Positions 1 to 64,000 of a DNA stretch of 64,000 nt are shown here, piece after piece. Where the stretch lies: assembly GCA_033032865.1 (NCBI GenBank), contig JAWHQI010000201.1, forward strand, positions 4,775,501 through 4,839,500. The letters run 5' to 3'. The translations under genes and the position numbers were made by a program. Source of the DNA: Dactylorhiza incarnata (taxonomy: Eukaryota; Streptophyta; Magnoliopsida; Asparagales; Orchidaceae). Numbering within the stretch: position 1 is the stretch's first letter; each line of letters opens with the position of its first letter. The notes under the pieces were generated by a model. That model searched no databases, was not told the DNA's origin, and saw only the letters and a program-made list of their open reading frames with translations.

Positions 1-726
1 ATCATTGGCCTCCTTCTTGGATTTTAGAGCCAAGGCCTTCTTCTTTAGCTCTGTGTGGTACTCTTCATGTTGAATTTTGAGTTCTACCTCATGGGTTTTT
101 AGATTCCCAATGAGTCTCTCCATTTGTAGTTGCCATAGATCATATGACTCTGATTTGGCTGTCACCTTTGGATTGATTTTTGGTGGGAGGGCTCTGAGAA
201 TCTTCCTCACTAGGTCTCCGTCTAAGAAGGTCTTTCTGAGGATTTTTGAAGCGTTTATGATCTTTGTGAATCTTATGTACATGACGTAAATATCCTCGTC
301 TGGTTCCATGCGGATGTTTTTGTACTACGATTCCAGTTTGAAAATCTTTGAATCCTTCAGTTGTGAATTACCCTCATGAGTAATTTCTAATAAATTCCAT
401 ATATCATATGCAGTCTCACAAGCACAAACATGATTAAATTCAGTTCTATCTAAAGCATAAAATAATACGTTCATTGCTTTAGCATTATTTTTACATTTAA
501 GTTCATCTTGATCATCCCACTTATCTTTGGGTTTTTCAAGAGTTGCTTCTCCTACTACAACTGTAGGATGAGAATATCATTGTTCCATCATTGCCCAAAC
601 TTCTATATCTAACTTCATTAGAAAACACTGCATCCTAGTTCTCCAATAGTTATAATCGGACTCGGTAAATACTGGTGGTCTACTAATTTCCGGCCCCTCG
701 TAGAAAGCGAGATCATGGTGCACCAT
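1..726 (-). pseudogene. gag: A-family copia gag, 5' part (left palindrome arm)
   Basis: Reading leftwards from the ATG at 726, this encodes the N-terminal Gag domain of a Sirevirus (start MVHHDLAFYEG, then a DYNYW motif and a KAMNVLFYALDRTEF stretch). The frame is stopped early, after WAMMEQ, and again later, so it is dead. It is the mirror image of 6014-6739 and leaves the window at base 1. Whether the rest of an A element lies to the left cannot be seen; the inverted duplication predicts that it does. Confidence 0.85.
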
Positions 727-997
727 TATTTCTGGTGGTGAAACCGTTTTGGAATAAAGATTTTAGAAATATTTATAATTATAAAGAAAACTTTTGATAT
801 TTTCTAAGAAAGAGATTAGATCAAAAGTAAATTGCTGGAATAGAAAACCAAATCAATTTTATTGAACAAATAGTGACATGATTATTATTGATAAAATTGA
901 TTACAAAACAAGATTTCTATAATGCTAGAAATCAAGGCGTGAATATGAAAAATTCCTTTTGTTTTCTATACTGACTCTTTTCCCTAAGAACTGATTG
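727..997 (-). repeat. A-family U5 remnant and leader
   Basis: This matches the last quarter of the A 3' LTR near 15340-15560 (the TTCATATTCA, CTAGCATT and CTTTCTTAGAAAATATC blocks) in reverse orientation. The canonical LTR end is degraded and no clean primer site remains before the gag ATG. Element D is inserted at its outer edge, at 998, with GATTG (993-997) as the likely target duplication. Confidence 0.75.
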
Positions 998-1184
998 TGT
1001 TGGGAAAAACACCCTTGTGATTTATCTTACATATAATCGTAAAGTGATTTCGTAATCTAGGATGTATTACCCATGTTGTATAGAAAGGGTAAAGGGGTAA
1101 CTAGATGTCCTAGGATATCACACTTACACTAGAGTGTCAAGACTAGTTCAAATTAAGCACAAAAATTCAGATGAGTTAAATTGC

Positions 1185-1560
1185 GTCGAATAGAAGTCGG
1201 TGCAACTTCGACTAGAAGTCAAAGCAACTTTGAATACAAGTAGATGTAACTTGGACTGAATTCTAAGTATAGTTGAAGTCATCACAACATCGAGATGTAC
1301 TCAACGCATAAGATGGAGCTTGTCAAAGCAATATCAGAAGTCGACGCAACTTCGACTAGAATTTGATGAAGAAGATGAAGTTCAAAGTCCAAGTCTTCAA
1401 CTCGATGGATACGTCGATATGTATTAGACGCAACGTAGACATCTGAGTTTAGTCAGAGATAAGAAGGATTTTGAATCTGCTTCTATAAGAACTCAGAGGT
1501 ACGTCGATTAGAAGTGAGATGAATTCGACACTACGTCGAATACTGCCATAAATGGAATAT
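1185..1560 (+). repeat. D-family U3 dyad array (TCGACG words)
   Basis: Degenerate repeats of about 30-60 bases are built on CGTCGAATA, TCGACGCAA and ACTTCGACTAGAAGTC, many of them self-complementary. They lie just upstream of the TATA box. The same vocabulary recurs in LTRs I and J and inside D gag at 52290-52530. Confidence 0.8.
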
Positions 1561-1812
1561 TTTTTGCTGTCTTTTCTGATGCTTTTCTAGAAGGTGTCCA
1601 AAGATATAAATCAAATTCTAACGGCTCGATTATTGCCAAAATTGGAATGAAGTACTCCAGAGAGACAACAAGGCCTTTCTTGGAAGATATTCAAATCAGA
1701 TTAATTGGTTTTGAAACAGAAATAAAAAGAAATACATATTGTCCAATGGATATTCCTTCTGAGGACAGAACAAAAGAGGAAACAAATAAATGACACTATT
1801 CGACAGAGAAGA

Positions 1813-1821
1813 TATATATAG
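1813..1821 (+). promoter_or_regulatory. TATA box of D LTR
   Basis: TATATATAG stands downstream of the dyad array and about 370 bases before the U5 hairpin array, the position expected for the U3/R promoter. Transcription would start near 1845. The box is predicted from sequence only. Confidence 0.6.
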
Positions 1822-2185
1822 AGGAAGGAAGACAAATAACATTCAAACAATTATATTCAGTCTTCTTCTTCCTTCTCCAGAAGCCCTAATAAAGGAAAAG
1901 AGAACATCTCTATACAGGAAATAAAAACAGAGCTACTGCTTCTCTCTTACAGCATGAAGCCATCAAGAGTACAAAGATTATCAGAATCACAAGCAAAACA
2001 ACTCTTGCATTCTTCTATACCTCAAGCAAGAGTTAATCTTATACAGATCCTGAAGAACAACAAGTGACAGTATCTTGAGTGATAGCTGAAGAAGGATTCA
2101 AATAAAAAAATCCTATTATTTCTACCTCTTCTTCGTTATTCTCATTTCTCATATTGTAACTGAGTAAAGAGTCCTAAGAATCCCT

Positions 2186-2340
2186 CTCCAAAGAATTCAA
2201 TTGGTTCTAAGAGTCTCCTTATCAAAAGACTCAGTGGTTCTAAGAGTCTCCTAATCAAAAAACTCAGTGAGTGGTTATAAGCTTATCAAAAGACTTAGTG
2301 GTTCTAAGAGTCTACTTATCAAAAGACTCGGGCACATATA
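2186..2340 (+). repeat. Hairpin-forming direct repeats in D U5
   Basis: About four tandem copies of GGTTCTAAGAGTCTCC followed by TTATCAAAAGACTCAG. In each, GAGTCT and AGACTC can pair as a stem of about six bases around a loop of about ten. The array is downstream of the TATA box, so it would lie in the RNA leader. It is conserved in LTR I (reverse, about 19975-20135) and LTR J (about 23285-23385). Confidence 0.75.
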
Positions 2341-2599
2341 GTGCATTCCCACTAAGGAGTTAGAAGAGTGGAGTACCCACATTGTGGGGAACCACTATAA
2401 AACTTGTCTCATCTGTGTCAAGATTTTCTGTGATGTCCCATTTATTATTTCTGCAATCTGTGTTTTTTTTATTCTGGATTGGATTTGCTGATTGCATACT
2501 TGTTAGAAGTTTTATTGTATGTTCATATTTAGGGTAAAAGTTTTAAATATCTATTCACCCCCTCTAGAGAATAGTCATAGGTTACACTGTGCACTTTCA

Positions 2600-2613
2600 A
2601 TTAGTATCAGAGG
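2600..2613 (+). other. Primer binding site of D
   Basis: ATTAGTATCAGAGG directly follows the LTR end CA. It corresponds to the usual plant copia site ATTGGTATCAGAGC, complementary to the 3' end of initiator tRNA-Met, with a mutation in the first GG. Confidence 0.8.
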
Positions 2614-2695
2614 TAGGATGATCATAATAATGCTAACACCTTGATCAAAAGATCTCCTCACTCATATTTTAATATTCTAAAATTATTTTTAGAAA

Positions 2696-2780
2696 ATGAG
2701 TTCTAAGTACTATGCATCAACAAGATCTATCACCAGTGTGTAACCTTAACAAGTTTACACTCTGGAAGGCCAGAATAAAG
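2696..2780 (+). pseudogene. gag: D gag start, interrupted by F
   Basis: The ATG at 2696 opens MSSKYYASTRS, with a stop or frameshift near residue 16; the reading then becomes NKFTLWKARIK, the typical copia Gag N-terminus. At 2780 it is cut by element F. Joining 2780 to 50686 gives an uninterrupted continuation (LYMNSIDEDIFDA), which proves that the two parts belong together. TAAAG at 2776-2780 and 50681-50685 is the target duplication. Confidence 0.9.
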
Positions 2781-3376
2781 TGTTGGGAATCTTGCCCACA
2801 TGATTCCTGATTTGAAGAAGTCACCAAGTCAAGAAAACTTTAGTTTGTATTTGATCACTTCTCTAGCTCATAATCTCAGGAAGTTAAGGAATGTCGTCAA
2901 GAAGAATAGGAGATGTCATCGACAATGTATGCTTGTCGTCAAGATGATGAGCAAAGCAAATGCAGAGACTTGGCGAGTTCGTTGAATGAAGAATGCAGTT
3001 CGTCGAACGCAGAATGAAGTTCGTCGAACGAAGAATGAAGTTCGTCGAACGCAGAGACGAGACAAAGAATGAAGTTCGTCAGACGCAGAATGCTATTCGT
3101 CGAACGTAGAATGCAGTTCGTCGAACGTTGAAACCTCTTTGCAGATCGACGGTATCCGCTGAGAAGAGAAAGCCATCTCAGCCCAACCGCTGAGACAAAT
3201 TCAAAGGAAGGGATGTCGTCGAGAAGATGCAATATCGTCGACATCAACAAAGTAGCCTTGTCGTCGAGAAGTCTGAAGAAGGATAGCTGAAGACAAGCAG
3301 TTGCCTAAGTATAATCTGTCGACATGATATCGCTCAGGTCATCGAAAGAACAAAGTGATTACGACAGATTATACAA
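2781..3376 (+). mobile_element. F 5' LTR, first ~596 bases
   Basis: Matches the start of the F 3' LTR at 48851 until the palindrome spacer. It carries an array of TTCGTCGAACG words (about 2980-3130) and one copy at 3176-3196 of the dyad typical of B (TCTCAGCCC...CGCTGAGAC). It then turns into its own inverted copy. Confidence 0.9.
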
Positions 3377-3377
3377 G

Positions 3378-3959
3378 GTAATCACTTTGTTCTTTCGATG
3401 ACCTGAGCGATATCATGTCGACAGATTATACTTAGGCAACTGCTTGTCTTCAGCTATCCTTCTTCAGACTTCTCGATGACAAGGCTACTTTGTTGATGTC
3501 GACGATATTGCATCTTCTCGACGACATCCCTTCCTTTGAATTTGTCTCAGCGGTTGGGCTGAGATGGCTTTCTCTTCTCAGCGGATACCGTCGATCTGCA
3601 AAGAGGTTTCAACGTTCGATGAACTGCATTCTACGTTCGACGAATAGCATTCTGCGTCTGACGAACTTCATTCTTTGTCTCGTCTCTGCGTTCGACGAAC
3701 TTCATTCTTCGTTCGACGAACTTCATTCTGCGTTCGACGAACTGCATTCTTCATTCAACGAACTCGCCAAGTCTCTGCATTTGCTTTGCTCATCATCTTG
3801 ACGACAAGCATACATTGTCGATGACATCTCCTATTCTTCTTGACGACATTCCTTAACTTCCTGAGATTATGAGCTAGAGAAGTGATCAAATACAAACTAA
3901 AGTTTTCTTGACTTGGTGACTTCTTCAAATCAGGAATCATGTGGGCAAGATTCCCAACA
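3378..3959 (-). mobile_element. Inverted copy of F LTR start (right arm)
   Basis: Reverse complement of 2781-3362, ending with CCCAACA at 3959 and followed by CTTTA, the mirrored target duplication. It contains both mismatches found in the palindrome, each a CG-to-TG change on this arm. Confidence 0.92.
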
Positions 3960-5742
3960 CTTTATTCTGGCCTTCCAGAGTGTAAACTTGTTAAGGTTAC
4001 ACACTGGTGATAGATCTTGTTGATGCATAGTACTTAGAACTCATTTTCTAAAAATAATTTTAGAATATTAAAATATGAGTGAGGAGATCTTTTGATCAAG
4101 GTGTTAGCATTATTATGATCATCCTACCTCTGATACTAATTGAAAGTGCACAGTGTAACCTATGACTATTCTCTAGAGGGGGTGAATAGATATTTAAAAC
4201 TTTTACCCTAAATATGAACATACAATAAAACTTCTAACAAGTATGCAATCAGCAAATCCAATCCAGAATAAAAAAAACACAGATTGCAGAAATAATAAAT
4301 GGGACATCACAGAAAATCTTGACACAGATGAGACAAGTTTTATAGTGGTTCCCCACAATGTGGGTACTCCACTCTTCTAACTCCTTAGTGGGAATGCACT
4401 ATATGTGCCCGAGTCTTTTGATAAGTAGACTCTTAGAACCACTAAGTCTTTTGATAAGCTTATAACCACTCACTGAGTTTTTTGATTAGGAGACTCTTAG
4501 AACCACTGAGTCTTTTGATAAGGAGACTCTTAGAACCAATTGAATTCTTTGGAGAGGGATTCTTAGGACTCTTTACTCAGTTACAATATGAGAAATGAGA
4601 ATAACGAAGAAGAGGTAGAAATAATAGGATTTTTTTATTTGAATCCTTCTTCAGCTATCACTCAAGATACTGTCACTTGTTGTTCTTCAGGATCTGTATA
4701 AGATTAACTCTTGCTTGAGGTATAGAAGAATGCAAGAGTTGTTTTGCTTGTGATTCTGATAATCTTTGTACTCTTGATGGCTTCATGCTGTAAGAGAGAA
4801 GCAGTAGCTCTGTTTTTATTTCCTGTATAGAGATGTTCTCTTTTCCTTTATTAGGGCTTCTGGAGAAGGAAGAAGAAGACTGAATATAATTGTTTGAATG
4901 TTATTTGTCTTCCTTCCTCTATATATATCTTCTCTGTCGAATAGTGTCATTTATTTGTTTCCTCTTTTGTTCTGTCCTCAGAAGGAATATCCATTGGACA
5001 ATATGTATTTCTTTTTATTTCTGTTTCAAAACCAATTAATCTGATTTGAATATCTTCCAAGAAAGGCCTTGTTGTCTCTCTGGAGTACTTCATTCCAATT
5101 TTGGCAATAATCGAGCCGTTAGAATTTGATTTATATCTTTGGACACCTTCTAGAAAAGCATCAGAAAAGACAGCAAAAAATATTCCATTTATGGCAGTAT
5201 TCGACGTAGTGTCGAATTCATCTCACTTCTAATCGACGTACCTCTGAGTTCTTATAGAAGCAGATTCAAAATCCTTCTTATCTCTGACTAAACTCAGATG
5301 TCTACGTTGCGTCTAATACATATCGACGTATCCATCGAGTTGAAGACTTGGACTTTGAACTTCATCTTCTTCATCAAATTCTAGTCGAAGTTGCGTCGAC
5401 TTCTGATATTGCTTTGACAAGCTCCATCTTATGCGTTGAGTACATCTCGATGTTGTGATGACTTCAACTATACTTAGAATTCAGTCCAAGTTACATCTAC
5501 TTGTATTCAAAGTTGCTTTGACTTCTAGTCGAAGTTGCACCGACTTCTATTCGACGCAATTTAACTCATCTGAATTTTTGTGCTTAATTTGAACTAGTCT
5601 TGACACTCTAGTGTAAGTGTGATATCCTAGGACATCTAGTTACCCCTTTACCCTTTCTATACAACATGGGTAATACATCCTAGATTACGAAATCACTTTA
5701 CGATTATATGTAAGATAAATCACAAGGGTGTTTTTCCCAACA
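3960..5742 (-). mobile_element. Mirrored D gag start, primer site and LTR (right arm)
   Basis: Reading leftwards: D LTR 5742-4141, primer site 4140-4127, gag ATG at 4044, gag cut by the F LTR at 3960. Apparently base-identical to 998-2780 in reverse. No continuation of this D copy exists on this side of the palindrome centre. Confidence 0.9.
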
Positions 5743-6013
5743 CAATCAGTTCTTAGGGAAAAGAGTCAGTATAGAAAACAAAAGGAATTTTTCATATTCA
5801 CGCCTTGATTTCTAGCATTATAGAAATCTTGTTTTGTAATCAATTTTATCAATAATAATCATGTCACTATTTGTTCAATAAAATTGATTTGGTTTTCTAT
5901 TCCAGCAATTTACTTTTGATCTAATCTCTTTCTTAGAAAATATCAAAAGTTTTCTTTATAATTATAAATATTTCTAAAATCTTTATTCCAAAACGGTTTC
6001 ACCACCAGAAATA
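5743..6013 (+). repeat. A U5 remnant and 5' leader (right arm)
   Basis: Mirror of 727-997. It starts with CAATC, the duplicated target of D, and continues with A-family U5 similar to 15340-15560. It leads straight to the gag ATG at 6014. The terminal LTR bases and primer site are not recognisable. Confidence 0.75.
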
Positions 6014-7924
6014 ATGGTGCACCATGATCTCGCTTTCTACGAGGGGCCGGAAATTAGTAGACCACCAGTATTTACCGAGTCCGATTATAACTATTGGAGA
6101 ACTAGGATGCAGTGTTTTCTAATGAAGTTAGATATAGAAGTTTGGGCAATGATGGAACAATGATATTCTCATCCTACAGTTGTAGTAGGAGAAGCAACTC
6201 TTGAAAAACCCAAAGATAAGTGGGATGATCAAGATGAACTTAAATGTAAAAATAATGCTAAAGCAATGAACGTATTATTTTATGCTTTAGATAGAACTGA
6301 ATTTAATCATGTTTGTGCTTGTGAGACTGCATATGATATATGGAATTTATTAGAAATTACTCATGAGGGTAATTCACAACTGAAGGATTCAAAGATTTTC
6401 AAACTGGAATCGTAGTACAAAAACATCCGCATGGAACCAGACGAGGATATTTACGTCATGTACATAAGATTCACAAAGATCATAAACGCTTCAAAAATCC
6501 TCAGAAAGACCTTCTTAGACGGAGACCTAGTGAGGAAGATTCTCAGAGCCCTCCCACCAAAAATCAATCCAAAGGTGACAGCCAAATCAGAGTCATATGA
6601 TCTATGGCAACTACAAATGGAGAGACTCATTGGGAATCTAAAAACCCATGAGGTAGAACTCAAAATTCAACATGAAGAGTACCACACAGAGCTAAAGAAG
6701 AAGGCCTTGGCTCTAAAATCCAAGAAGGAGGCCAATGATGATGAAGATGATTAAGAAGGCCTCTCAGTGAAGAATTTTAAGAAATTCATGAAGAATCTAT
6801 AGTAAAGAAACTCTTTTCAGAAATACATCATTAAAGATGCAAAAAGGAAGTGATCATCCTCTACAAAAGAAAAAGGTAGCGACGTCGATGATGAGTGGCC
6901 AACGCCGGAGTGCTACCACTGCAAAAAGACTGGACACATCCGGATCCAGTGCCAAAATATCTGAAAGAGCGAAATAAAAGGAGGCACAAAGGAAATGAAA
7001 AGAAGAAGGTTCCAAAGGTGGGTACATGGGATGACTCCTCCCCCGAGGAATCAAGTGGATCTTGTTCAAGCGACGATGAAGAGGCAAACATGTGCCTTAA
7101 TGAGCAGGAGCAAAGATCTCACCAATGACGAAAGCAGTGTCCAAAGCGACACTGAGGTACCTTCTCCTACTTATGATGATCTATATGATGAATTTCTTCA
7201 AACTTTCAAATATTTTGAAAAAGGTCTTAAGGATATTGATCTCTTAAAAACTGAAAATAAGATTCTATTAAAATAAAATAAGAAAATAACTAAAGAAATA
7301 AAAGATTTTGGAAAAGAAAAGTTAGATGGCCAAGATAGTAATCTTTCCTTGGCAAAAAATCAAGAACTTGAATAAACTCTCTCTAAGGCTCTCTTGGAAC
7401 GTAAATCTCTTGTAAAAGAATAACGGGACTTAGAGAGAAAGCTAAAAACCTCTCTTCTCCAAATAGAAGATGGAACGAAATCATTTATAAACCGATGTGT
7501 GACGATAGTTACCGAAAACACCTCTTTGAAAGCCTGAATTCATGATCTAAATATGGATATAGAAAATTTTAGTGTTGGCAAAAAATAATTGGACATGATT
7601 TTGGTCAACCAGTGCCATGGTTCTGCAATGTTTGGGCTGGGGTATGGTTCGGGAGGCTACCACCCGACATTAACTCCTAACACTAGCGTTAGCCATATTT
7701 CTTGAAAACAAAATTCTTCTTATAAAAATTCATCTATCATCCCTACTACATCCCTTCCTACCAGCAAGAGTCAACAAAATTCTTGGAGAAAGGTCTCAAC
7801 CACAGAGTCTTGTAGGAAGAAAGAAAATCGCACTTTAAAGAAAATCTGGGCACCTAAGGTTTCCACTTATACTATGGGAGGAACCTCCTGGGTATCCATA
7901 TCTTTACTCCCATCCTCTTTTTAG
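6014..7924 (+). pseudogene. gag: A-family Sirevirus gag, decayed
   Basis: Gag builds the virus-like particle and packages the RNA. The ATG at 6014 opens MVHHDLAFYEG. Recognisable are DYNYW, the capsid-like region around LLEITHEG and LVRKILRALPPK (6430-6750), and a CCHC zinc knuckle CYHCKKTGHIRIQC near 6910-6952. A linker follows that contains TAACACTAGCGTTAG (about 7680), the word also found in the A LTR. Compared with C, the second knuckle has been lost. Several stops and frameshifts make it non-functional. A TAG at 7922-7924 separates it from pol in the same frame. Confidence 0.9.
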
Positions 7925-10900
7925 GTGTGTTGGCAGGCTAAGGATAAGGAAGACATATGGTACTTGGACTCAGGATCCTCCAAGCACATGATGGGTGATA
8001 AAGTAAAGTTCCTTAGCCTCATGATAAAGAATGGAGGTATGGTGACTTTTGGTGATAATGGCAAGGGAAGGATCACAGGCATTGGTATAGTGGGTAATGA
8101 CCCTTTTTCTATTTCAAAAGTTTTATATGTTGAAGGTTTGAAACACAATATAATATCTATTAGTCAATTATGTGATAAATGTTTAAATGTCTTATTTGAA
8201 TCTTCTACAAACATTTGCAAAATTATAAATCTCAAAATAAATGAAGTTCAACTCACCACACCAAGAGCTCATAATGTTTACATGATTGCTTTTCATGATC
8301 TTTCACATTCATCTATCAAATGTATTATTTCAAAAAAAAGATGAAGTGTAGAATTATGACATAGGCGTCTTGGTCACACTAGCACTAAACTTATTTTAAA
8401 ACTAGCCAAAGATAAATTAATTAGATGATTACCTATGCTTAATGGAAATTTATCTTCACTTTGCCTACTTAGCCAAAAAGGAAAATTTTCTAGATCATCT
8501 ATTAAAAGTAAAAAGGAAATTTGTACTACTAGACCCTTACAATTAATTCATATGTATCTTCTTGGTCCAGTAAGCACCGCTAGGTAGAAAATATCTTTAT
8601 GCTATTTTGATGATTTTTGTAGATTTTGTTGGACAATCTTTCTTACTTCAAAATCTGATGTTTTTGTGAATTTTCAAAATTATGTAAACGTATTCAAAAT
8701 GAACTTGATCTAAAAATTCAATGAATTCACTCGGATCATGGAGGAGAATTCGAAAATGAAAAATTTTCCACTTTTTGTAGTGATCTAGGAATTAAGCATA
8801 AATTTTTCGCTCTACGCACTCCACAATAAAATGGTGTTGTGGAGAGAAAAAAATAGAACTTTCAAGAATTAGCACACACATCATGTTATGTTATTAATCG
8901 TGCCATGCTTCGACCCTTCTAAAAATTAACCCCTTATGAATTGTATTTTCAAAAGAAGCATAATGTATCTTATTTTCGTGTATTTAGTTGCAAATGCTTT
9001 TTATTAAACACAAATGATTAATTATGAAAATTTGATGAAAAATGTGTTGAAAGAATTTTTATTAGGTATTCTTCAACTAGTAGAGCCTATAGAGTGCAAA
9101 AGAACTAAAATAGTTGAAGAATCTATTCATATTAGATTTTATGAGCTTGTTTCGTGTGTACAGAAATTTATTCTGGGAAATGAAGAGGAACCCCTCTGCC
9201 TATTAAAGCCTGAGGATGATGAGTCACGAGAAGAGGAGAACAAGAAAGAGGAGAACAAGGAAGAGGAGGAAAAGCAAGAGGAGTATGTGCTTCCTAACAT
9301 GTTAATGTTCACAAAACATCATCCGAGGGAGCTTGTCATTAGAGAGCCATCAAAAGGGGTAACGACTCGCTCTTCCCTGCATGAATCTTTTTCAAACCTT
9401 TGCTTTGTTTCCAAAATCGAACCAAAAAAATAATTCAACCGCATTAAATGATGAATTTCAGTATCTAGCTATGAATGAAGAATTAGAACAATTTGAACAT
9501 TATAAGGTTTGAAAGCTTGTAGAAAGACCATCTAATCACCCGATAGTAGGGGTAAAATGGACTTTCAAAAATAAATTAGATGGTTAATCTAGGATTACAT
9601 GGAACAAAGCTCGCTTGGTAGCACAAGGGTGTTCTCAAATCGAGGGGGTAGATTTTGGTAAAACATTTGCACCTGTTGCTCGCTTAGAATCCGTTAGAAT
9701 TTGTCTTGCCTTATCGAGTTTCAAAAGATTTGAATTGTTTCAAATGGATGTTAAAAGTGCTTTTTAATGGGATTAATAAGGAAGAGGTTTTTGTTCAATC
9801 CCTCGATTTAATAAATGAAAAATTTACAAATCATGTATTCAAACTAGATAAAGCGCTTTATGGTTTAAAACAAGTGCCACATGTTTAGTATTAAAAATTA
9901 ACCTCATTTTTATTAAAGCCAAGTTATGCAATGTGATGAGTCGATAACATACTCTTCATTAAGCATGCTAATAATGATTTGATCATATTACAAATTTATG
10001 TAGATGACATAATATTTGGAGCCACTAATGAAGAATTGTGTAATGAAGTTGTACTAGTAATGCAAAAAAAATTTGAAATGAGCTTGGTAGGAGAACTCAC
10101 ATATTTTCTAGGTTTTCAAATTAAACAAAGAAATGATGGAATATTTGTTAGTCAATCTAAATATGTTCATGAGATGTTGAAAAGATTTGGATTTGAAAAT
10201 TAAAACAAGCCTCTACTCCTATGAGTGCATCTCTAAAATTAGGAAAAGATGAAGCCAGAATCTCTATTGATCAAACATTACATAGAGGAATGATAGGTTC
10301 ATTATTGTATCTAATTGCTTCTAGACCCGATATTATGTTTGTCGTTCACTTATGTGGTAGATTTCAAGCTAATCCTAAAGAATCTCATTTAAAAGCAGTT
10401 AAATGAATCATTAGATATTTGATCGGATTATCTAGTCTAGGCATATGGTATTCTTATAAAGATTCCTTTATATTGCATGGTTATTTCGACTCAGATTATG
10501 CGAGTTGTCACTAGATCGTAAGAGCACACGTGGCACATGTCACTTCTTAGGCCCGTCACTTGTAGCATGGTCGAGTAGGAAACAGGATTTTGTTTCCCTC
10601 TCCACCACTGATGCTGAATATGTCACATTTGGAAGTTGTTGTGCACAAGCCCTTTGAATGAGTCAAACACCAGAAGACTTTGGGGTTCATCTAAATAATA
10701 TTGAATTAAAATGTGATAACAAAAGCGCAATCGATCTAACCAACAATCTCATTCATCATTCAAGGTCTAAACATATAGATGTGCGTCATCACTTCATTAA
10801 GGATCACATTAAGAAAGAACATGTGAGACTTAGTTTCATAGGCACGGAGTCCCACCTTACGGACATCTTTACCAAACCACTCACCGATGTTCGTTTCAGC

Positions 10901-10942
10901 ATGCTTAGGTTAGAATTTGGTATCTTAGATATATCCCATTAA
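7925..10942 (+). pseudogene. pol: A-family copia pol (protease, integrase, RT, RNase H), decayed
   Basis: Order is copia type: protease (DSGSSKHM near 7968), GAG-pre-integrase (RRLGH near 8365), integrase core with many stops (8560-8900), RT with the YVDD box near 10000, and RNase H (TTDAEY near 10605, CDNKSAIDLTNN near 10710, RSKHIDVRHHF near 10770), ending at 10942. Open stretches of 60-140 codons alternate with stops and frameshifts. Best relative in the window is element C, whose reading is much cleaner. It cannot encode a working enzyme. Confidence 0.9.
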
Positions 10943-13900
10943 AACCTATAAAAACCTAATTCTCCTCAAAACAAATTTCTCTGGTATTTCCTCATGCTTG
11001 ATGTGTCTCATCGTATCTTCAAATGCCTGAATCTTTAGTCATCAAAAATCTTCAAATTTGAATTATAGTGCTAACACACCGCGTTGTGTCTAACGCATGG
11101 CGTTAGAATGTTTTCCTGAAATTGGTACTTTCTTTCTACCTTTCTCTTTGTATGTCTCTTTATATCTCTACAAGCATCTTATTTTTATATTAATTTCTCG
11201 AAAAACCAAAACACAATAAAAATTTAAAAACCATTTTTAAACAAACAAAATGATGCTTACAGAGCCTTCTAATCATCTCTATAATGTCTAGAATTTCTAC
11301 ACTGAGAAGGCCTCTATATAATAACTCTAAATCAAAGATTTTTTTCCAAAATACAAGAAATCATGTACTATTTTGGCATTAAGAGTCAACTCCCATCGTT
11401 AGTGGTCAACGCCAGCATTATGAGTCAACGCTCGACGTTAGGTCTTTTTGCTCCAATTTCCATTTTGTTACTTTTTAAAAATCTCCGGTAGTTTCTCTTG
11501 CATATTTTTATGTTTGTTTTTCTTTTCTGCTAGTTTTCTATTTTTCAATTAATTTTTGTTTTTATTTATTAAAAAAATCCACAAAGATTCAAATAATAAA
11601 AAACTTTCAAAAATATGATTTGTCATGCCTTTGCCATGCCTTTGTTGTATTATTTGACTATAGGATTTCACATGAGCAAAAATCTTGTTATTTTCTTCTC
11701 CAATGGTCAAAATTGACTAAGCATACTCTTAAAGATTCTCTTCAATGTTTAATTTTAATTTCAAGTTTCCTAAATATTATTTTGATGCGTTGACCTTGAT
11801 CTTGTTATGTCCAATGAAATAGACTATAAAAAATTGTGGGCGATTGCCTAGCAAGCCTTTATGTATGAGTAATTTTGTAAGTTAAATAATGATTCATTCA
11901 CTCACTCTTTTAGTAATCTACATGTGATCATAATCTTAGTCTTGCATGATTGTGTAGTGTAATTGTTTTACATGTTAAGTTGTATGCCTATATTACATAT
12001 ACCATCTTTTCAAAAATAAAATTCTTAAACATATTGAAGTGTGATTTCAAATTTTTTGTTGTTTGCAAAAAACAAGTAAATTCAGAGATCTTTGTCCTAA
12101 GTTAAAAAATATGAATAAAATGATAAAGATAACTCTACCAAGCACTACACAGCCTCTTGATAAATCTTAATGAGCATTGTGAGATTGAGCACATTGGCAA
12201 GAATTATAAAGTGTCTTGTATAAACACATCTTTTTTTTCACTTCTATTTGTACATCGGATCACCCAACACCAACAACACCCAAGCCTTTATCCCACCATA
12301 GTGGGGTCGGCTATATGGATCCTCTATTGCTATTGAGCCCTATCTTTAATCATAATCTCACAAATTCCTAAGTACATCATGTATTTCCTTATAGTTTCAT
12401 TCCAAGTCTTTTCTGGTCTACCCCTCCCCCGTTTAACATGTCTAGTGACTAAACTCTCATAATGCCTAATAGTTGCCTCTAATGGTCTCCTATATACATG
12501 TCCGGACCATCTTAAACGATCTTATCGCATCTTCTCTACATTTTGCTCCACTCCTGTCTTATCCCTGATACATTCATTCTTAATTTTATCTAGTCTCGTG
12601 TAACCACACATCCACCTATCCATTCTAATCTCCGCAACTCCCATTTTTTGCTCATGTACACCATTCATTGCCCAACAGTCAGAACCATAGAGCATTGCTG
12701 GTCTAATTGTAGTTCGATAAAACTTTCCTTTATGTTTTAATGGTACTTTACGATCACATAAGATCCTAGACGCGCCTCTCCACTTCAACCAACCTACTTG
12801 GATTCTATGTATCACATCTTTATCTACACCTCCATCCTTTTGAATTATCGATACCAAATATTTAAAGCACTCACTGCAGGAAATATCTTGGTCACCCAAT
12901 TAAATGACGGAGTCATCCGACCTTCTAGCCCTACTAAACTTAAGCTCTATATACTCCGTCTTTGTCCTGCTCAACCTTAAACCCTTCTTTTCTAAAGTGT
13001 CTCGCCAAGATTCAAGTTTCGCATTTACACACTCACACGTCTCATCGACCAAAACAATATCATATGCAAATAATATTGTTTTGGAGATGATATTGTTTTG
13101 GTCGATCAGACGCGTGAGGGTATAAACACAAAACTTGAATCTTGACAAGTCACTTTAGAAAAGAGGGGTTTTAGGTTGAGCAGGACAAAGATGGGGTATA
13201 TAGAGCTTAAATTTTGAATGTACACAGGATCACCCAAAATAAAAAAAAATAAAAAAATGCTTATATGATCCCCAAGCAATACTTCGCTCCCTGATAAGTC
13301 ATAATGCACATTGTGTGGGCGAAGCACCTTGGTAGTTGTGTTTTTATGTACTTTGAAATAAACATTCTAGAGTTGGTGTGTGAAAATAATTCTAAGACTC
13401 TCTTAATATTGTTTTACTGCTTCATTACATATGTCATGTGTTTTGATTATATCACTTTTATGCTCATATCAAAACAATATTTGCACACATCATTATCTTT
13501 CATAAAGCGTCAACTCATGAGAATTGGATTCTAATGCATATCTACATAATTATCTAAATAGCATAAGTTATTCACTAGACTACAATGCATGATCTCTATA
13601 ATATTTTCTTTGCTTTAAATGCAAATTAATTTCATTGTCACTATTATCTTTTTGAATATGACAAATCATGCTTGCCATTAGTTGTTGAAAATTTTTCAAG
13701 GTTAATGCTCCTTACATGTGAAAATTCTTACAAATTGTTTGCACTTGTTTTTTTTTTCAAAATCAAAACTAAAAATAAAAAATTTCTCTAACAATTAAAA
13801 TGATTATCTTGGTTACTTTGTTTTCCGAACTATTGATATGATCATGTATTTTTACCATGCTTTATCATGTTTATCTCAAGTCTTAATTTTGAAGTTTTTT

Positions 13901-14150
13901 CATCACTTGTGTTTCAAAACTCTTTTTCACTTTCTCCTTTTTCAACAAGTGGTAGACTTGCTTGGTAAATTACAAGGGATTTTGTTTCTTACACGCTTAT
14001 CATATTTTTCCACTACACTAATCTCTCTAAGATTGATCATGACTTCTTCTATTTACAACAAAACTCTTAACCCTCTCTTAATAGTCTTAACTTTCACATA
14101 TTTACCTTATTCAAGCCTTGTTTTGTTTCACTTCACCCACTTTTGCTAAT
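10943..14150 (+). other. A 3' non-coding region
   Basis: AT-rich, without a convincing gene except the LINE at 12267-13218. A-family words occur near 11090 (TCTAACGCATGGCGTTAGA) and 11394-11445 (CGTTAGTGGTCAACGCC and similar). The stretch around 12150-12230 (CAAGCACTAC, TCTTAATGAGCATTGTGAG) corresponds to 36938-37020 in C and is partly duplicated at about 13272-13350. The antisense accessory gene present in C at the equivalent place is absent. Confidence 0.65.
12267..13218 (-). mobile_element. 5'-truncated, 5'-inverted LINE (RTE-like) in element A
   Basis: The minus strand encodes the C-terminal part of a plant non-LTR reverse transcriptase: FAYDIVLVDET (a decayed FADDIVLV active site, about 13070) and then FKYLVSIIQ, RIQVGWLKWRGAS, IRPAMLYGSDCWA and RWMCGYTR (12522-12899). 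The 3' end is near 12270, in a GTTGTTGG-type tail. Flanks TGTACATCGGATCACCCA (12249-12266) and TGTACACAGGATCACCCA (13219-13236) form an 18-bp target duplication with two changes. The 5' end is an inverted duplication: 12941-13063 pairs with 13087-13209, centre 13075. Confidence 0.85.
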
Positions 14151-14420
14151 AACAAAAGGGGGAGAATAAAATGAGAAAGCTTAATGATTAAGGAGTAAGA
14201 ATAAAATGAGAAAGCTTAATGATTAAGGAGTAAGATTCACTAGTTTTAGGGGGAGCATAAATCTATTCTATGGGAACATACACTATGGGGGAGCACATAT
14301 CTCTAAATATATTTCTCATAGAAACCTCTAAGTAGCATAGTGTCATATCGTAAAACACATCATTTAACTTTGTAATCTGATTTATCTTACTTGGATTTGT
14401 TATTATCAAAAGGGGGAGAT
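14150..14420 (+). repeat. Polypurine-tract array of A
   Basis: Repeated AGGGGGAGAAT / AGGGGGAGCA tracts occur near 14154, 14250 and 14285, with the final CAAAAGGGGGAGAT at 14407-14420 touching the 3' LTR. The last is the expected primer for plus-strand synthesis. Multiple tracts are a known Sirevirus trait. Confidence 0.85.
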
Positions 14421-15604
14421 TGTTGGAACACGTTTTTCCACATCCCTTTGGTTTGACAAAAATAAATCCTACTTGTATTTGATCAAGTTTGTCATTGTGT
14501 TTTAGGTATGCAGGATTGAACAAGGATGGCAATAGGATGCTATATTTTGGTCCGAACTAGCTCAATGTGCTAAAAGAAAAGAATATGGTCTAATTCCAGG
14601 CATTAGAGCCAATACATATGTTGACCCTCGATCCCGCCAATGTGAAATTGCTATGGAGGGTAGCTGCCGTGATTGTGGGAGCAGTTTTGGAATGACTTGG
14701 TCTAACGTTAGGAGTTAGCCTTAACACTAGCGTTAGAGTTGCCTAAATAAGAGCTTTCCAAACATGCAATATCTCCTTCCCAGAATGAGAATACATGCCA
14801 TGAATCATTACTAAATTGATTCAACGTCTGGCCTTAAGTCTAACGCCAACATTAGTTTCCTCTCCAATAAAAGGGTGGCTTTCGTTCTTTTCAACATTAC
14901 AACTTAAGGAGCCCTAATCCACCTCTCTGAAATCTCTTTGAGGGCTGTATTTTCATACCACTAAAGTTCTCCCATTCAAATTCCAGAGAAGGAATCAAAG
15001 GAGGATCGAATCAACACAAACTCAGTGCGAAGAACACACACTTCGACTTCAATGATCTTCAACGGTTCTTCGTCGTCTTTTTTAGATTTCTTCATAGGAA
15101 GTTTTCAATTTAAATTTCATATTTTGTAATACCTTTTTATCTTTGTGATCGTATAGTGGAGAATTCGTCGCGGTTGTTGATGACTAGGTCCATGTGTGAC
15201 TTAGGTGGAATTCACCGCGTGTGTTGGTGACTAGGTCTAAGGCTTAGGTCTATGGGGTGCTCGAGTCCTTTCTGGGAATAGAGAGACTAGAGAGGCTTGA
15301 GGTCGAATCAGGGAATAGATCGGCTAAAGCCAACCAGTTATTAGGGAGATGAGTCGATATAGAAAATAAAAAGAGTTTTTCATATTCATGCCTCAATTTC
15401 TAGCATTGCAGAAATCCTGTCTTGTAATCAATCAATAATAATCTTGTCTCTATTTGTTTAATAATATTGATTTGGTTTTATTTTCTAGCAATTTACTTTT
15501 GATCTAATCTCTTTCTTAGAAAATATCAAAAAAATACTTTAAAATAAAGATTTCTAAAACCCTTACTCACCCCGCTCCCTCTAAGGGCACCATAAGATCC
15601 AACA
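14421..15604 (+). mobile_element. A 3' LTR
   Basis: TGTTGGAACACG to AAGATCCAACA, 1184 bases. U3 holds dyads on the theme TAACGTTAG / AACACTAGCGTTAG (about 14698-14850). U5 holds CGCGGTTGTTGATGACTAGG-type repeats (about 15165-15245). The Sirevirus tract is decayed to CACCCCGCTCCCTCTAAG. Downstream DNA is a gypsy fragment, the likely older host of A. Confidence 0.92.
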
Positions 15605-15830
15605 CCTCTTACCACATTGACCAGTAAGGATCATAGGTTTGCTTGGATGTTGTAGTGTGCAAAAGTGTTTAATGAATTGAATAGATAATTGATCTCTACA
15701 CCTATTTTGGGTTCACCGTGTGATCCAAAAGCTATCAGGTATATAGTGATGCCTCAGGGAGTGGCTTAGGCTACGTATTATGCCAATCTGAAAATGTGAT
15801 AGCTTATGATTCACACTTGCTGAGTGTGTT
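15605..15830 (+). pseudogene. Ty3/gypsy RT-RNase H fragment
   Basis: A short reading around 15640-15830 gives the connection and the RNase H start of a gypsy polymerase: CAKVFNELNR, LISTPILGSPCDP, then YSDASGSGLGYVLCQSENVIAY, broken by stops. It is cut on the left by A and on the right by LTR L, so it is an older layer. Confidence 0.8.
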
Positions 15831-16044
15831 GGATCTACGGTGCCCATAGAGGGGGGGGGGGGGGGGGGGGTGAATAAGGGTTCTTAATATTTTAAAACGA
15901 ACTAAAAATATTCATGTTAATAAAGTAGTTTCATGATATTTATAGAAAACCTTATTTTATCTTTGCATAAAAGAATGTATCAAAGGTTACTTTATGAAAG
16001 GGAGGAATCCAAATTTCTTTTGTACCGTCGGCGGTAAGTGCTAT
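15831..16044 (-). mobile_element. Copia LTR end L (partial)
   Basis: TGTTGGATCTACGGTGCCC plus a long G run and GTGAATAAGGG is the reverse of a Sirevirus LTR terminus. About 214 bases remain before gypsy element H interrupts it. GTACCGTCGGCGGTAA at 16022-16037 recurs inside H at 16227-16242. The G homopolymer (about 15851-15870) is of uncertain length. Confidence 0.7.
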
Positions 16045-16339
16045 TGTAACACCCCATTTTCGAATGGTAAGGATTTGTTAGAAACATGTAGCTGATAGCT
16101 AACGTCGCGCGGTATGGGTACTGCTGGCGATAGCCTTTCATTGAGATAATCCGCTATCAGCTAGGCAGCATCTCCTTGTCGACGAGAAGTCTTTCATATC
16201 GTTGGAGCTAGCGTCAGGCGTTTTTGGTACCGTCGGCGGTAAACATTTCAACTAGAAGAGACTGTATATCTGCTAGACTGAGTGTCTACTAGACATTCCA
16301 AGAGAGTTCCTATGGAGACTTGGAGTCGTTTCATGGTCC

Positions 16340-16575
16340 TTTGAATAAAATCTGCTAAATGCTGACTAGACCTCTAGTCGACATAGGCAGTTTGTCGACT
16401 AGAAGTCAAGTCGACAAGCCCAGTTTAGAAAGTCTGCTAAATGTTGACTAGATCTCTAGTCGATATAGGCAGTTTGTCGACTAGAGGACTATTCGACAAG
16501 CTTAATTTAGAGGTCTGCTCAAATATCGACTAGACCTCTTGTCGATAAAAGTAGTGTATCGACTATAGGTCTTGA
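16340..16575 (+). repeat. U3 dyad array of H (GTCGACTAG words)
   Basis: About three copies of a unit of roughly 80 bases containing GACTAGACCTCTAGTCGAC and TTTGTCGACTAGA, each largely self-complementary. The array ends about 100 bases before the TATA box. It resembles in style, but not in sequence, the arrays of the copia LTRs. Confidence 0.8.
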
Positions 16576-16678
16576 TGACACAGGTAGAGCGGCTGATATT
16601 TCCTGTTTCATTTTGACGGACTGTGGCTGCCTAATTTCCCATTGACTTTAAACCTAATAGTGTGGGCTTGGTCCATAC

Positions 16679-16685
16679 TATATAA
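16679..16685 (+). promoter_or_regulatory. TATA box of H LTR
   Basis: TATATAA within CCATACTATATAAGG, about 210 bases before the short ATG exon. Start near 16710 expected. Confidence 0.6.
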
Positions 16686-16888
16686 GGTTGTTTGGGGAAA
16701 GTCTTTAAGACCACTTTTCAGTCATCTCTCTTTCTCTCTCGAAGCTTGAGATAGAAGAAACCGTGGAAGAGGAAGAAGGAATCATTCGACCATTGTTGGA
16801 TCTTCGAAGCTCCAAATCGCGAGCCATTTCCAGATCCTCGGAGAGGAACCCACATCGCTCATTTCCATCCAAATCAAATCTTAGATTC

Positions 16889-16912
16889 ATGGCGCCAAAG
16901 AAATCAACAAGG
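16889..16912 (+). CDS. gag: Putative first coding exon of H gag, inside the LTR
   Basis: ATG plus seven codons (MAPKKSTR) is followed at once by GGTAACA, a good 5' splice site (GT at 16913). Removing 16913-18637 (acceptor TATTATAG at 18637) joins it in phase to LTRGGAGCSQPRN, the gag opening downstream of the primer site. Element K has the same layout: eight codons (MAKKKAPR) and the same donor context at 62959-62982. Basic residues could aid RNA binding or nuclear entry. The splice is inferred. Confidence 0.55.
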
Positions 16913-18402
16913 GTAACAATCCTTCCTCTAAGTCTTAGGACGTGTTTGGTCATCTCATTCTTTTTTCTATGCTTGCATAGAGTTGTCACTTTCACTAACT
17001 AGTGAAGTGTAGGACTCCCTTTAGTTCTACTGAACTCTGGGTAGATTATGTCCGTCATTGACATATACTGCATGTAGAAATTTGGCATACGTACAGATTT
17101 AAAAAAGTTGTAAGAAGCCTACCCGTGGTCATTAGCTTGGATCAGTGATTCTTGACTTGTGACATTGCATTTAGGTTAAGCCTATATTGCGTACCGGAGA
17201 ATGAATCCATGAAATATGTGATCATGTTACGGGATTTGAGTTTAAGGTGTCTCTTGGAGTTCTTAATGGAAGCCCCTTGATTTGTGCGTGTTTGAGAGCA
17301 AACATTAACCAGAAATTCATAGGAGAGTTGACTTAGACCTCCAATATTTTTTATGATAGTGATGCCTAAGTTCACTTGTATGGATTAGGTGCGTAGCTTT
17401 TAATTATGGTGACACTTGTATTTGATACATACTTACGGGCCAAGGCGAAGCCATACCCACATCGTGATGATTGATCGCGATGACTAGAGCACGAGCAAAG
17501 CTGAAACGAACCCATTCCATGCAGATCGGTGTGAGGTCTTATCCTCTGAAATGCAATGTAATCATGGTGTAGGTCATGGAAGGTATGATAACCTAGATTG
17601 GCAAAATTTCTCCTAACCAACCATGTTTACATAACTTAGGGTGGTGCTCTTGAGTGAGTACACTTAAATCATGCCATGAGTGTATGAAGCGTGTGATTTT
17701 GAGTACCCACGTTTGTGATGTGATGAATTGATGTTATGTTAGCCTCATGGGATTTCTTAGGTGGTTGTGGGGATCCACTAGGTCAACCCAACTAACATCA
17801 TTTGCATATTAGGTTCCCCTTATTTTGATGCTCAACCTAGAAGATTGATTGTTCTTGAATCCTCACCTTTTGTAGAGTTGATGCACTTTCTTGATTATAT
17901 TACATGTTGCATGTACGACTTGCTTGCAAGTGGCGATGCCCCGCCCCAGAGCTGTCTAGAATTGTCAGGAGGTGGGATCATTACGCAGTTTGTGGTCAGC
18001 TCATAGCCGACCCAAATTTACCTCTTATCTGTGGATGGTGCAGGTGCTGGTGAGCCGAGCTAAAAATAGAGGGCTGAAGCCCATTACTGAGTAGGCCCTC
18101 GAAGGCCATCCTGTTTTACTATTTTTCATGTATTGTCGACCTGCATGTCGATGTATGTTATAGGGTTTTGTTACATTGGTTGAATGTAAGGCCTTAAGGC
18201 CGTGACACTACTATTAACATTCATGAGTAGGTGGACATTCTTATGAAACTGCTTAATGAAAGCTTCTGCTAGTGCTTATATACTCTCGTGTAGTAATGCG
18301 TATTCTGTTTATCATCTCATAATGTCTAGGTAGTGTGTTCAATATGGAGTTGAGTCCCGGCCGGACCTATTGTTATATTATTTGTACTAGCAGGGTGTTT
18401 CA

Positions 18403-18414
18403 ATTTGGTATCAA
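18403..18414 (+). other. Primer binding site of H
   Basis: ATTTGGTATCAA directly after the LTR end, the usual initiator tRNA-Met site of plant gypsy elements with one change. Confidence 0.75.
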
Positions 18415-18637
18415 ACTTTAGGTTTCAATTCGTAGTTTTTAGAATTTGAGGCCGAATTCTTTTTAAGGGGTGCAGTGCACGTGATGTGCGTTCACCTAAA
18501 ACGATAAAAAATAATAAGAATGTCCATTTAAGAATGAAAAATAAGCATGTTTGTTGAATTGTTTGCGGAACCTGAGCGTTCCTTCTTTGATGTTTTGCTA
18601 ATTTTCGATCACTAAATTATGTGTTTCAATATTATAG

Positions 18638-19698
18638 TTGACTAGGGGTGGAGCAGGGTGTTCTCAACCCCGTAATACTGTTGAGAATAGTGCGCTTACT
18701 AGTGCTCTTGTGACATCCCCTTCTATTGAAGTAATTAGATTGGTCATAGAAGCTGTGTTTTCTATGCTTAATGCACAACCATGAAGGCTTGTACAACCTC
18801 CTACTCCTGATGTGGTCCCGATGTTAGTTGTTGCAGTTGATCCATAGTGAAATCGCATGTGAATTGCTAGTAGATGAAACCTTTTCTAAGCTTCAACACT
18901 CCATATTTCTCGGGGACTCAAACCCCAATGAAAGTAGATGAGTGGTAATCAAGTTTTAAGAAGTCCTTTGACTTGCTTTACTTGTGAGAAGGTGGGGCCT
19001 GACTTGAGAATGTCGAAGTAGTTCTCCAAAGATGGAATATTGAATGTTGGAGAACACTTGTGCAACGAGTATAAACTATGCTGAATTAGGGAAAGCAGTG
19101 GAGTCTTTCGTTTCCCAATACCCTCCAACCCAGCCGAGAGTGTACTCTCTTGGACAATAGGAGGTACCAAAGTATTGTTTGTGTGATGTTGCTTCTATGG
19201 TTTATAAGACGTGCAATTGTGGATATTATGTCGTTGTAATGCTCTTTCTCCATAGGAATAATGGATGTCCACATTAGAGCAAGGAAAACATGATAAAATC
19301 CTACGATTGTTTGCGAAGGCAAGTTAGCACATGCTTAGACCTTTTGTTCTTAAGGGGCCGTAAAACCCCATGCTCAATTGACAAGAAGCCTTTTGATAGC
19401 ATGACTTTGTCACTGGTATAAATTTTGATTTAGCTTTTATAGCTTAATGTGATTTATACTTCATGTGTGACTATATGTTTCATTTGTGTGTAAGATTAGG
19501 CTTCGTCCTAATATTCAACTATCCGACGAGAGCTCTTTTTGATACTGGAGCATCGCACTCATTTCTGTCTCAGGACTTTGTGGTGTGAATCGGAGTGCCA
19601 TCTTCCTTAAGAAAGGATAGATTGGAGGTAGTGCTACCCAATGAGTTTCAAATGAGCACAAATAGGAGAAGCTGTGTAAAGGTGTTGACAGGGAATCA
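18638..19698 (+). pseudogene. gag: H gypsy gag-protease, decayed and truncated
   Basis: After the proposed splice acceptor, the reading TRGGAGCSQPRNTVENSA leads to a stop at 18782. Further on are a gag block (FLSFNTPYFSGTQTP, about 18878; DEW and KSFDLL) and the aspartic protease signature ALFDTGASHSFLS (about 19530). Many stops and frameshifts. It is cut at 19698 by LTR I; AATCA at 19694-19698 is the possible target duplication. Confidence 0.8.
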
Positions 19699-21290
19699 TG
19701 AAAGTGCACAATGAAACCCCTGAGTATTCTCTAGAGGGGGGTGAATAGAGATTTAAAATTTTCAATAAAATGTGCATAGAACAATGACAATTCTAAGTAC
19801 TAAGCATCCATAATTCCAACCAGAATAAATTAATCATATAATAACAAAACTAAATATGGAATATCACAGAAAGTTATCACATCACAGATGAGAAAAGAGC
19901 TATAGTGGTTCCCCAAAATCTGGGTACTCCACTCTTCTACCACCTTGGTAGGAATACACTTTCTTAGTGCCTGAGTCTTTTGATAAGGAGACTCTTAGAA
20001 CCAGGATCTGAGTCTGTTGTTAAGGAGACTCTTAGAACCAAGCTAGATCTTTTGATAAAGTGATCTTGAACCAAACTAGATCTTTATTTAAGGAGATCTT
20101 GAACCAGGATCTAAATCCTTTTAAGAGGGATTCTTAGGTCTCTTTACTCAATTTACAGGAAGTAGAAAATAGAGTAAGAAGAAGAAGATGAAGATTGTTC
20201 TTCTGAGTATTAATCCTCTTGCAGCAATCAATGAGGATTGTAGGCACAATGTGTTTTCTGGATCCTTCTTCAAAGAATGAATCCTTGCGTGAGGAAGATG
20301 CAAGGATTATGATAGCCATGATCCAGTTGTTGATCTCTGTGTATTCTATATGTTTCTTTTAGAGAGAGAGAGAAAGAAGAAGTAGAAGCCTTTTGTGTAT
20401 TAGTACAAAAATCTGTCGTGTATTCTGTTAGAGAGAGAGACCTGGAGCAAAAGAATAATAATTGTTATTATTTCCTTTATTTTAAATTTTGTATGTATAT
20501 TCCTCTATCGAATGGAGATGAATGACTTTCCTTTTTTGATCTTTATCTAGTTGGAATGTCCAATATGTATTATTGCTCTCTTTCTATTTGTGTTCTCTAC
20601 CCATCAAAATCCTTTGTATAATTTCCAATTTCAGCATTATTGAATCTATGAAATCCTTCTTTCTCTTCTTGTACATGTATGACCCATTATAAATCAAATA
20701 ACATCAATATATATCTCATGAATAAGTATCAGAATTTATTCCAGAAAATTTACCAAATTTGTGACTGTATTCGACGTTGTCTCGAATAACTTTTGTCTTC
20801 TTATCGACGCACCACTGAGTTCTAGTAAAAGCAGCTTTGAAATCTTCCTCAACTTTAAGTTGAACTATGCTATCAAAGTTGCATCGATTCCTTGTTGACG
20901 TATCCATCGAGATGAATACGTAGACTTTAAACGCTGACTTCTGCGTCGAATACAATTCGAAGTTGCGTCGACTTCAAATGATGTGTCGAATGAATATGGC
21001 TTCTGCATTGAATACAACTCGATGTCGCGTCGACTTCCAATGATACATTGACTACCAGTCTAAGTTATCCTTAATTCTATTCAAAGTTACTTCGACTTTC
21101 AATCAAATTAGCGTCGACTTCTTTTTGACGCAGAATTAACTCAACTGAATTTTGCACTCCATTTGACTAGACTTTGACACACTAATGTGACTGTGTCATC
21201 ATAAGACACACATCTGATTAATAGATATGATTGTCTACCATAACTGTATCTCAAATATGCGCACTGGAGAATTATAAGGGTAGTTGTTCA
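19699..21290 (-). mobile_element. D-family LTR I (3' LTR, reverse)
   Basis: Read leftwards from about 21290 to TGAAAGTGCAC at 19699 it follows the D LTR along its length (1592 against 1602 bases): TCGACG dyads (about 20770-21130), GAGTCTCC/AGACTC repeats (about 19975-20135), CTCTAGAGGGGGGTG near 19730, end GTGCACTTTCA. To the right stand a purine-rich stretch (reverse of TTTTCTTCTCACC) and an accessory-gene C-terminus, so this is a 3' LTR. Confidence 0.85.
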
Positions 21291-22293
21291 TTTTCTTCTC
21301 ACCTGATTGTTACAGACTTTTGGGAGAAGCTTTTCTTTTTCTTGAAAAGGACATGTTGGCACATTTCTTGCTAGAAATATAAGAGGCTCCTCCTCCTCAG
21401 CAGTCCTGACATCATTCTTCTATTCTTCTTCCTCAACAAGTTTGTCAACATCTTGGTGAAGCTCCCCCTGAGTGATGCAGCCTCTTCAGTAATGTGGACT
21501 GCTTGATGAGCAATTACGGTAACATCCTTTATGATCTTTCCATTAGTTCTTAGGATCTCCCCCTGGGTTGATGCAGGCAACTCAAACTGGATTTATGTAG
21601 GCCTTTCAAGATTTCTAGCAATCTCCCCCTCTTAAATAGTCATTTCCTTCTCTTGAACAGTCTCCCCTTCTTGACCATGCACTTCCTTTTCTTGAACAGT
21701 CTCCCCTTCTTGAGCATGCACTTCCTCCCCTTGAACAGTCTCCCCCTTCTGAACCTTACTGACAAGTGAGGTTAAGAAATATCTTGTTATCTTAGATGAT
21801 GATATCAGTGTATTGATTGCCTAAATTAATTCCATTGTTTCTTTTAGTTCAGTTTCCATCTGAGAATATTTCCTTTGAAACTTCCTTGACTAAGTCTGTA
21901 GCAAGTCAGAAAAGTCTCAGTGGCCAGATCCTCTACTTTATATATTGGTTGATCAATATCAAAAGGAGGTATAGTATGGGAGGTAGAAGGTGTATCAATA
22001 GGAGGAATTGATATGTCAATAGGAGTTGATTGAGGATGATCATTTTCTAGAGGAGCAGAAAGGATGACAATGAGATTGTGTTCTGGGGTTGTGGTAGATT
22101 GTGGTTGTGGGGAAGAGATCTGTGATGGATGTTCATCACTTATGGTATATGGTATGATTATTTTTTGTTCTTGAGCAGCTGGAGATGGAGGAGATTGTGG
22201 AACTTGACCAGGTTTTAAAATTTGTCTGGTCCACTTGGAGAAGATCCATATATTTACTCTATTACCACGAGGAATGTGCACTCCTTTGGATCT
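21291..22293 (-). pseudogene. Accessory gene C-terminal part of element I
   Basis: An open reading from 22281 to 21844 (about 145 residues, rich in P, S, T and I) and further decayed reading to 21371. It contains tandem EGETVQEKEVHAQ-like units encoded around 21620-21750, a sequence that also yields repeated GAAGGGGAGA purine tracts. It stands directly before a 3' LTR in sense orientation, the place of the accessory genes of B and G. Its N-terminal part is missing because LTR J interrupts it at 22294. Function unknown. Confidence 0.55.
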
Positions 22294-23613
22294 TGTTGGG
22301 AAAATGATTTCTCTTAACCCCTGAAAATAAGTTGAATATGAATTCTAAGAAAGGAAAATCAAGGATAAGTAAATATGCGTCGAATAGTATTCGACGTAAT
22401 GTCGAAATAAAGTCGACGTTTCTATCAGAATGAGTCGAAGTAGCTCCAAGCCGAATTCGACGTATCCTATGTCGACGTAGCTCTGACTTCTAGTCGACGT
22501 ATCTTGAGAAGTCGACGTATCTTGAGAAGTCGACGCACCTTAGTCGACGCACCTACCTTATTCTTCTCTCGACGTCCAGCCAGGACAAATTCGACGCTTA
22601 CGTCGAATAGTAAGCGACGCACGTCGATTTCTATGCTTAATTCAAAAATCGCCAGATCTCTTTCCTTCTTTTATAGATCTGATTTATATGGAATCAAGTT
22701 ATTCTTTATAGCCGTTCTGAATCATTCTTTTCCTCTAATAGATTCTTGGCTAAATTGATTAAATCCATTATGGACATTATTTGAAATCAGAATTAATTCT
22801 TTCCTTCTATTGATATAATTATTATGGAAATATTTCTTTCTTTCTATTTCTCTGTCTACTAATCAATTATCCTCCTATAGTATTATTTGAATGGACAGAG
22901 CTATAAAATAACAAGGAGGTCGGCAGAGAAGATAGAGAAGTGATCCACCATTTTACATTTGAAAAAGAGGAAAAGCTCCCAAGAGAAAAAGAGAGAAATT
23001 TGAGAAATAATTCTGCAGCAACCATCAATCTTCCATCTTCTCCTGCTTCTGAAGCCACTCTGCTGCATACTCTGATAGCTCTCACAAAAGAGAGAAAAGG
23101 CCTACAATCTCCTTCTCACTATAGAAGAGAGATTTCATTCACTACTTCTTGTGCTCCAATCTTCTTGCTAGGAAGAAGATTCCTTCTTGTCTTTATATTA
23201 TCTCTCTTTCTTCTTTACCTTTATTTCACTTTCAAATACTGTAAAAGAGTTTTTAGAATCTCTCTTCAAAAAATTCAGTTGTACTGGTTCTAAGAGTCTC
23301 CTTTTCAAAAGACTCAGTTGGTTCTAAGAGTCTCCTTATCAAAAGACTCAGGGTGGTTCTAAGAGTCTCCTTATCAAAAGACTCAGTGCAAGATAGTGAA
23401 TTTCCTACCAAGGGGGTAGAAGAGTGGACTACCCAAAGTTCGGGGAACCACTATATTTCCTTGTGTTGTGCTGTGATTTCTTTTCTTGCATTAACTTTCT
23501 TTACTTAATTAATTCTTGTTGGTGTGTGGGAAGCCTTAATCTGTGATCACCACATATAAATATATATATAATTGCATAAAGTATTTTAAATCTCTATTCA
23601 CCCCCTCTAGAGA
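22294..23613 (+). mobile_element. D-family LTR J, end truncated
   Basis: TGTTGGGAAAATGATTTC at 22294. TCGACG dyads (22380-22630, with tandem GTCGACGTATCTTGAGAA units near 22495-22535), TATAAAATA at 22902, the GAGTCTCC/AGACTC repeat array (about 23285-23385) and CACCCCCTCTAG at 23600-23610. The last ~35 LTR bases are missing and the B accessory gene begins abruptly, so this joint is a rearrangement or a degraded insertion edge. Confidence 0.82.
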
Positions 23614-23624
23614 GAAAAGGCCTT

Positions 23625-23760
23625 TTCCTTAAAATGTATTCCTTTTGTAAGGAGCTGACTTGGCTGCTTGATGTGTTTATAAGGAGCTGTCCACATCATC
23701 CAAAATGTATTCCTTTTCCTTGTCAATGTGGGACTTGACTTGGCTGCTTGATGTGTTTAC
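23625..23760. repeat. Short tandem duplication at the end of B accessory gene
   Basis: AAAATGTATTCCTTTT and GACTTGGCTGCTTGATGTGT occur twice, about 70 bases apart, next to the J/B joint. This looks like a small slippage or repair duplication. Confidence 0.7.
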
Positions 23761-24440
23761 CACTTGTGCCATTCTGGCAACAGCTTTTTCCCAGACATTT
23801 TCATTTTTGTAGAGCTGATTCTTTACATATGTGATGTCCTTTGTGGAATCCCCTTGATGGTCTGCAATATCCTTCAAAACTGTGTGCTGGGCAGCAACAG
23901 TATTTTTGGCCATTTCAAACCATCTTGTCATCTGCAGAAGGATATGATCTGATGCAGTTTTGACATCATTAACCTGGGTATTGAGCTCAGTTCTCACTTC
24001 AGCCACTCTTGACTCCATTCTCTGCTCACTGGCTTGAATCTCCTGAGTCAATGCAGCTCTTGTTGTATACAATTCATTCCTTATTTGGGCAGATACATTA
24101 TGAACCTTGTTAGCAACAATCTCTTTCATAGACAACATCTGACCCTCAATCATTGTTTGTATTGAGTTTAACAGGTCAGATGTGTCCAGAAATGCAACTG
24201 GCCTTTCCTGGGGTAATTCCTTTTCAACCATCTCTTCAGCTCCACTTTGAGCATTAGCCCTCCCATCATCAGGGATCTGCTCCCCCTCAGATGGGGCATT
24301 AGGTGTACCTTGTAGATTTGGAGGGGTTGATTCCTGTTCATGTTCTCCCCCACTAGCATACCCACCTTCTCCTTCATTGGCTGGGCTATGCTCCCCCTCA
24401 CTTGGGGCATCCTTAGGAGGAGAATTTTGTCTAAGGTCAC

Positions 24441-24519
24441 CTGAAAAATGATTGATGAATTAGACACCTAGACTATACTATTGATAGAGAAAAGAGGCCT
24501 AACAGAAATCCTAATTTAC
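24441..24519 (-). other. Probable 79-nt intron in B accessory gene
   Basis: On the minus strand CATG|GTAAATTAG (donor, 24519) and CATTTTTCAG|GTGACC (acceptor, 24441) bound an AT-rich 79-nt segment. Splicing keeps frame (phase 1): the upstream frame reads PIH then G, continuing DLRQNSPPKDAP into the coiled-coil part. An in-frame stop nine bases before the donor shows the gene is now damaged. Confidence 0.55.
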
Positions 24520-25597
24520 CATGGATAGGTTAGTTGGGAAATTCATCTTCAGCTTGAGGAACAGTTGGATCAGCATTCATCTGAGTTGGCTCAGGATTGG
24601 GCACAACTCTTCCATGGGGCTCCTCATCCCTTCTTGTCCTGGGGACATCTTCATTATCTAGGTTCATTGGGTTGCTGCCAGTTCTAAGGTCAGACCCATG
24701 AATGTCTTCTTTGTCAGACCCATCTGACTTTTAGGATGAATCTGATTTCTGCTGGGATGCTTCTTTCTTCTTTTCCTTTGCCACAGAAGGATGGCTCATA
24801 GGGAGCACTCTGGAGAATCTATCCAGAGTCTTAATGTCCATTCTTTTGAGATAATGAATATTTGACCCCTTGGAGTTTGCAAAGGTCTTTAAATAACTAT
24901 TCTGTAGGTACAGAGATAGTATTTTTCCCATATTGCGGCTTGTAGAGATTCCTTTATCCTTTGAAAAATAACTTCTCCCCATGAGGTTCTCTTTGACAGA
25001 ATTATCCTAGTCATTAATTCAAACATGAACTGTGAGACAGTGTCATGTGAACCAGGCTTGCATAGGATAGCTTTGCCCACTATATCAGACAACAGCTTCC
25101 CCTGTTGATTGAAGAAATTCCTTCTTAGACAACTGGTTTTAGTATCACTGTATCCTGTCCACATTAGGGAAGTCTGCTTATCCTTTTCAGATATCTCTTC
25201 CTCTTCAGTTTTACTGCAGGGAGTTAATTTCAGCCCCTTCTCCAAGCTTTTAGCTGTAATCTTTATCTTCTCACTTCCTATCTTGGACTTCAAGATGGTT
25301 TTGGAAGGAGACAATTTGACATGGTTGAACCATTCCAAAACTTCAGTTCTGAGAATGCAGCAGGGTTCAGACAGCATATGCTCCAGACCTTGAGCTTCCA
25401 TTAGATGAATCACGTGTCGTATTTCTTCTGAGGCATGAGAGAATCCATCTCTGACGATTTCATAGCCCTCCAGGAGATCTTTCGAGCTTTTTGGCGCCAT
25501 GGAAGTAGAGAATCGAGGCGCTGAGACGGGAGAGAAGATGAATCATCTCGGCGGCTAAGGGTTTGGCTTTGGGGTGTGTTTTAAGTTACAGTGTATC

Positions 25598-25605
25598 TAT
25601 TTATA
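25598..25605 (-). promoter_or_regulatory. TATA box of B accessory gene
   Basis: TATAAATA on the minus strand, 97 bases before the ATG at 25500. The B-family dyad array starts 104 bases upstream, at 25710. This implies a separate subgenomic transcript for the accessory gene. Confidence 0.6.
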
Positions 25606-25709
25606 GAATTTCAGTTTCGTTTTTATTAACCCTAGGCTTTTAGACTTAATTACCTTATTGTTTTAAGGAGTTTTGGGTTAATTAACAGATTTCATATTGA
25701 ACAAGCCCC

Positions 25710-25870
25710 GTCTCAGCGGTTCAGCTGAGACGGAGACCTAGGCCGCTGGGATAGTAAACTGTCAACCGCTGGGACAGTTTGCTCATCTCAGCGGTTCAGC
25801 TGAGACAGTGAACTATCAACCGCTGGGACAGTTTCCTCGTCTCAGCGGTTCAGCCGGGATCTTTCTCAGC
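25710..25870. repeat. B-family dyad array before the accessory gene
   Basis: Three copies of the GTCTCAGCGGTT...AGC(T/C)GAGAC dyad or its variants, plus CCGCTGGGACAGTTT units. The same dyad arrays in the B LTR at 43611-43790. It occupies the spacer between pol and the accessory promoter. Confidence 0.85.
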
Positions 25871-26050
25871 TGATTCAGCTGAACATACTCCTGCATTTTA
25901 GCTGATCATAGGGTTTAGAACTAATGTAGATATTTTGGCTTAAGATGGGTCCTAGTTATGTCACTAAGTTGTAGTGTACAATTATGTAAAGTTTGATAAT
26001 TCACCATTCATAATCAACAACAGTGACAGCTATTACTCATACATTTAGGA

Positions 26051-29000
26051 CTATTCTATACTAAGCATGCCAAGATCAATTTTGAAAGCATTGAATTTAG
26101 ATTCATCCAGTGGTTTTGTAAAGATATCAGCTACTTGTTTGTCAGTGGGGACAAATTCAAGACAGATGTCTTTACACTCTACATGTTCTCTAATAAAATG
26201 ATATCTAATCTCTATGTGCTTAGTCCTGCTATGAGAGACAGGATTTTTAGCAATGGATATTGCACTGGATGAATCACAATACAAAGGAGATTCAGTAACC
26301 TTGAGGTTGTAATCCTCCAACTGATGTTGTGTCCAAAGGAGTTGTGCACAACAGCTACCTGCAGCAATATTTTCAGACTCAGCTGTGGATATTGCCACAC
26401 TGATTTGTTTCTTACTTCTCTAAGATATCAATCTTCTCCCTAGGAATTGACAAGTACCACTTGTACTCTTCCTGTCTTCTTTGCAACCTGCAAAATCTGC
26501 ATCTGAAAATCCTGTTAGTTCAAAGTCATTGTTCTTAGGGTACCACAGGCCAAGATGCAAGCTGCCCTTAAGGTATCTCAATATCCTCTTCACAGAGGTG
26601 TAGTGAGATTCCTTAGGACAGACTTGAAACCTAGCACAAACACATGTAGCATACATAATGTCTGGCCTACTAGCAGTCAAGTACAATAGGGATCCAATGA
26701 TACATCTGTACATGGACTCTTCAAAGGCCTTCCCCTTTTCATCCTTGTCTAATGATACATTTGACACCATGGGTGTTCTCATGGTGGAGGCTGATTCCAT
26801 CCCAAATTTCTTGATGAGCTCCTTAGTGTACTTGTTCTGGGAGATGAAAATTCCATCATCAGACTGTTTCACTTGGAACCCAAGGAAATATTTGAGCTCA
26901 CCCACACTGCTCATTTCAAACTCCCCCTGTATTAGATTGGCAAATCTCTTGCAGAGGTTGTCATCAGTAGACCCAAAGATTATGTCATCAACATAAATTT
27001 GGACTAAGAGACACTTGCCCCTTGTTTCCCTAAGAAACAATGTGTTATCAATCTTTCCCCTCATGAACTTGTTCTTGAGGATAAAGTTGGACAAAGTCTC
27101 ATACCAAGCTCTTGGAGCTTGCTTGAGACCATATAATGCTTTCCTAAGAAGATAAACATGAGAAGTTAGGGTTGGATGCACAGAACCTGAAGGCTGTTCA
27201 ACATATACCTCTTCCTTCAAAACTCCATTGAGGAAGGCTGATTTGACATCCATCTGGTAAACTTTGAACCCCTTGTGGGCAGCATAGGCAAGGAATAGCC
27301 TAATTGCTTCCAACCTTGCAACTGGTGTAAAGGTTTGATCAAAGTCAATACCTTCCTCTTGTATGTCTCCTTTGGCTACTAATCTGGCCTTGTTCTTAAT
27401 GATTGTACCATTCTCATCAACCTTGTTCCTGTATACCCATTTGGTGCCAATCACATTGTGTCCCTGAGGTCTTGGCACCAGCTTCCATACTTTGCATCTC
27501 TTGAATTGTAGGAGCTCTTCTTGCATGGCTTCAATCCAGAAGGTGTCTTGATTGGCCTCTTCAAACTTCTTGGGCCCCATTTGAGAAAGGAAACTCAAGA
27601 ATAGTGCTTCATTATGAGCTCTGCTTCTTGTCAATATGCCTTGGGTATGATCTCCAATTATTAGATCTCTTGGATGATCTCTCAGGTGCCTTGCAGCAGC
27701 AGAAAGAGGGTCCTCTGGTGGCTGTGTTTGTTCCACTGGTTCAACTATGACTTCACCATCTTGTACCTCTTCTTCTTCAGGAATTACAACAGCTGTTTGT
27801 GTTTTGCTGCTGCTGGGCTTGTCTTGGACAGTCAGCTCATGCATCCCTTCTTCATTTCCTGTCAAAATAGAAGAGCTAGACCATTCTTTGTAGAGAATGC
27901 TGGTCTCATCAAACACAACATGCATAGATTCTTCTACAACATGGCTTTTCTTGTTATAAACTCTATAAGCTCTACTATGTGAGCTATATCCAACAAGAAC
28001 CCCCACATTGCATTTTTCTGCAAACTTTGTTAATTGAGATTTTCCATTATTTAGAATGTAGCATTTGCAACCAAAGATTCTAAAGTAAGAAATTGTATGT
28101 TGTTTGCCTTTCAGAATCTCATAAGGGGTTTTTCCAAGGACCTTATTAATGGAGGCTCTATTGAGAACATGACAGGCTGTATTGACTGTCTCAGCCCAGA
28201 AGTATTCTGGGAGTGAGGAGTCACTGAGCAATGTTCTCCCAGCTTCTATCAAGGTCCTATTCCTCCTCTCAGCCACACCATTTTGCTGTGGAGTCCTTGG
28301 GGAGGAGAACTCTTGGGTGATACCAAATTCTTGACAAAATTATTTCATGGCTTCAGATTGAAATTATGTACCATAGGTCAGTTCTAGTCCTGACCACAGT
28401 ACATAGTAGATCATTCTGAATAGCCTTGACATAATTTATAAAGACATGTAAGGTATCTGACTTCTTCTTTAGGAAGAATACCCATGTATACTTTGAATGA
28501 TCATCTACAATAACCAAGGTATACAACTTCCCACCTAGGCTCTGAATTGGCAAAGGACCAAACAAGTCCATGTGCAATAGGTATAAACACCTTTCAGTAT
28601 CCTTGGAGCCTATACTTTTAAAGGTGGTCCTAGTTTGCTTACCCATTTGGCAAGCATGACAGGGACCACTTTTAACACATTTTAGTTTAGGACTATTTCT
28701 AACAAGGTTTTTAGAAAATAATCTATACATTGTCTTATAGTTAATATGGACAAGTCTCTTGTGCCATTGGACACAAAGAGACTCACTTTCATTAGCTACA
28801 AGACACACAGAAGAGATAGAATAATTGCAAATGAAGTTTAAGCAATACACATTTCCACTTCTAGTGCCAAAGAGAATGGTCTCCAAGTTATTAGACTTTT
28901 TGATCAAGCACTTGTCATTGTGGAATTCAATGACATAGCCTAAGTCACATAGTTGGCTTATGCTTACAAGGTTGTGTTGCAACCCTTCAACATAAGCTAC

Positions 29001-29297
29001 CCTTGTGATTGAGACTATGCCATTAGAAATAATACCATATCCTTTGGTGACTCCCTTTTCAGATCCACCAAAGATAACTGGATGGTAATCCTTTAGAAGA
29101 TCCTTAGTTCCTGTCATGTGCCTTGAGCACCCACTGTCCAAGTACCATATTTGATTGAGACTGGTACTTGAACTAACCTGCAACATAGAGTTTAATGTAC
29201 CTTAGGATCCCAACTGATTTTGGGTCCTAGGTTCATGTTAACACCATATGGAATATTCCTAGAAAGGGCTAGTTTGGCTTGAGGTTCTATCCTTGCC
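26051..29297 (-). pseudogene. pol: B pol (protease, integrase, RT, RNase H), nearly intact
   Basis: Reading leftwards: gag tail and stop (about 29205), ATGTTGCAG joint, protease DSGCSRHMTG (about 29135), GAG-pre-integrase (WHKRLVH), integrase zinc and core ([24 protein letters not shown] near 28270), then an unbroken 618-codon stretch 28276-26420 with the RT ([31 protein letters not shown]) and RNase H start ([17 protein letters not shown]). After one stop at about 26420 RNase H goes on (AISTAESE, CDSSSAISIAKNP, RTKHIEIRYHFIREH) to 26051. A short frame loss lies between 28350 and 28276. C is inserted upstream of the protease. Confidence 0.92.
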
Positions 29298-29302
29298 TTT
29301 GG

Positions 29303-29315
29303 TGTTGGATCGTAT
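29303..29315 (-). other. C terminus: LTR 3' end fused to RT coding sequence
   Basis: On the minus strand RT coding sequence (CCTCGTGCTTG) runs into ATACGATCCAACA, which matches a Sirevirus LTR terminus (compare CATAAGATCCAACA at 15591-15604). The RT sequence at this point reads TGGTACGATCG (33280), so TACGATC is shared: a seven-base microhomology at the switch. Confidence 0.7.
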
Positions 29316-31375
29316 CAAGCACGAGGCGCTTGTTTTAATCCATAAAGTGCTTTATCTAATTTATAAACATAATTTGGATATTTCTCATTTATAAAGCCAG
29401 GGGGTTGTTCTACATAAACTTCTTCTTTTATATACCCGTTTAAAAATGCGGTTTTGACATCCATTTGATATAATTTAAATCTCTTAAAATAAGCAAATGC
29501 AAGAAATATTCTAACCGCTTCTAATCTTGCTACGGGTGCAAAAGTTTCATCAAAATCTACCCCTTCAATTTGTGCATAACCTTTTGCAACTAATCTGGCT
29601 TTATTTCTAACAATTCTAGATTCATTATCCATTTTATTCTTAAAAATCCACTTAACACCAACTACAGGACGGTTTTTGGGTCGTTCTACAAGATTCCAAA
29701 CCTTATTACGTTCAAATTGATTAAGTTCTTCATTCATAGCTAAAAACCAAAATTCATCATTTAAAGCGGTGGAAACATCTTTTTGTTCTATTTCAGAAAC
29801 AAAACAAAGGTTTGAAAATAAAACATGTAGTGATGAACGAGTACTAACCCCTTTTTGCGGATCTCCAATGATAAGCTCCTTTGGATGATCCTTTGAGAAT
29901 CTTAATTCACTTGGAGGCACATATCCTTCTCTTTCTTCTTCTTCTCTATCTTCTTCTCCTCTTTCTTCTTCTCTTTCTTCTCCTTTTTCTTCTTCATTTT
30001 CTCCAAGTTCTTCTTCATCATTCTCCATCGTGGGAAGGAGTTCATCTTCTTTTCCTGTAATTTTCTTTTCTACACATGAAGCAAACTCATCAAACCTAAC
30101 ATGAATAGATTCTTCAACTATTTTTGTTCTTTTATTAAAAATTCTATAAGCTTTACTAGTTGAAGAATAGCCAATAAAAATACCTTCATCACATTTTTCA
30201 TCAAAATTTCCTAAGGAATCTTTAGAATTCAAAATAAAACATTTACAACCAAAAACTTTGAAATAAGAAACATTTGGTTGTTTACTAAATATTAATTCAT
30301 AAGGAGTTAATTTTAAAATAGGGCGAAGCATTACTCTATTAATTACATAACATGCCGTGCTAACCGCTTCAGCCCAAAAAGATTTTGGTAATTTAAATTC
30401 AGATAACATTGTACGGGCTAACTCTTGAAGAGTTCTATTTTTCCTTTCCACTACACCATTTTGCTGTGGTGTGCGTGGAGCGGAAAATTCATGTTTAATT
30501 CCTGACACCGTACAAAAAGAAATAAACTTTTCATTTTCAAATTCTCCTCCATGATCCGATCGTATGCGTTTAATTTTTAACTCCAATTCATTTTGAATAC
30601 GCAAACATAATTTTGAAAATTCTGAAAATGCTTCGGATTTAGAGGTTAGAAATAAAGTCCAACAAAAACGAGAATAATCATCAATCAAAACAAATGTGTA
30701 TTTTCTACCTCATAAGCTAGAAATTCCAATTGGCCCAAATAAGTCCATATGTATTAATTGAAGTGGCCTACTGGTAGAAATAATGTTTTTACTTTTGAAA
30801 GATGATTTTGAAAATTTTCCTTTTTGGCAAGGCACACATAGTGAAGAAGATAAATTTCCATTTAGCAAAGGTAAACCTTTAATTAATTTATCTTTTGAAA
30901 GTTTTGAAATTAACTTGGCACTAGCATGTCCAAGTCGCCTATGCCATAAATCTAATTCATCATTTTTTGATAGAAAACATTTCAAAGTAGAATTTGAAAA
31001 ATCAAGAAATTTAATCATATATACACTATGACATCTAGGTGCGGTAAAAACAATTTCATTTGTTTTGGAATTAATAATTTTGCACAAATTTGTAGAAGAT
31101 TCAAATAAAACATTCAAACCCTTATCACATAATTGACTAATGGAAATCAAATTATGCTTTAATCCTTCTACAAATAAAACATTTGAAATTGAAAAATTTT
31201 CGTTACCCACAACACCGATGCCGATGATTTTTCCTTTTCCATTGTCACCGAATGTAACAACTCCTCCTTTCTTCATCTCCAGGCTAAGGAACTTCTCTTT
31301 ATTGCCCGTCATGTGCTTTGAACAACCCGAGTCCAAGTACCACACGTCTTCTTTGTCCTTAGCATGCCAACACAC
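29316..31375 (-). pseudogene. pol: C pol part 1: protease, integrase, RT N-terminal half
   Basis: After a TAG at 31376-31378 in the gag frame, GTG TGT TGG starts the protease region (DSGCSKHMTGN), then GAG-pre-integrase (LWHRRLGH), zinc finger, MDLFGPIG, a single stop near 30707, integrase core ([34 protein letters not shown]) and RT up to [10 protein letters not shown] at 29315, where the sequence is cut. Frames are otherwise open (221 and 457 codons), so C was young when it was rearranged. The missing RT half lies at 33280-34338. Confidence 0.92.
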
Positions 31376-33275
31376 CTAGAAAGAAGAGGTGAGTAAAGAT
31401 CTGGTTACCCAAGTGGTTCCACCCATAGTATAGGTAGAAGCCTTAGGCACCCAGATTTGTTTAATTTTGCTTTTTCCTTCCTTCCAGCAAGAGTCCGTAG
31501 TGTGACCAAATCTATTGCATTTGGCACAAGTAATGTATTTAGAAGAGTATAACTTTTCTGGACTTTTACTGGATGAGGATGCTGTATTTGATATTTCATT
31601 AATTTTAGAATTTTTAAAAGTGAATTTTCTGGACTTTTCACTGTCGCCGGCGACAGTGGTTGTCGCCGGGCGACAGCTTCCAGATGTGTATCCGAGCCCA
31701 AACCTTCCAGATCCATGGCGTTGGTATCCTAAGATCATATCCAGTGATCTTCGGCCCATTCCAAATTTTTTCATGGCTAGTGTTAAGTCATGAATCTGGT
31801 GTCTCATTTTTGTATTCTCGGATACTAGATTTACGCATCTCCGTTCAAAAGATTTCTTTCCCTCATGGACTATGGAAATTGAAGATTTCAGATCTCTCTC
31901 TAAAATCTCATTCTTTTTAGTAAGTACTTTTATTGTAGAATGAGATTTGGAAAGAGATTCTTCAAGTTCCTTAATTCTTCCCAAAAAGTGATCACACTCT
32001 TGGCAAGAAATATCTCTTTTTCCAATAGTCTTAATTTCATTTAACAATTTTTTGTTTTCTTTAAGTAAAATTCCATTTTCAGATTTTAGAAGATCATTAT
32101 CTTTTAAACTTTTTTCAAAAAATTTGCAAGTCTTTAAAAATTCAGAAAACAATTCATCATAGGTTGGAGGAGTTACCTCAGTGTCGCTTTGGACACAGCA
32201 TTCGTCATCAGATATGACGCTCTTTCCCATTAAGCATATGTTGGCCTCCTCCTCTTTACTTGAGTCGGAACTGCTTGTATCCTCAGAAGTAGTATCATCC
32301 CAGGTTTCCGCCATCAATACCTTCTTCGACCCTTTGTGCTTCTTTTCTTTAAGTTCTTTCAAGTACTTTGGACACTTGCTTCGAATGTGTCCTAACTTCT
32401 TGCAGTGATAGCACTCCGGTGGCGGTCTCTCTTCCTCCTCATCGCCCTCCTTTCCTTTTTTCTTCCTAAAGGTCTCCTTCTTAAAATACTTCTTAAACGA
32501 ATTCCTTCTCTCCGGATTTTTCATAAATTTTCTAAATTTTTTAACAAATAAACTTTCCTCATCTTCTTCATCCTCCTCAGAATCACTAGTTTCTTCCTTC
32601 TTTGATCTTAGAGCCAATCCCTTCTTCCTTGGCTCCATATACTCTTGTTGTTGAATTTTTAATTCAACTTCATGAGTTTTCAAGTTCCCAATAAGGCTCT
32701 CCAATTGTAAGGTCTTAAGATCATGTGACTCGGAAATTGCAGTCACTTTAGGATTGAACTTCGGGGGAAGTGATCTTAAGATTTTCCTTACCAAATCTCC
32801 ATTTGAGAACACCTTTCCTAGCACCTTTGAGTCGTTCACGATTTTTGTAAACCGTGTGTACATTGTATCAATCTCTTCATCTACCTCCATTTTGAACCTT
32901 TCAAATTCAGATTCCAGTTGAAATAGCTTTGAGTCCTTTACCTGCGAAGTACCTTCATGAGTGATTTCTAATAAATTCCAAATTTCAAATGCAGAATTAC
33001 AAGCACAAACTCTATTAAATTCAGTGCGATCTAGTGCGCAAAATAAAGCATTCATGGCTTTTGCATTGTTCTTACATCTTAATTTATCATTATCATCCCA
33101 CTTATCTTTGGGCTTATCCATAGTTACATCTCCTACAACAATTGTTGGAGAAGTGTAACTAGATTCTACCATATTCCAGACTTCTCTATCTAGCGCAATT
33201 AGAAAACAACGCATACGTGTTTTCCAATAATTATAGTCTGTGCCCGTAAAAAGTGGTGGCCTACTAATTCCTCTA
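31376..33275 (-). CDS. gag: C gag, almost intact
   Basis: Open from the ATG at 33214 (612 codons); homologous reading continues upstream to the inversion joint at about 33275 (ISRPPLFTGTDYNYW), so the true start has been lost. Domains: capsid-like N-terminal part, knuckle CYHCKKLGHIRSKC (about residue 268), acidic stretch, coiled coil (residues about 350-480), a G/R-rich linker whose DNA holds two C-family dyads (31638-31680), second knuckle CAKCNRFGHTTDSC (about residue 575) and a TAG at the protease joint. The two knuckles separated by a coiled coil are as in A and D. Confidence 0.88.
31638..31680. repeat. C-family dyads inside gag
   Basis: CACTGTCGCCGGCGACAGTG and TTGTCGCCGGGCGACAG lie in the coding linker before the second zinc knuckle. 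They match the LTR word CTGTCGCCCAGGCGACAG. They encode part of a GSCRPATTTVAGDSE stretch. Confidence 0.85.
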
Positions 33276-33279
33276 AAAA

Positions 33280-34338
33280 GTGGTACGATCGATTAACTCA
33301 ATATTTGTTAAAGCACGATTATAAAATAGGAAGTGCTGATTCTACACTCTTCATTAAGAAAATTGATCATGATTTAGTTATTTTACAAATTTATGTTGAT
33401 GATATTATTTTTGGAGCCACTAATGAAGAGTTGTGTAATGAAGTAGTTGAAATTTTGAAAAATGAATTTGAAATGAGTATGGTTGGAGAACTTTCATACT
33501 TTTTAGGTTTTCAAATTACACAAAAACATGATGGTATTTTTATATGTCAAACCAAATATATTCATGATATGTTAAAAAGATTTGGATTTGAAAATCTTAA
33601 GCATGCAAACACTCCTATGAGTACTTCACTAAAATTAGGAAAAGATGAAAGTGGTGTTTCAATTGAACAAACTTTTTATAGAAGTATGATAGGGTCTTTA
33701 TTGTATTTAACCGCATCTAGACCTGATATTATGTTTGCCGTTTGTTTATGTGCTAGATTTCAAGCTAATCCTAAAGAGTCACATTTAAAAGCGGTGAAAC
33801 GTATCTTTAGATATCTCATAGGCACATCAAAATTAGGTTTATGGTATCCTCATAATGATTCTTTTATTTTACATGGTTTTTTGGATTTGGATTATGCGGG
33901 ATGTTCCTTAGATAGGAAAAGCACTAGTGGCACTTGTCACTTTATCGGCCCTTCACTTATTTCATGGTCGAGTAGGAAACAGAATTCTGTTGCCCTCTCA
34001 ACTACCGAGGCCGAATATATTGCACTAGGTAGTTGTTGTGCCAAGCTCTTTGGATGTCACAAACATTAGAAGATTTTGGCATGCAACAAAGTAGTGTAGA
34101 ATTAAAGTGTGACAATAAAAGTGCTATAGACTTAACTAACAATCCCGTATTACATTCTAGATCTAAGCATATAGATGTCCGACATCATTTTATAAGGGAT
34201 CATATTAAGAAGGGTAATATAAAAATCAACTTTATAGGCACAGAAAATCAAATAGCAGATATATTCACTAAGCCGTTACCGGATTCCCGTTTTTCTATGC
34301 TTAGGCTAGAATTGGGAATTCTAGACATTTCACAATGA
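33280..34338 (+). pseudogene. pol: C pol part 2: RT C-terminal half and RNase H (inverted relative to part 1)
   Basis: Starts KWYDRLTQYLL and continues through [15 protein letters not shown] (RT catalytic box), [61 protein letters not shown]; a one-base loss near 34055 shifts the frame, then TLEDFGM, CDNKSAIDLTNN, RSKHIDVRHHFIRDH and the end at 34338. Apart from inversion and this shift it is intact. At the left joint AAAAAGTGGT occurs twice, about 25 bases apart (33249 and 33274). Confidence 0.9.
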
Positions 34339-34633
34339 ATATATCACTATTTAAAGCCTATAAAATTAAAAAAAAAATTATTATCACAAAACATAAACAA
34401 TGTACAAAGAAAAAGCTAAAATCTTAAAAATCAAAACATAAAATTTCAAAAGACTTAACAAAAATTCAACATCATTAATATTACATCAATATTGTTCAAA
34501 TAAAAATAGTAGAAACAACTTAAGGATCAAGTTCATTAAACAAAAGCAGAAATCTAAAGAAGTTCACTGTCGCCCAGGCGACAGTGGATGTCGGAAATTT
34601 CCGACATCGCCCAGCAGCAGCAGCAACATAAAA
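34339..34633 (+). other. C spacer between pol and antisense gene
   Basis: AT-rich and non-coding, with a pair of C-family dyads at 34568-34607 (CTGTCGCCCAGGCGACAG and TGTCGGAAATTTCCGACA) just beyond the stop of the antisense gene. Confidence 0.75.
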
Positions 34634-35749
34634 CTACTCTGAATCTTCATAACCAGCCCCGCTGCTCTCTGGACAATCTTCTGGAGGTCGTCGTCTCACG
34701 ACTTTACCACGGCGAGTCCGCCTCACCGATTCGCGTGGCGGTTCTTCGTCCGGAACTTGCCATTCGGCCTCTTCCTCCGGAGTTGGCTTTAACTTCAGAC
34801 CCTTGACGAGAAACTTCATAAATTTCTGCATTCGACTACGGTCCTTCTTCACTTCCCTCTTGTGATCCTCTAATGAATCACGCAAATCATCAATGGACTC
34901 TCGTAGTGATCCTTCCCTAGAAATGGTCGGCTCTCTAATCTCAATCCCCGGATGAGCTTTTCTATGCGGCTTCTTCACCTTCATTGAACCCGTATAATAT
35001 ATTTCCGGATAACAATCATCCAAATAAGCACCTTGCACTATCCATCCATACTTCTTATAGAGTACACGCTGTATTACCGCCCCCATTGGCAGCGTATGAA
35101 CCTTCACCCATCTTGGATGCTTTAATCTATACGCATACCTAATCTGGGAGAGTATGAAGTCCGCCACATCAAAAAGCTCATCCTCCATAATATAGTATGT
35201 AAAGAGGGTCAACTGAGCCGTAATACTTCTTGTGTCTCCACTCTTCAACATCACTGAATTCCTTAATATATCTTGGACTAAGAAAGCATCCGGAGTAAGT
35301 GACGTAACTTCAGTGGTAAGAGTCTTCTTTTGATTCCCATGTAAACTCATGTTTACAAGGGTCCAATCTCTATCCTTTCGATAATTCTCCACTATATCAG
35401 GCATATTCTCACTCATCACTAGTCTGAATTCCTCTTGTAGATCAACATGTGTTATTTCCACATGTTGACCTTGGATCCTTGATCTCACTCCTCCATCCAA
35501 TTCAGTGAAATTTGGGTCTTCCAAATGGTTATAAAATTCACGAATGAAAAAGGAAGAAAACCCCTCTGGTGTGATTATTGAAATTATACCTGCGTTCGCA
35601 AGCCGATCATAGATATGATCGTGCTTTGGCGACTCAAATTCCACATACTTCGCTATTCCAACAATAGCCTTCTCCACCCCAGGAAAAACTTGATATGAAC
35701 TACGTGCATCTTCCGAAGTACTCTTTCGAGCTTTGGAACTGGAAGCCAT
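34634..35749 (-). CDS. Antisense accessory protein of C
   Basis: An open frame of about 371 codons from MASSSKARKSTSED; an upstream in-frame codon at 35785 would add 12 residues but lies before a good splice acceptor, so I prefer 35749. N-terminal domain with FYNHLEDPNF, SRIQGQHVEITHVDLQEEF and HPRWVKVHTLPMGAVIQRVL, resembling the putative plant transposon (Transposase_32-type) domain; then PGIEIREP (shared with G), a coiled coil (RESIDDLRDSLEDHKREV) and a basic C-terminus (RRTRRGKVVRRR). It is antisense to gag-pol yet related to the sense accessory genes of B and G. A nuclear role is plausible from the basic tail. Intact, with no stops. Confidence 0.75.
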   Translation of the reverse strand: MASSSKARKSTSEDARSSYQVFPGVEKAIVGIAKYVEFESPKHDHIYDRLANAGIISIITPEGFSSFFIREFYNHLEDPNFTELDGGVRSRIQGQHVEITHVDLQEEFRLVMSENMPDIVENYRKDRDWTLVNMSLHGNQKKTLTTEVTSLTPDAFLVQDILRNSVMLKSGDTRSITAQLTLFTYYIMEDELFDVADFILSQIRYAYRLKHPRWVKVHTLPMGAVIQRVLYKKYGWIVQGAYLDDCYPEIYYTGSMKVKKPHRKAHPGIEIREPTISREGSLRESIDDLRDSLEDHKREVKKDRSRMQKFMKFLVKGLKLKPTPEEEAEWQVPDEEPPRESVRRTRRGKVVRRRPPEDCPESSGAGYEDSE

Positions 35750-35750
35750 T

Positions 35751-36271
35751 CTGCAAATAACATACAAAAATTTTTGATTAAACATGGTATCATATTGTGC
35801 ACTGGCACACTGTCGCCCAGGCGACAGTGACTGTCGGAAATTTCCGACAGCTCACCAAGTGTTTTCTCTCAAAATTTTTTTATCCTTCCAGATCTACTCA
35901 AAATCAATGTTATTTCAACATCACGTTTTAAAAAAAATATGTTTTTCAAATCAACATATTCTACAAATCCTTTACTATTCATCATCTTCAACCCTCTACA
36001 CTAAACTAGATCTACAAAAACCCTTTAGAGAATGAACCAATGGAACCCTTCATCACAAAAATCACAAAATCAAAAATTTTAACAAAGATCCAACAAGATC
36101 CACTTGTTTTAAACTAGATCTACATTTTATTTTTTTTAAAAAAACTAAACTTCAAAAACCTACATTCATCAAAAATCAACATGAAAACTACATTTTCCTT
36201 CTTCTCTACTTTCAAAATAAAAATATCCAAAAAAAAATAGAGTCAAAACCATAAAAAGCAAACTCCCATAC
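35751..36271 (-). other. Probable 5'-UTR intron of C antisense gene
   Basis: Minus-strand donor TAAG|GTATGG at 36271 and acceptor TTATTTGCAG at 35751, one base before the ATG. The 521-nt segment is AT-rich and contains a dyad pair at 35808-35851. An exon of roughly 70 bases would join it to the TATA box at 36368. Confidence 0.5.
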
Positions 36272-36367
36272 CTTAGATCTTGAGATGTCGCCGATTTCCG
36301 ACAGCCCTCTCTCTCTCAACAGTCCAGAAAAATGAAGCACAATAGGGTTTGACTCGGTCTGATGCCC

Positions 36368-36375
36368 TATTTATA
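36368..36375 (-). promoter_or_regulatory. TATA box of C antisense gene, with dyad module
   Basis: Minus-strand TATAAATA. Upstream of it stand the dyads GGCGACAG-ending word2 (36383-36400) after 7 bases and word1 TGTCGGAAAATTCCGACA (36405-36422) after 4 more. The LTR promoter at 38218-38273 has the same order with spacings of 3 and 8 bases. Confidence 0.75.
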
Positions 36376-36429
36376 CTTTTGGCTGTCGCCCAGGCGACAG
36401 TGGGTGTCGGAATTTTCCGACAGCTCCAA

Positions 36430-37470
36430 ATGTACTAAAAAATCAATGTTGGGTCCCTTTGATGATCTACAATAGTTATATGTCATTATTAATGCTTCAC
36501 CTTATGACTTGATGACAAACCATGTGCTATTTATTTAAAAAAATGACTTACATGTTTATATGATTTCATTTCCAAGCTATCATCGTATTGACACTTCTAC
36601 TTAGTTGTTTAGACCATTGGAAATTATTTTCGCATGTCTCTAAGTATGATAAATTGTTTATCTATCATAATGAACTATCACGTTCACTTCTTTTGATCAA
36701 TACATATGTGTACTTCTTTAATATATACATGGATCATATTTGCTTTAACATAATAAAATAACACTTCTTAAATACAACTTTCACCCTTGATTTGTTAGCA
36801 CAACAAAATATACACCATCTTTTGCGATTCAAGTGAATTCGGAGATCCTTGGTCATTTAAAAAAAAAATATGTCAATATATCAAAATTAAGATATCACAA
36901 CATCTGTGATAAAAAAATTTAAAATAAAGACAAGGATACTCCACCAAGCACTACTTACCCTCCTGATAAGTCTTAATGAGCATTGTGAGGTTAAGCACCT
37001 TGGACAGAATTGTAAAGTGTCTTGTGCAAAAGAAACATGGTTTTCTATTCATCTTGTGCTATATCTTCAAAGTCAAAGTTGCCTTTATGTGCTTTTATTA
37101 TGTTCTACATTTCAATGATCATGTAAATTAAATAGCTTCATATGTTTGATCAAAGTATCACATGTACACATCATTATGTTAAATAAATATTCATCTCATG
37201 AGAATTGGACCGAAAATATTCGATAATTCTATACTCTATTGTGTCTTTCTATGATACTTTCAAATGATTTTACTCATGTTTAAGTTATTTTCTTTCATTA
37301 CTTCATATGGCTATACCGTCACTTCATGAGTTTATTCATACTATGGCATATTCCTATTATTTCATGGACTTCAATCATTTCCACAAAAAAAGTGCTTCCG
37401 CTTACTCTTTCTTTCTATATCCTATGCCCATTCCATCAAGAACTACTCTTTTATCTAATATTAACTTTTG
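36430..37470 (+). other. C 3' untranslated region, no gene seen
   Basis: AT-rich. The block 36938-37025 (CAAGCACTAC, CTGATAAGTCTTAATGAGC, TTAAGCACCTTGG) is conserved in A near 12150 and 13272, suggesting a structured or functional 3' element. Nothing coding. Confidence 0.6.
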
Positions 37471-37477
37471 CTAATAT

Positions 37478-37780
37478 CAAAAGGGGGAGAATTAAAAGTA
37501 TAAAAAGAACAATCACAAATCTATTACACCTAAATATCCCACCTACACAATACATCATATATTTAGGGGGAGCATATATTTAGGGGGAGCATATATGTAG
37601 GGGGAGCATATATGTAGGGGGAGCTTTCATTTAGGGGGAGCTTTCATCTAAAGGTAGATCATTTATTTTCAAGAAATATATATCATGTTAATTTTGTGCA
37701 CACACCAAAGGTTAAAATCAACAATCTAAATAGACATGATTTCTTTTTATACGGATTTTTTATTATCAAAAGGGGGAGAT
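37478..37780 (+). repeat. Polypurine-tract array of C
   Basis: CAAAAGGGGGAGAA at about 37479, then five TTAGGGGGAGC(A/T) or GTAGGGGGAGC units (37560-37645), and the final CAAAAGGGGGAGAT (37767-37780) abutting the LTR. Functional primer is the last; the others are the Sirevirus repeats. Confidence 0.88.
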
Positions 37781-37929
37781 TGTTGGAGCATGCGTTTCGC
37801 ACTCCTCCGGTTTGATAATAACAAAGTCCCGTTTGTATTTGATTCTATTTTTATCAATGGTGTGCAGATAACAGGTATGAGATGTTCAAATTTCTACTGG
37901 AGCTAAAATTGAATGTGGGAAAATTTCAC

Positions 37930-38258
37930 TGTCGGAAAATTCCGACATCCACTGTCGCCCAGGCGACAGCAGAGAAGTTACAACTACTTCCCTCCACGGC
38001 AGATCGACGAAAGGCAGTTTTTGCGCTGTCGGAAATCCGACATCGATGTCGCCCAGGCGACAGCTCGGCGGTTACAACAACTGCCCATGACTCCACCCAC
38101 GACCGACAGTGTTGCGCTGTCGGAAATCCGACATCGATGTCGCCCAGGCGACAGCTCGGCGGTTACAACAACTGCCAACGACTCCACCCACGACGGCACT
38201 CCAGCGGCAGTTTAGCGCTGTCGGAAAATTCCGACAGTCACTGTCGCCCAGGCGACAG
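37930..38258 (+). repeat. C-family U3 dyad array
   Basis: Alternating word1 (TGTCGGAAATCCGACA, CTGTCGGAAAATTCCGACAG) and word2 (TGTCGCCCAGGCGACAG), four pairs, separated by GCGGTTACAACAACTGCC and CGACTCCACCCACGAC filler. Some filler-and-word units are duplicated (about 38028-38090 and 38112-38180). Confidence 0.92.
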
Positions 38259-38266
38259 TGAATTTC

Positions 38267-38273
38267 TATAAAT
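38267..38273 (+). promoter_or_regulatory. TATA box of C LTR
   Basis: TATAAAT, 8 bases after the last word2 of the array. A start near 38300 is expected. The inverted LTR has the same site on the minus strand at 39664-39670. Confidence 0.7.
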
Positions 38274-38991
38274 TGGTTCCTTTGGTTCGTGCATTAAAAG
38301 CTTTGGAGAATTCCAGTCCCTTCCTGAGTGCATACGAACCAGAGAGCTCCAGAACCTCCTCAACTCCCATTTGTGCAAAGAAGGATTGAAGATTGAAGAC
38401 GAGATCGGGCGCGCTTCTACATCATCAATCGTCTCGAGGCTTCAATAATTCGTTCAGAGATCTGATTTTCTAGGGAGTTGTTCTTTTCATACTGTATTTT
38501 CATTCACATATTTTTCATTTTGTATTGGTAGAGAAATCATCGTCTTGCGTGCGACGTCTAAGTCCTTGCGCGGCTTAGGGGAAAATCGCTTCCTTGTGCG
38601 GAGCGTCCAAGTCCTTGCGTGGCTTGGTGGGAAATCGTGGCCTTGTGTGCTACGTCTAGATCTTGGGAAGATCTAGAGGATAGGCTTGGGCTTGGTCTTG
38701 GGAGAGACAAGCGATAGCCTTCCGATCCTTGGGAGAAGGATTGGTAAACCAAAATTGTAGAATTTTTAGTAAATATAATTGTGCCTTGATCTTAAGCATT
38801 GTTAAGATCATTTTTATTGTACTCAAATTTCATGATTAATATAATTATGTCTCTTTCTTTAATTATATATTTGATGGCATAATCTTTATCTTAGAAATTT
38901 GTGTTTTGGTTTAATACTAAAATTGCATTGGTTTGAAAGTGTTTAGAAGTAATTTTTTAGTAAAGTAAAATCTCTTTAAAATTTTACTAAG

Positions 38992-40156
38992 TAAACACTT
39001 TCAAACCAATGCAATTTTAGTATTAAACCAAAACACAAATTTCTAAGATAAAGATTATGCCATCAAATATATAATTAAAGAAAGAGACATAATTATATTA
39101 ATCATGAAATTTGAGTATAATAAAAATGATCTTAACAATGCTTAAGATCAAGGCACAATTATATTTACTAAAAATTCTACAATTTTGGTTTACCAATCCT
39201 TCTCCCAAGGATCGGAAGGCTATCGCTTGTCTCTCCCAAGACCAAGCCCAAGCCTATCCTCTAGATCTTCCCAAGATCTAGACGTAGCACACAAGGCCAC
39301 GATTTCCCACCAAGCCACGCAAGGACTTGGACGCTCCGCACAAGGAAGCGATTTTCCCCTAAGCCGCGCAAGGACTTAGACGCCGCACGCAAGACGACGA
39401 TTTCTCTACCAATACAAAATGAAAAATATGTGAATGAAAATACAGTATGAAAAGAACAACTCCCTAGAAAATCAGATCTCTGAACGGATTGTTGAAGCCT
39501 CGAGATGATTGATGATGTAGAAGCGCGCCCGATCTCGTCTTCAATCTTCAATCCTTCTTTGCACAAATGGGAGTTGAGGAGGTTCTGGAGCTCTCTGGTT
39601 CGTATGCACTCAGGAAGGGACTAGAATTCTCCAAAGCTTTTAATGCACGAACTAAAGGAACCAATTTATAGAAATTCACTGTCGCCTGGGCGACAGTGAC
39701 TGTCGGAATTTTCCGACAGCGCTAAACTGCCGCTGGAGTGCCGTCGTGGGTGGAGTCGTGGGCAGTTGTTCTAACCGCCGAGCTGTCCCCTGGGCGACAT
39801 CGATGTCGGATTTCCGACAGCGCAACACTGCCGGTCGTGGGTGGAGTCGTGGGCAGTTGTTGTAACCGCTGAGCTGTCGCCTGGGCGACATCGATGTCGG
39901 ATTTCCGACAGCGCAAATACTGCCTTTCGTCGATCTGCCGTGGAGGGAAGTAGTTGTAACTTCTCTGCTGTCGCCCGGGCGACAGTGGCTGTCGGAATTT
40001 TCCGACAGTGAAATTTTCCCACATTCAATTTTAGCTCCAGTAGAAATTTGAACATCTCATACCTGTTATCTGCACACCATTGATAAAAATAGAATCAAAT
40101 ACAAACGGGACTTTGTTATTATCAAACCGGAGGAGTGCGAAACGCATGCTCCAACA
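38992..40156 (-). mobile_element. C LTR, inverted copy
   Basis: Base x pairs with 77937-x in 37781-38945, around a 46-base spacer (38946-38991). About ten differences were seen in the first 600 bases, mostly CG/TG or CG/CA changes, so the two LTRs have diverged by roughly 1-2 percent and this is not a read copied twice. Its outer end CCAACA touches the target duplication TTTGG. Confidence 0.92.
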
Positions 40157-40161
40157 TTTGG

Positions 40162-42598
40162 CACATTGGGGTTGTGCCAACAATCAATTGCAAAGTGTCC
40201 TACTTTGCCACAGCACCAACACTCATATATATTATATATCCTCTTCTGAACAGTCCCAGAAGATGAAGCTTCCTGTTTCTGTTTAGTAGAGGATACAACT
40301 GATGTTTTCTTTGTTTTATCAGTAAAGGCCTGCCTTTTTACCTTTCTATAATCAGTCAAGGCAGCCAGTTTTTGTTTGACATAAACACCCTAGCTTGGCA
40401 GCTAAACATGTGTGGATGGCAGCAGAAACAGGGCTTTTTGGCTTGGTTATAGGACAGTTAACAGCCATGGACTTTGCTGAACAATGTTTAGAATTAACAG
40501 CCTTGGTTATCTTGAGTGAAGGGGCTGAGGTTCCAAAAACAAAAGGTCCATGATGGGCCATTTGAATTTCCTCATGCAGAGCCTTGAAGGCACTCAAGCC
40601 TAACTCCTTTCTATATCCATAGCTGTGAGCATTCTTGCTCAAGTTATTGGATCTTCCATTTAATAAGTGACCATGAACACTTTCTTGGTCATACTTGTTT
40701 GAGGGCATCAAGACTTTCACAAAGGAGGTCTTAGATTCTTTTGAATCCTTGACCTTTCCATTAATGTTGCTAGTAGATGCCTCATTTTTGAAACCAATAC
40801 CTCTCTTGTCATGAGGTTTGAAGGTGTCAATAATAGGCAGCACTGTCTTGGGCTTGGAGAACTTGGCCACTAGCATCTTCTCCATGAGGTGCTTTTCTTC
40901 AAGATCCTTAATGATCTTGTTCTTGTGGTTTATGGTGCCCACATGGATGATTGACATTCCCCTTAGCTTGCCAATCTCCTTGCTCATTAGAGCTAGCTGG
41001 GTAGCATGCTCAATGCATTCAAATTTTGATTGCCTTAGGGAAGCAATTTCTTGTGCTTGCCTCTTGGCTAGCATTTTGCTCTTTTTCAGAGCTTCCAGGA
41101 GTGCACCATACTTATCAATCAATTTATTGACATCCTCCTCAGAATCTGATCCACTGCCAACTTTAGATGGAGGAGATTCAGATTCTGGACCTGTTTCATA
41201 ATCAGAAGAAGAAGAAATGCAGTGTATCAATACCTGCTCATGTTCTGAGTTGCTGTGGCTGTCCTCATCTTCAGTTATAGCCATCAGCCCATGGTCATCA
41301 AGAGTGACCTCATCCTCCTCTTCATCACTATCTGAATGTGATAGAGGGGCCCTGATTCCTATCCTGGTAGCAGGATAGTCTTCTTCCTCCTGATCAGCAA
41401 ACAGCCACAAGTAGGCTTCCTCCTCTCCATCTGAATCTGAAGATGAAGATTCAGATTCACTCCAGCTCTTGCCTTTCTTAGCTAGGAAGGATTTTTCTCC
41501 CTTCCTCTTCTTCTGGTGATGAGCCTTCTTGTCACTTCTTTCCTTTCTTTTGACTGGACAGTCAGCAATGACATGTCCAGGCTTACTACAGCAATAGCAA
41601 ATTATGTTAGTTGAAACATGTTTACTAGATTTAGAATCATACCTGTCCCCATTGGGATGTTGCCTCTCAGATCTGTAATGATCCTTCTTGGGATGAGAAG
41701 AGGAGGAAGGTTTGTTCTTCCATTGTTTCCTATTGATCATCTTCTTGAACTGCCTTGTAAAGGCAGCAAATTCCTCATCAGAAGAGGAGCTGTCTGATTT
41801 ACAGCTCTCAGATTTCTCAGATTCAGCAGCCTTTCTTGGAGGTGACTGCACTCTAACCTTGTTCTTCTTAGATCTTTCAGCTTTGAGAGTAATAGATCTC
41901 TCCCTTGTGTGAGCCATGGAGGAAGAGTCCTCCTCCTTTCTTGCAGACAACTGCATCTCATATGAGAGCAGTTTCCCAAACAGTGTATGGGTGGGGGTTT
42001 CTCCAAGTCTTTCCCCTTCCCTGATTGCACATATTTTAGTGTCCCATTCTCTAGTTAAAGATCTAAGGAACTTGTCATTGAGTTCATAATCTGTGAACAC
42101 CCTTCCATAGGTTCTTAGTTCATTTACAATCCTAAAGAACCTTTCAAAGCATATAGAGATATTCTCCTGGCTCAGCTGTCTAAAGGATTCATACTCTTGA
42201 TTGAGGAGTGACTTTCTATCATCCCTCACTTCAGCTGTTCCATCCACATACAAAACCAGTGTGTCCCACATTTCCTTGGCAGTTTGGCAGTGGACCAAGT
42301 TCTGAAAAGTAGTGTCATCAATGGCATTTACTATTATGTTTTGAGCTCTCTTGTACATAGTGTACAATGTTATCTCATCATTGGACAGCTCAGAAAATAC
42401 CTTAAGTACTTTTCTAGTAGGGTCAATAGTGGAGACTTTCTCAAAGGTATAAGGACCATTTTTGATAGTCAAGAAGATCCTTGGGTCTGAGGCTTCCATG
42501 AATAGCCTTACCCTTTGCTTCCATATCCCAAAGTTTTCTTTGGAGCATATGGGCAACTTCATTGACCCCAACTCCTTCTTCATTCCACTGTTGGCCAT
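40162..42598 (-). pseudogene. gag: B gag
   Basis: The ATG at 42598 opens MANSGMKKELGSMKLPICSKENF, and 748 codons are open. Domains: copia Gag core (residues 1-230), S/E-rich linker, knuckle CYCCSKPGHVIADC (about residue 340), acidic region, coiled coil (about 500-590). A one-base shift near 40390 moves the reading to the frame that holds the second knuckle CWCCGKVGHFAIDC (about 40200). Element C is inserted just after it; the last codons and stop lie at about 29205-29297. Unlike A, C and D, its linker has no family dyad. Confidence 0.88.
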
Positions 42599-42661
42599 TG
42601 GATTTCAGATTTGACTACTCCTGTATAGGATCTGATCAGACTGTTAAGTCTTTTTGATCAA

Positions 42662-42679
42662 CCTACCTCTGATACCACT
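42662..42679 (-). other. Primer binding site of B
   Basis: AGTGGTATCAGAGGTAGG on the minus strand directly follows the LTR end CTATCA. Complementary to initiator tRNA-Met. Confidence 0.88.
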
Positions 42680-43480
42680 TGATAGTTTATATAGGTGTAG
42701 TCAATAATACCTAGAGGGGGGGGGGGGGGTGAATAGGTTTTACTTATTTTCTTTCTTTAAACCTAATGTTTCTAGCTGCAGAAAACACAATCACAGAAAG
42801 CACACAAGGATGTATAGAGGTTCCTCAAGACACGGTGTCTTGAGTAGTCCTCTTTCCCCCTTCACCTTTCTAACAGTGATTTAGACAAGGCCACAAACTC
42901 CAATCTCGGATCCTTGAGCTTACACCACAAGTTCCTCAGAACTTCTCAGATCAAGAGTGATCCTACCTCAGGCACAGCAACCCTACACTCAGGCTCAGCA
43001 GCCCTACACCTCAGGCTCAGCAACCCTACACCTCAGAGTTATGTAACTCTTACAACTCAGAAATCACACAGATTTCCTACCTCAGACCTATCAAGAAGTC
43101 CTACCACTCAAGCTGTCAACACAGCTTTACACACAGGCTCAACAGCCTTTCACTCAGGCAACAATGCCTTACAAAGATATAAAAGTGTTTGAGCTAAATA
43201 CAGAAGACAAAAGATTTACTCTTAGGTCTTTTGAATCCTTTCTTCAGATCTGAAAAATAGCAGCTTCAGATTTGTATCACCTTGATCTTCTCCTTCAGCA
43301 AAGCAGAAGATCAACTTGCCCTTCTTGAGTTTGTACAGGAAGAGCTAACTAATCTCCCTTAGAAGATTAACTTCAGCTGCAGAGAACATCTTCAACTGGC
43401 TGAAACGTGAATGCTCGATTGCGGCGTGTAGCAAAGGCTTTTTCAATTGAACAGTACTTGTTGTTGTGCCCTAGCTTCTT

Positions 43481-43488
43481 CTTTTATA
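43481..43488 (-). promoter_or_regulatory. TATA box of B LTR
   Basis: Minus-strand TATAAAAG, 122 bases downstream of the nearest family dyad (43611). The accessory gene of B shows the same arrangement at 104 bases. Confidence 0.65.
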
Positions 43489-43610
43489 CCTTCAGAAGTC
43501 TTCAACGACTATATCGATCCTCCTGACACAGTATGGTGCAGATTGGAGTTGACTTTCCCTTTCTATTGTCATTTGCGCCAAAAGCAGATCCCGTCAGCAC
43601 ATTTGGATCT

Positions 43611-43790
43611 GTCTCAGCGGTTGGGCTGAGACAGCTTCCAGTCTCAGCGGTTGGGCTGAGACAGCTTCTAGTCTCAGCGGTTAGGCTGAGACAGCTTCCA
43701 GTCTCCTTCTCAGTGGATCCGCTGAGACGGCTCCTCATCTCAGCGGTTCTGATCCTTCATCTCAGCGGTTCTGCTGAGACAGATCTTCAT
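43611..43790. repeat. B-family U3 dyad array
   Basis: Four to five copies of GTCTCAGCGGTT(G/A)GGCTGAGAC-like dyads in tandem with spacers AGCTTCCA / AGCTTCTA. A copy of this dyad also sits in the F LTR (3176-3196, 49247-49267). Confidence 0.9.
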
Positions 43791-43960
43791 CTTCTTGTAG
43801 ATGATTTCTTCTTATCTAAGGCCATATTTGGCCCTCCCTTTTGTGTCACCTGTGCCTGTATATCCTACACAAATATAGCTTTGTTAAATACAATATGTCT
43901 TTAGCATTGAGAGTGATGCCACTTCAAATCAAGGTAATATTGAGGGCAATATACCCAACA

Positions 43961-44167
43961 ACTGCTACGTAGGCGTAGAGGGACAGAGGACTACTCAACA
44001 CACCCGGTCTTTACGAACCTCTATAGATCTTTTGTCATATGCTGTGATTTATTTGTGCGGTACGTTTGTGCTATGCTTGAATATTCGTAACTCGCTCTAA
44101 TATTTCGAAAAGAGCGCAGAGCACCTAACACCCCCGCCCCCTCTAGGTGAACGTTCCATTAACAACA
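43961..44167 (+). mobile_element. F 5' LTR, last 207 bases
   Basis: Matches the end of the F 3' LTR from about 50472 to 50680, including GACAGAGGACTACTCAA, CACCTAACACCCCC, CCTCTAGG and the end CATTAACAACA. The LTR middle is missing between 3376 and here. Confidence 0.9.
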
Positions 44168-44184
44168 AGTGGTATCAAAGCCAG
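44168..44184 (+). other. Primer binding site of F
   Basis: AGTGGTATCAAAGCCAG follows the LTR end; initiator tRNA-Met type. Confidence 0.85.
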
Positions 44185-44221
44185 GTTGATCAAAAGAAGA
44201 CTTAACCGTCTGATATAGATC

Positions 44222-46404
44222 GTGGAACGACTTGCCATGTCTGGTGGAGATCAGAATCGGGAAATGAGATCCATGAAACTCCCAATCTGCACAAAGGAGA
44301 ACTTTCCCATCTGGAAGGAAAGGGTAAGGCTTTTCATGGAGGCGGCTGATCTAAGAATTTACTTAACTGTCCAACAGGGTTCCTTTATCCCTACAACTCC
44401 CTCCACCATTGATCCAACACGGAAGGTGATAAAAAATATGAGGACATGAACAAGGATGAGCTAATCCTGGCAGGACTAGATAAGAGGGCCCAAAAAGTCA
44501 TTGTGAGTGCCATAGATGACTCAACCCTCCAGAACCTGATTCACTGCAAAACGGCCAAGGAGATGTGGGACTCCCTGATCGTGTATATGGAGGGTACTGA
44601 TGAGGTAAGGGGTGATAGGAAATCCCTTCTCAAATAGGAGTGTGAGGCCTTCAAACAAGGCAAGAATGAAACAATCTCTAACTGTTATGAGAGATTCTTC
44701 AAGATAATGAATGGACTAAGAAACTATGAAAGAGAGTTCACCAACTCTGATCTTAATGACAAGTTTCTTAGATCCCTCACAAAGGAATAAGACATCAAAA
44801 TTTATGCCATCAGAGAGATGGGTCAGCTGGGCATCATAGAGCCCAAGAATCTGTATGGGAAGTTGCTGTCCCATGAACTTCAGCTCAACACCAGGAAGGC
44901 TGAAGAAGAAAGCTCAAAGGGGAGCTCAAGAGACAGATCTGTGGCTTTAAAAGCTGAGAGCACGAGAAGATCCAAGAGCAAGATATCTGCAACTCAGAAC
45001 AGATCTGAGAGCAGTGAAGAATCAGAAGCCAGCCCTTCAGATTCTGATCATACTGATAGAGAGGTGGCCCTTCTCTCAAAATAGTTCTAGAAGCTGTTAC
45101 ACAGAAGGAGGAGGGACAATCATAGAAACCCCTCCTCAAGCTCCAGAAGATCTGATTATCGTGACAGATCTAGATCCCCCAGGGAGGAATGGTACAAATC
45201 TAACCCTTGTAAACATGATTTAAATAATACTGTTTGCTATTCCTGCAGCAAGACAGGTCACATGGTTGATGACTGTCCCTCTAAGAAAAAAGAGTCGAGG
45301 AACCATGAAGAAAGAAGAATCTCAAGGAGCAAGAGGAAATCTGAAAAAGGATTCATGGCCAAGAAGATCAGAACACTGAGTGATTCCGACTCAAGCTCCT
45401 CTGGGACTGAGGAAGATGCACTTATTGGCTTGATGGCCATCGGTGAAGACCACCAGGATGACATCTCTCCTGGGAAGGTAAGTAACATAACTTCTCTATC
45501 TGACTCTGATTCTGAATCAGCAGTAGATTCCTTGCATGATGATGAGGGTGTGTCTGCTGCAAACAACACAGACTCAAGATCCCAATATGAGGTTGAGTCT
45601 GAACTGATAAGACATTATAAAGCCTTGTGGAAAGCCTTCAAAGGCTGTAAGAAACTCCTCAAAGTACAGACCAAGGAGCTAGATTCCTTGAAGCCCGTTC
45701 AATCTAAGCTCCAGGAGACAGCTGAGAAGCTGGCTGCTATGAGCAAAGAAGTGGACAAATTCAAGGAAGCCATTAGGCTTAAGAATGCTGAATTTGGACT
45801 GAAGAACAAGGTCATCAAGGACCTTGAGGAAATGCTGTTGGCTGAGATGAAACTTGCATCAAGCTTCTCTATGCCCAAAACTATCCTGCCCATCATCGAC
45901 ACCTTCTCTGGACAGTTCAAAGATGGTATCATTTTCAATCAGGAGACAGTTACGGACAAAGATTCTGAAGCTAGACCTTCCTATAAGAAGGTGCTGGTGT
46001 CAAGTCCTTCAAGTCCTTCAGCCCACAAACCTGCAGCAACAGCAGTCAAGGGTAGGGGAAAGGATTTTCCTACAAAGCTTAGGAAGGTGAACCAAAATGT
46101 GGTGAGACCAATTCCTCCCCATACTCACACATATGTGGTTCACCCAAGATATGTTAGGAAAGAAGCCTTCTCTCCTGCTCATCAACACTGCCAGCCCATT
46201 TAGATGATGAAGCAGAAGAGAAGATATAACAGATATGAATGCTAGTGCTGTGGGAAAGTAGGCCACTTTGCTTTGAACTTTTGGTTCAACCAAACAAGGC
46301 TCAATGCAAAGAGAGTGCAGAACCCTCAGAGGTTTGTTGTTCCTTTATATCACCCTAACAGAAATCAAGGACCCAAACCGTATTGGGTACCTATGGGGAA
46401 GTGA
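44222..46404 (+). pseudogene. gag: F gag
   Basis: Starts near 44222 or at MSGGDQNREMRSMKLPICTKENF (44237). Close to B gag in plan: Gag core, S-rich linker, knuckle CYSCSKTGHMVDDC (about 45240), acidic stretch, coiled coil (45600-45850), second knuckle CCGKVGHFALNF (about 46250, last residues lost). Faults: a frameshift near 44440, stops near 44636, 44788, 45083, 46201 and in the second knuckle. Ends KPYWVPMGK with TGA at 46402, twelve bases before a TTTTGCAG joint to pol. Confidence 0.88.
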
Positions 46405-48453
46405 TTTGTTTTGCAGGTATGTCCAAATGCCAACCAATCTCCAATTTGGTATTTGGACAGTGGCTGCTCCAGGCACATGACTGGAGTCAAAAAGTACTTA
46501 AGAGAGTTCATCCCTGTGGAGAATGGACCACCCGTGATCTTTCGAGGTTCAAAAAAGGGGGTGACCAGGGGCTATGGCAACATCTCTAATGGGTTAGTTA
46601 CCATCACAAAGGTAGCTTATGAGGAGGGGTTGAAACATAATCTCATAAGCATAAGTCAACTTTGTGATTTAGGATTTGTTATTACTTTCCACAAGGACAA
46701 GTGCCTAATTAAGAAGTCCTCAGATTCTGAGGATTCCTTAACTGGCACTCAGAGTGGCAATATTTATAGCTTAAACTTTCTCAATACAAATTCTTCCATG
46801 CCCATATGTCTTGTAGCTGATGGTAAAGAGGCTCTATGTGTATAATGGCACAAGAGACTTGCACACATCAACTGTAAGACAATAGACAAGCTTCTCTCAC
46901 AAGACCTAGTTTGAAATGGACCTAATATTAAGTGCATCAAAGATGGGCCTTGTCAAGCTTGCCAACTTGGAAGGCAGACTAGGACCAGCTTTAAAAGCAT
47001 ATCTAACAAAGAGTCCTCTAGGTGCTTATTTTTACTGCATCTGGATTTGTTTGGTCCTATGTCAGTTCATAGCTTAGGAGGGAAGGCCCACACCCTTGTA
47101 GTTGTTGATGATTACTCAAGGTTCATTTGGGTATTCTTCCTCAAAAAGAAATCAGATACCCTAGATATCTTGTGAAGTTTTGTCAGGCAGATCCATAATG
47201 AGATGGACTGTACTGTGGTCAAACTCAGAAGTGACCATGGGACAGAATTTCAGTCAGGGGCAATGACAGAATTCTGCCAAGAACTAGGCATCTCCCAAGA
47301 ATTTTCCTCACCCAAAACTCCTTAACAGAATGGGGTTGCTGAAAGGAAGAACAGAACCTTGATAGAGACAAGTAGGACAATGCTAAGTGACTCCTCTCTA
47401 CCAAAATACTTCTAGGCAGAGGCTGTCAACACTGCTTGTCTTGTGACAAACAGGGCTTCAATCATCAAAGAACACAAGAAAACTCCGTATGAGTTAATGA
47501 AGGGCAGAAAACCAACCCTATCCTACTTTAGGATCTTTTGTAGTAAATGTTATGTCCTTATTAATGGGAAATCCAAACTAACCAAGTTTTCTAAGAAAAG
47601 CAGTGAGTGTATTTTTGTTGGCTACATCTTTCATAGCAAGGCCTATAGAGTGCACAAAATCAATACCCAAGCAGTGGAAGAATCTGTACATACGGTATTT
47701 GATGAGACCAGCCTCATTCACAGAGGCTGGTCTAATTCTCTAGTGAATGCAGATACTGATGAGAAGATGGAAAAATTATGCATTGATGACCAAGCTGGAA
47801 CCTCAGCTAAAAGTAAAGATCAATCAATAGATGTTGAGCTGGAAACAGATGCTGTGGAAGACACAGAAACAGCAGAAGAAGTGGAACCTGAAAAACCTGC
47901 AACTGAAGAAATCCCCAGAATACTGCCAGCCACCATGAGACAAGTGAATCCTAAGGAATCTCATCATGTCTCTGTCAAGAGAATCTTAAGATACCTAAAG
48001 GATGCAGATTATGTAGGGTGCAAGTAAGATAGGAAGAGTACCTCAGGGACTTGTCAATTCCTTGGTGGAAGACTGATCTCTTGGAGCAGTAAGAAGCAGA
48101 CTAGTGTTGCAATATCAATAGAAGAATCATAGTACATCTCTGCTGGGAGCTGCTGTGCCCAACTGCTATGGATTCAGCATCAACATGAAGACTACAATCT
48201 AAAGATGACCAAAACACCCCTGTTTTGCGACTCTTCAAGTGCAATCTCAATTACTAAGAATCCTGTCTCTCACAGCAGGACTAAACATATTGAGATCAGG
48301 TATCACTTCATCAGGGAGCATGTGGAAAATGAAGATATCACCCTTGAGTTTGTCCCAACAGACAAACAAGTGGCTGATATATTTACAAAGCCCCTAGATG
48401 AAGCTAAGTTTAACTTCTTCAAATTCCAATTGGGGATGTTAAACTTGGAGTAA
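46405..48453 (+). pseudogene. pol: F pol with the RT core deleted
   Basis: Protease DSGCSRHMTGV (about 46455), GAG-pre-integrase (HKRLAH), zinc motif, [40 protein letters not shown], and the integrase tail to about 47940. Then the reading jumps straight to [20 protein letters not shown] and DADYVGCK. Everything of RT from TKWVYRNK through YVDD is gone, with a second small loss before DADY. RNase H follows (GSCCAQLLW, CDSSSAISITKNP, RTKHIEIRYHF) to 48453. Several stops. F cannot make its own reverse transcriptase. Confidence 0.9.
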
Positions 48454-48850
48454 TCCTTAACTTATTCTTCACTAATCCCTTTCTAGATGACTGGTTAGAA
48501 AATCTCTCAGGATTTGGATGAACTATGACTGAGCAAGGGGGAGCTTGGACTATTGTCTACCTAAAGGAGAGCTGCAGGAAAGAAGTCAGGAAGGGGGAGA
48601 AATGGCATCAATATCTTCAAGACAAGATGCTCAAGAAGACCTCAAAGATAGGGGGAGAAAAGGAGTAGGGGGAGCCACAAAAGAAGAGGCATCAAATCAA
48701 GGGGGAGCTACAAGCTTGATGCTCTCAGAAGAGAAGCAAAAGATAAGTAAAATCTTAAATGCTCATGCCTTCCATTTAAGATTATAACATTTATTGTCAA
48801 GTGAAAGTAGTCTTGAATTGAGATTCTGACTTCTTCAAATAGGGGGAGAT
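48454..48850 (+). repeat. F 3' region with polypurine tracts
   Basis: Non-coding; GGGGGAG tracts at about 48538, 48594, 48650, 48668 and 48710, and the final AATAGGGGGAGAT (48838-48850). No accessory gene and no family dyad seen. Confidence 0.8.
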
Positions 48851-50680
48851 TGTTGGGAATCTTGCCCACATGATTCCTGATTTGAAGAAGTCACCAAGTC
48901 AAGAAAACTTCACTTTGTCTTTGATCACTTCTCTAGCTCATAATCTCAGGAAGTTAAGGAATGTCGTTGAGAAGAATAGGAGATGTCGTCGACAAAGTAT
49001 GCTTGTCATCATGATGATGAGCAAAGAAAACGCAGAGACTTGGCGAGTTCGTCGAACGAAGAATGCAGTTCTTCGAACGCAGAATGAAGTTTGTCGAACG
49101 AAGAATGAAGTTCATCGAACGCAGAGACGGGACAGAAGAATGAAGTTCATCGGACACAGAATACTGTTCGTCGAATGAAGAATGCAGTTCGTCAAATGCA
49201 GAAACCTCTTTGCAGATCGACAGTATTCGCTGAGAAGAGGAAGCCATCTCAGCCCAACCGCTGAGACAGATTCCAAGGAAGGGATGTCGTCGAGAAGATG
49301 CAGTATCGTCAACATCAACAAAGTAGCCTTATCGTCGAGAAGTCTGAAGAAGGACAGCTGAAGACAAGCAGTTGCCTAAGTATAATCTGTCGACATGATA
49401 TCGCTCATGTCGTCGAAAGAACAACGTGATTACGACGACAGACTATAAGAAAGAAGATCACGACGACACAGTCCGAGATAGCATATCGTCGTATATGCAG
49501 AAACGCCAGAAGATCTCGTATCGTCGAGATATCAATGTCAGAGGCAGAAGCTAGAAGACTTGAAGATCTACCAAGGCCTAAGGCATCGAAAAAGTCATGT
49601 CGTCGAGATATTATCCATATCGTCGTAATGCTGTCAGTATCAGCATAAAGCTGGAAATATCGTCGAGACGGAATTCAAATGTTGCGTATGCGTTGTCAGC
49701 AATTAATGTCGCCGCCTGATTGTCTAATCAGCACGTGCTCTTAAAGAATGGGGCATCTGACACTTAAGGAACTTTTTTAGAAGATCGTTGGGAGCCTCGC
49801 AATCTTTTAAAAGAGATAAGAGGTTGCCCTAAAGAGAGAAGTGATCAGAAAGAATTTACGCATACAATAAATAGAACAGTAAAAGCGGCGTAAAGAAAGA
49901 AAAGAGAATAGCAAGAATCAGTCGTTTGATCGACAGATAAGAAGCCGTTCCTCATCAGACTAAGAGAAGAGATTGAGAAGAACTGCGCTTTCAATATCTG
50001 AATCAGAAACATCTTCTTCAACCTCAAGTTGCCGATCTCCATCCGGCTAAGTTGCCAATCTTCATCAGGCAGAAGAAATAGTTTTCATCACTATAATTTC
50101 ATGTAAGGCTTGCGGGCCTAAGTGTCTAGCTTGAGGGCTGGAGAGCTGTGAGGCTTGAGGGCCAGGGCAGTGGACTTGCGGGTCCGATTTTGTCTAGCTT
50201 GAGGGCCGGAGAGCTCTGAGGCTTGAGGGCCAGGGCAATGGACTTGCGGGTCTGATATCGTCAAGCTTGAGGGCTTGAGACCTGTGAGCCTTGCGGGCCA
50301 GGGCAGAGGCTAGACTTGCGGGTCTGAACTAGGTAGTGCTTGAGGGTCTGATTGTCAAGCTTGCGGGCTCGGGTGCAGTAGGGGCTTGCGGGCTTAGGCT
50401 GTAAAACTTGCGGCTCCTTGTTGTAAGGCTTGAGGGCCTGAAGTTTTGGCAGAGTTTGCCGAGCCTAGCATACTGCTAGGTAGGCTCAGAGGGACAGAGG
50501 ACTACTCAAGACACCCGATCTTGAGGAACCTCTATAGATCTTGTGTCGTCTGCTGTGATTTATTTGTGCGATACGTTTCTGCTACGCATGAATATTCGTA
50601 ACTCGCGCTAATATTTCGAAAAGGACCCAGATCACCTAACACCCCCCCCCCCCCTCTAGGTGAACGTTCCATTAACAACA
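48851..50680 (+). mobile_element. F 3' LTR
   Basis: TGTTGGGAATCTTGCC to CATTAACAACA, 1830 bases. TTCGTCGAACG and CGTCGA words fill 49020-49700; the B-type dyad is at 49247-49267. U5 has an array of GCTTGAGGGCC / GACTTGCGGGTC units (about 50105-50450). CACC plus a long C run and CTCTAGG lie at 50636-50660. TAAAG follows as target duplication. Confidence 0.93.
50105..50450 (+). repeat. Tandem repeat in F U5
   Basis: Units of about 11-25 bases on the theme GCTTG(A/C)GGGC, with a higher-order repeat (CTAGCTTGAGGGC...GGAGAGCT) of about 75 bases. It would be transcribed in the leader. Confidence 0.85.
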
Positions 50681-52743
50681 TAAAGTTATATATGAACTCA
50701 ATTGATGAAGACATCTTTGATGCCATTATTTCAGGTCCCCCAGCTCCAGTCAGACAAGATCCTAATGGATTTGTGACACAGTAAGCTGTGCCCAAAGCTA
50801 AATGGACTGAAGCTGAAAAGAAGTAGAAGGCATGCGATGCCAAAGCCATGAACATTCTAGTCTCAACAATGTCTGATGACATTTTTCAGAAGGTGGCTGA
50901 CTGCAACTTAGTCAAAGATATCTGGGAATCCCTTTCCAGATTAGTTGAGGAAAGCTCTGATGAAATATATGACAGAAAGCCCCTTCTCATATCCCAATAT
51001 GAGAACTTTCAGAAGAAGGATGAGGAAAGTGTTGCTGAAATTTATGAGGGATTCAACATCATTATTAATGAGCTAAAAAGTCTGAATAAGGAGGTATCTC
51101 TAACAGAGGTCAATGATAAGCTTCCCATGTGTTTTCCATGCTCATGGGACTCAAGGATCTGGGCCATCAGAGAGTCCAAATGCCATAGAGAGATCTCCAA
51201 TGATGCTTTGCTGGATAAGCTCAAGTCCTATCAGCTTTTACTTAAGAGCAGTGTAGAGACAGAAGCCAAGGAGAAACTCTCAACTCCTAAGGAAAGGACT
51301 AATGCTCTAAAATCTGCTGAAGGAGAACCCTCCACTTCCGAGGAAGAGATGTTCAATCTCATAGCTAGAAGATTCAAAAGATGGGTCAAGATAGAAGATT
51401 CCAGAAGAAAGGAGAGGAGTTCAAGCAAACTAAGGTATGACAAAACACCAAAGCAGGAAATAATCTACTTCTCATGCAAAAAGCCAGGGCATATTGCCCC
51501 TAAATGTCCTGAGGAACAGAGGGAAAGAAGAAGCGGCAAGAAAGAGCACAAGAAGAAATCTTTCAAAAAGAAGGATAAGAAGAAGGGGAAAGGTTTCATT
51601 ACTGAGACCTGGAGTGACTCAAAGTCTGAGTAAAGTTCCTCTTCATCTGACAGTGATGAAGAGAGGGTACTGAAGAAGCCTGCTTAATGGCTTTAGAAGA
51701 TTCTACTGAAGAAAATCAGGTAACCATATTTGACGAATTAGATTTTTCTTCAAAAGATTTTAAGGACCATTTTAAAGATTTTTGTCAAGATTATATTAAT
51801 AGTCAAAAGGAACTTAACACACTCAAAGAAGAACTAGAAGACCTTAGGAAAGACAATCTGTATTCAGTTAATTATGAATTAAGAAATCAGATATTTAGGA
51901 AAGAAACTGAAATAAATACATTAACTAATGAAAACACTAACCTAAAAGAAGAGCTTGCAAAGGCAAAAGCCATTGAAGACTCACTCAATGGGAGGAGTCA
52001 AAATCTTAAAGACATTACACAAAATCTCTCCATGAGATTTAAACACCTAGGTCTAGGAGCAGACCCATCCACCAGCATAATAATCCCTAGTAAACCTGCC
52101 TGAGAAACCATATACTGTTAATTAGACCTAGTGTAACATAAACTAATAACAAATTAGAATTTTTTGAAGAATTAAATAACAACCCTAATAAAATCACTAT
52201 GTTCAATAGGGAAGATATAACTGATCAAACAGGAATTCTAAGTAAACACCCCTTAGGAAATCTTGGTAAAAATTACAAAATTCTTAATAAAAGGAATTAT
52301 GCGTCAAATAGAACTCGACGCAATTTTTAAGATGCGGCGAATGCAACTCAACGGAGTTTCGTATATGCGTCAAGATCAATTCGAAGCAAGTATGAGGGTG
52401 CATCGAATTCTACTCGACGTAATAAATATTCTGCATCGACTCACTATCGACGTAACTATGCAGATACATCGAATTCCACTCGATGCAACTATAAAGATGC
52501 GTTGATTTCTTCTCAACGCAAGTTCCCGTGAATAGTTTTGAAACAACTAGACCTCTCTCTACTTATATTCCTAGATGTTTTTGATGTTCTAAAATTGGGC
52601 ATATAGCCAAACGTTGTTGACATAATAAACCAGCACTTCTTCACCTTAAGGGGTATATTGAAAGACCAACTTATTCCTTCATAACTCCATATGATGATAA
52701 AATAAAGAGACCCCAGCAAGTGAGGGTCTATACTAATGTTTGA
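50681..52743 (+). pseudogene. gag: D gag, continuation
   Basis: Resumes after F with LYMNSIDEDIFDAIISGPP. Core to about 51290, knuckle (Y)FSCKKPGHIAPKC (51466-51510), K-rich and acidic part, coiled coil (51690-52060), then a linker made of repeated TCGACG-type DNA (52290-52530), a second degenerate knuckle (CSKIGHIAKRC, about 52575-52615) and a TGA at 52741 followed by TTTGATGTGCAG. Stops at about 50785, 50825, 51631, 52100 and in the linker show decay. Confidence 0.88.
52290..52530. repeat. D-family words inside gag linker
   Basis: About seven degenerate units of roughly 36 bases, e.g. GCGTCAAATAGAACTCGACG, GCATCGAATTCTACTCGACG and ACATCGAATTCCACTCGATG. The encoded peptide repeats N-(S/R)-T-R-(R/C)-N. 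The same TCGACG vocabulary fills D-family U3 regions. Confidence 0.85.
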
Positions 52744-53357
52744 TTTGATGTGCAGAAAGTAGACTGTTCGACCACAAACAAGCAGTAATGTATGGAAAGT
52801 GGGTGCTCCATGCATATGACTGGAGGAAAAGAGGTGCTGGAAAACAACAAGGCCAAGGATGGCCCTAAGGTAATCTTTGGGAACTCCCACTCTGGTCAGA
52901 AGAAAGGATATGGTGTGCTCAGGATTGGGGAAATCTCCTTCTCTAAGGTAGCCTATATTGAAGGTCTTCAACATAATCTAATTACTATTACTCAATTGTG
53001 TGATAGTGAATACAAAGGTATATTCACCAAGTCCTTATGTCTTATAGTTAGCTCTAAAACTAACCAAATAGTATTGATTGGACTTAGGAAAGGTAAGGTC
53101 TATGTAGTAGATTTTGAGTATGCTAAGTTAGAAGTTTGTTTGTTTAACTCCCACCTAGAAATCAATGAATTGTCGCATAGGATATTTAGTCACCTTAACT
53201 TTAAGACAATAGTTAAGTTAACCAAACATACCCTAGTAAGAGGCTTACCAATTGGTAAGTTTCAGAATGACCATCAATGTAAAGCCTGTCAACTAGGAAA
53301 GCAAACCAAGTCATCATTCAAACCAATTGGTAAGAATGATTCCCCTAGAATCCTCTA
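52744..53357 (+). pseudogene. pol: D pol part 1: protease and GAG-pre-integrase
   Basis: After the CAG joint comes (M)ESGCSMHMTGGKEVL; the catalytic D of the protease D-S-G is changed to E. Then IEGLQHNLITITQLCD, LSHRIFSHLNFKT and the zinc motif CKACQLGKQTKSSF. Cut at 53357 by a TRIM-like insertion; CTCTA is duplicated on both sides. Confidence 0.88.
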
Positions 53358-53985
53358 TGTAACATCCCAGTTCGAACTAGACCCCTCGAGTGACACGAGT
53401 CGCTTGGGCTAGGTAGGACTCTTGAGGCCATGATGGTGCCATGGTTGTGCCCTGATCACCAGGGGTGAGTGTAGCCCTCACCCTTGGAAGTTGAGAAGCA
53501 AATGGACAAGGAATTGGTAGCAAGGCGCTAGCGCCCGCGGTAGCGGCCAAATCGGAACCCGTGACATTTCCAATGGTGGGTGGCCTAAGATGCCTAAATC
53601 TAAGATAATGGAGGAATTAAAGGTCAATAATCGGCTGACACAAGTCTTGAGAGTTGTAATTTACTTAAAGACTCTTTATTGCTTTCTCTCTCTCTCTTCA
53701 TTCCCTCTTAAGCATGAGTGGGTTGAACTCTTAATGGAGGAACTATTCTTCTTCTTCCTCATTCTTCTTCTTCTTCTTCTTCTTCTTTTTCTTCCTCCTC
53801 TTCCTCTGATACCATTTGTAAGACCCCCTCCCGGAACACAAGACACGGTCGAGGGGAGTCCTAGATGGCAGGATAGGCATCTTGTGGAGGGGGCTAGCCC
53901 ATGTGCTGGCACTTCCGCAAGGTCGCTGTCCTGGGCATAGGACTCCCCTCGGCCGTGTCTTGTGTTCCGGGAGGGGGGTCTTACA
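53358..53985 (-). mobile_element. TRIM-like small LTR element in D integrase
   Basis: 628 bases, TGTAACATCCC at the left and GGGTCTTACA at the right, flanked by CTCTA (53353-53357, 53986-53990). On the minus strand a 169-base terminal unit (53985-53817, TGTAAGACCCC to GGGTCTTACA) is followed by AATGGTATCAGAGG, a primer site, then a GAA-rich tract. The terminal unit is itself an inverted repeat of about 48 bases per arm. No coding capacity. The left end is only loosely similar to the right one, so the LTR pair is diverged or of mixed origin. Confidence 0.7.
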
Positions 53986-56604
53986 CTCTATATATTGCAC
54001 ATGGACCTATTTGTTCCTATCTCCACTCAAAGCTTTGCAGGCTAGTCCAATACATTAGTCATTGTAGATGACTTTTCTAGATTCAGCTGGGTGTTCTTTC
54101 TAAAAGCAAAATTAGACACCTTCAAGATCCTCTCAAGATTATTTAGTCAGATTCAATCTGATTTCAATTCTCAAGTTGCTCAGATCAAAAGTGATCATGG
54201 CACTGTGTTTGAAAATTAGTTAATTTGTAGATTATGTGAGGATGAAGGGATAAGACAAAGCTTTTCTGCTCCTAGAACACCCCAACAAAATGGGGCGGCT
54301 AAAAGGAAAAATAGGACCCTAATTGAATCAGGAAGGACATTATTGGTTGAATCCAAATGGCCAAAGTCCTTTTGGGCTGAGGCAGTGAATACTGCCAACT
54401 ATGTTTTGAATAGAAGTCTCATCCACAAAACTAAGTTCAAGACTCCTTATGAGTTGTTGAAGGGAAAGACACCTATAGTCATATACTTTAGGATTTTTGG
54501 GTGTACTTGCTTCATTATGAATAATGGAAAGAGTCATCTTGCAAAATTTGACAAGAAGGCTGATGATAGAATATTCTTGGGATGCTCCACAACAAGCAAG
54601 GCTTATAAGTGTTATAATAAGAGCTCTCTTAAAATTGAGGAGCCAATGCATGTTGTCTTTGATGAAACTAACATGTTTTCCAAGGGGATGGAAACTTCCA
54701 CCAATGTTATATTGCAGGAAGAAGACCAACTTGCAGATCAAGTAGAAAGCCTCAGCATTATGGATCATCCATCAGATTGCCAAGACAAAGGCAAGCATAA
54801 TGATGATAATGATTCAGATGAAGATTCTGCTGAAAATGGGGATGACAATGGAGCACCAGCTCTACCAAACACAGAGGTCAGTCTAATGAATGCAAATGGT
54901 GCTCCCACAGTTAATAAACAAGAAGAAATTCATGAGGAGGTGAATCCACTGATCAACTCCACAAGAGCAAGGATGACGCTAAAGGATCACCCTCCAACTC
55001 AGGTTATAGGATATTTGACAGTTGGAGTAAAGACAAGGAACCAGATAACAAATGAAACAATGTTGCAATACTTCCTCTCTCAATATGAGCCAAAGAAATT
55101 TGAAGAAGCAGATAGTGACCCTCACTGGATTGCAACCATGCAAGAAGAGCTAGCTCAGTTTGAAAGGAGTAGGTTTTGGATCTTAGTGGAGAGACCAAGA
55201 AATTACGCAATAATTGGAAACAAATGGGTGTACAGAAACAAGATGGACTCAACTAGAGTCATTGTCAGAAACAAGGCAAGGCTAGTTACTCAAGAATATA
55301 GGCAAGAGGAGGGAATTGATTTCAACCAGACATTTGCTCCAGTGGCAAGGCTGGAAGCAATCCGAATGTTTCTTGCTTATGCTGCACATATGAAAAAAAA
55401 AGTCTATCAAATGGATGTGAAGAGTGCATTCCTAAATGGAACTCTTCAGGAAGAGGTATATATGGCGCAGCCCCCAGGTTTTGTCAATCCATCTTTCCCC
55501 TCTTAAGTTTATAGATTAGATAAAACATTATATGGTCTCAAACAAGCTCCAAGAGCTTGGTATGAGACCTTATCCACCTTTCTCTTAGAACATTCATTTG
55601 TAAGAGGCAAGGTGGATAAAATACTATTCACTAGAGCACATAAAAATCAGCTACTCTTTGTACAAATATATGTAGATGATATCATATTTGGCACAACAGA
55701 TCAGAAACTTTGCAAAAGGTTTGCTGACCTAATGCGGTCTAGATTTGAAATGAGCATGGGTGAACTATCCTACTTTCTTGGTCTCCAAGTAAAGCAAACT
55801 GCAGATGGCATTTTCATATCTCAATCCAAATATACTAGAGAACTTATCAAAAGGTTTGGGATGGAGAATACCTCAGTAATGAAAACCCCCATGACTACCA
55901 ATACTATTTTTGATAGAGATGGGAAGGCTAAGTCCTTTGATCGGAAAACATAAAAGCAGCCATTTGCTCACTCCTATATCTGACAACTAGCAAGACAGAT
56001 ACATGTTTGCTACATGTATATGTGCTAGATTTTAGGTTGACCCTAAGATATCTCATATGAGCTATGTGAAAAGAATACTCAGATATCTAAAGGGTACACC
56101 TAAACTTGTCATATGGTATCCTGCAGAATTTGGATTTGACTTAGTAGGCTATTTAGATGCAGATTATGCTGGATGTAGGCTTTATAGACAAATATCCTAA
56201 GGAACCTGTCAATTATTGGGTGCTAGACTAATCTCCTGGTTTAGCAAGAAGCAAACCTCAGTCTCCACTTCAACAGCTGAAGCTGAGTATATAGATGCAG
56301 GAAGCTGCTGCTCACAAATATTGTGGAAGTAGAATCAGTTGTTACTTTCATCTTGAGAACTCCACAATATTCTGTGACAACTCTAGTGCTATTTCTACAG
56401 CTTCCAATTCCAGTTCTCCACAGCAGAACTAAGCACATAGAGATATGCGCCACTTTCTTTAGGATAATGTAGAGAAGGGTAAGATCAATCTTCAATACAT
56501 TTCCACTGATAATAAAAGGGCTAACATATTCACTAAGCCACTTGATGAAAGCATGCACAATTTCTTCATCAATGCACTGGAAATGCTTGATGGATCTTTT
56601 TAGG
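53986..56604 (+). pseudogene. pol: D pol part 2: integrase, RT, RNase H
   Basis: Resumes [45 protein letters not shown]; then 387 open codons from 54343 (integrase tail and RT start, [21 protein letters not shown]), one stop, [27 protein letters not shown] (about 55670), GELSYFLGLQV; RNase H in shifted frames (LDADYAGC, TSTAEAEYIDAGSCC) to about 56602. Three to five lesions only. No accessory gene follows. Confidence 0.9.
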
Positions 56605-56685
56605 TCACATATATTATATAACAAAACCTAATTTACAAAGAAAGGTATTGCTGGGAAAAACAACAAAAAAAATTGAGAAAATTTA
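56605..56685 (+). other. D 3' tail and possible 3' LTR stub
   Basis: TGCTGGGAAAAACAACA at about 56650 resembles the D LTR start TGTTGGGAAAAACACC. If so, only 36 bases of the D 3' LTR precede element G. No clear polypurine tract is seen, so this is tentative. Confidence 0.4.
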
Positions 56686-57453
56686 TGAAAGTATCTAGTT
56701 GCTACCTAAATCACCTAGAGGGGGGTGAATAGGTGACTTCTATGGATTTTTTGCAGAACTAAAAACATTAAAGTAAAATACACATAAATCAAATGAACAC
56801 GCAGAAACACAAGGATTTATAGTGGTTCGCCGAAATGAGTACTTCCACTCTCCCGCAACACCTATCTAGCACGCCCGGCTAGACTAGGCTACTTCACTAA
56901 TCTCAGATTAAAATAATCTTACAACTCAAAGTATACAACTCCTACAAACTCAGAGAACAAATTCTCCTATATAATCTCAGAGAAGAAACTCTCCTACTCT
57001 CGATCCTCTAAACTAGGATCTATAAGAACTCAGAAGAGAAACTTCCTATAACTCGAAAAATAAACTCTCCTACAAAAATATTGTAAAAGTTTTTAGAAAG
57101 CTCTAAATTGAGAAACAGTCTTCTGAAATCTCAAAGAGATTTAACTTGATCAGATCTAAAAATAATAGATCATCTTCTTCCTTGACTAAAATGAAAATCT
57201 GGATCTTGAAAGGAGGAAGAAGAAATCTTGTCTTGAGGGAACTTGATATGAAAAACTTCAGAGACAACTAAATCTGAAAAGAACTTGAGAAAGACAAACA
57301 TCAGAGATCTAGTTGAATCTTATCTTCAAGTAGGATCGTGCAAGAACTTTTTCGGCAGCAGCAATGTCAATTTGCGAGAACGAAGAAGGCTGACAGACGT
57401 TTTCCGATTTCTAAAAATAGGCACAATTAGGGTTGAACAAAATAATCTTTAAG

Positions 57454-57463
57454 TATTTATATA
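57454..57463 (-). promoter_or_regulatory. TATA box of G LTR
   Basis: Minus-strand TATATAAATA, 118 bases downstream of the nearest family dyad (57581). Confidence 0.6.
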
Positions 57464-57580
57464 TCCTTCTCAAACAGCTAGTAACGAGATTTAAGGATTA
57501 AGCTCCACGTGTATTGTACATGGAGGAATCCCTAAAAAGGAAAGTCGGCTGCGATTTTGAACAAAATGCGCTCTATCAGC

Positions 57581-57910
57581 ATTCGTCGAGTGAACTCATG
57601 AATTCAATGATTACTCGACGAATTTACTTAATGAATCAACGAAACGGACTTGGAAAAAAGGCTGGGATGGGAAGAGAGAATAACTTGACCACTCGAGAAC
57701 TTCTCGAGAGCACTCGACGAATTCGTCGAGTGTTCACGAGAAATCAGCAGCCGACGAATTCGTCGAGTGTTCTCGAGTGAACATAACTTTACTCGACGAA
57801 AATACTTAACAATTTTCTCTGAGACCTTTCGAGTAAACTTAAGGAATTAACTAAGTCTTCACGAGATGCCTCGACGAATTCATCTAGATTTCTCGAGAGT
57901 ACTCGACGAA
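57581..57910. repeat. G-family U3 dyad array
   Basis: Repeated CTCGACGAATTCGTCGAG and partial forms (ATTCGTCGAGTG, CTCGAGAACTTCTCGAG, ACTCGACGAAAATACTTA), several of them perfect palindromes. Confidence 0.88.
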
Positions 57911-58235
57911 AAAGACTTAGACAATTTTTCTTCCAATCCTGAATACAAGAACTACTTTATCTTGGCTTCTCCATAGTGTTTGAATATGAAGTACACCCCA
58001 ATAGATAGATTTCACATGAGTCAATACCTTGGTCTACACAATGAGGGATTACATTGCATAGGACTGTGTTTTATGACACATTGAAACCTGACATTAGTTT
58101 GTACTTAGCAATTAATATCCTGCAAACACATAACTAAAATGTCGCATCAAATACAATATCAATTCATCTTAGTTCAAGGGGCACTTCTTCAAATCAAGAT
58201 TATTGTGACTACAATACCAAACAATCTCCCCCTAT

Positions 58236-58572
58236 TTGAAGAAGTCAAACCCTGTCTACTAAGGTGAATTGCGCGGATAATAATCTTAATCACAAACAAA
58301 AGTAATGGCGCGAATAATTGAGATAAATAGAATGTCAATAAAAACATTAATAGATATATAAATGTTTTCAGGATTTAAACACAGAGTCACAACACACACC
58401 TATGGAAATTTGGCCTTCCCCTCCATTCTTTTCTTCAGCTGCCTAGCAAAGTATGCATTTGGCATTGGATAGTATTTTGGAGGAGGTGGATGAGCACTGG
58501 ATTGTTGTACCCTTGATCTCTGAAGTGAATCTTCCTTTTCAACTTTGCAGCCTTGTGCTTGTTGATCTCTTT
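58236..58572 (-). other. G 3' UTR between accessory gene and polypurine tract
   Basis: AT-rich, with no coding pattern that I can support. It separates the accessory stop (58573) from the polypurine tract. Confidence 0.5.
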
Positions 58573-60800
58573 CTAAGAGTAATAGTTCCAGGGCACTTCA
58601 TTTGAGATGTCAATTGACTTGTATGTATCCAAGATTATTGCTTTAGATGTTGGACTCCATACTCCAAAAAATTCTCTTCTTTCTGCAACGGGCTCTCTGA
58701 TTTCTATACCTGGTCCTCTTCTTGCAGAAGGATCTGACTTACTTGCAAAAGGACCTTCTCCATATTTTCTCTTCTTTACTGCAGGATCTGATGGTTCAGC
58801 AATATCTTCCTGATCAGACCATACCTGAGTATATTGAACTGGAGGGATAGGAGGCACATCCTCATAAAATTGCTCAGGTAGGGTTTGATCTTGAGGTCTT
58901 TCCTTCAGCACTTCATATAGCCACAGAAATCTTTGATGGTTAAATACATTTGCTTCATGGAATTTGCTTTCAACATCTCTGCTTAAATCATGCATTTGAC
59001 ATAGAATCTTATCCTCCCCTTTCTGACTTCTTCATTTAGGGTTTGGAGAATATCTTCCTTGAAGCTTGTCAAGTTAGCAATGACTTGATCTTTGTTGCTT
59101 TCTCCTTACTGAAATATTGAGACTTGACCTTCTTAAAGTGTCTTTGAATTTTCATAAGCATACTTTATCCCTTCATTAGTGTAGCTCATAGATTTAACAC
59201 CATTGGAGAAGTTATGTAACTCTTTTTTCATGTTAGATATATTATGCTTGACCTCAGCAAGACCATTGTTTAGGTCAGCTTAAACCTCTTTGACCTTGCC
59301 AAACACTTGCTTCATGGAGAATTCAAAATGCTCTGCTTTAGTTTCGAGCAGGGCCTAAATTGTTTGTAGCAACTCAGAATTTGAGGTGGAAGCAACAAGA
59401 TCATGAGTGTTATGCTTAGAAGGTGTGCCAAATCTCATCATTGAACATAATCTCATTTGACTTAACTCCCCCTAGAGAAGGCACATTCTGAGGCAATGCA
59501 TTCTCTTGAGCAAGAGGTGCAGACTACACATCCTTTCCCTCTTCATTGTTAGGCAAAGTTTTGTGGCAGCTTGATCTTCTTACCGATTCTCCCCCTCAGA
59601 CACTGCAGGAGACATCTCTTCAAGATGAGGTATATAATTAACAATAAGAATTCAACCAGATGAGGATTCTTTCACTTTAGCCACTTCTTCTTTACCAGAT
59701 TGGTGAGCACAAGGAACTACTTTTTCAGCAATACCACTTACCTGAACTATATTAGTCTCAGAGCCATCACGAACATCATCATCACCATCATCATCACCAT
59801 TGTCATCACCATCATCAATAAACAACCTCTCTGGCTCCCAGATAATACCTGCTACTAAAGAAACCAGATTGAAACTCTTTTCAAGATTAGAGACAAATAC
59901 ATCAAACTGACTTTGCAAATTTGGAGGGGCCAGGTGAGCTGGAGAGGCCTCCCACTAAACAATTGATTTTGGAGCTTGAGAGATCTCCCCATGGACTTGT
60001 GAAACATTTTGAGCTTGAGAAACAACCTTTGAAGGAGATGGTTGATACCTTTTCTCTTCTTCATCATCTTCTTCTTCCTCATCTTCAAGCTACTTCAGAC
60101 CAGGTCTCACAATCATCCTTTCTCATCTAGAAAGAAATGAAGAATCAATCATTTTCAAATGATGAATGGGGATTCCAGAGGATATATCAAACTGGCTCCC
60201 ATCTAGTTGATTGAGATAAAGTGAGATGATCCTTCCAAAATTAGGAACCATCAAACTTGCTTTGATCTCCTCAAATAAGATTAAACCCCATTTCAAAGTA
60301 TTTCTGCAGATAATACCTGCTACTAACTTGAACATATCATTTGAAAGGTAGTCATGTGAGCCTACCTTACACAGCAGAACTTTTCCCAAAATATCTTCGA
60401 GAAGTTTTCCTTCACCTTTCATATTCTTTCTTCTGACAGCAGTTGTTCCTCTAGGCACACCACAAAATAGGAGGGATCTGTTACGATCTTCTCCATAAAG
60501 GCAATCTTCTTCTTCCATGACTGGCAAACTCAAAAGTCTAGATAGTCTAGATGGCTTCATCTTGATAACTCTATCTCTTACTGTCCATTTGATAACATTT
60601 CGATGATGACGAACCTTGGCATTCTTGAAGAAATCCAATGCATCACTGTCTAGCACGCGACATGGGTGTTCTAGAACAAAGGAGAGACCGGCTTATTCAA
60701 GACAGATAATGACATTCCTAAACTCATCGGTGGCGCTTGCGAATCCAGCGTGAACTAGCTCTCCCCCTACCTGAAGGAGATTGGCGCCTTTGCGAGACAT
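58573..60800 (-). pseudogene. Sense accessory gene of Sirevirus G
   Basis: The ATG at 60800 opens MSRKGANLLQVGGELVHAGF (an in-frame ATG also at 60818). N-terminal domain parallel to B: FRNVIICLE (stop here), FFKNAKVRHHRNV, GKLLEDILGKVLLCKVGSHD, RIISLYLNQ, IHHLKMID. Acidic linker (DDGDDNGDDDGDDD, about 59790), coiled-coil region with stops (59340-59000), then an open C-terminus 58995-58573 with PGIEIREP, as in the C antisense protein, and VPWNYYS. About ten lesions. Function unknown; likely a nuclear or particle accessory factor. Confidence 0.7.
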
Positions 60801-60897
60801 TGCGACTTGAATCGACATAGGGTTTCAACGAGAGGGAGATGAATCGACAAAAGCGTTTGAGAAATAGCCGTGTGTGACTCGAGAAACCCTTAAAACC

Positions 60898-60905
60898 ATT
60901 ATATA
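60898..60905 (-). promoter_or_regulatory. TATA box of G accessory gene
   Basis: Minus-strand TATATAAT, about 97 bases before the ATG at 60800, almost the same distance as in B. The nearest family dyad begins 106 bases upstream (61011). Confidence 0.55.
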
Positions 60906-61010
60906 TGTATTAGAGTTTTGAAGTGAGAGGAGGCGCGTACCTTTTAAAGGAAATGACTCTTCGGATCCAATAATTAGAGATATTAGGTTGAAATTCTGTT
61001 GAGAGAAGCA

Positions 61011-61125
61011 TTCGACGAAAAGGCTTTAAAATTCGTCGAATTGATTCGCCGATTCGACAAAAGGACTTAATAAAATAAAATTTTCGTCAAAACCAATCGT
61101 GAGGACTCGACGAATTCGAATTTCT
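61011..61125. repeat. G-family dyads before the accessory promoter
   Basis: TTCGACGAAAAGG, AATTCGTCGAATTGATTCG and CTCGACGAATTCGAA, variants of the word in the G LTR U3. Located in the spacer between pol and the accessory gene, as in B. Confidence 0.8.
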
Positions 61126-61184
61126 TTGAATTTTTTGAAATATCAGATTTTTCTGATTTTTATTGATTCCTTTGACTTTTCTTC

Positions 61185-62318
61185 AAGACTCCTTGTTCAG
61201 CATACCAAAGTTCCATTTTGAAATAGTTGAACTTAGTCTCATCAAACGGATTCGTGAAAATATCTGTAATTTGCTTATCCGTCGGGACATAACTGAGGTT
61301 GATGTACTTGTTCTCCACATGTTCCCGGATGAAGTGATAATGTATCTCTATGTGTTTTGTCTAGCTATGAAAGACTGGATTGTTGGCAATTGCTATTGCA
61401 CTTGATGAGTCATAGAACATGGGAATCTCCCTCAACTTCAAGTTGTAGTCTTCAATCTGATTCGTGGTCCATAGAAGTTGTGCACAACAACTTCCTGCAG
61501 AGATATATTTCGATTCAGCAGTTGAAATTGCTCCACAATCAGTATCTGCCAAGATTCGGTGTGCCTTTATGGTATCTCAAAATTCTCTTTGGAGCGGCAT
61601 AATGAGATTCCTTAGAGTTCACCTGAAATCTAGCATAAACACATGTTGAAAACATTATGTCCAGTCTACTCGCAGTAAGGTAGAGCAAGGATCCAATTAT
61701 GCTTCTGTACTTGGTTTCATCAAAACGTTTCCCTTTCTCATCCTTGTCCAGAGTCATAGTTGAACCCATTGGAATCCTCATTGAGGTTGCATTCTCTATT
61801 CGAAATTTCTTAATTAACTCGTTGGTGAACTTCGTCTGAGAGATGAAAATTCCAACTTCAGATTGTTTCGCCTGAAGTCCTAAGAAATACTTTAGCTCAC
61901 CCATACTACTCATTTCAAATTTCCCTTGCATCAAGTTAGAAAACTTTTTGCAAAGGTGATCATCCGTTCATCCAAAGATAATATCATCGACATTGATTTG
62001 CACTAGAAAAATCTTGCCTCTTACTTCCTTAAGAAATAATGTCTTATCTATCTTTCCTCTTGTGAATTTGTTCTCAAGAAGAAAGCTAGAGAGGGTCTCA
62101 TACCAAGCTCAGGGTGCTTGTTTTAGACCATATAATGCTTTTCGTAAGAAATAAACATAATTAGGAATGGAGGAATCAACAAAACCTAGAGGTTGTTCTA
62201 CGTATACTTCTTCCTTTAAATTACCATTAAGGAAGGCTAACTTCACGTCAATTTCATAGACCTTAAATCCCATGTGAGCAGGATACGCTAGAAACAACCT
62301 CATCGCTTTGAGTCTTGC
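61185..62318 (-). pseudogene. pol: G pol: RT and RNase H part, decayed
   Basis: Reads leftwards from the K insertion: [42 protein letters not shown] then a stop, catalytic box changed to NVDD (about 61990), [32 protein letters not shown]. The part of RNase H with the SDAD residue and DRKSTSGTC is deleted; then AISTAESKYISAGSCC, DSSSAIAIANNP, TKHIEIHYHF to about 61185. Upstream gag, protease and integrase must lie beyond K, outside the window. Confidence 0.88.
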
Positions 62319-62404
62319 TGTAACACCCCAAATCTGGTAGTTCCGCGAAGTAGGCGGAGTGGTAGTGAGGCACGTGAAGCAGGCTAGAATTTTCCCTGTC
62401 TGCT

Positions 62405-62660
62405 CTTAGCGCACGATCAGTGGCCTCATCGCGCACGACCAGTGATCGTGTGCCAGCGATCGTGCGTTAATTCAGAAGAGAATCGAGTTCTGTCTCGGAC
62501 AGTGCGCACGACCATTTCCCTCTTCGCGCACGACCAGTGATCGTGCGCCAGCGATCGTGCGCTTATTAGCAAGAATTCAGAGTTCTGTCCCGGATAGTGC
62601 GCACGACCATTGCCCTCGTCGCGCACGACCACTGACCGTGCGCCTGTGATCGTGCGCCCT
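62405..62660. repeat. U3 dyad array of K (GCGCACGA words)
   Basis: About two and a half units of roughly 108 bases built from GCGCACGACCAGTGATCG, GCGCCAGCGATCGTGCG and GTTCTGTC(T/C)CGGA(C/T)AGTGC. Highly self-complementary (CGCACGATCG against CGATCGTGCG) and much richer in GC than its surroundings. Confidence 0.88.
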
Positions 62661-62958
62661 GTTTATTCTGTTCCGCGATTTTGAGCGGAGAAGAAGATCG
62701 GGCCGTCCAAATCTTTTGAGATCATATCCGATGGCTAGGATTAGATGCTGGAGGCTATTAGGGCTTATGAGAGGAGATTAATCCTCATTATTTTGAGGTG
62801 TTTCTCTCTCCTAGGCTAGAGGAAGAAGAAGGAGGCAAGGAAGAAGAAGGAAGATCCCGCCATTGACGGAGCTCCGGAGCTCCGTTTCGCGAGCCGTTTC
62901 CAGATTTGGAGAGTGCAGCCCGGTGCGGTCGTTTCTCTCCGTATAGAATCTCGGATCC

Positions 62959-62982
62959 ATGGCGAAAAAGAAAGCGCCTAGG
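62959..62982 (+). CDS. gag: Putative first coding exon of K gag, inside the LTR
   Basis: ATG plus seven codons (MAKKKAPR) followed by GGTAACG (GT at 62983). Same length, phase and donor context as 16889-16912 in H although the U3 parts of the two LTRs are unrelated, which argues that the short exon is selected. The acceptor lies outside the window. Confidence 0.5.
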
Positions 62983-64000
62983 GTAACGATTCTTCCTCCC
63001 GAACTTTGGACTTGTATTTGTCCATTCATTCCTCTTTCTATGCTTGCATGAGGTGTCTCTTTCACCAAATGGGTGAAGTGTAGGATTTCCTCAAGTTCTT
63101 CGGAACTCCGGGTAGATTGTGTCCGTCCCCGGCATTATTGCATGTAGAAAATCCGGTAGTCGTGCGGATTTAGGCATTTTGTGTGAAGCCTATTCGTGGC
63201 CGTGAGCCCGAATCGGTGATGCTTGATTTGCGACGTTGCATTTAGGTTAGGCCTAGAATGCGTGTCGGAGAATGACTCCGTGAAATCTTCTATAGTATTG
63301 CGGAAATTAAGCGTAGGCGTCTTGCGAAGATCCTAACGAAAGCCCCATGCTTTGAGAGTTGGATGAAGGCAAACCTTCACCACGAAATTGATGCGGAGCG
63401 AGTTGTACCTCCTTTTTGGTTACGTGTAAAGCCTATGTCCTCGTGAAGGCTTGGGTGTTGTAACTTATGTTTTGTGTAGCACTAGCAAGTGCTAAACCCT
63501 TACGGGCCGAGGTGATGTCATACCCGCATCGTATGTGTGAACTCGACGATGAGAGCTCGGGAATTGACTGAACTGAACCCGTTCCCATGCAGTATCGGTA
63601 AAGGGATAGTTGTCTCTCGTAAAGCCGTGTGATCGTGGGAGAGGTCGCGGAAGGTGTTTACCTAGACGGGCCATAAGCTCTTTTCCCATCTCAAGTTTCC
63701 GGACTCATGATGGTGTTGGTGCTCGGGAAGAAGTACCTTTGATCCATGCCTTGTGAGCATGGAGCGTGCGGTTGTTGTACCCACGTCTGTGATAGAATGA
63801 TGTCATGTTTAGCCTCATGCGGTGGCTTAGGCGGTTGTGGGGAACCTTCGGGTGAACCCAACCAACATCATGTGCATACCTAGGTTCCCTTCTTTTGATG
63901 CTCAACTTAGAAGATTGATTGTGCTTGAAACCTCACATCGTGTAGTTGCACTTTCTTTATATTAGTACTTGTGCTAGTATGGCTTGCTTGCAGGGTAGAA

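Follow-up and report, generated by a model that had tools for sequence, protein, structure and literature searches.

The closest described counterparts of the locus considered here are the Sireviruses, which belong to the Ty1/copia retrotransposons. In the cited part of PMC2829016, Bousios et al. (2010) report palindromic CGG-CCG repeated motifs in Sirevirus LTRs and again 5' of ENV; they proposed an internal ENV promoter and could not conclusively identify one. The same source states that the words differ between families (Table 3), that the linker is free of words in elements lacking ENV, that elements with LTR words but without ENV exist (Table 3), and that several polypurine tract (PPT) copies before the 3' LTR, with an AT/TG attachment site, are a Sirevirus trait. 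Its main text does not contain the word 'antisense', so that a reversed gene is an addition to that description. Reversed genes are known from Ty3/gypsy elements. In maize Grande, gene23 is an antisense gene transcribed from its own upstream promoter, as summarized in the cited section of a review (PMC7264820), and for the antisense genes of Retand, which have a TRP28 domain, a regulatory, DNA-binding role has been suggested (PMC11963269, the part cited).

We analyzed a window of 64,000 nucleotides from the orchid Dactylorhiza incarnata (contig JAWHQI010000201.1, positions 4,775,501 to 4,839,500), in which a retrotransposon that we call element C carries an extra gene between pol and its 3' LTR, on the opposite strand. 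Domain matches place gag at 31379-33214 and pol pieces at 29318-30688 and 33305-34066, and both gag and reverse transcriptase are of copia type (Retrotran_gag_2, RVT_2). The 3' LTR lies at 37785-38995 on the plus strand, its end set by likeness to relatives and overlapping the inverted LTR that follows. Ahead of it, at 37772, is the PPT GGGGGAGATTGTT, and AGGGGGAG is repeated at 37566-37642 (read by eye), giving multiple PPT copies. Palindromic CGG-CCG repeated motifs with a TATA box behind them are found in U3, and the same motif recurs 5' of the extra gene, as it does for Sirevirus ENV, with the gene antisense in C. On these features, C would be a Sirevirus-like retrotransposon, and its boxes are its family's form of the Sirevirus repeated motif.

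Set against the elements of PMC2829016, as far as that source is cited here, C shares with them boxes in U3 that are palindromic, rich in CG and specific to the family, with a TATA box after them, and the recurrence of these boxes 5' of an additional gene located between pol and the 3' LTR. It differs in that the extra gene is antisense, that the boxes come as a two-word pair, and that at the gene a TATA box stands 7 bases behind the pair. Grande is Ty3/gypsy, whereas C is copia-type and its antisense protein matches PF20167 weakly; LTR boxes common to the antisense promoter are not mentioned for Grande in the cited section of the review, and in C they are present (PMC7264820). With Retand, C shares an antisense gene behind pol, but Retand is Ty3/gypsy, its protein family is PF04195, and it has tandem repeats rather than shared palindromic boxes (PMC11963269, the part cited). 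The initial annotation knew of no description of such paired promoters in Sireviruses. As regards paired motifs, that view is at odds with the palindromes in the LTR and 5' of ENV, and with the internal ENV promoter argued for, in the cited part of PMC2829016. For the narrower combination of a Sirevirus antisense gene with LTR-type motifs and a TATA box, we found no description among the titles and abstract openings of a limited literature, a scope that is not proof of absence.

The copy of C in the window is rearranged. Its gag-pol part, 29308-33290, is inverted relative to its pol end and linker, with about 10 bases repeated, inverted, at the two ends of the segment; since pol is continuous across the junction point in 29 of 29 relatives, it is the window copy that has changed. 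Two LTRs of C's family also lie end to end in inverted orientation at 37781-40156, 97.6% alike, and the outer end of the second, inverted LTR abuts sequence beside another copia gag (40352-42598), without a PPT.

How might such a reversed gene be expressed? We consider it fairly probable that the antisense gene has its own RNA polymerase II promoter, drawn from the LTR's boxes and TATA, and that gag-pol and the gene are switched by one factor. A promoter built in this way is supported by sequence conservation; joint control of both promoters by one factor would be a fair inference. The predicted promoter would combine the same two palindromic boxes with a TATA box, like the LTR promoter; transcription would start near 36340 on the minus strand, and the intron in the 5'UTR would then be spliced out. 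Both boxes are dyad-symmetric, and on account of this symmetry they would be expected to bind a dimeric factor; an identical factor at both promoters would switch gag-pol and the antisense gene together.

The module itself is clear in its letters. On the plus strand of the LTR, word1, CTGTCGGAAAATTCCGACAG (38218-38237), and word2, CTGTCGCCCAGGCGACAG (38241-38258), are followed by TATAAAT (38267-38273), the whole reading CTGTCGGAAAATTCCGACAG-TCA-CTGTCGCCCAGGCGACAG-TGAATTTC-TATAAAT. On the minus strand before the antisense gene are word1, CTGTCGGAAAATTCCGACAC (36404-36423), identical to LTR word1 at 19 of 20 bases; the palindrome CTGTCGCCTGGGCGACAG as word2 (36383-36400); and the TATA box TATAAATA (36368-36375). 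Read in the direction of the gene, the window copy (L001) is CTGTCGGAAAATTCCGACAC-CCA-CTGTCGCCTGGGCGACAG-CCAAAAG-TATAAATA. Word1 carries CGG..CCG, and word2 carries GTCGCC..GGCGAC instead. When both strands of the window were scanned with up to 3 mismatches, word1 matched 14 times and word2 21 times, against expectations of 0.00 and 0.01 from 100 shuffles. The initial annotation had located both words, and the TATA boxes behind them, correctly and in the right order. Its spacing at the antisense site needs a small correction, as word1 there runs from 36423 to 36404 and the gap to word2 is 3 bases (CCA) rather than 4, the same length as in the LTR (TCA); word2 is 7 bases from the TATA box at the antisense site and 8 in the LTR. 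The module had also been described as inverted before the gene, and this is true of the order, but the asymmetric core of antisense word2 has not turned with it: it reads CCCAGG on the plus strand and CCTGGG along the gene. Flanking sequence, already said to be unlike, shows no more likeness between the two promoter copies than expected by chance (p=0.61 upstream, p=0.31 downstream), which we count for the promoter reading.

Is the module special to the two promoters, as had been supposed? It is not. Seven copies of the word pair occur in C's stretch, four in the LTR and three along the antisense unit. Besides the promoter copy, the LTR has pairs upstream at 37929-37969, 38026-38063 and 38117-38154 (plus strand, by word matches). 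In the antisense unit, on the minus strand, one pair lies in the intron at 35810-35850 and another directly past the stop codon at 34567-34607, each in 21 of 21 copies (29 of 30 by a stricter pattern), and a hybrid of word1 and word2 is present in the predicted first exon at 36284-36305 (19 of 21 copies). In all three antisense-unit pairs, word1 precedes word2 in the gene's direction. Because the pair is a repeated unit, the agreement of the two promoters in words and inner gap is about that between other pair copies. What is peculiar to the two promoter copies is the TATA box 7 or 8 bases behind; the intronic pair, the pair past the stop codon and the three further LTR pairs lack such a TATA, so that the pair alone makes no promoter. 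The proposed shared core promoter is thus supported in part: conservation favors an antisense promoter with the LTR's boxes and TATA, and the confinement of the module to two sites finds no support. We note that word2-like palindromes, CACTGTCGCCGGCGACAGTG and CCGGCGACAGTGGTTGTCGCCGG, also occur in C's gag frame at 31639-31669. We do not claim an LTR origin for the pair at 34607, as the likeness of its downstream flank to that of the LTR proximal pair, p=0.01, was one of 42 tests.

The antisense gene has the sequence features of a predicted spliced coding unit on the minus strand. The predicted first exon, a 5'UTR, spans 36272-36341, its start placed by distance from the TATA box, and the predicted intron, 35751-36271, is 521 nt long (519-544 in 30 copies). 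The donor, CTAAG|GTATGG at 36272|36271, and the acceptor, TTGCAG|A at 35751|35750, are kept in 30 of 30 copies. The coding sequence, 34634-35749, has 371 codons and a stop (ATG at 35749, stop at 34636-34634); its start codon is kept in 29 of 30 copies, with TTG instead in L007. The pN/pS ratio is 0.20 and 0.19 within subfamily groups and 0.14 between them, values biased downward by the picking of copies on antisense-protein likeness. Together with the constant splice sites, these ratios count for the promoter reading. A stop inside the frame is present in 19 of 111 scored copies, which are best hits.

The protein tells us less. Residues 73-225 of the 383-aa frame match PF20167 (Transposase_32) with E 6.6e-7 and 29.8 bits, below the curated cut-off of 45; a distant relation to PF20167 is likely on this match, and membership is not claimed. 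A Pfam-type domain scan found no DNA-binding domain. Of 1368 candidates from a public protein collection, none reached E 0.001, so that a diverse alignment could not be made, and a search for similar folds was dropped because the single-sequence structure model had a mean pLDDT of 37.3. In 31 sequences (the window counted twice) a basic C-terminal stretch, RRTRRGKVVRRRP, is largely conserved, and it follows a predicted helix, the helix being taken from that poor model.

Relatives were drawn from the same 3.27-Gb genome, where 111 copies were scored of 9238 first-look candidates, at 96% protein identity or more. For the antisense site, we compared the window and 29 relatives, the first 30 of the 111, with 1.5-kb flanks; for the LTR site, the window and 20 relatives (ranks 2 to 21), including the 3' LTR side. 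Over linker, gene and LTR, 14 of these 20 relatives are 95-98% like the window and 6 are 91-92% like it. All sampled copies are close relatives and all have the antisense gene, since its protein was the search query; among copies sampled in this way, the frame is a conserved coding sequence of the family. The module is present at the antisense site in 29 of 30 copies, TATA included, with gaps of 3 and 7 in all 29, and at the LTR in 20 of 21, each of the 20 with gaps of 3 and 8 (17 have TATAAAT and 3 have TATAAAA). Order, spacing and TATA thus hold up in the relatives, and this constancy of gaps counts for the promoter reading. Only L024 (antisense) and L044 (LTR) lack the module at one site among the copies examined. 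L044 had no LTR match in the fetched piece. In L024 a deletion runs from word1 to the hybrid word of exon 1, and word2 and TATA are gone. The deletion, located some 600-560 bases upstream of the antisense start codon, has both ends in words and makes L024 a natural promoter-deleted copy.

The relatives fall into two subfamilies, which we compared as 15 versus 5 sequences with L044 left out. At the antisense promoter, the TATA box shows no difference and the words differ by 3.9%. Divergence is higher around them, at 8.1% upstream, 15.2% for the intron and 28.4% for the 5'UTR, the last a rough value for a region that holds a CT repeat; this contrast also counts for the promoter reading. In the LTR, the proximal words differ by 1.4%, the distal words by 1.9%, and pairs 2 and 3 by 8.9%, beside 5.4% in U3, 18% between modules and 7.2% in R/U5; the LTR TATA differs by 7.5%, reflecting TATAAAA in three copies. 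With a grouping that still included L044, used for regions outside the LTR only, the intron pair differs by 4.3% versus 15.1% in the remaining intron, and the pair past the stop codon by 4.9% versus 4.4% beside it. Most pairs, not all, are more conserved than their surroundings. The pair past the stop codon, LTR pairs 2 and 3 and the LTR TATA are not conserved above their flanks, and we count this against the promoter reading.

Other elements in the window offer comparisons. B and F have sense genes, called env-like from their place and orientation behind pol, that are preceded by words, then a TATA box, then the ATG. In B, a cluster of TCTCAGCTGAACCGCTGAGA-type words (25880-25708) is followed by TATAAATA (25605-25598) and a start codon at 25500; in F, TTCGACGAA/TTCGTCGAA words at about 61130-61000 are followed by TATATAA (60905-60899) and a start codon at 60800. 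The LTR of F has TTCGACGAA/TTCGTCGAA-type words before TATAAATA at 57461-57454. In both B and F, about 100 bases separate the TATA box from the word nearest to it, so that a spacing of 7-8 bases is not universal, a point against the promoter reading. In element E, the linker (about 390 bases) has neither a listed frame of 100 aa nor shared words; its LTR, a related one, was used for comparison with the B gene side. When CG-containing 7-mers common to gene side and LTR were counted, C-C gave 55 (maximum of 300 shuffles, 12), F-F 22 (19) and B-E 21 (14); F-E, with 19 versus 19, and A-A, with 9 versus 10, were not above the largest shuffle. Gene-side and LTR words thus agree within C and within F, and the words at the B gene match those in the related E LTR. 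This agreement, with the order of words, TATA and ATG in B and F, counts for the promoter reading, as do the precedents in the cited parts of PMC2829016 (motifs in the LTR and 5' of ENV) and PMC7264820 (Grande).

Is the antisense gene of C an env-like gene turned round? The idea is attractive but unproven. The B and F proteins are, by their profiles, homologous to each other (hhalign probability 99). The antisense protein gave hhalign values of 1.7 versus B, 0.1 versus F, and 14.7 versus a C-terminal frame of F (19 residues, PGIEIREP), a blastp E of 0.76 versus B over residues 2-176, and 2.6 with gypsy PF20167 genes added; these values do not establish direct homology. A PF20167 search of the same genome scored 150 places of 8771 candidates, all over the cut-off of this profile, which is named a putative plant transposon protein. 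The three fetched (L051, L052 and L053; the frame of L052 from the genome search, the other two rescanned) are sense genes behind a Ty3/gypsy-type pol. With three of three in that place, the profile may largely represent a retrotransposon env-like gene in this genome. C's gene shares with them the profile and the place behind pol, but theirs are sense and score 153.7-162.5 bits, and C's is antisense and scores about 30.

Element A (10938-11500 and 14422-14880) carries a different set of words, TCTAACGC/GCGTTAGA, both behind pol and in the LTR, and no recognizable antisense gene. The persistence of A's words behind pol without that gene counts against the promoter reading. Among 41 genome matches listed for the A linker, eight loci were examined (L054-L061, L054 being the window and L055 its mirror copy); none had a convincing antisense-protein match (best E 0.21), so that A is not taken as a distant antisense relative and is informative on the words only. 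The mirror is a feature of this end of the window: 1-6739 is a 99.8% inverted repeat of itself, and it extends beyond the window, as 10850-11480 recurs, 100% identical, at C1132:4770760-4771390 on the minus strand. It is either a large palindrome or an assembly artefact.

What else could the boxes do? The antisense gene might itself encode the factor that reads them, a DNA-binding protein of the element's own, specific to the family, that would activate or de-silence word-bearing copies in the manner of VANC. This would be a special form of the promoter reading with the factor named, and, if the antisense protein reads the boxes, the logic would be that of VANDAL, a DNA transposon for whose VANC binding has been demonstrated (PMC5735166, the part cited). 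We regard it as possible but rather unlikely. It would account for words that vary from one family to another yet match between LTR and gene side, and for the linkers without words in elements without ENV (PMC2829016, Table 3 and other parts cited), and the basic C-terminal stretch behind the helix of the poor model may be consistent with it; but the domain scan found no DNA-binding domain, the model's mean pLDDT is 37, element A keeps words without the gene, and elements with LTR words and no ENV imply that the words of such elements must serve something else or be served in trans. A broader version, as tentative, is that Sirevirus palindromes are an address code, the dimeric protein of the extra gene reading its family's words and switching its own promoter and the LTR at once.

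The remaining alternatives give the boxes no part in starting transcription of the gene. Palindromes in sense and antisense RNA might form hairpins or dsRNA that feed small RNAs, and the boxes would then be important for silencing or as structures in RNA. In maize Sireviruses, LTR regions rich in palindromes are hotspots of small RNAs (PMC5311732, the part cited), a dsRNA role of antisense transcripts has been discussed (PMC7264820, the part cited), and pairs also occur in the intron and 3' part of the antisense unit; yet the TATA boxes, the constant distance and the low pN/pS would be left unexplained, 92 of the 111 scored copies, themselves the best hits, have no stop in frame, and we think such a reading improbable, though a small-RNA process and a promoter role can exist side by side. 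Equally doubtful to us is that the pairs were spread by recombination or gene conversion between palindromes, with no role at the antisense gene and a TATA box there by coincidence. Words do recombine, as the variable number of LTR pairs (of the 20 copies that have an LTR, 15 hold four pairs, four hold three and one holds five) and the L024 deletion indicate. Against spread alone, 29 of 30 copies have the TATA box and unvarying gaps, and the antisense TATA is unchanged between subfamilies. In addition, LTR word1 has the core AAAATT in L035, L045 and L046 while antisense word1 in the same copies (L006, L016 and L017) has AAATTT, so that the two sites have not simply been homogenized.

We return to the antisense promoter as the preferred reading. 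The accessory gene is reversed, three pairs run in its direction, and one of them lies just before a TATA box, and to this arrangement promoter elements are a better fit than a mark of the place behind pol. What is new is a candidate internal promoter with a TATA box before an oppositely facing gene; the boxes themselves are an already known Sirevirus trait. A reversed gene with co-directed pairs helps to tell whether the boxes mark the gene or the place behind pol. If the address-code version were true, it would account for the family-specific words found in the LTR and at the gene. With the candidate promoter, transcript starts can be sought at a precise position, and the question of a host factor versus a self-made factor becomes directly testable.
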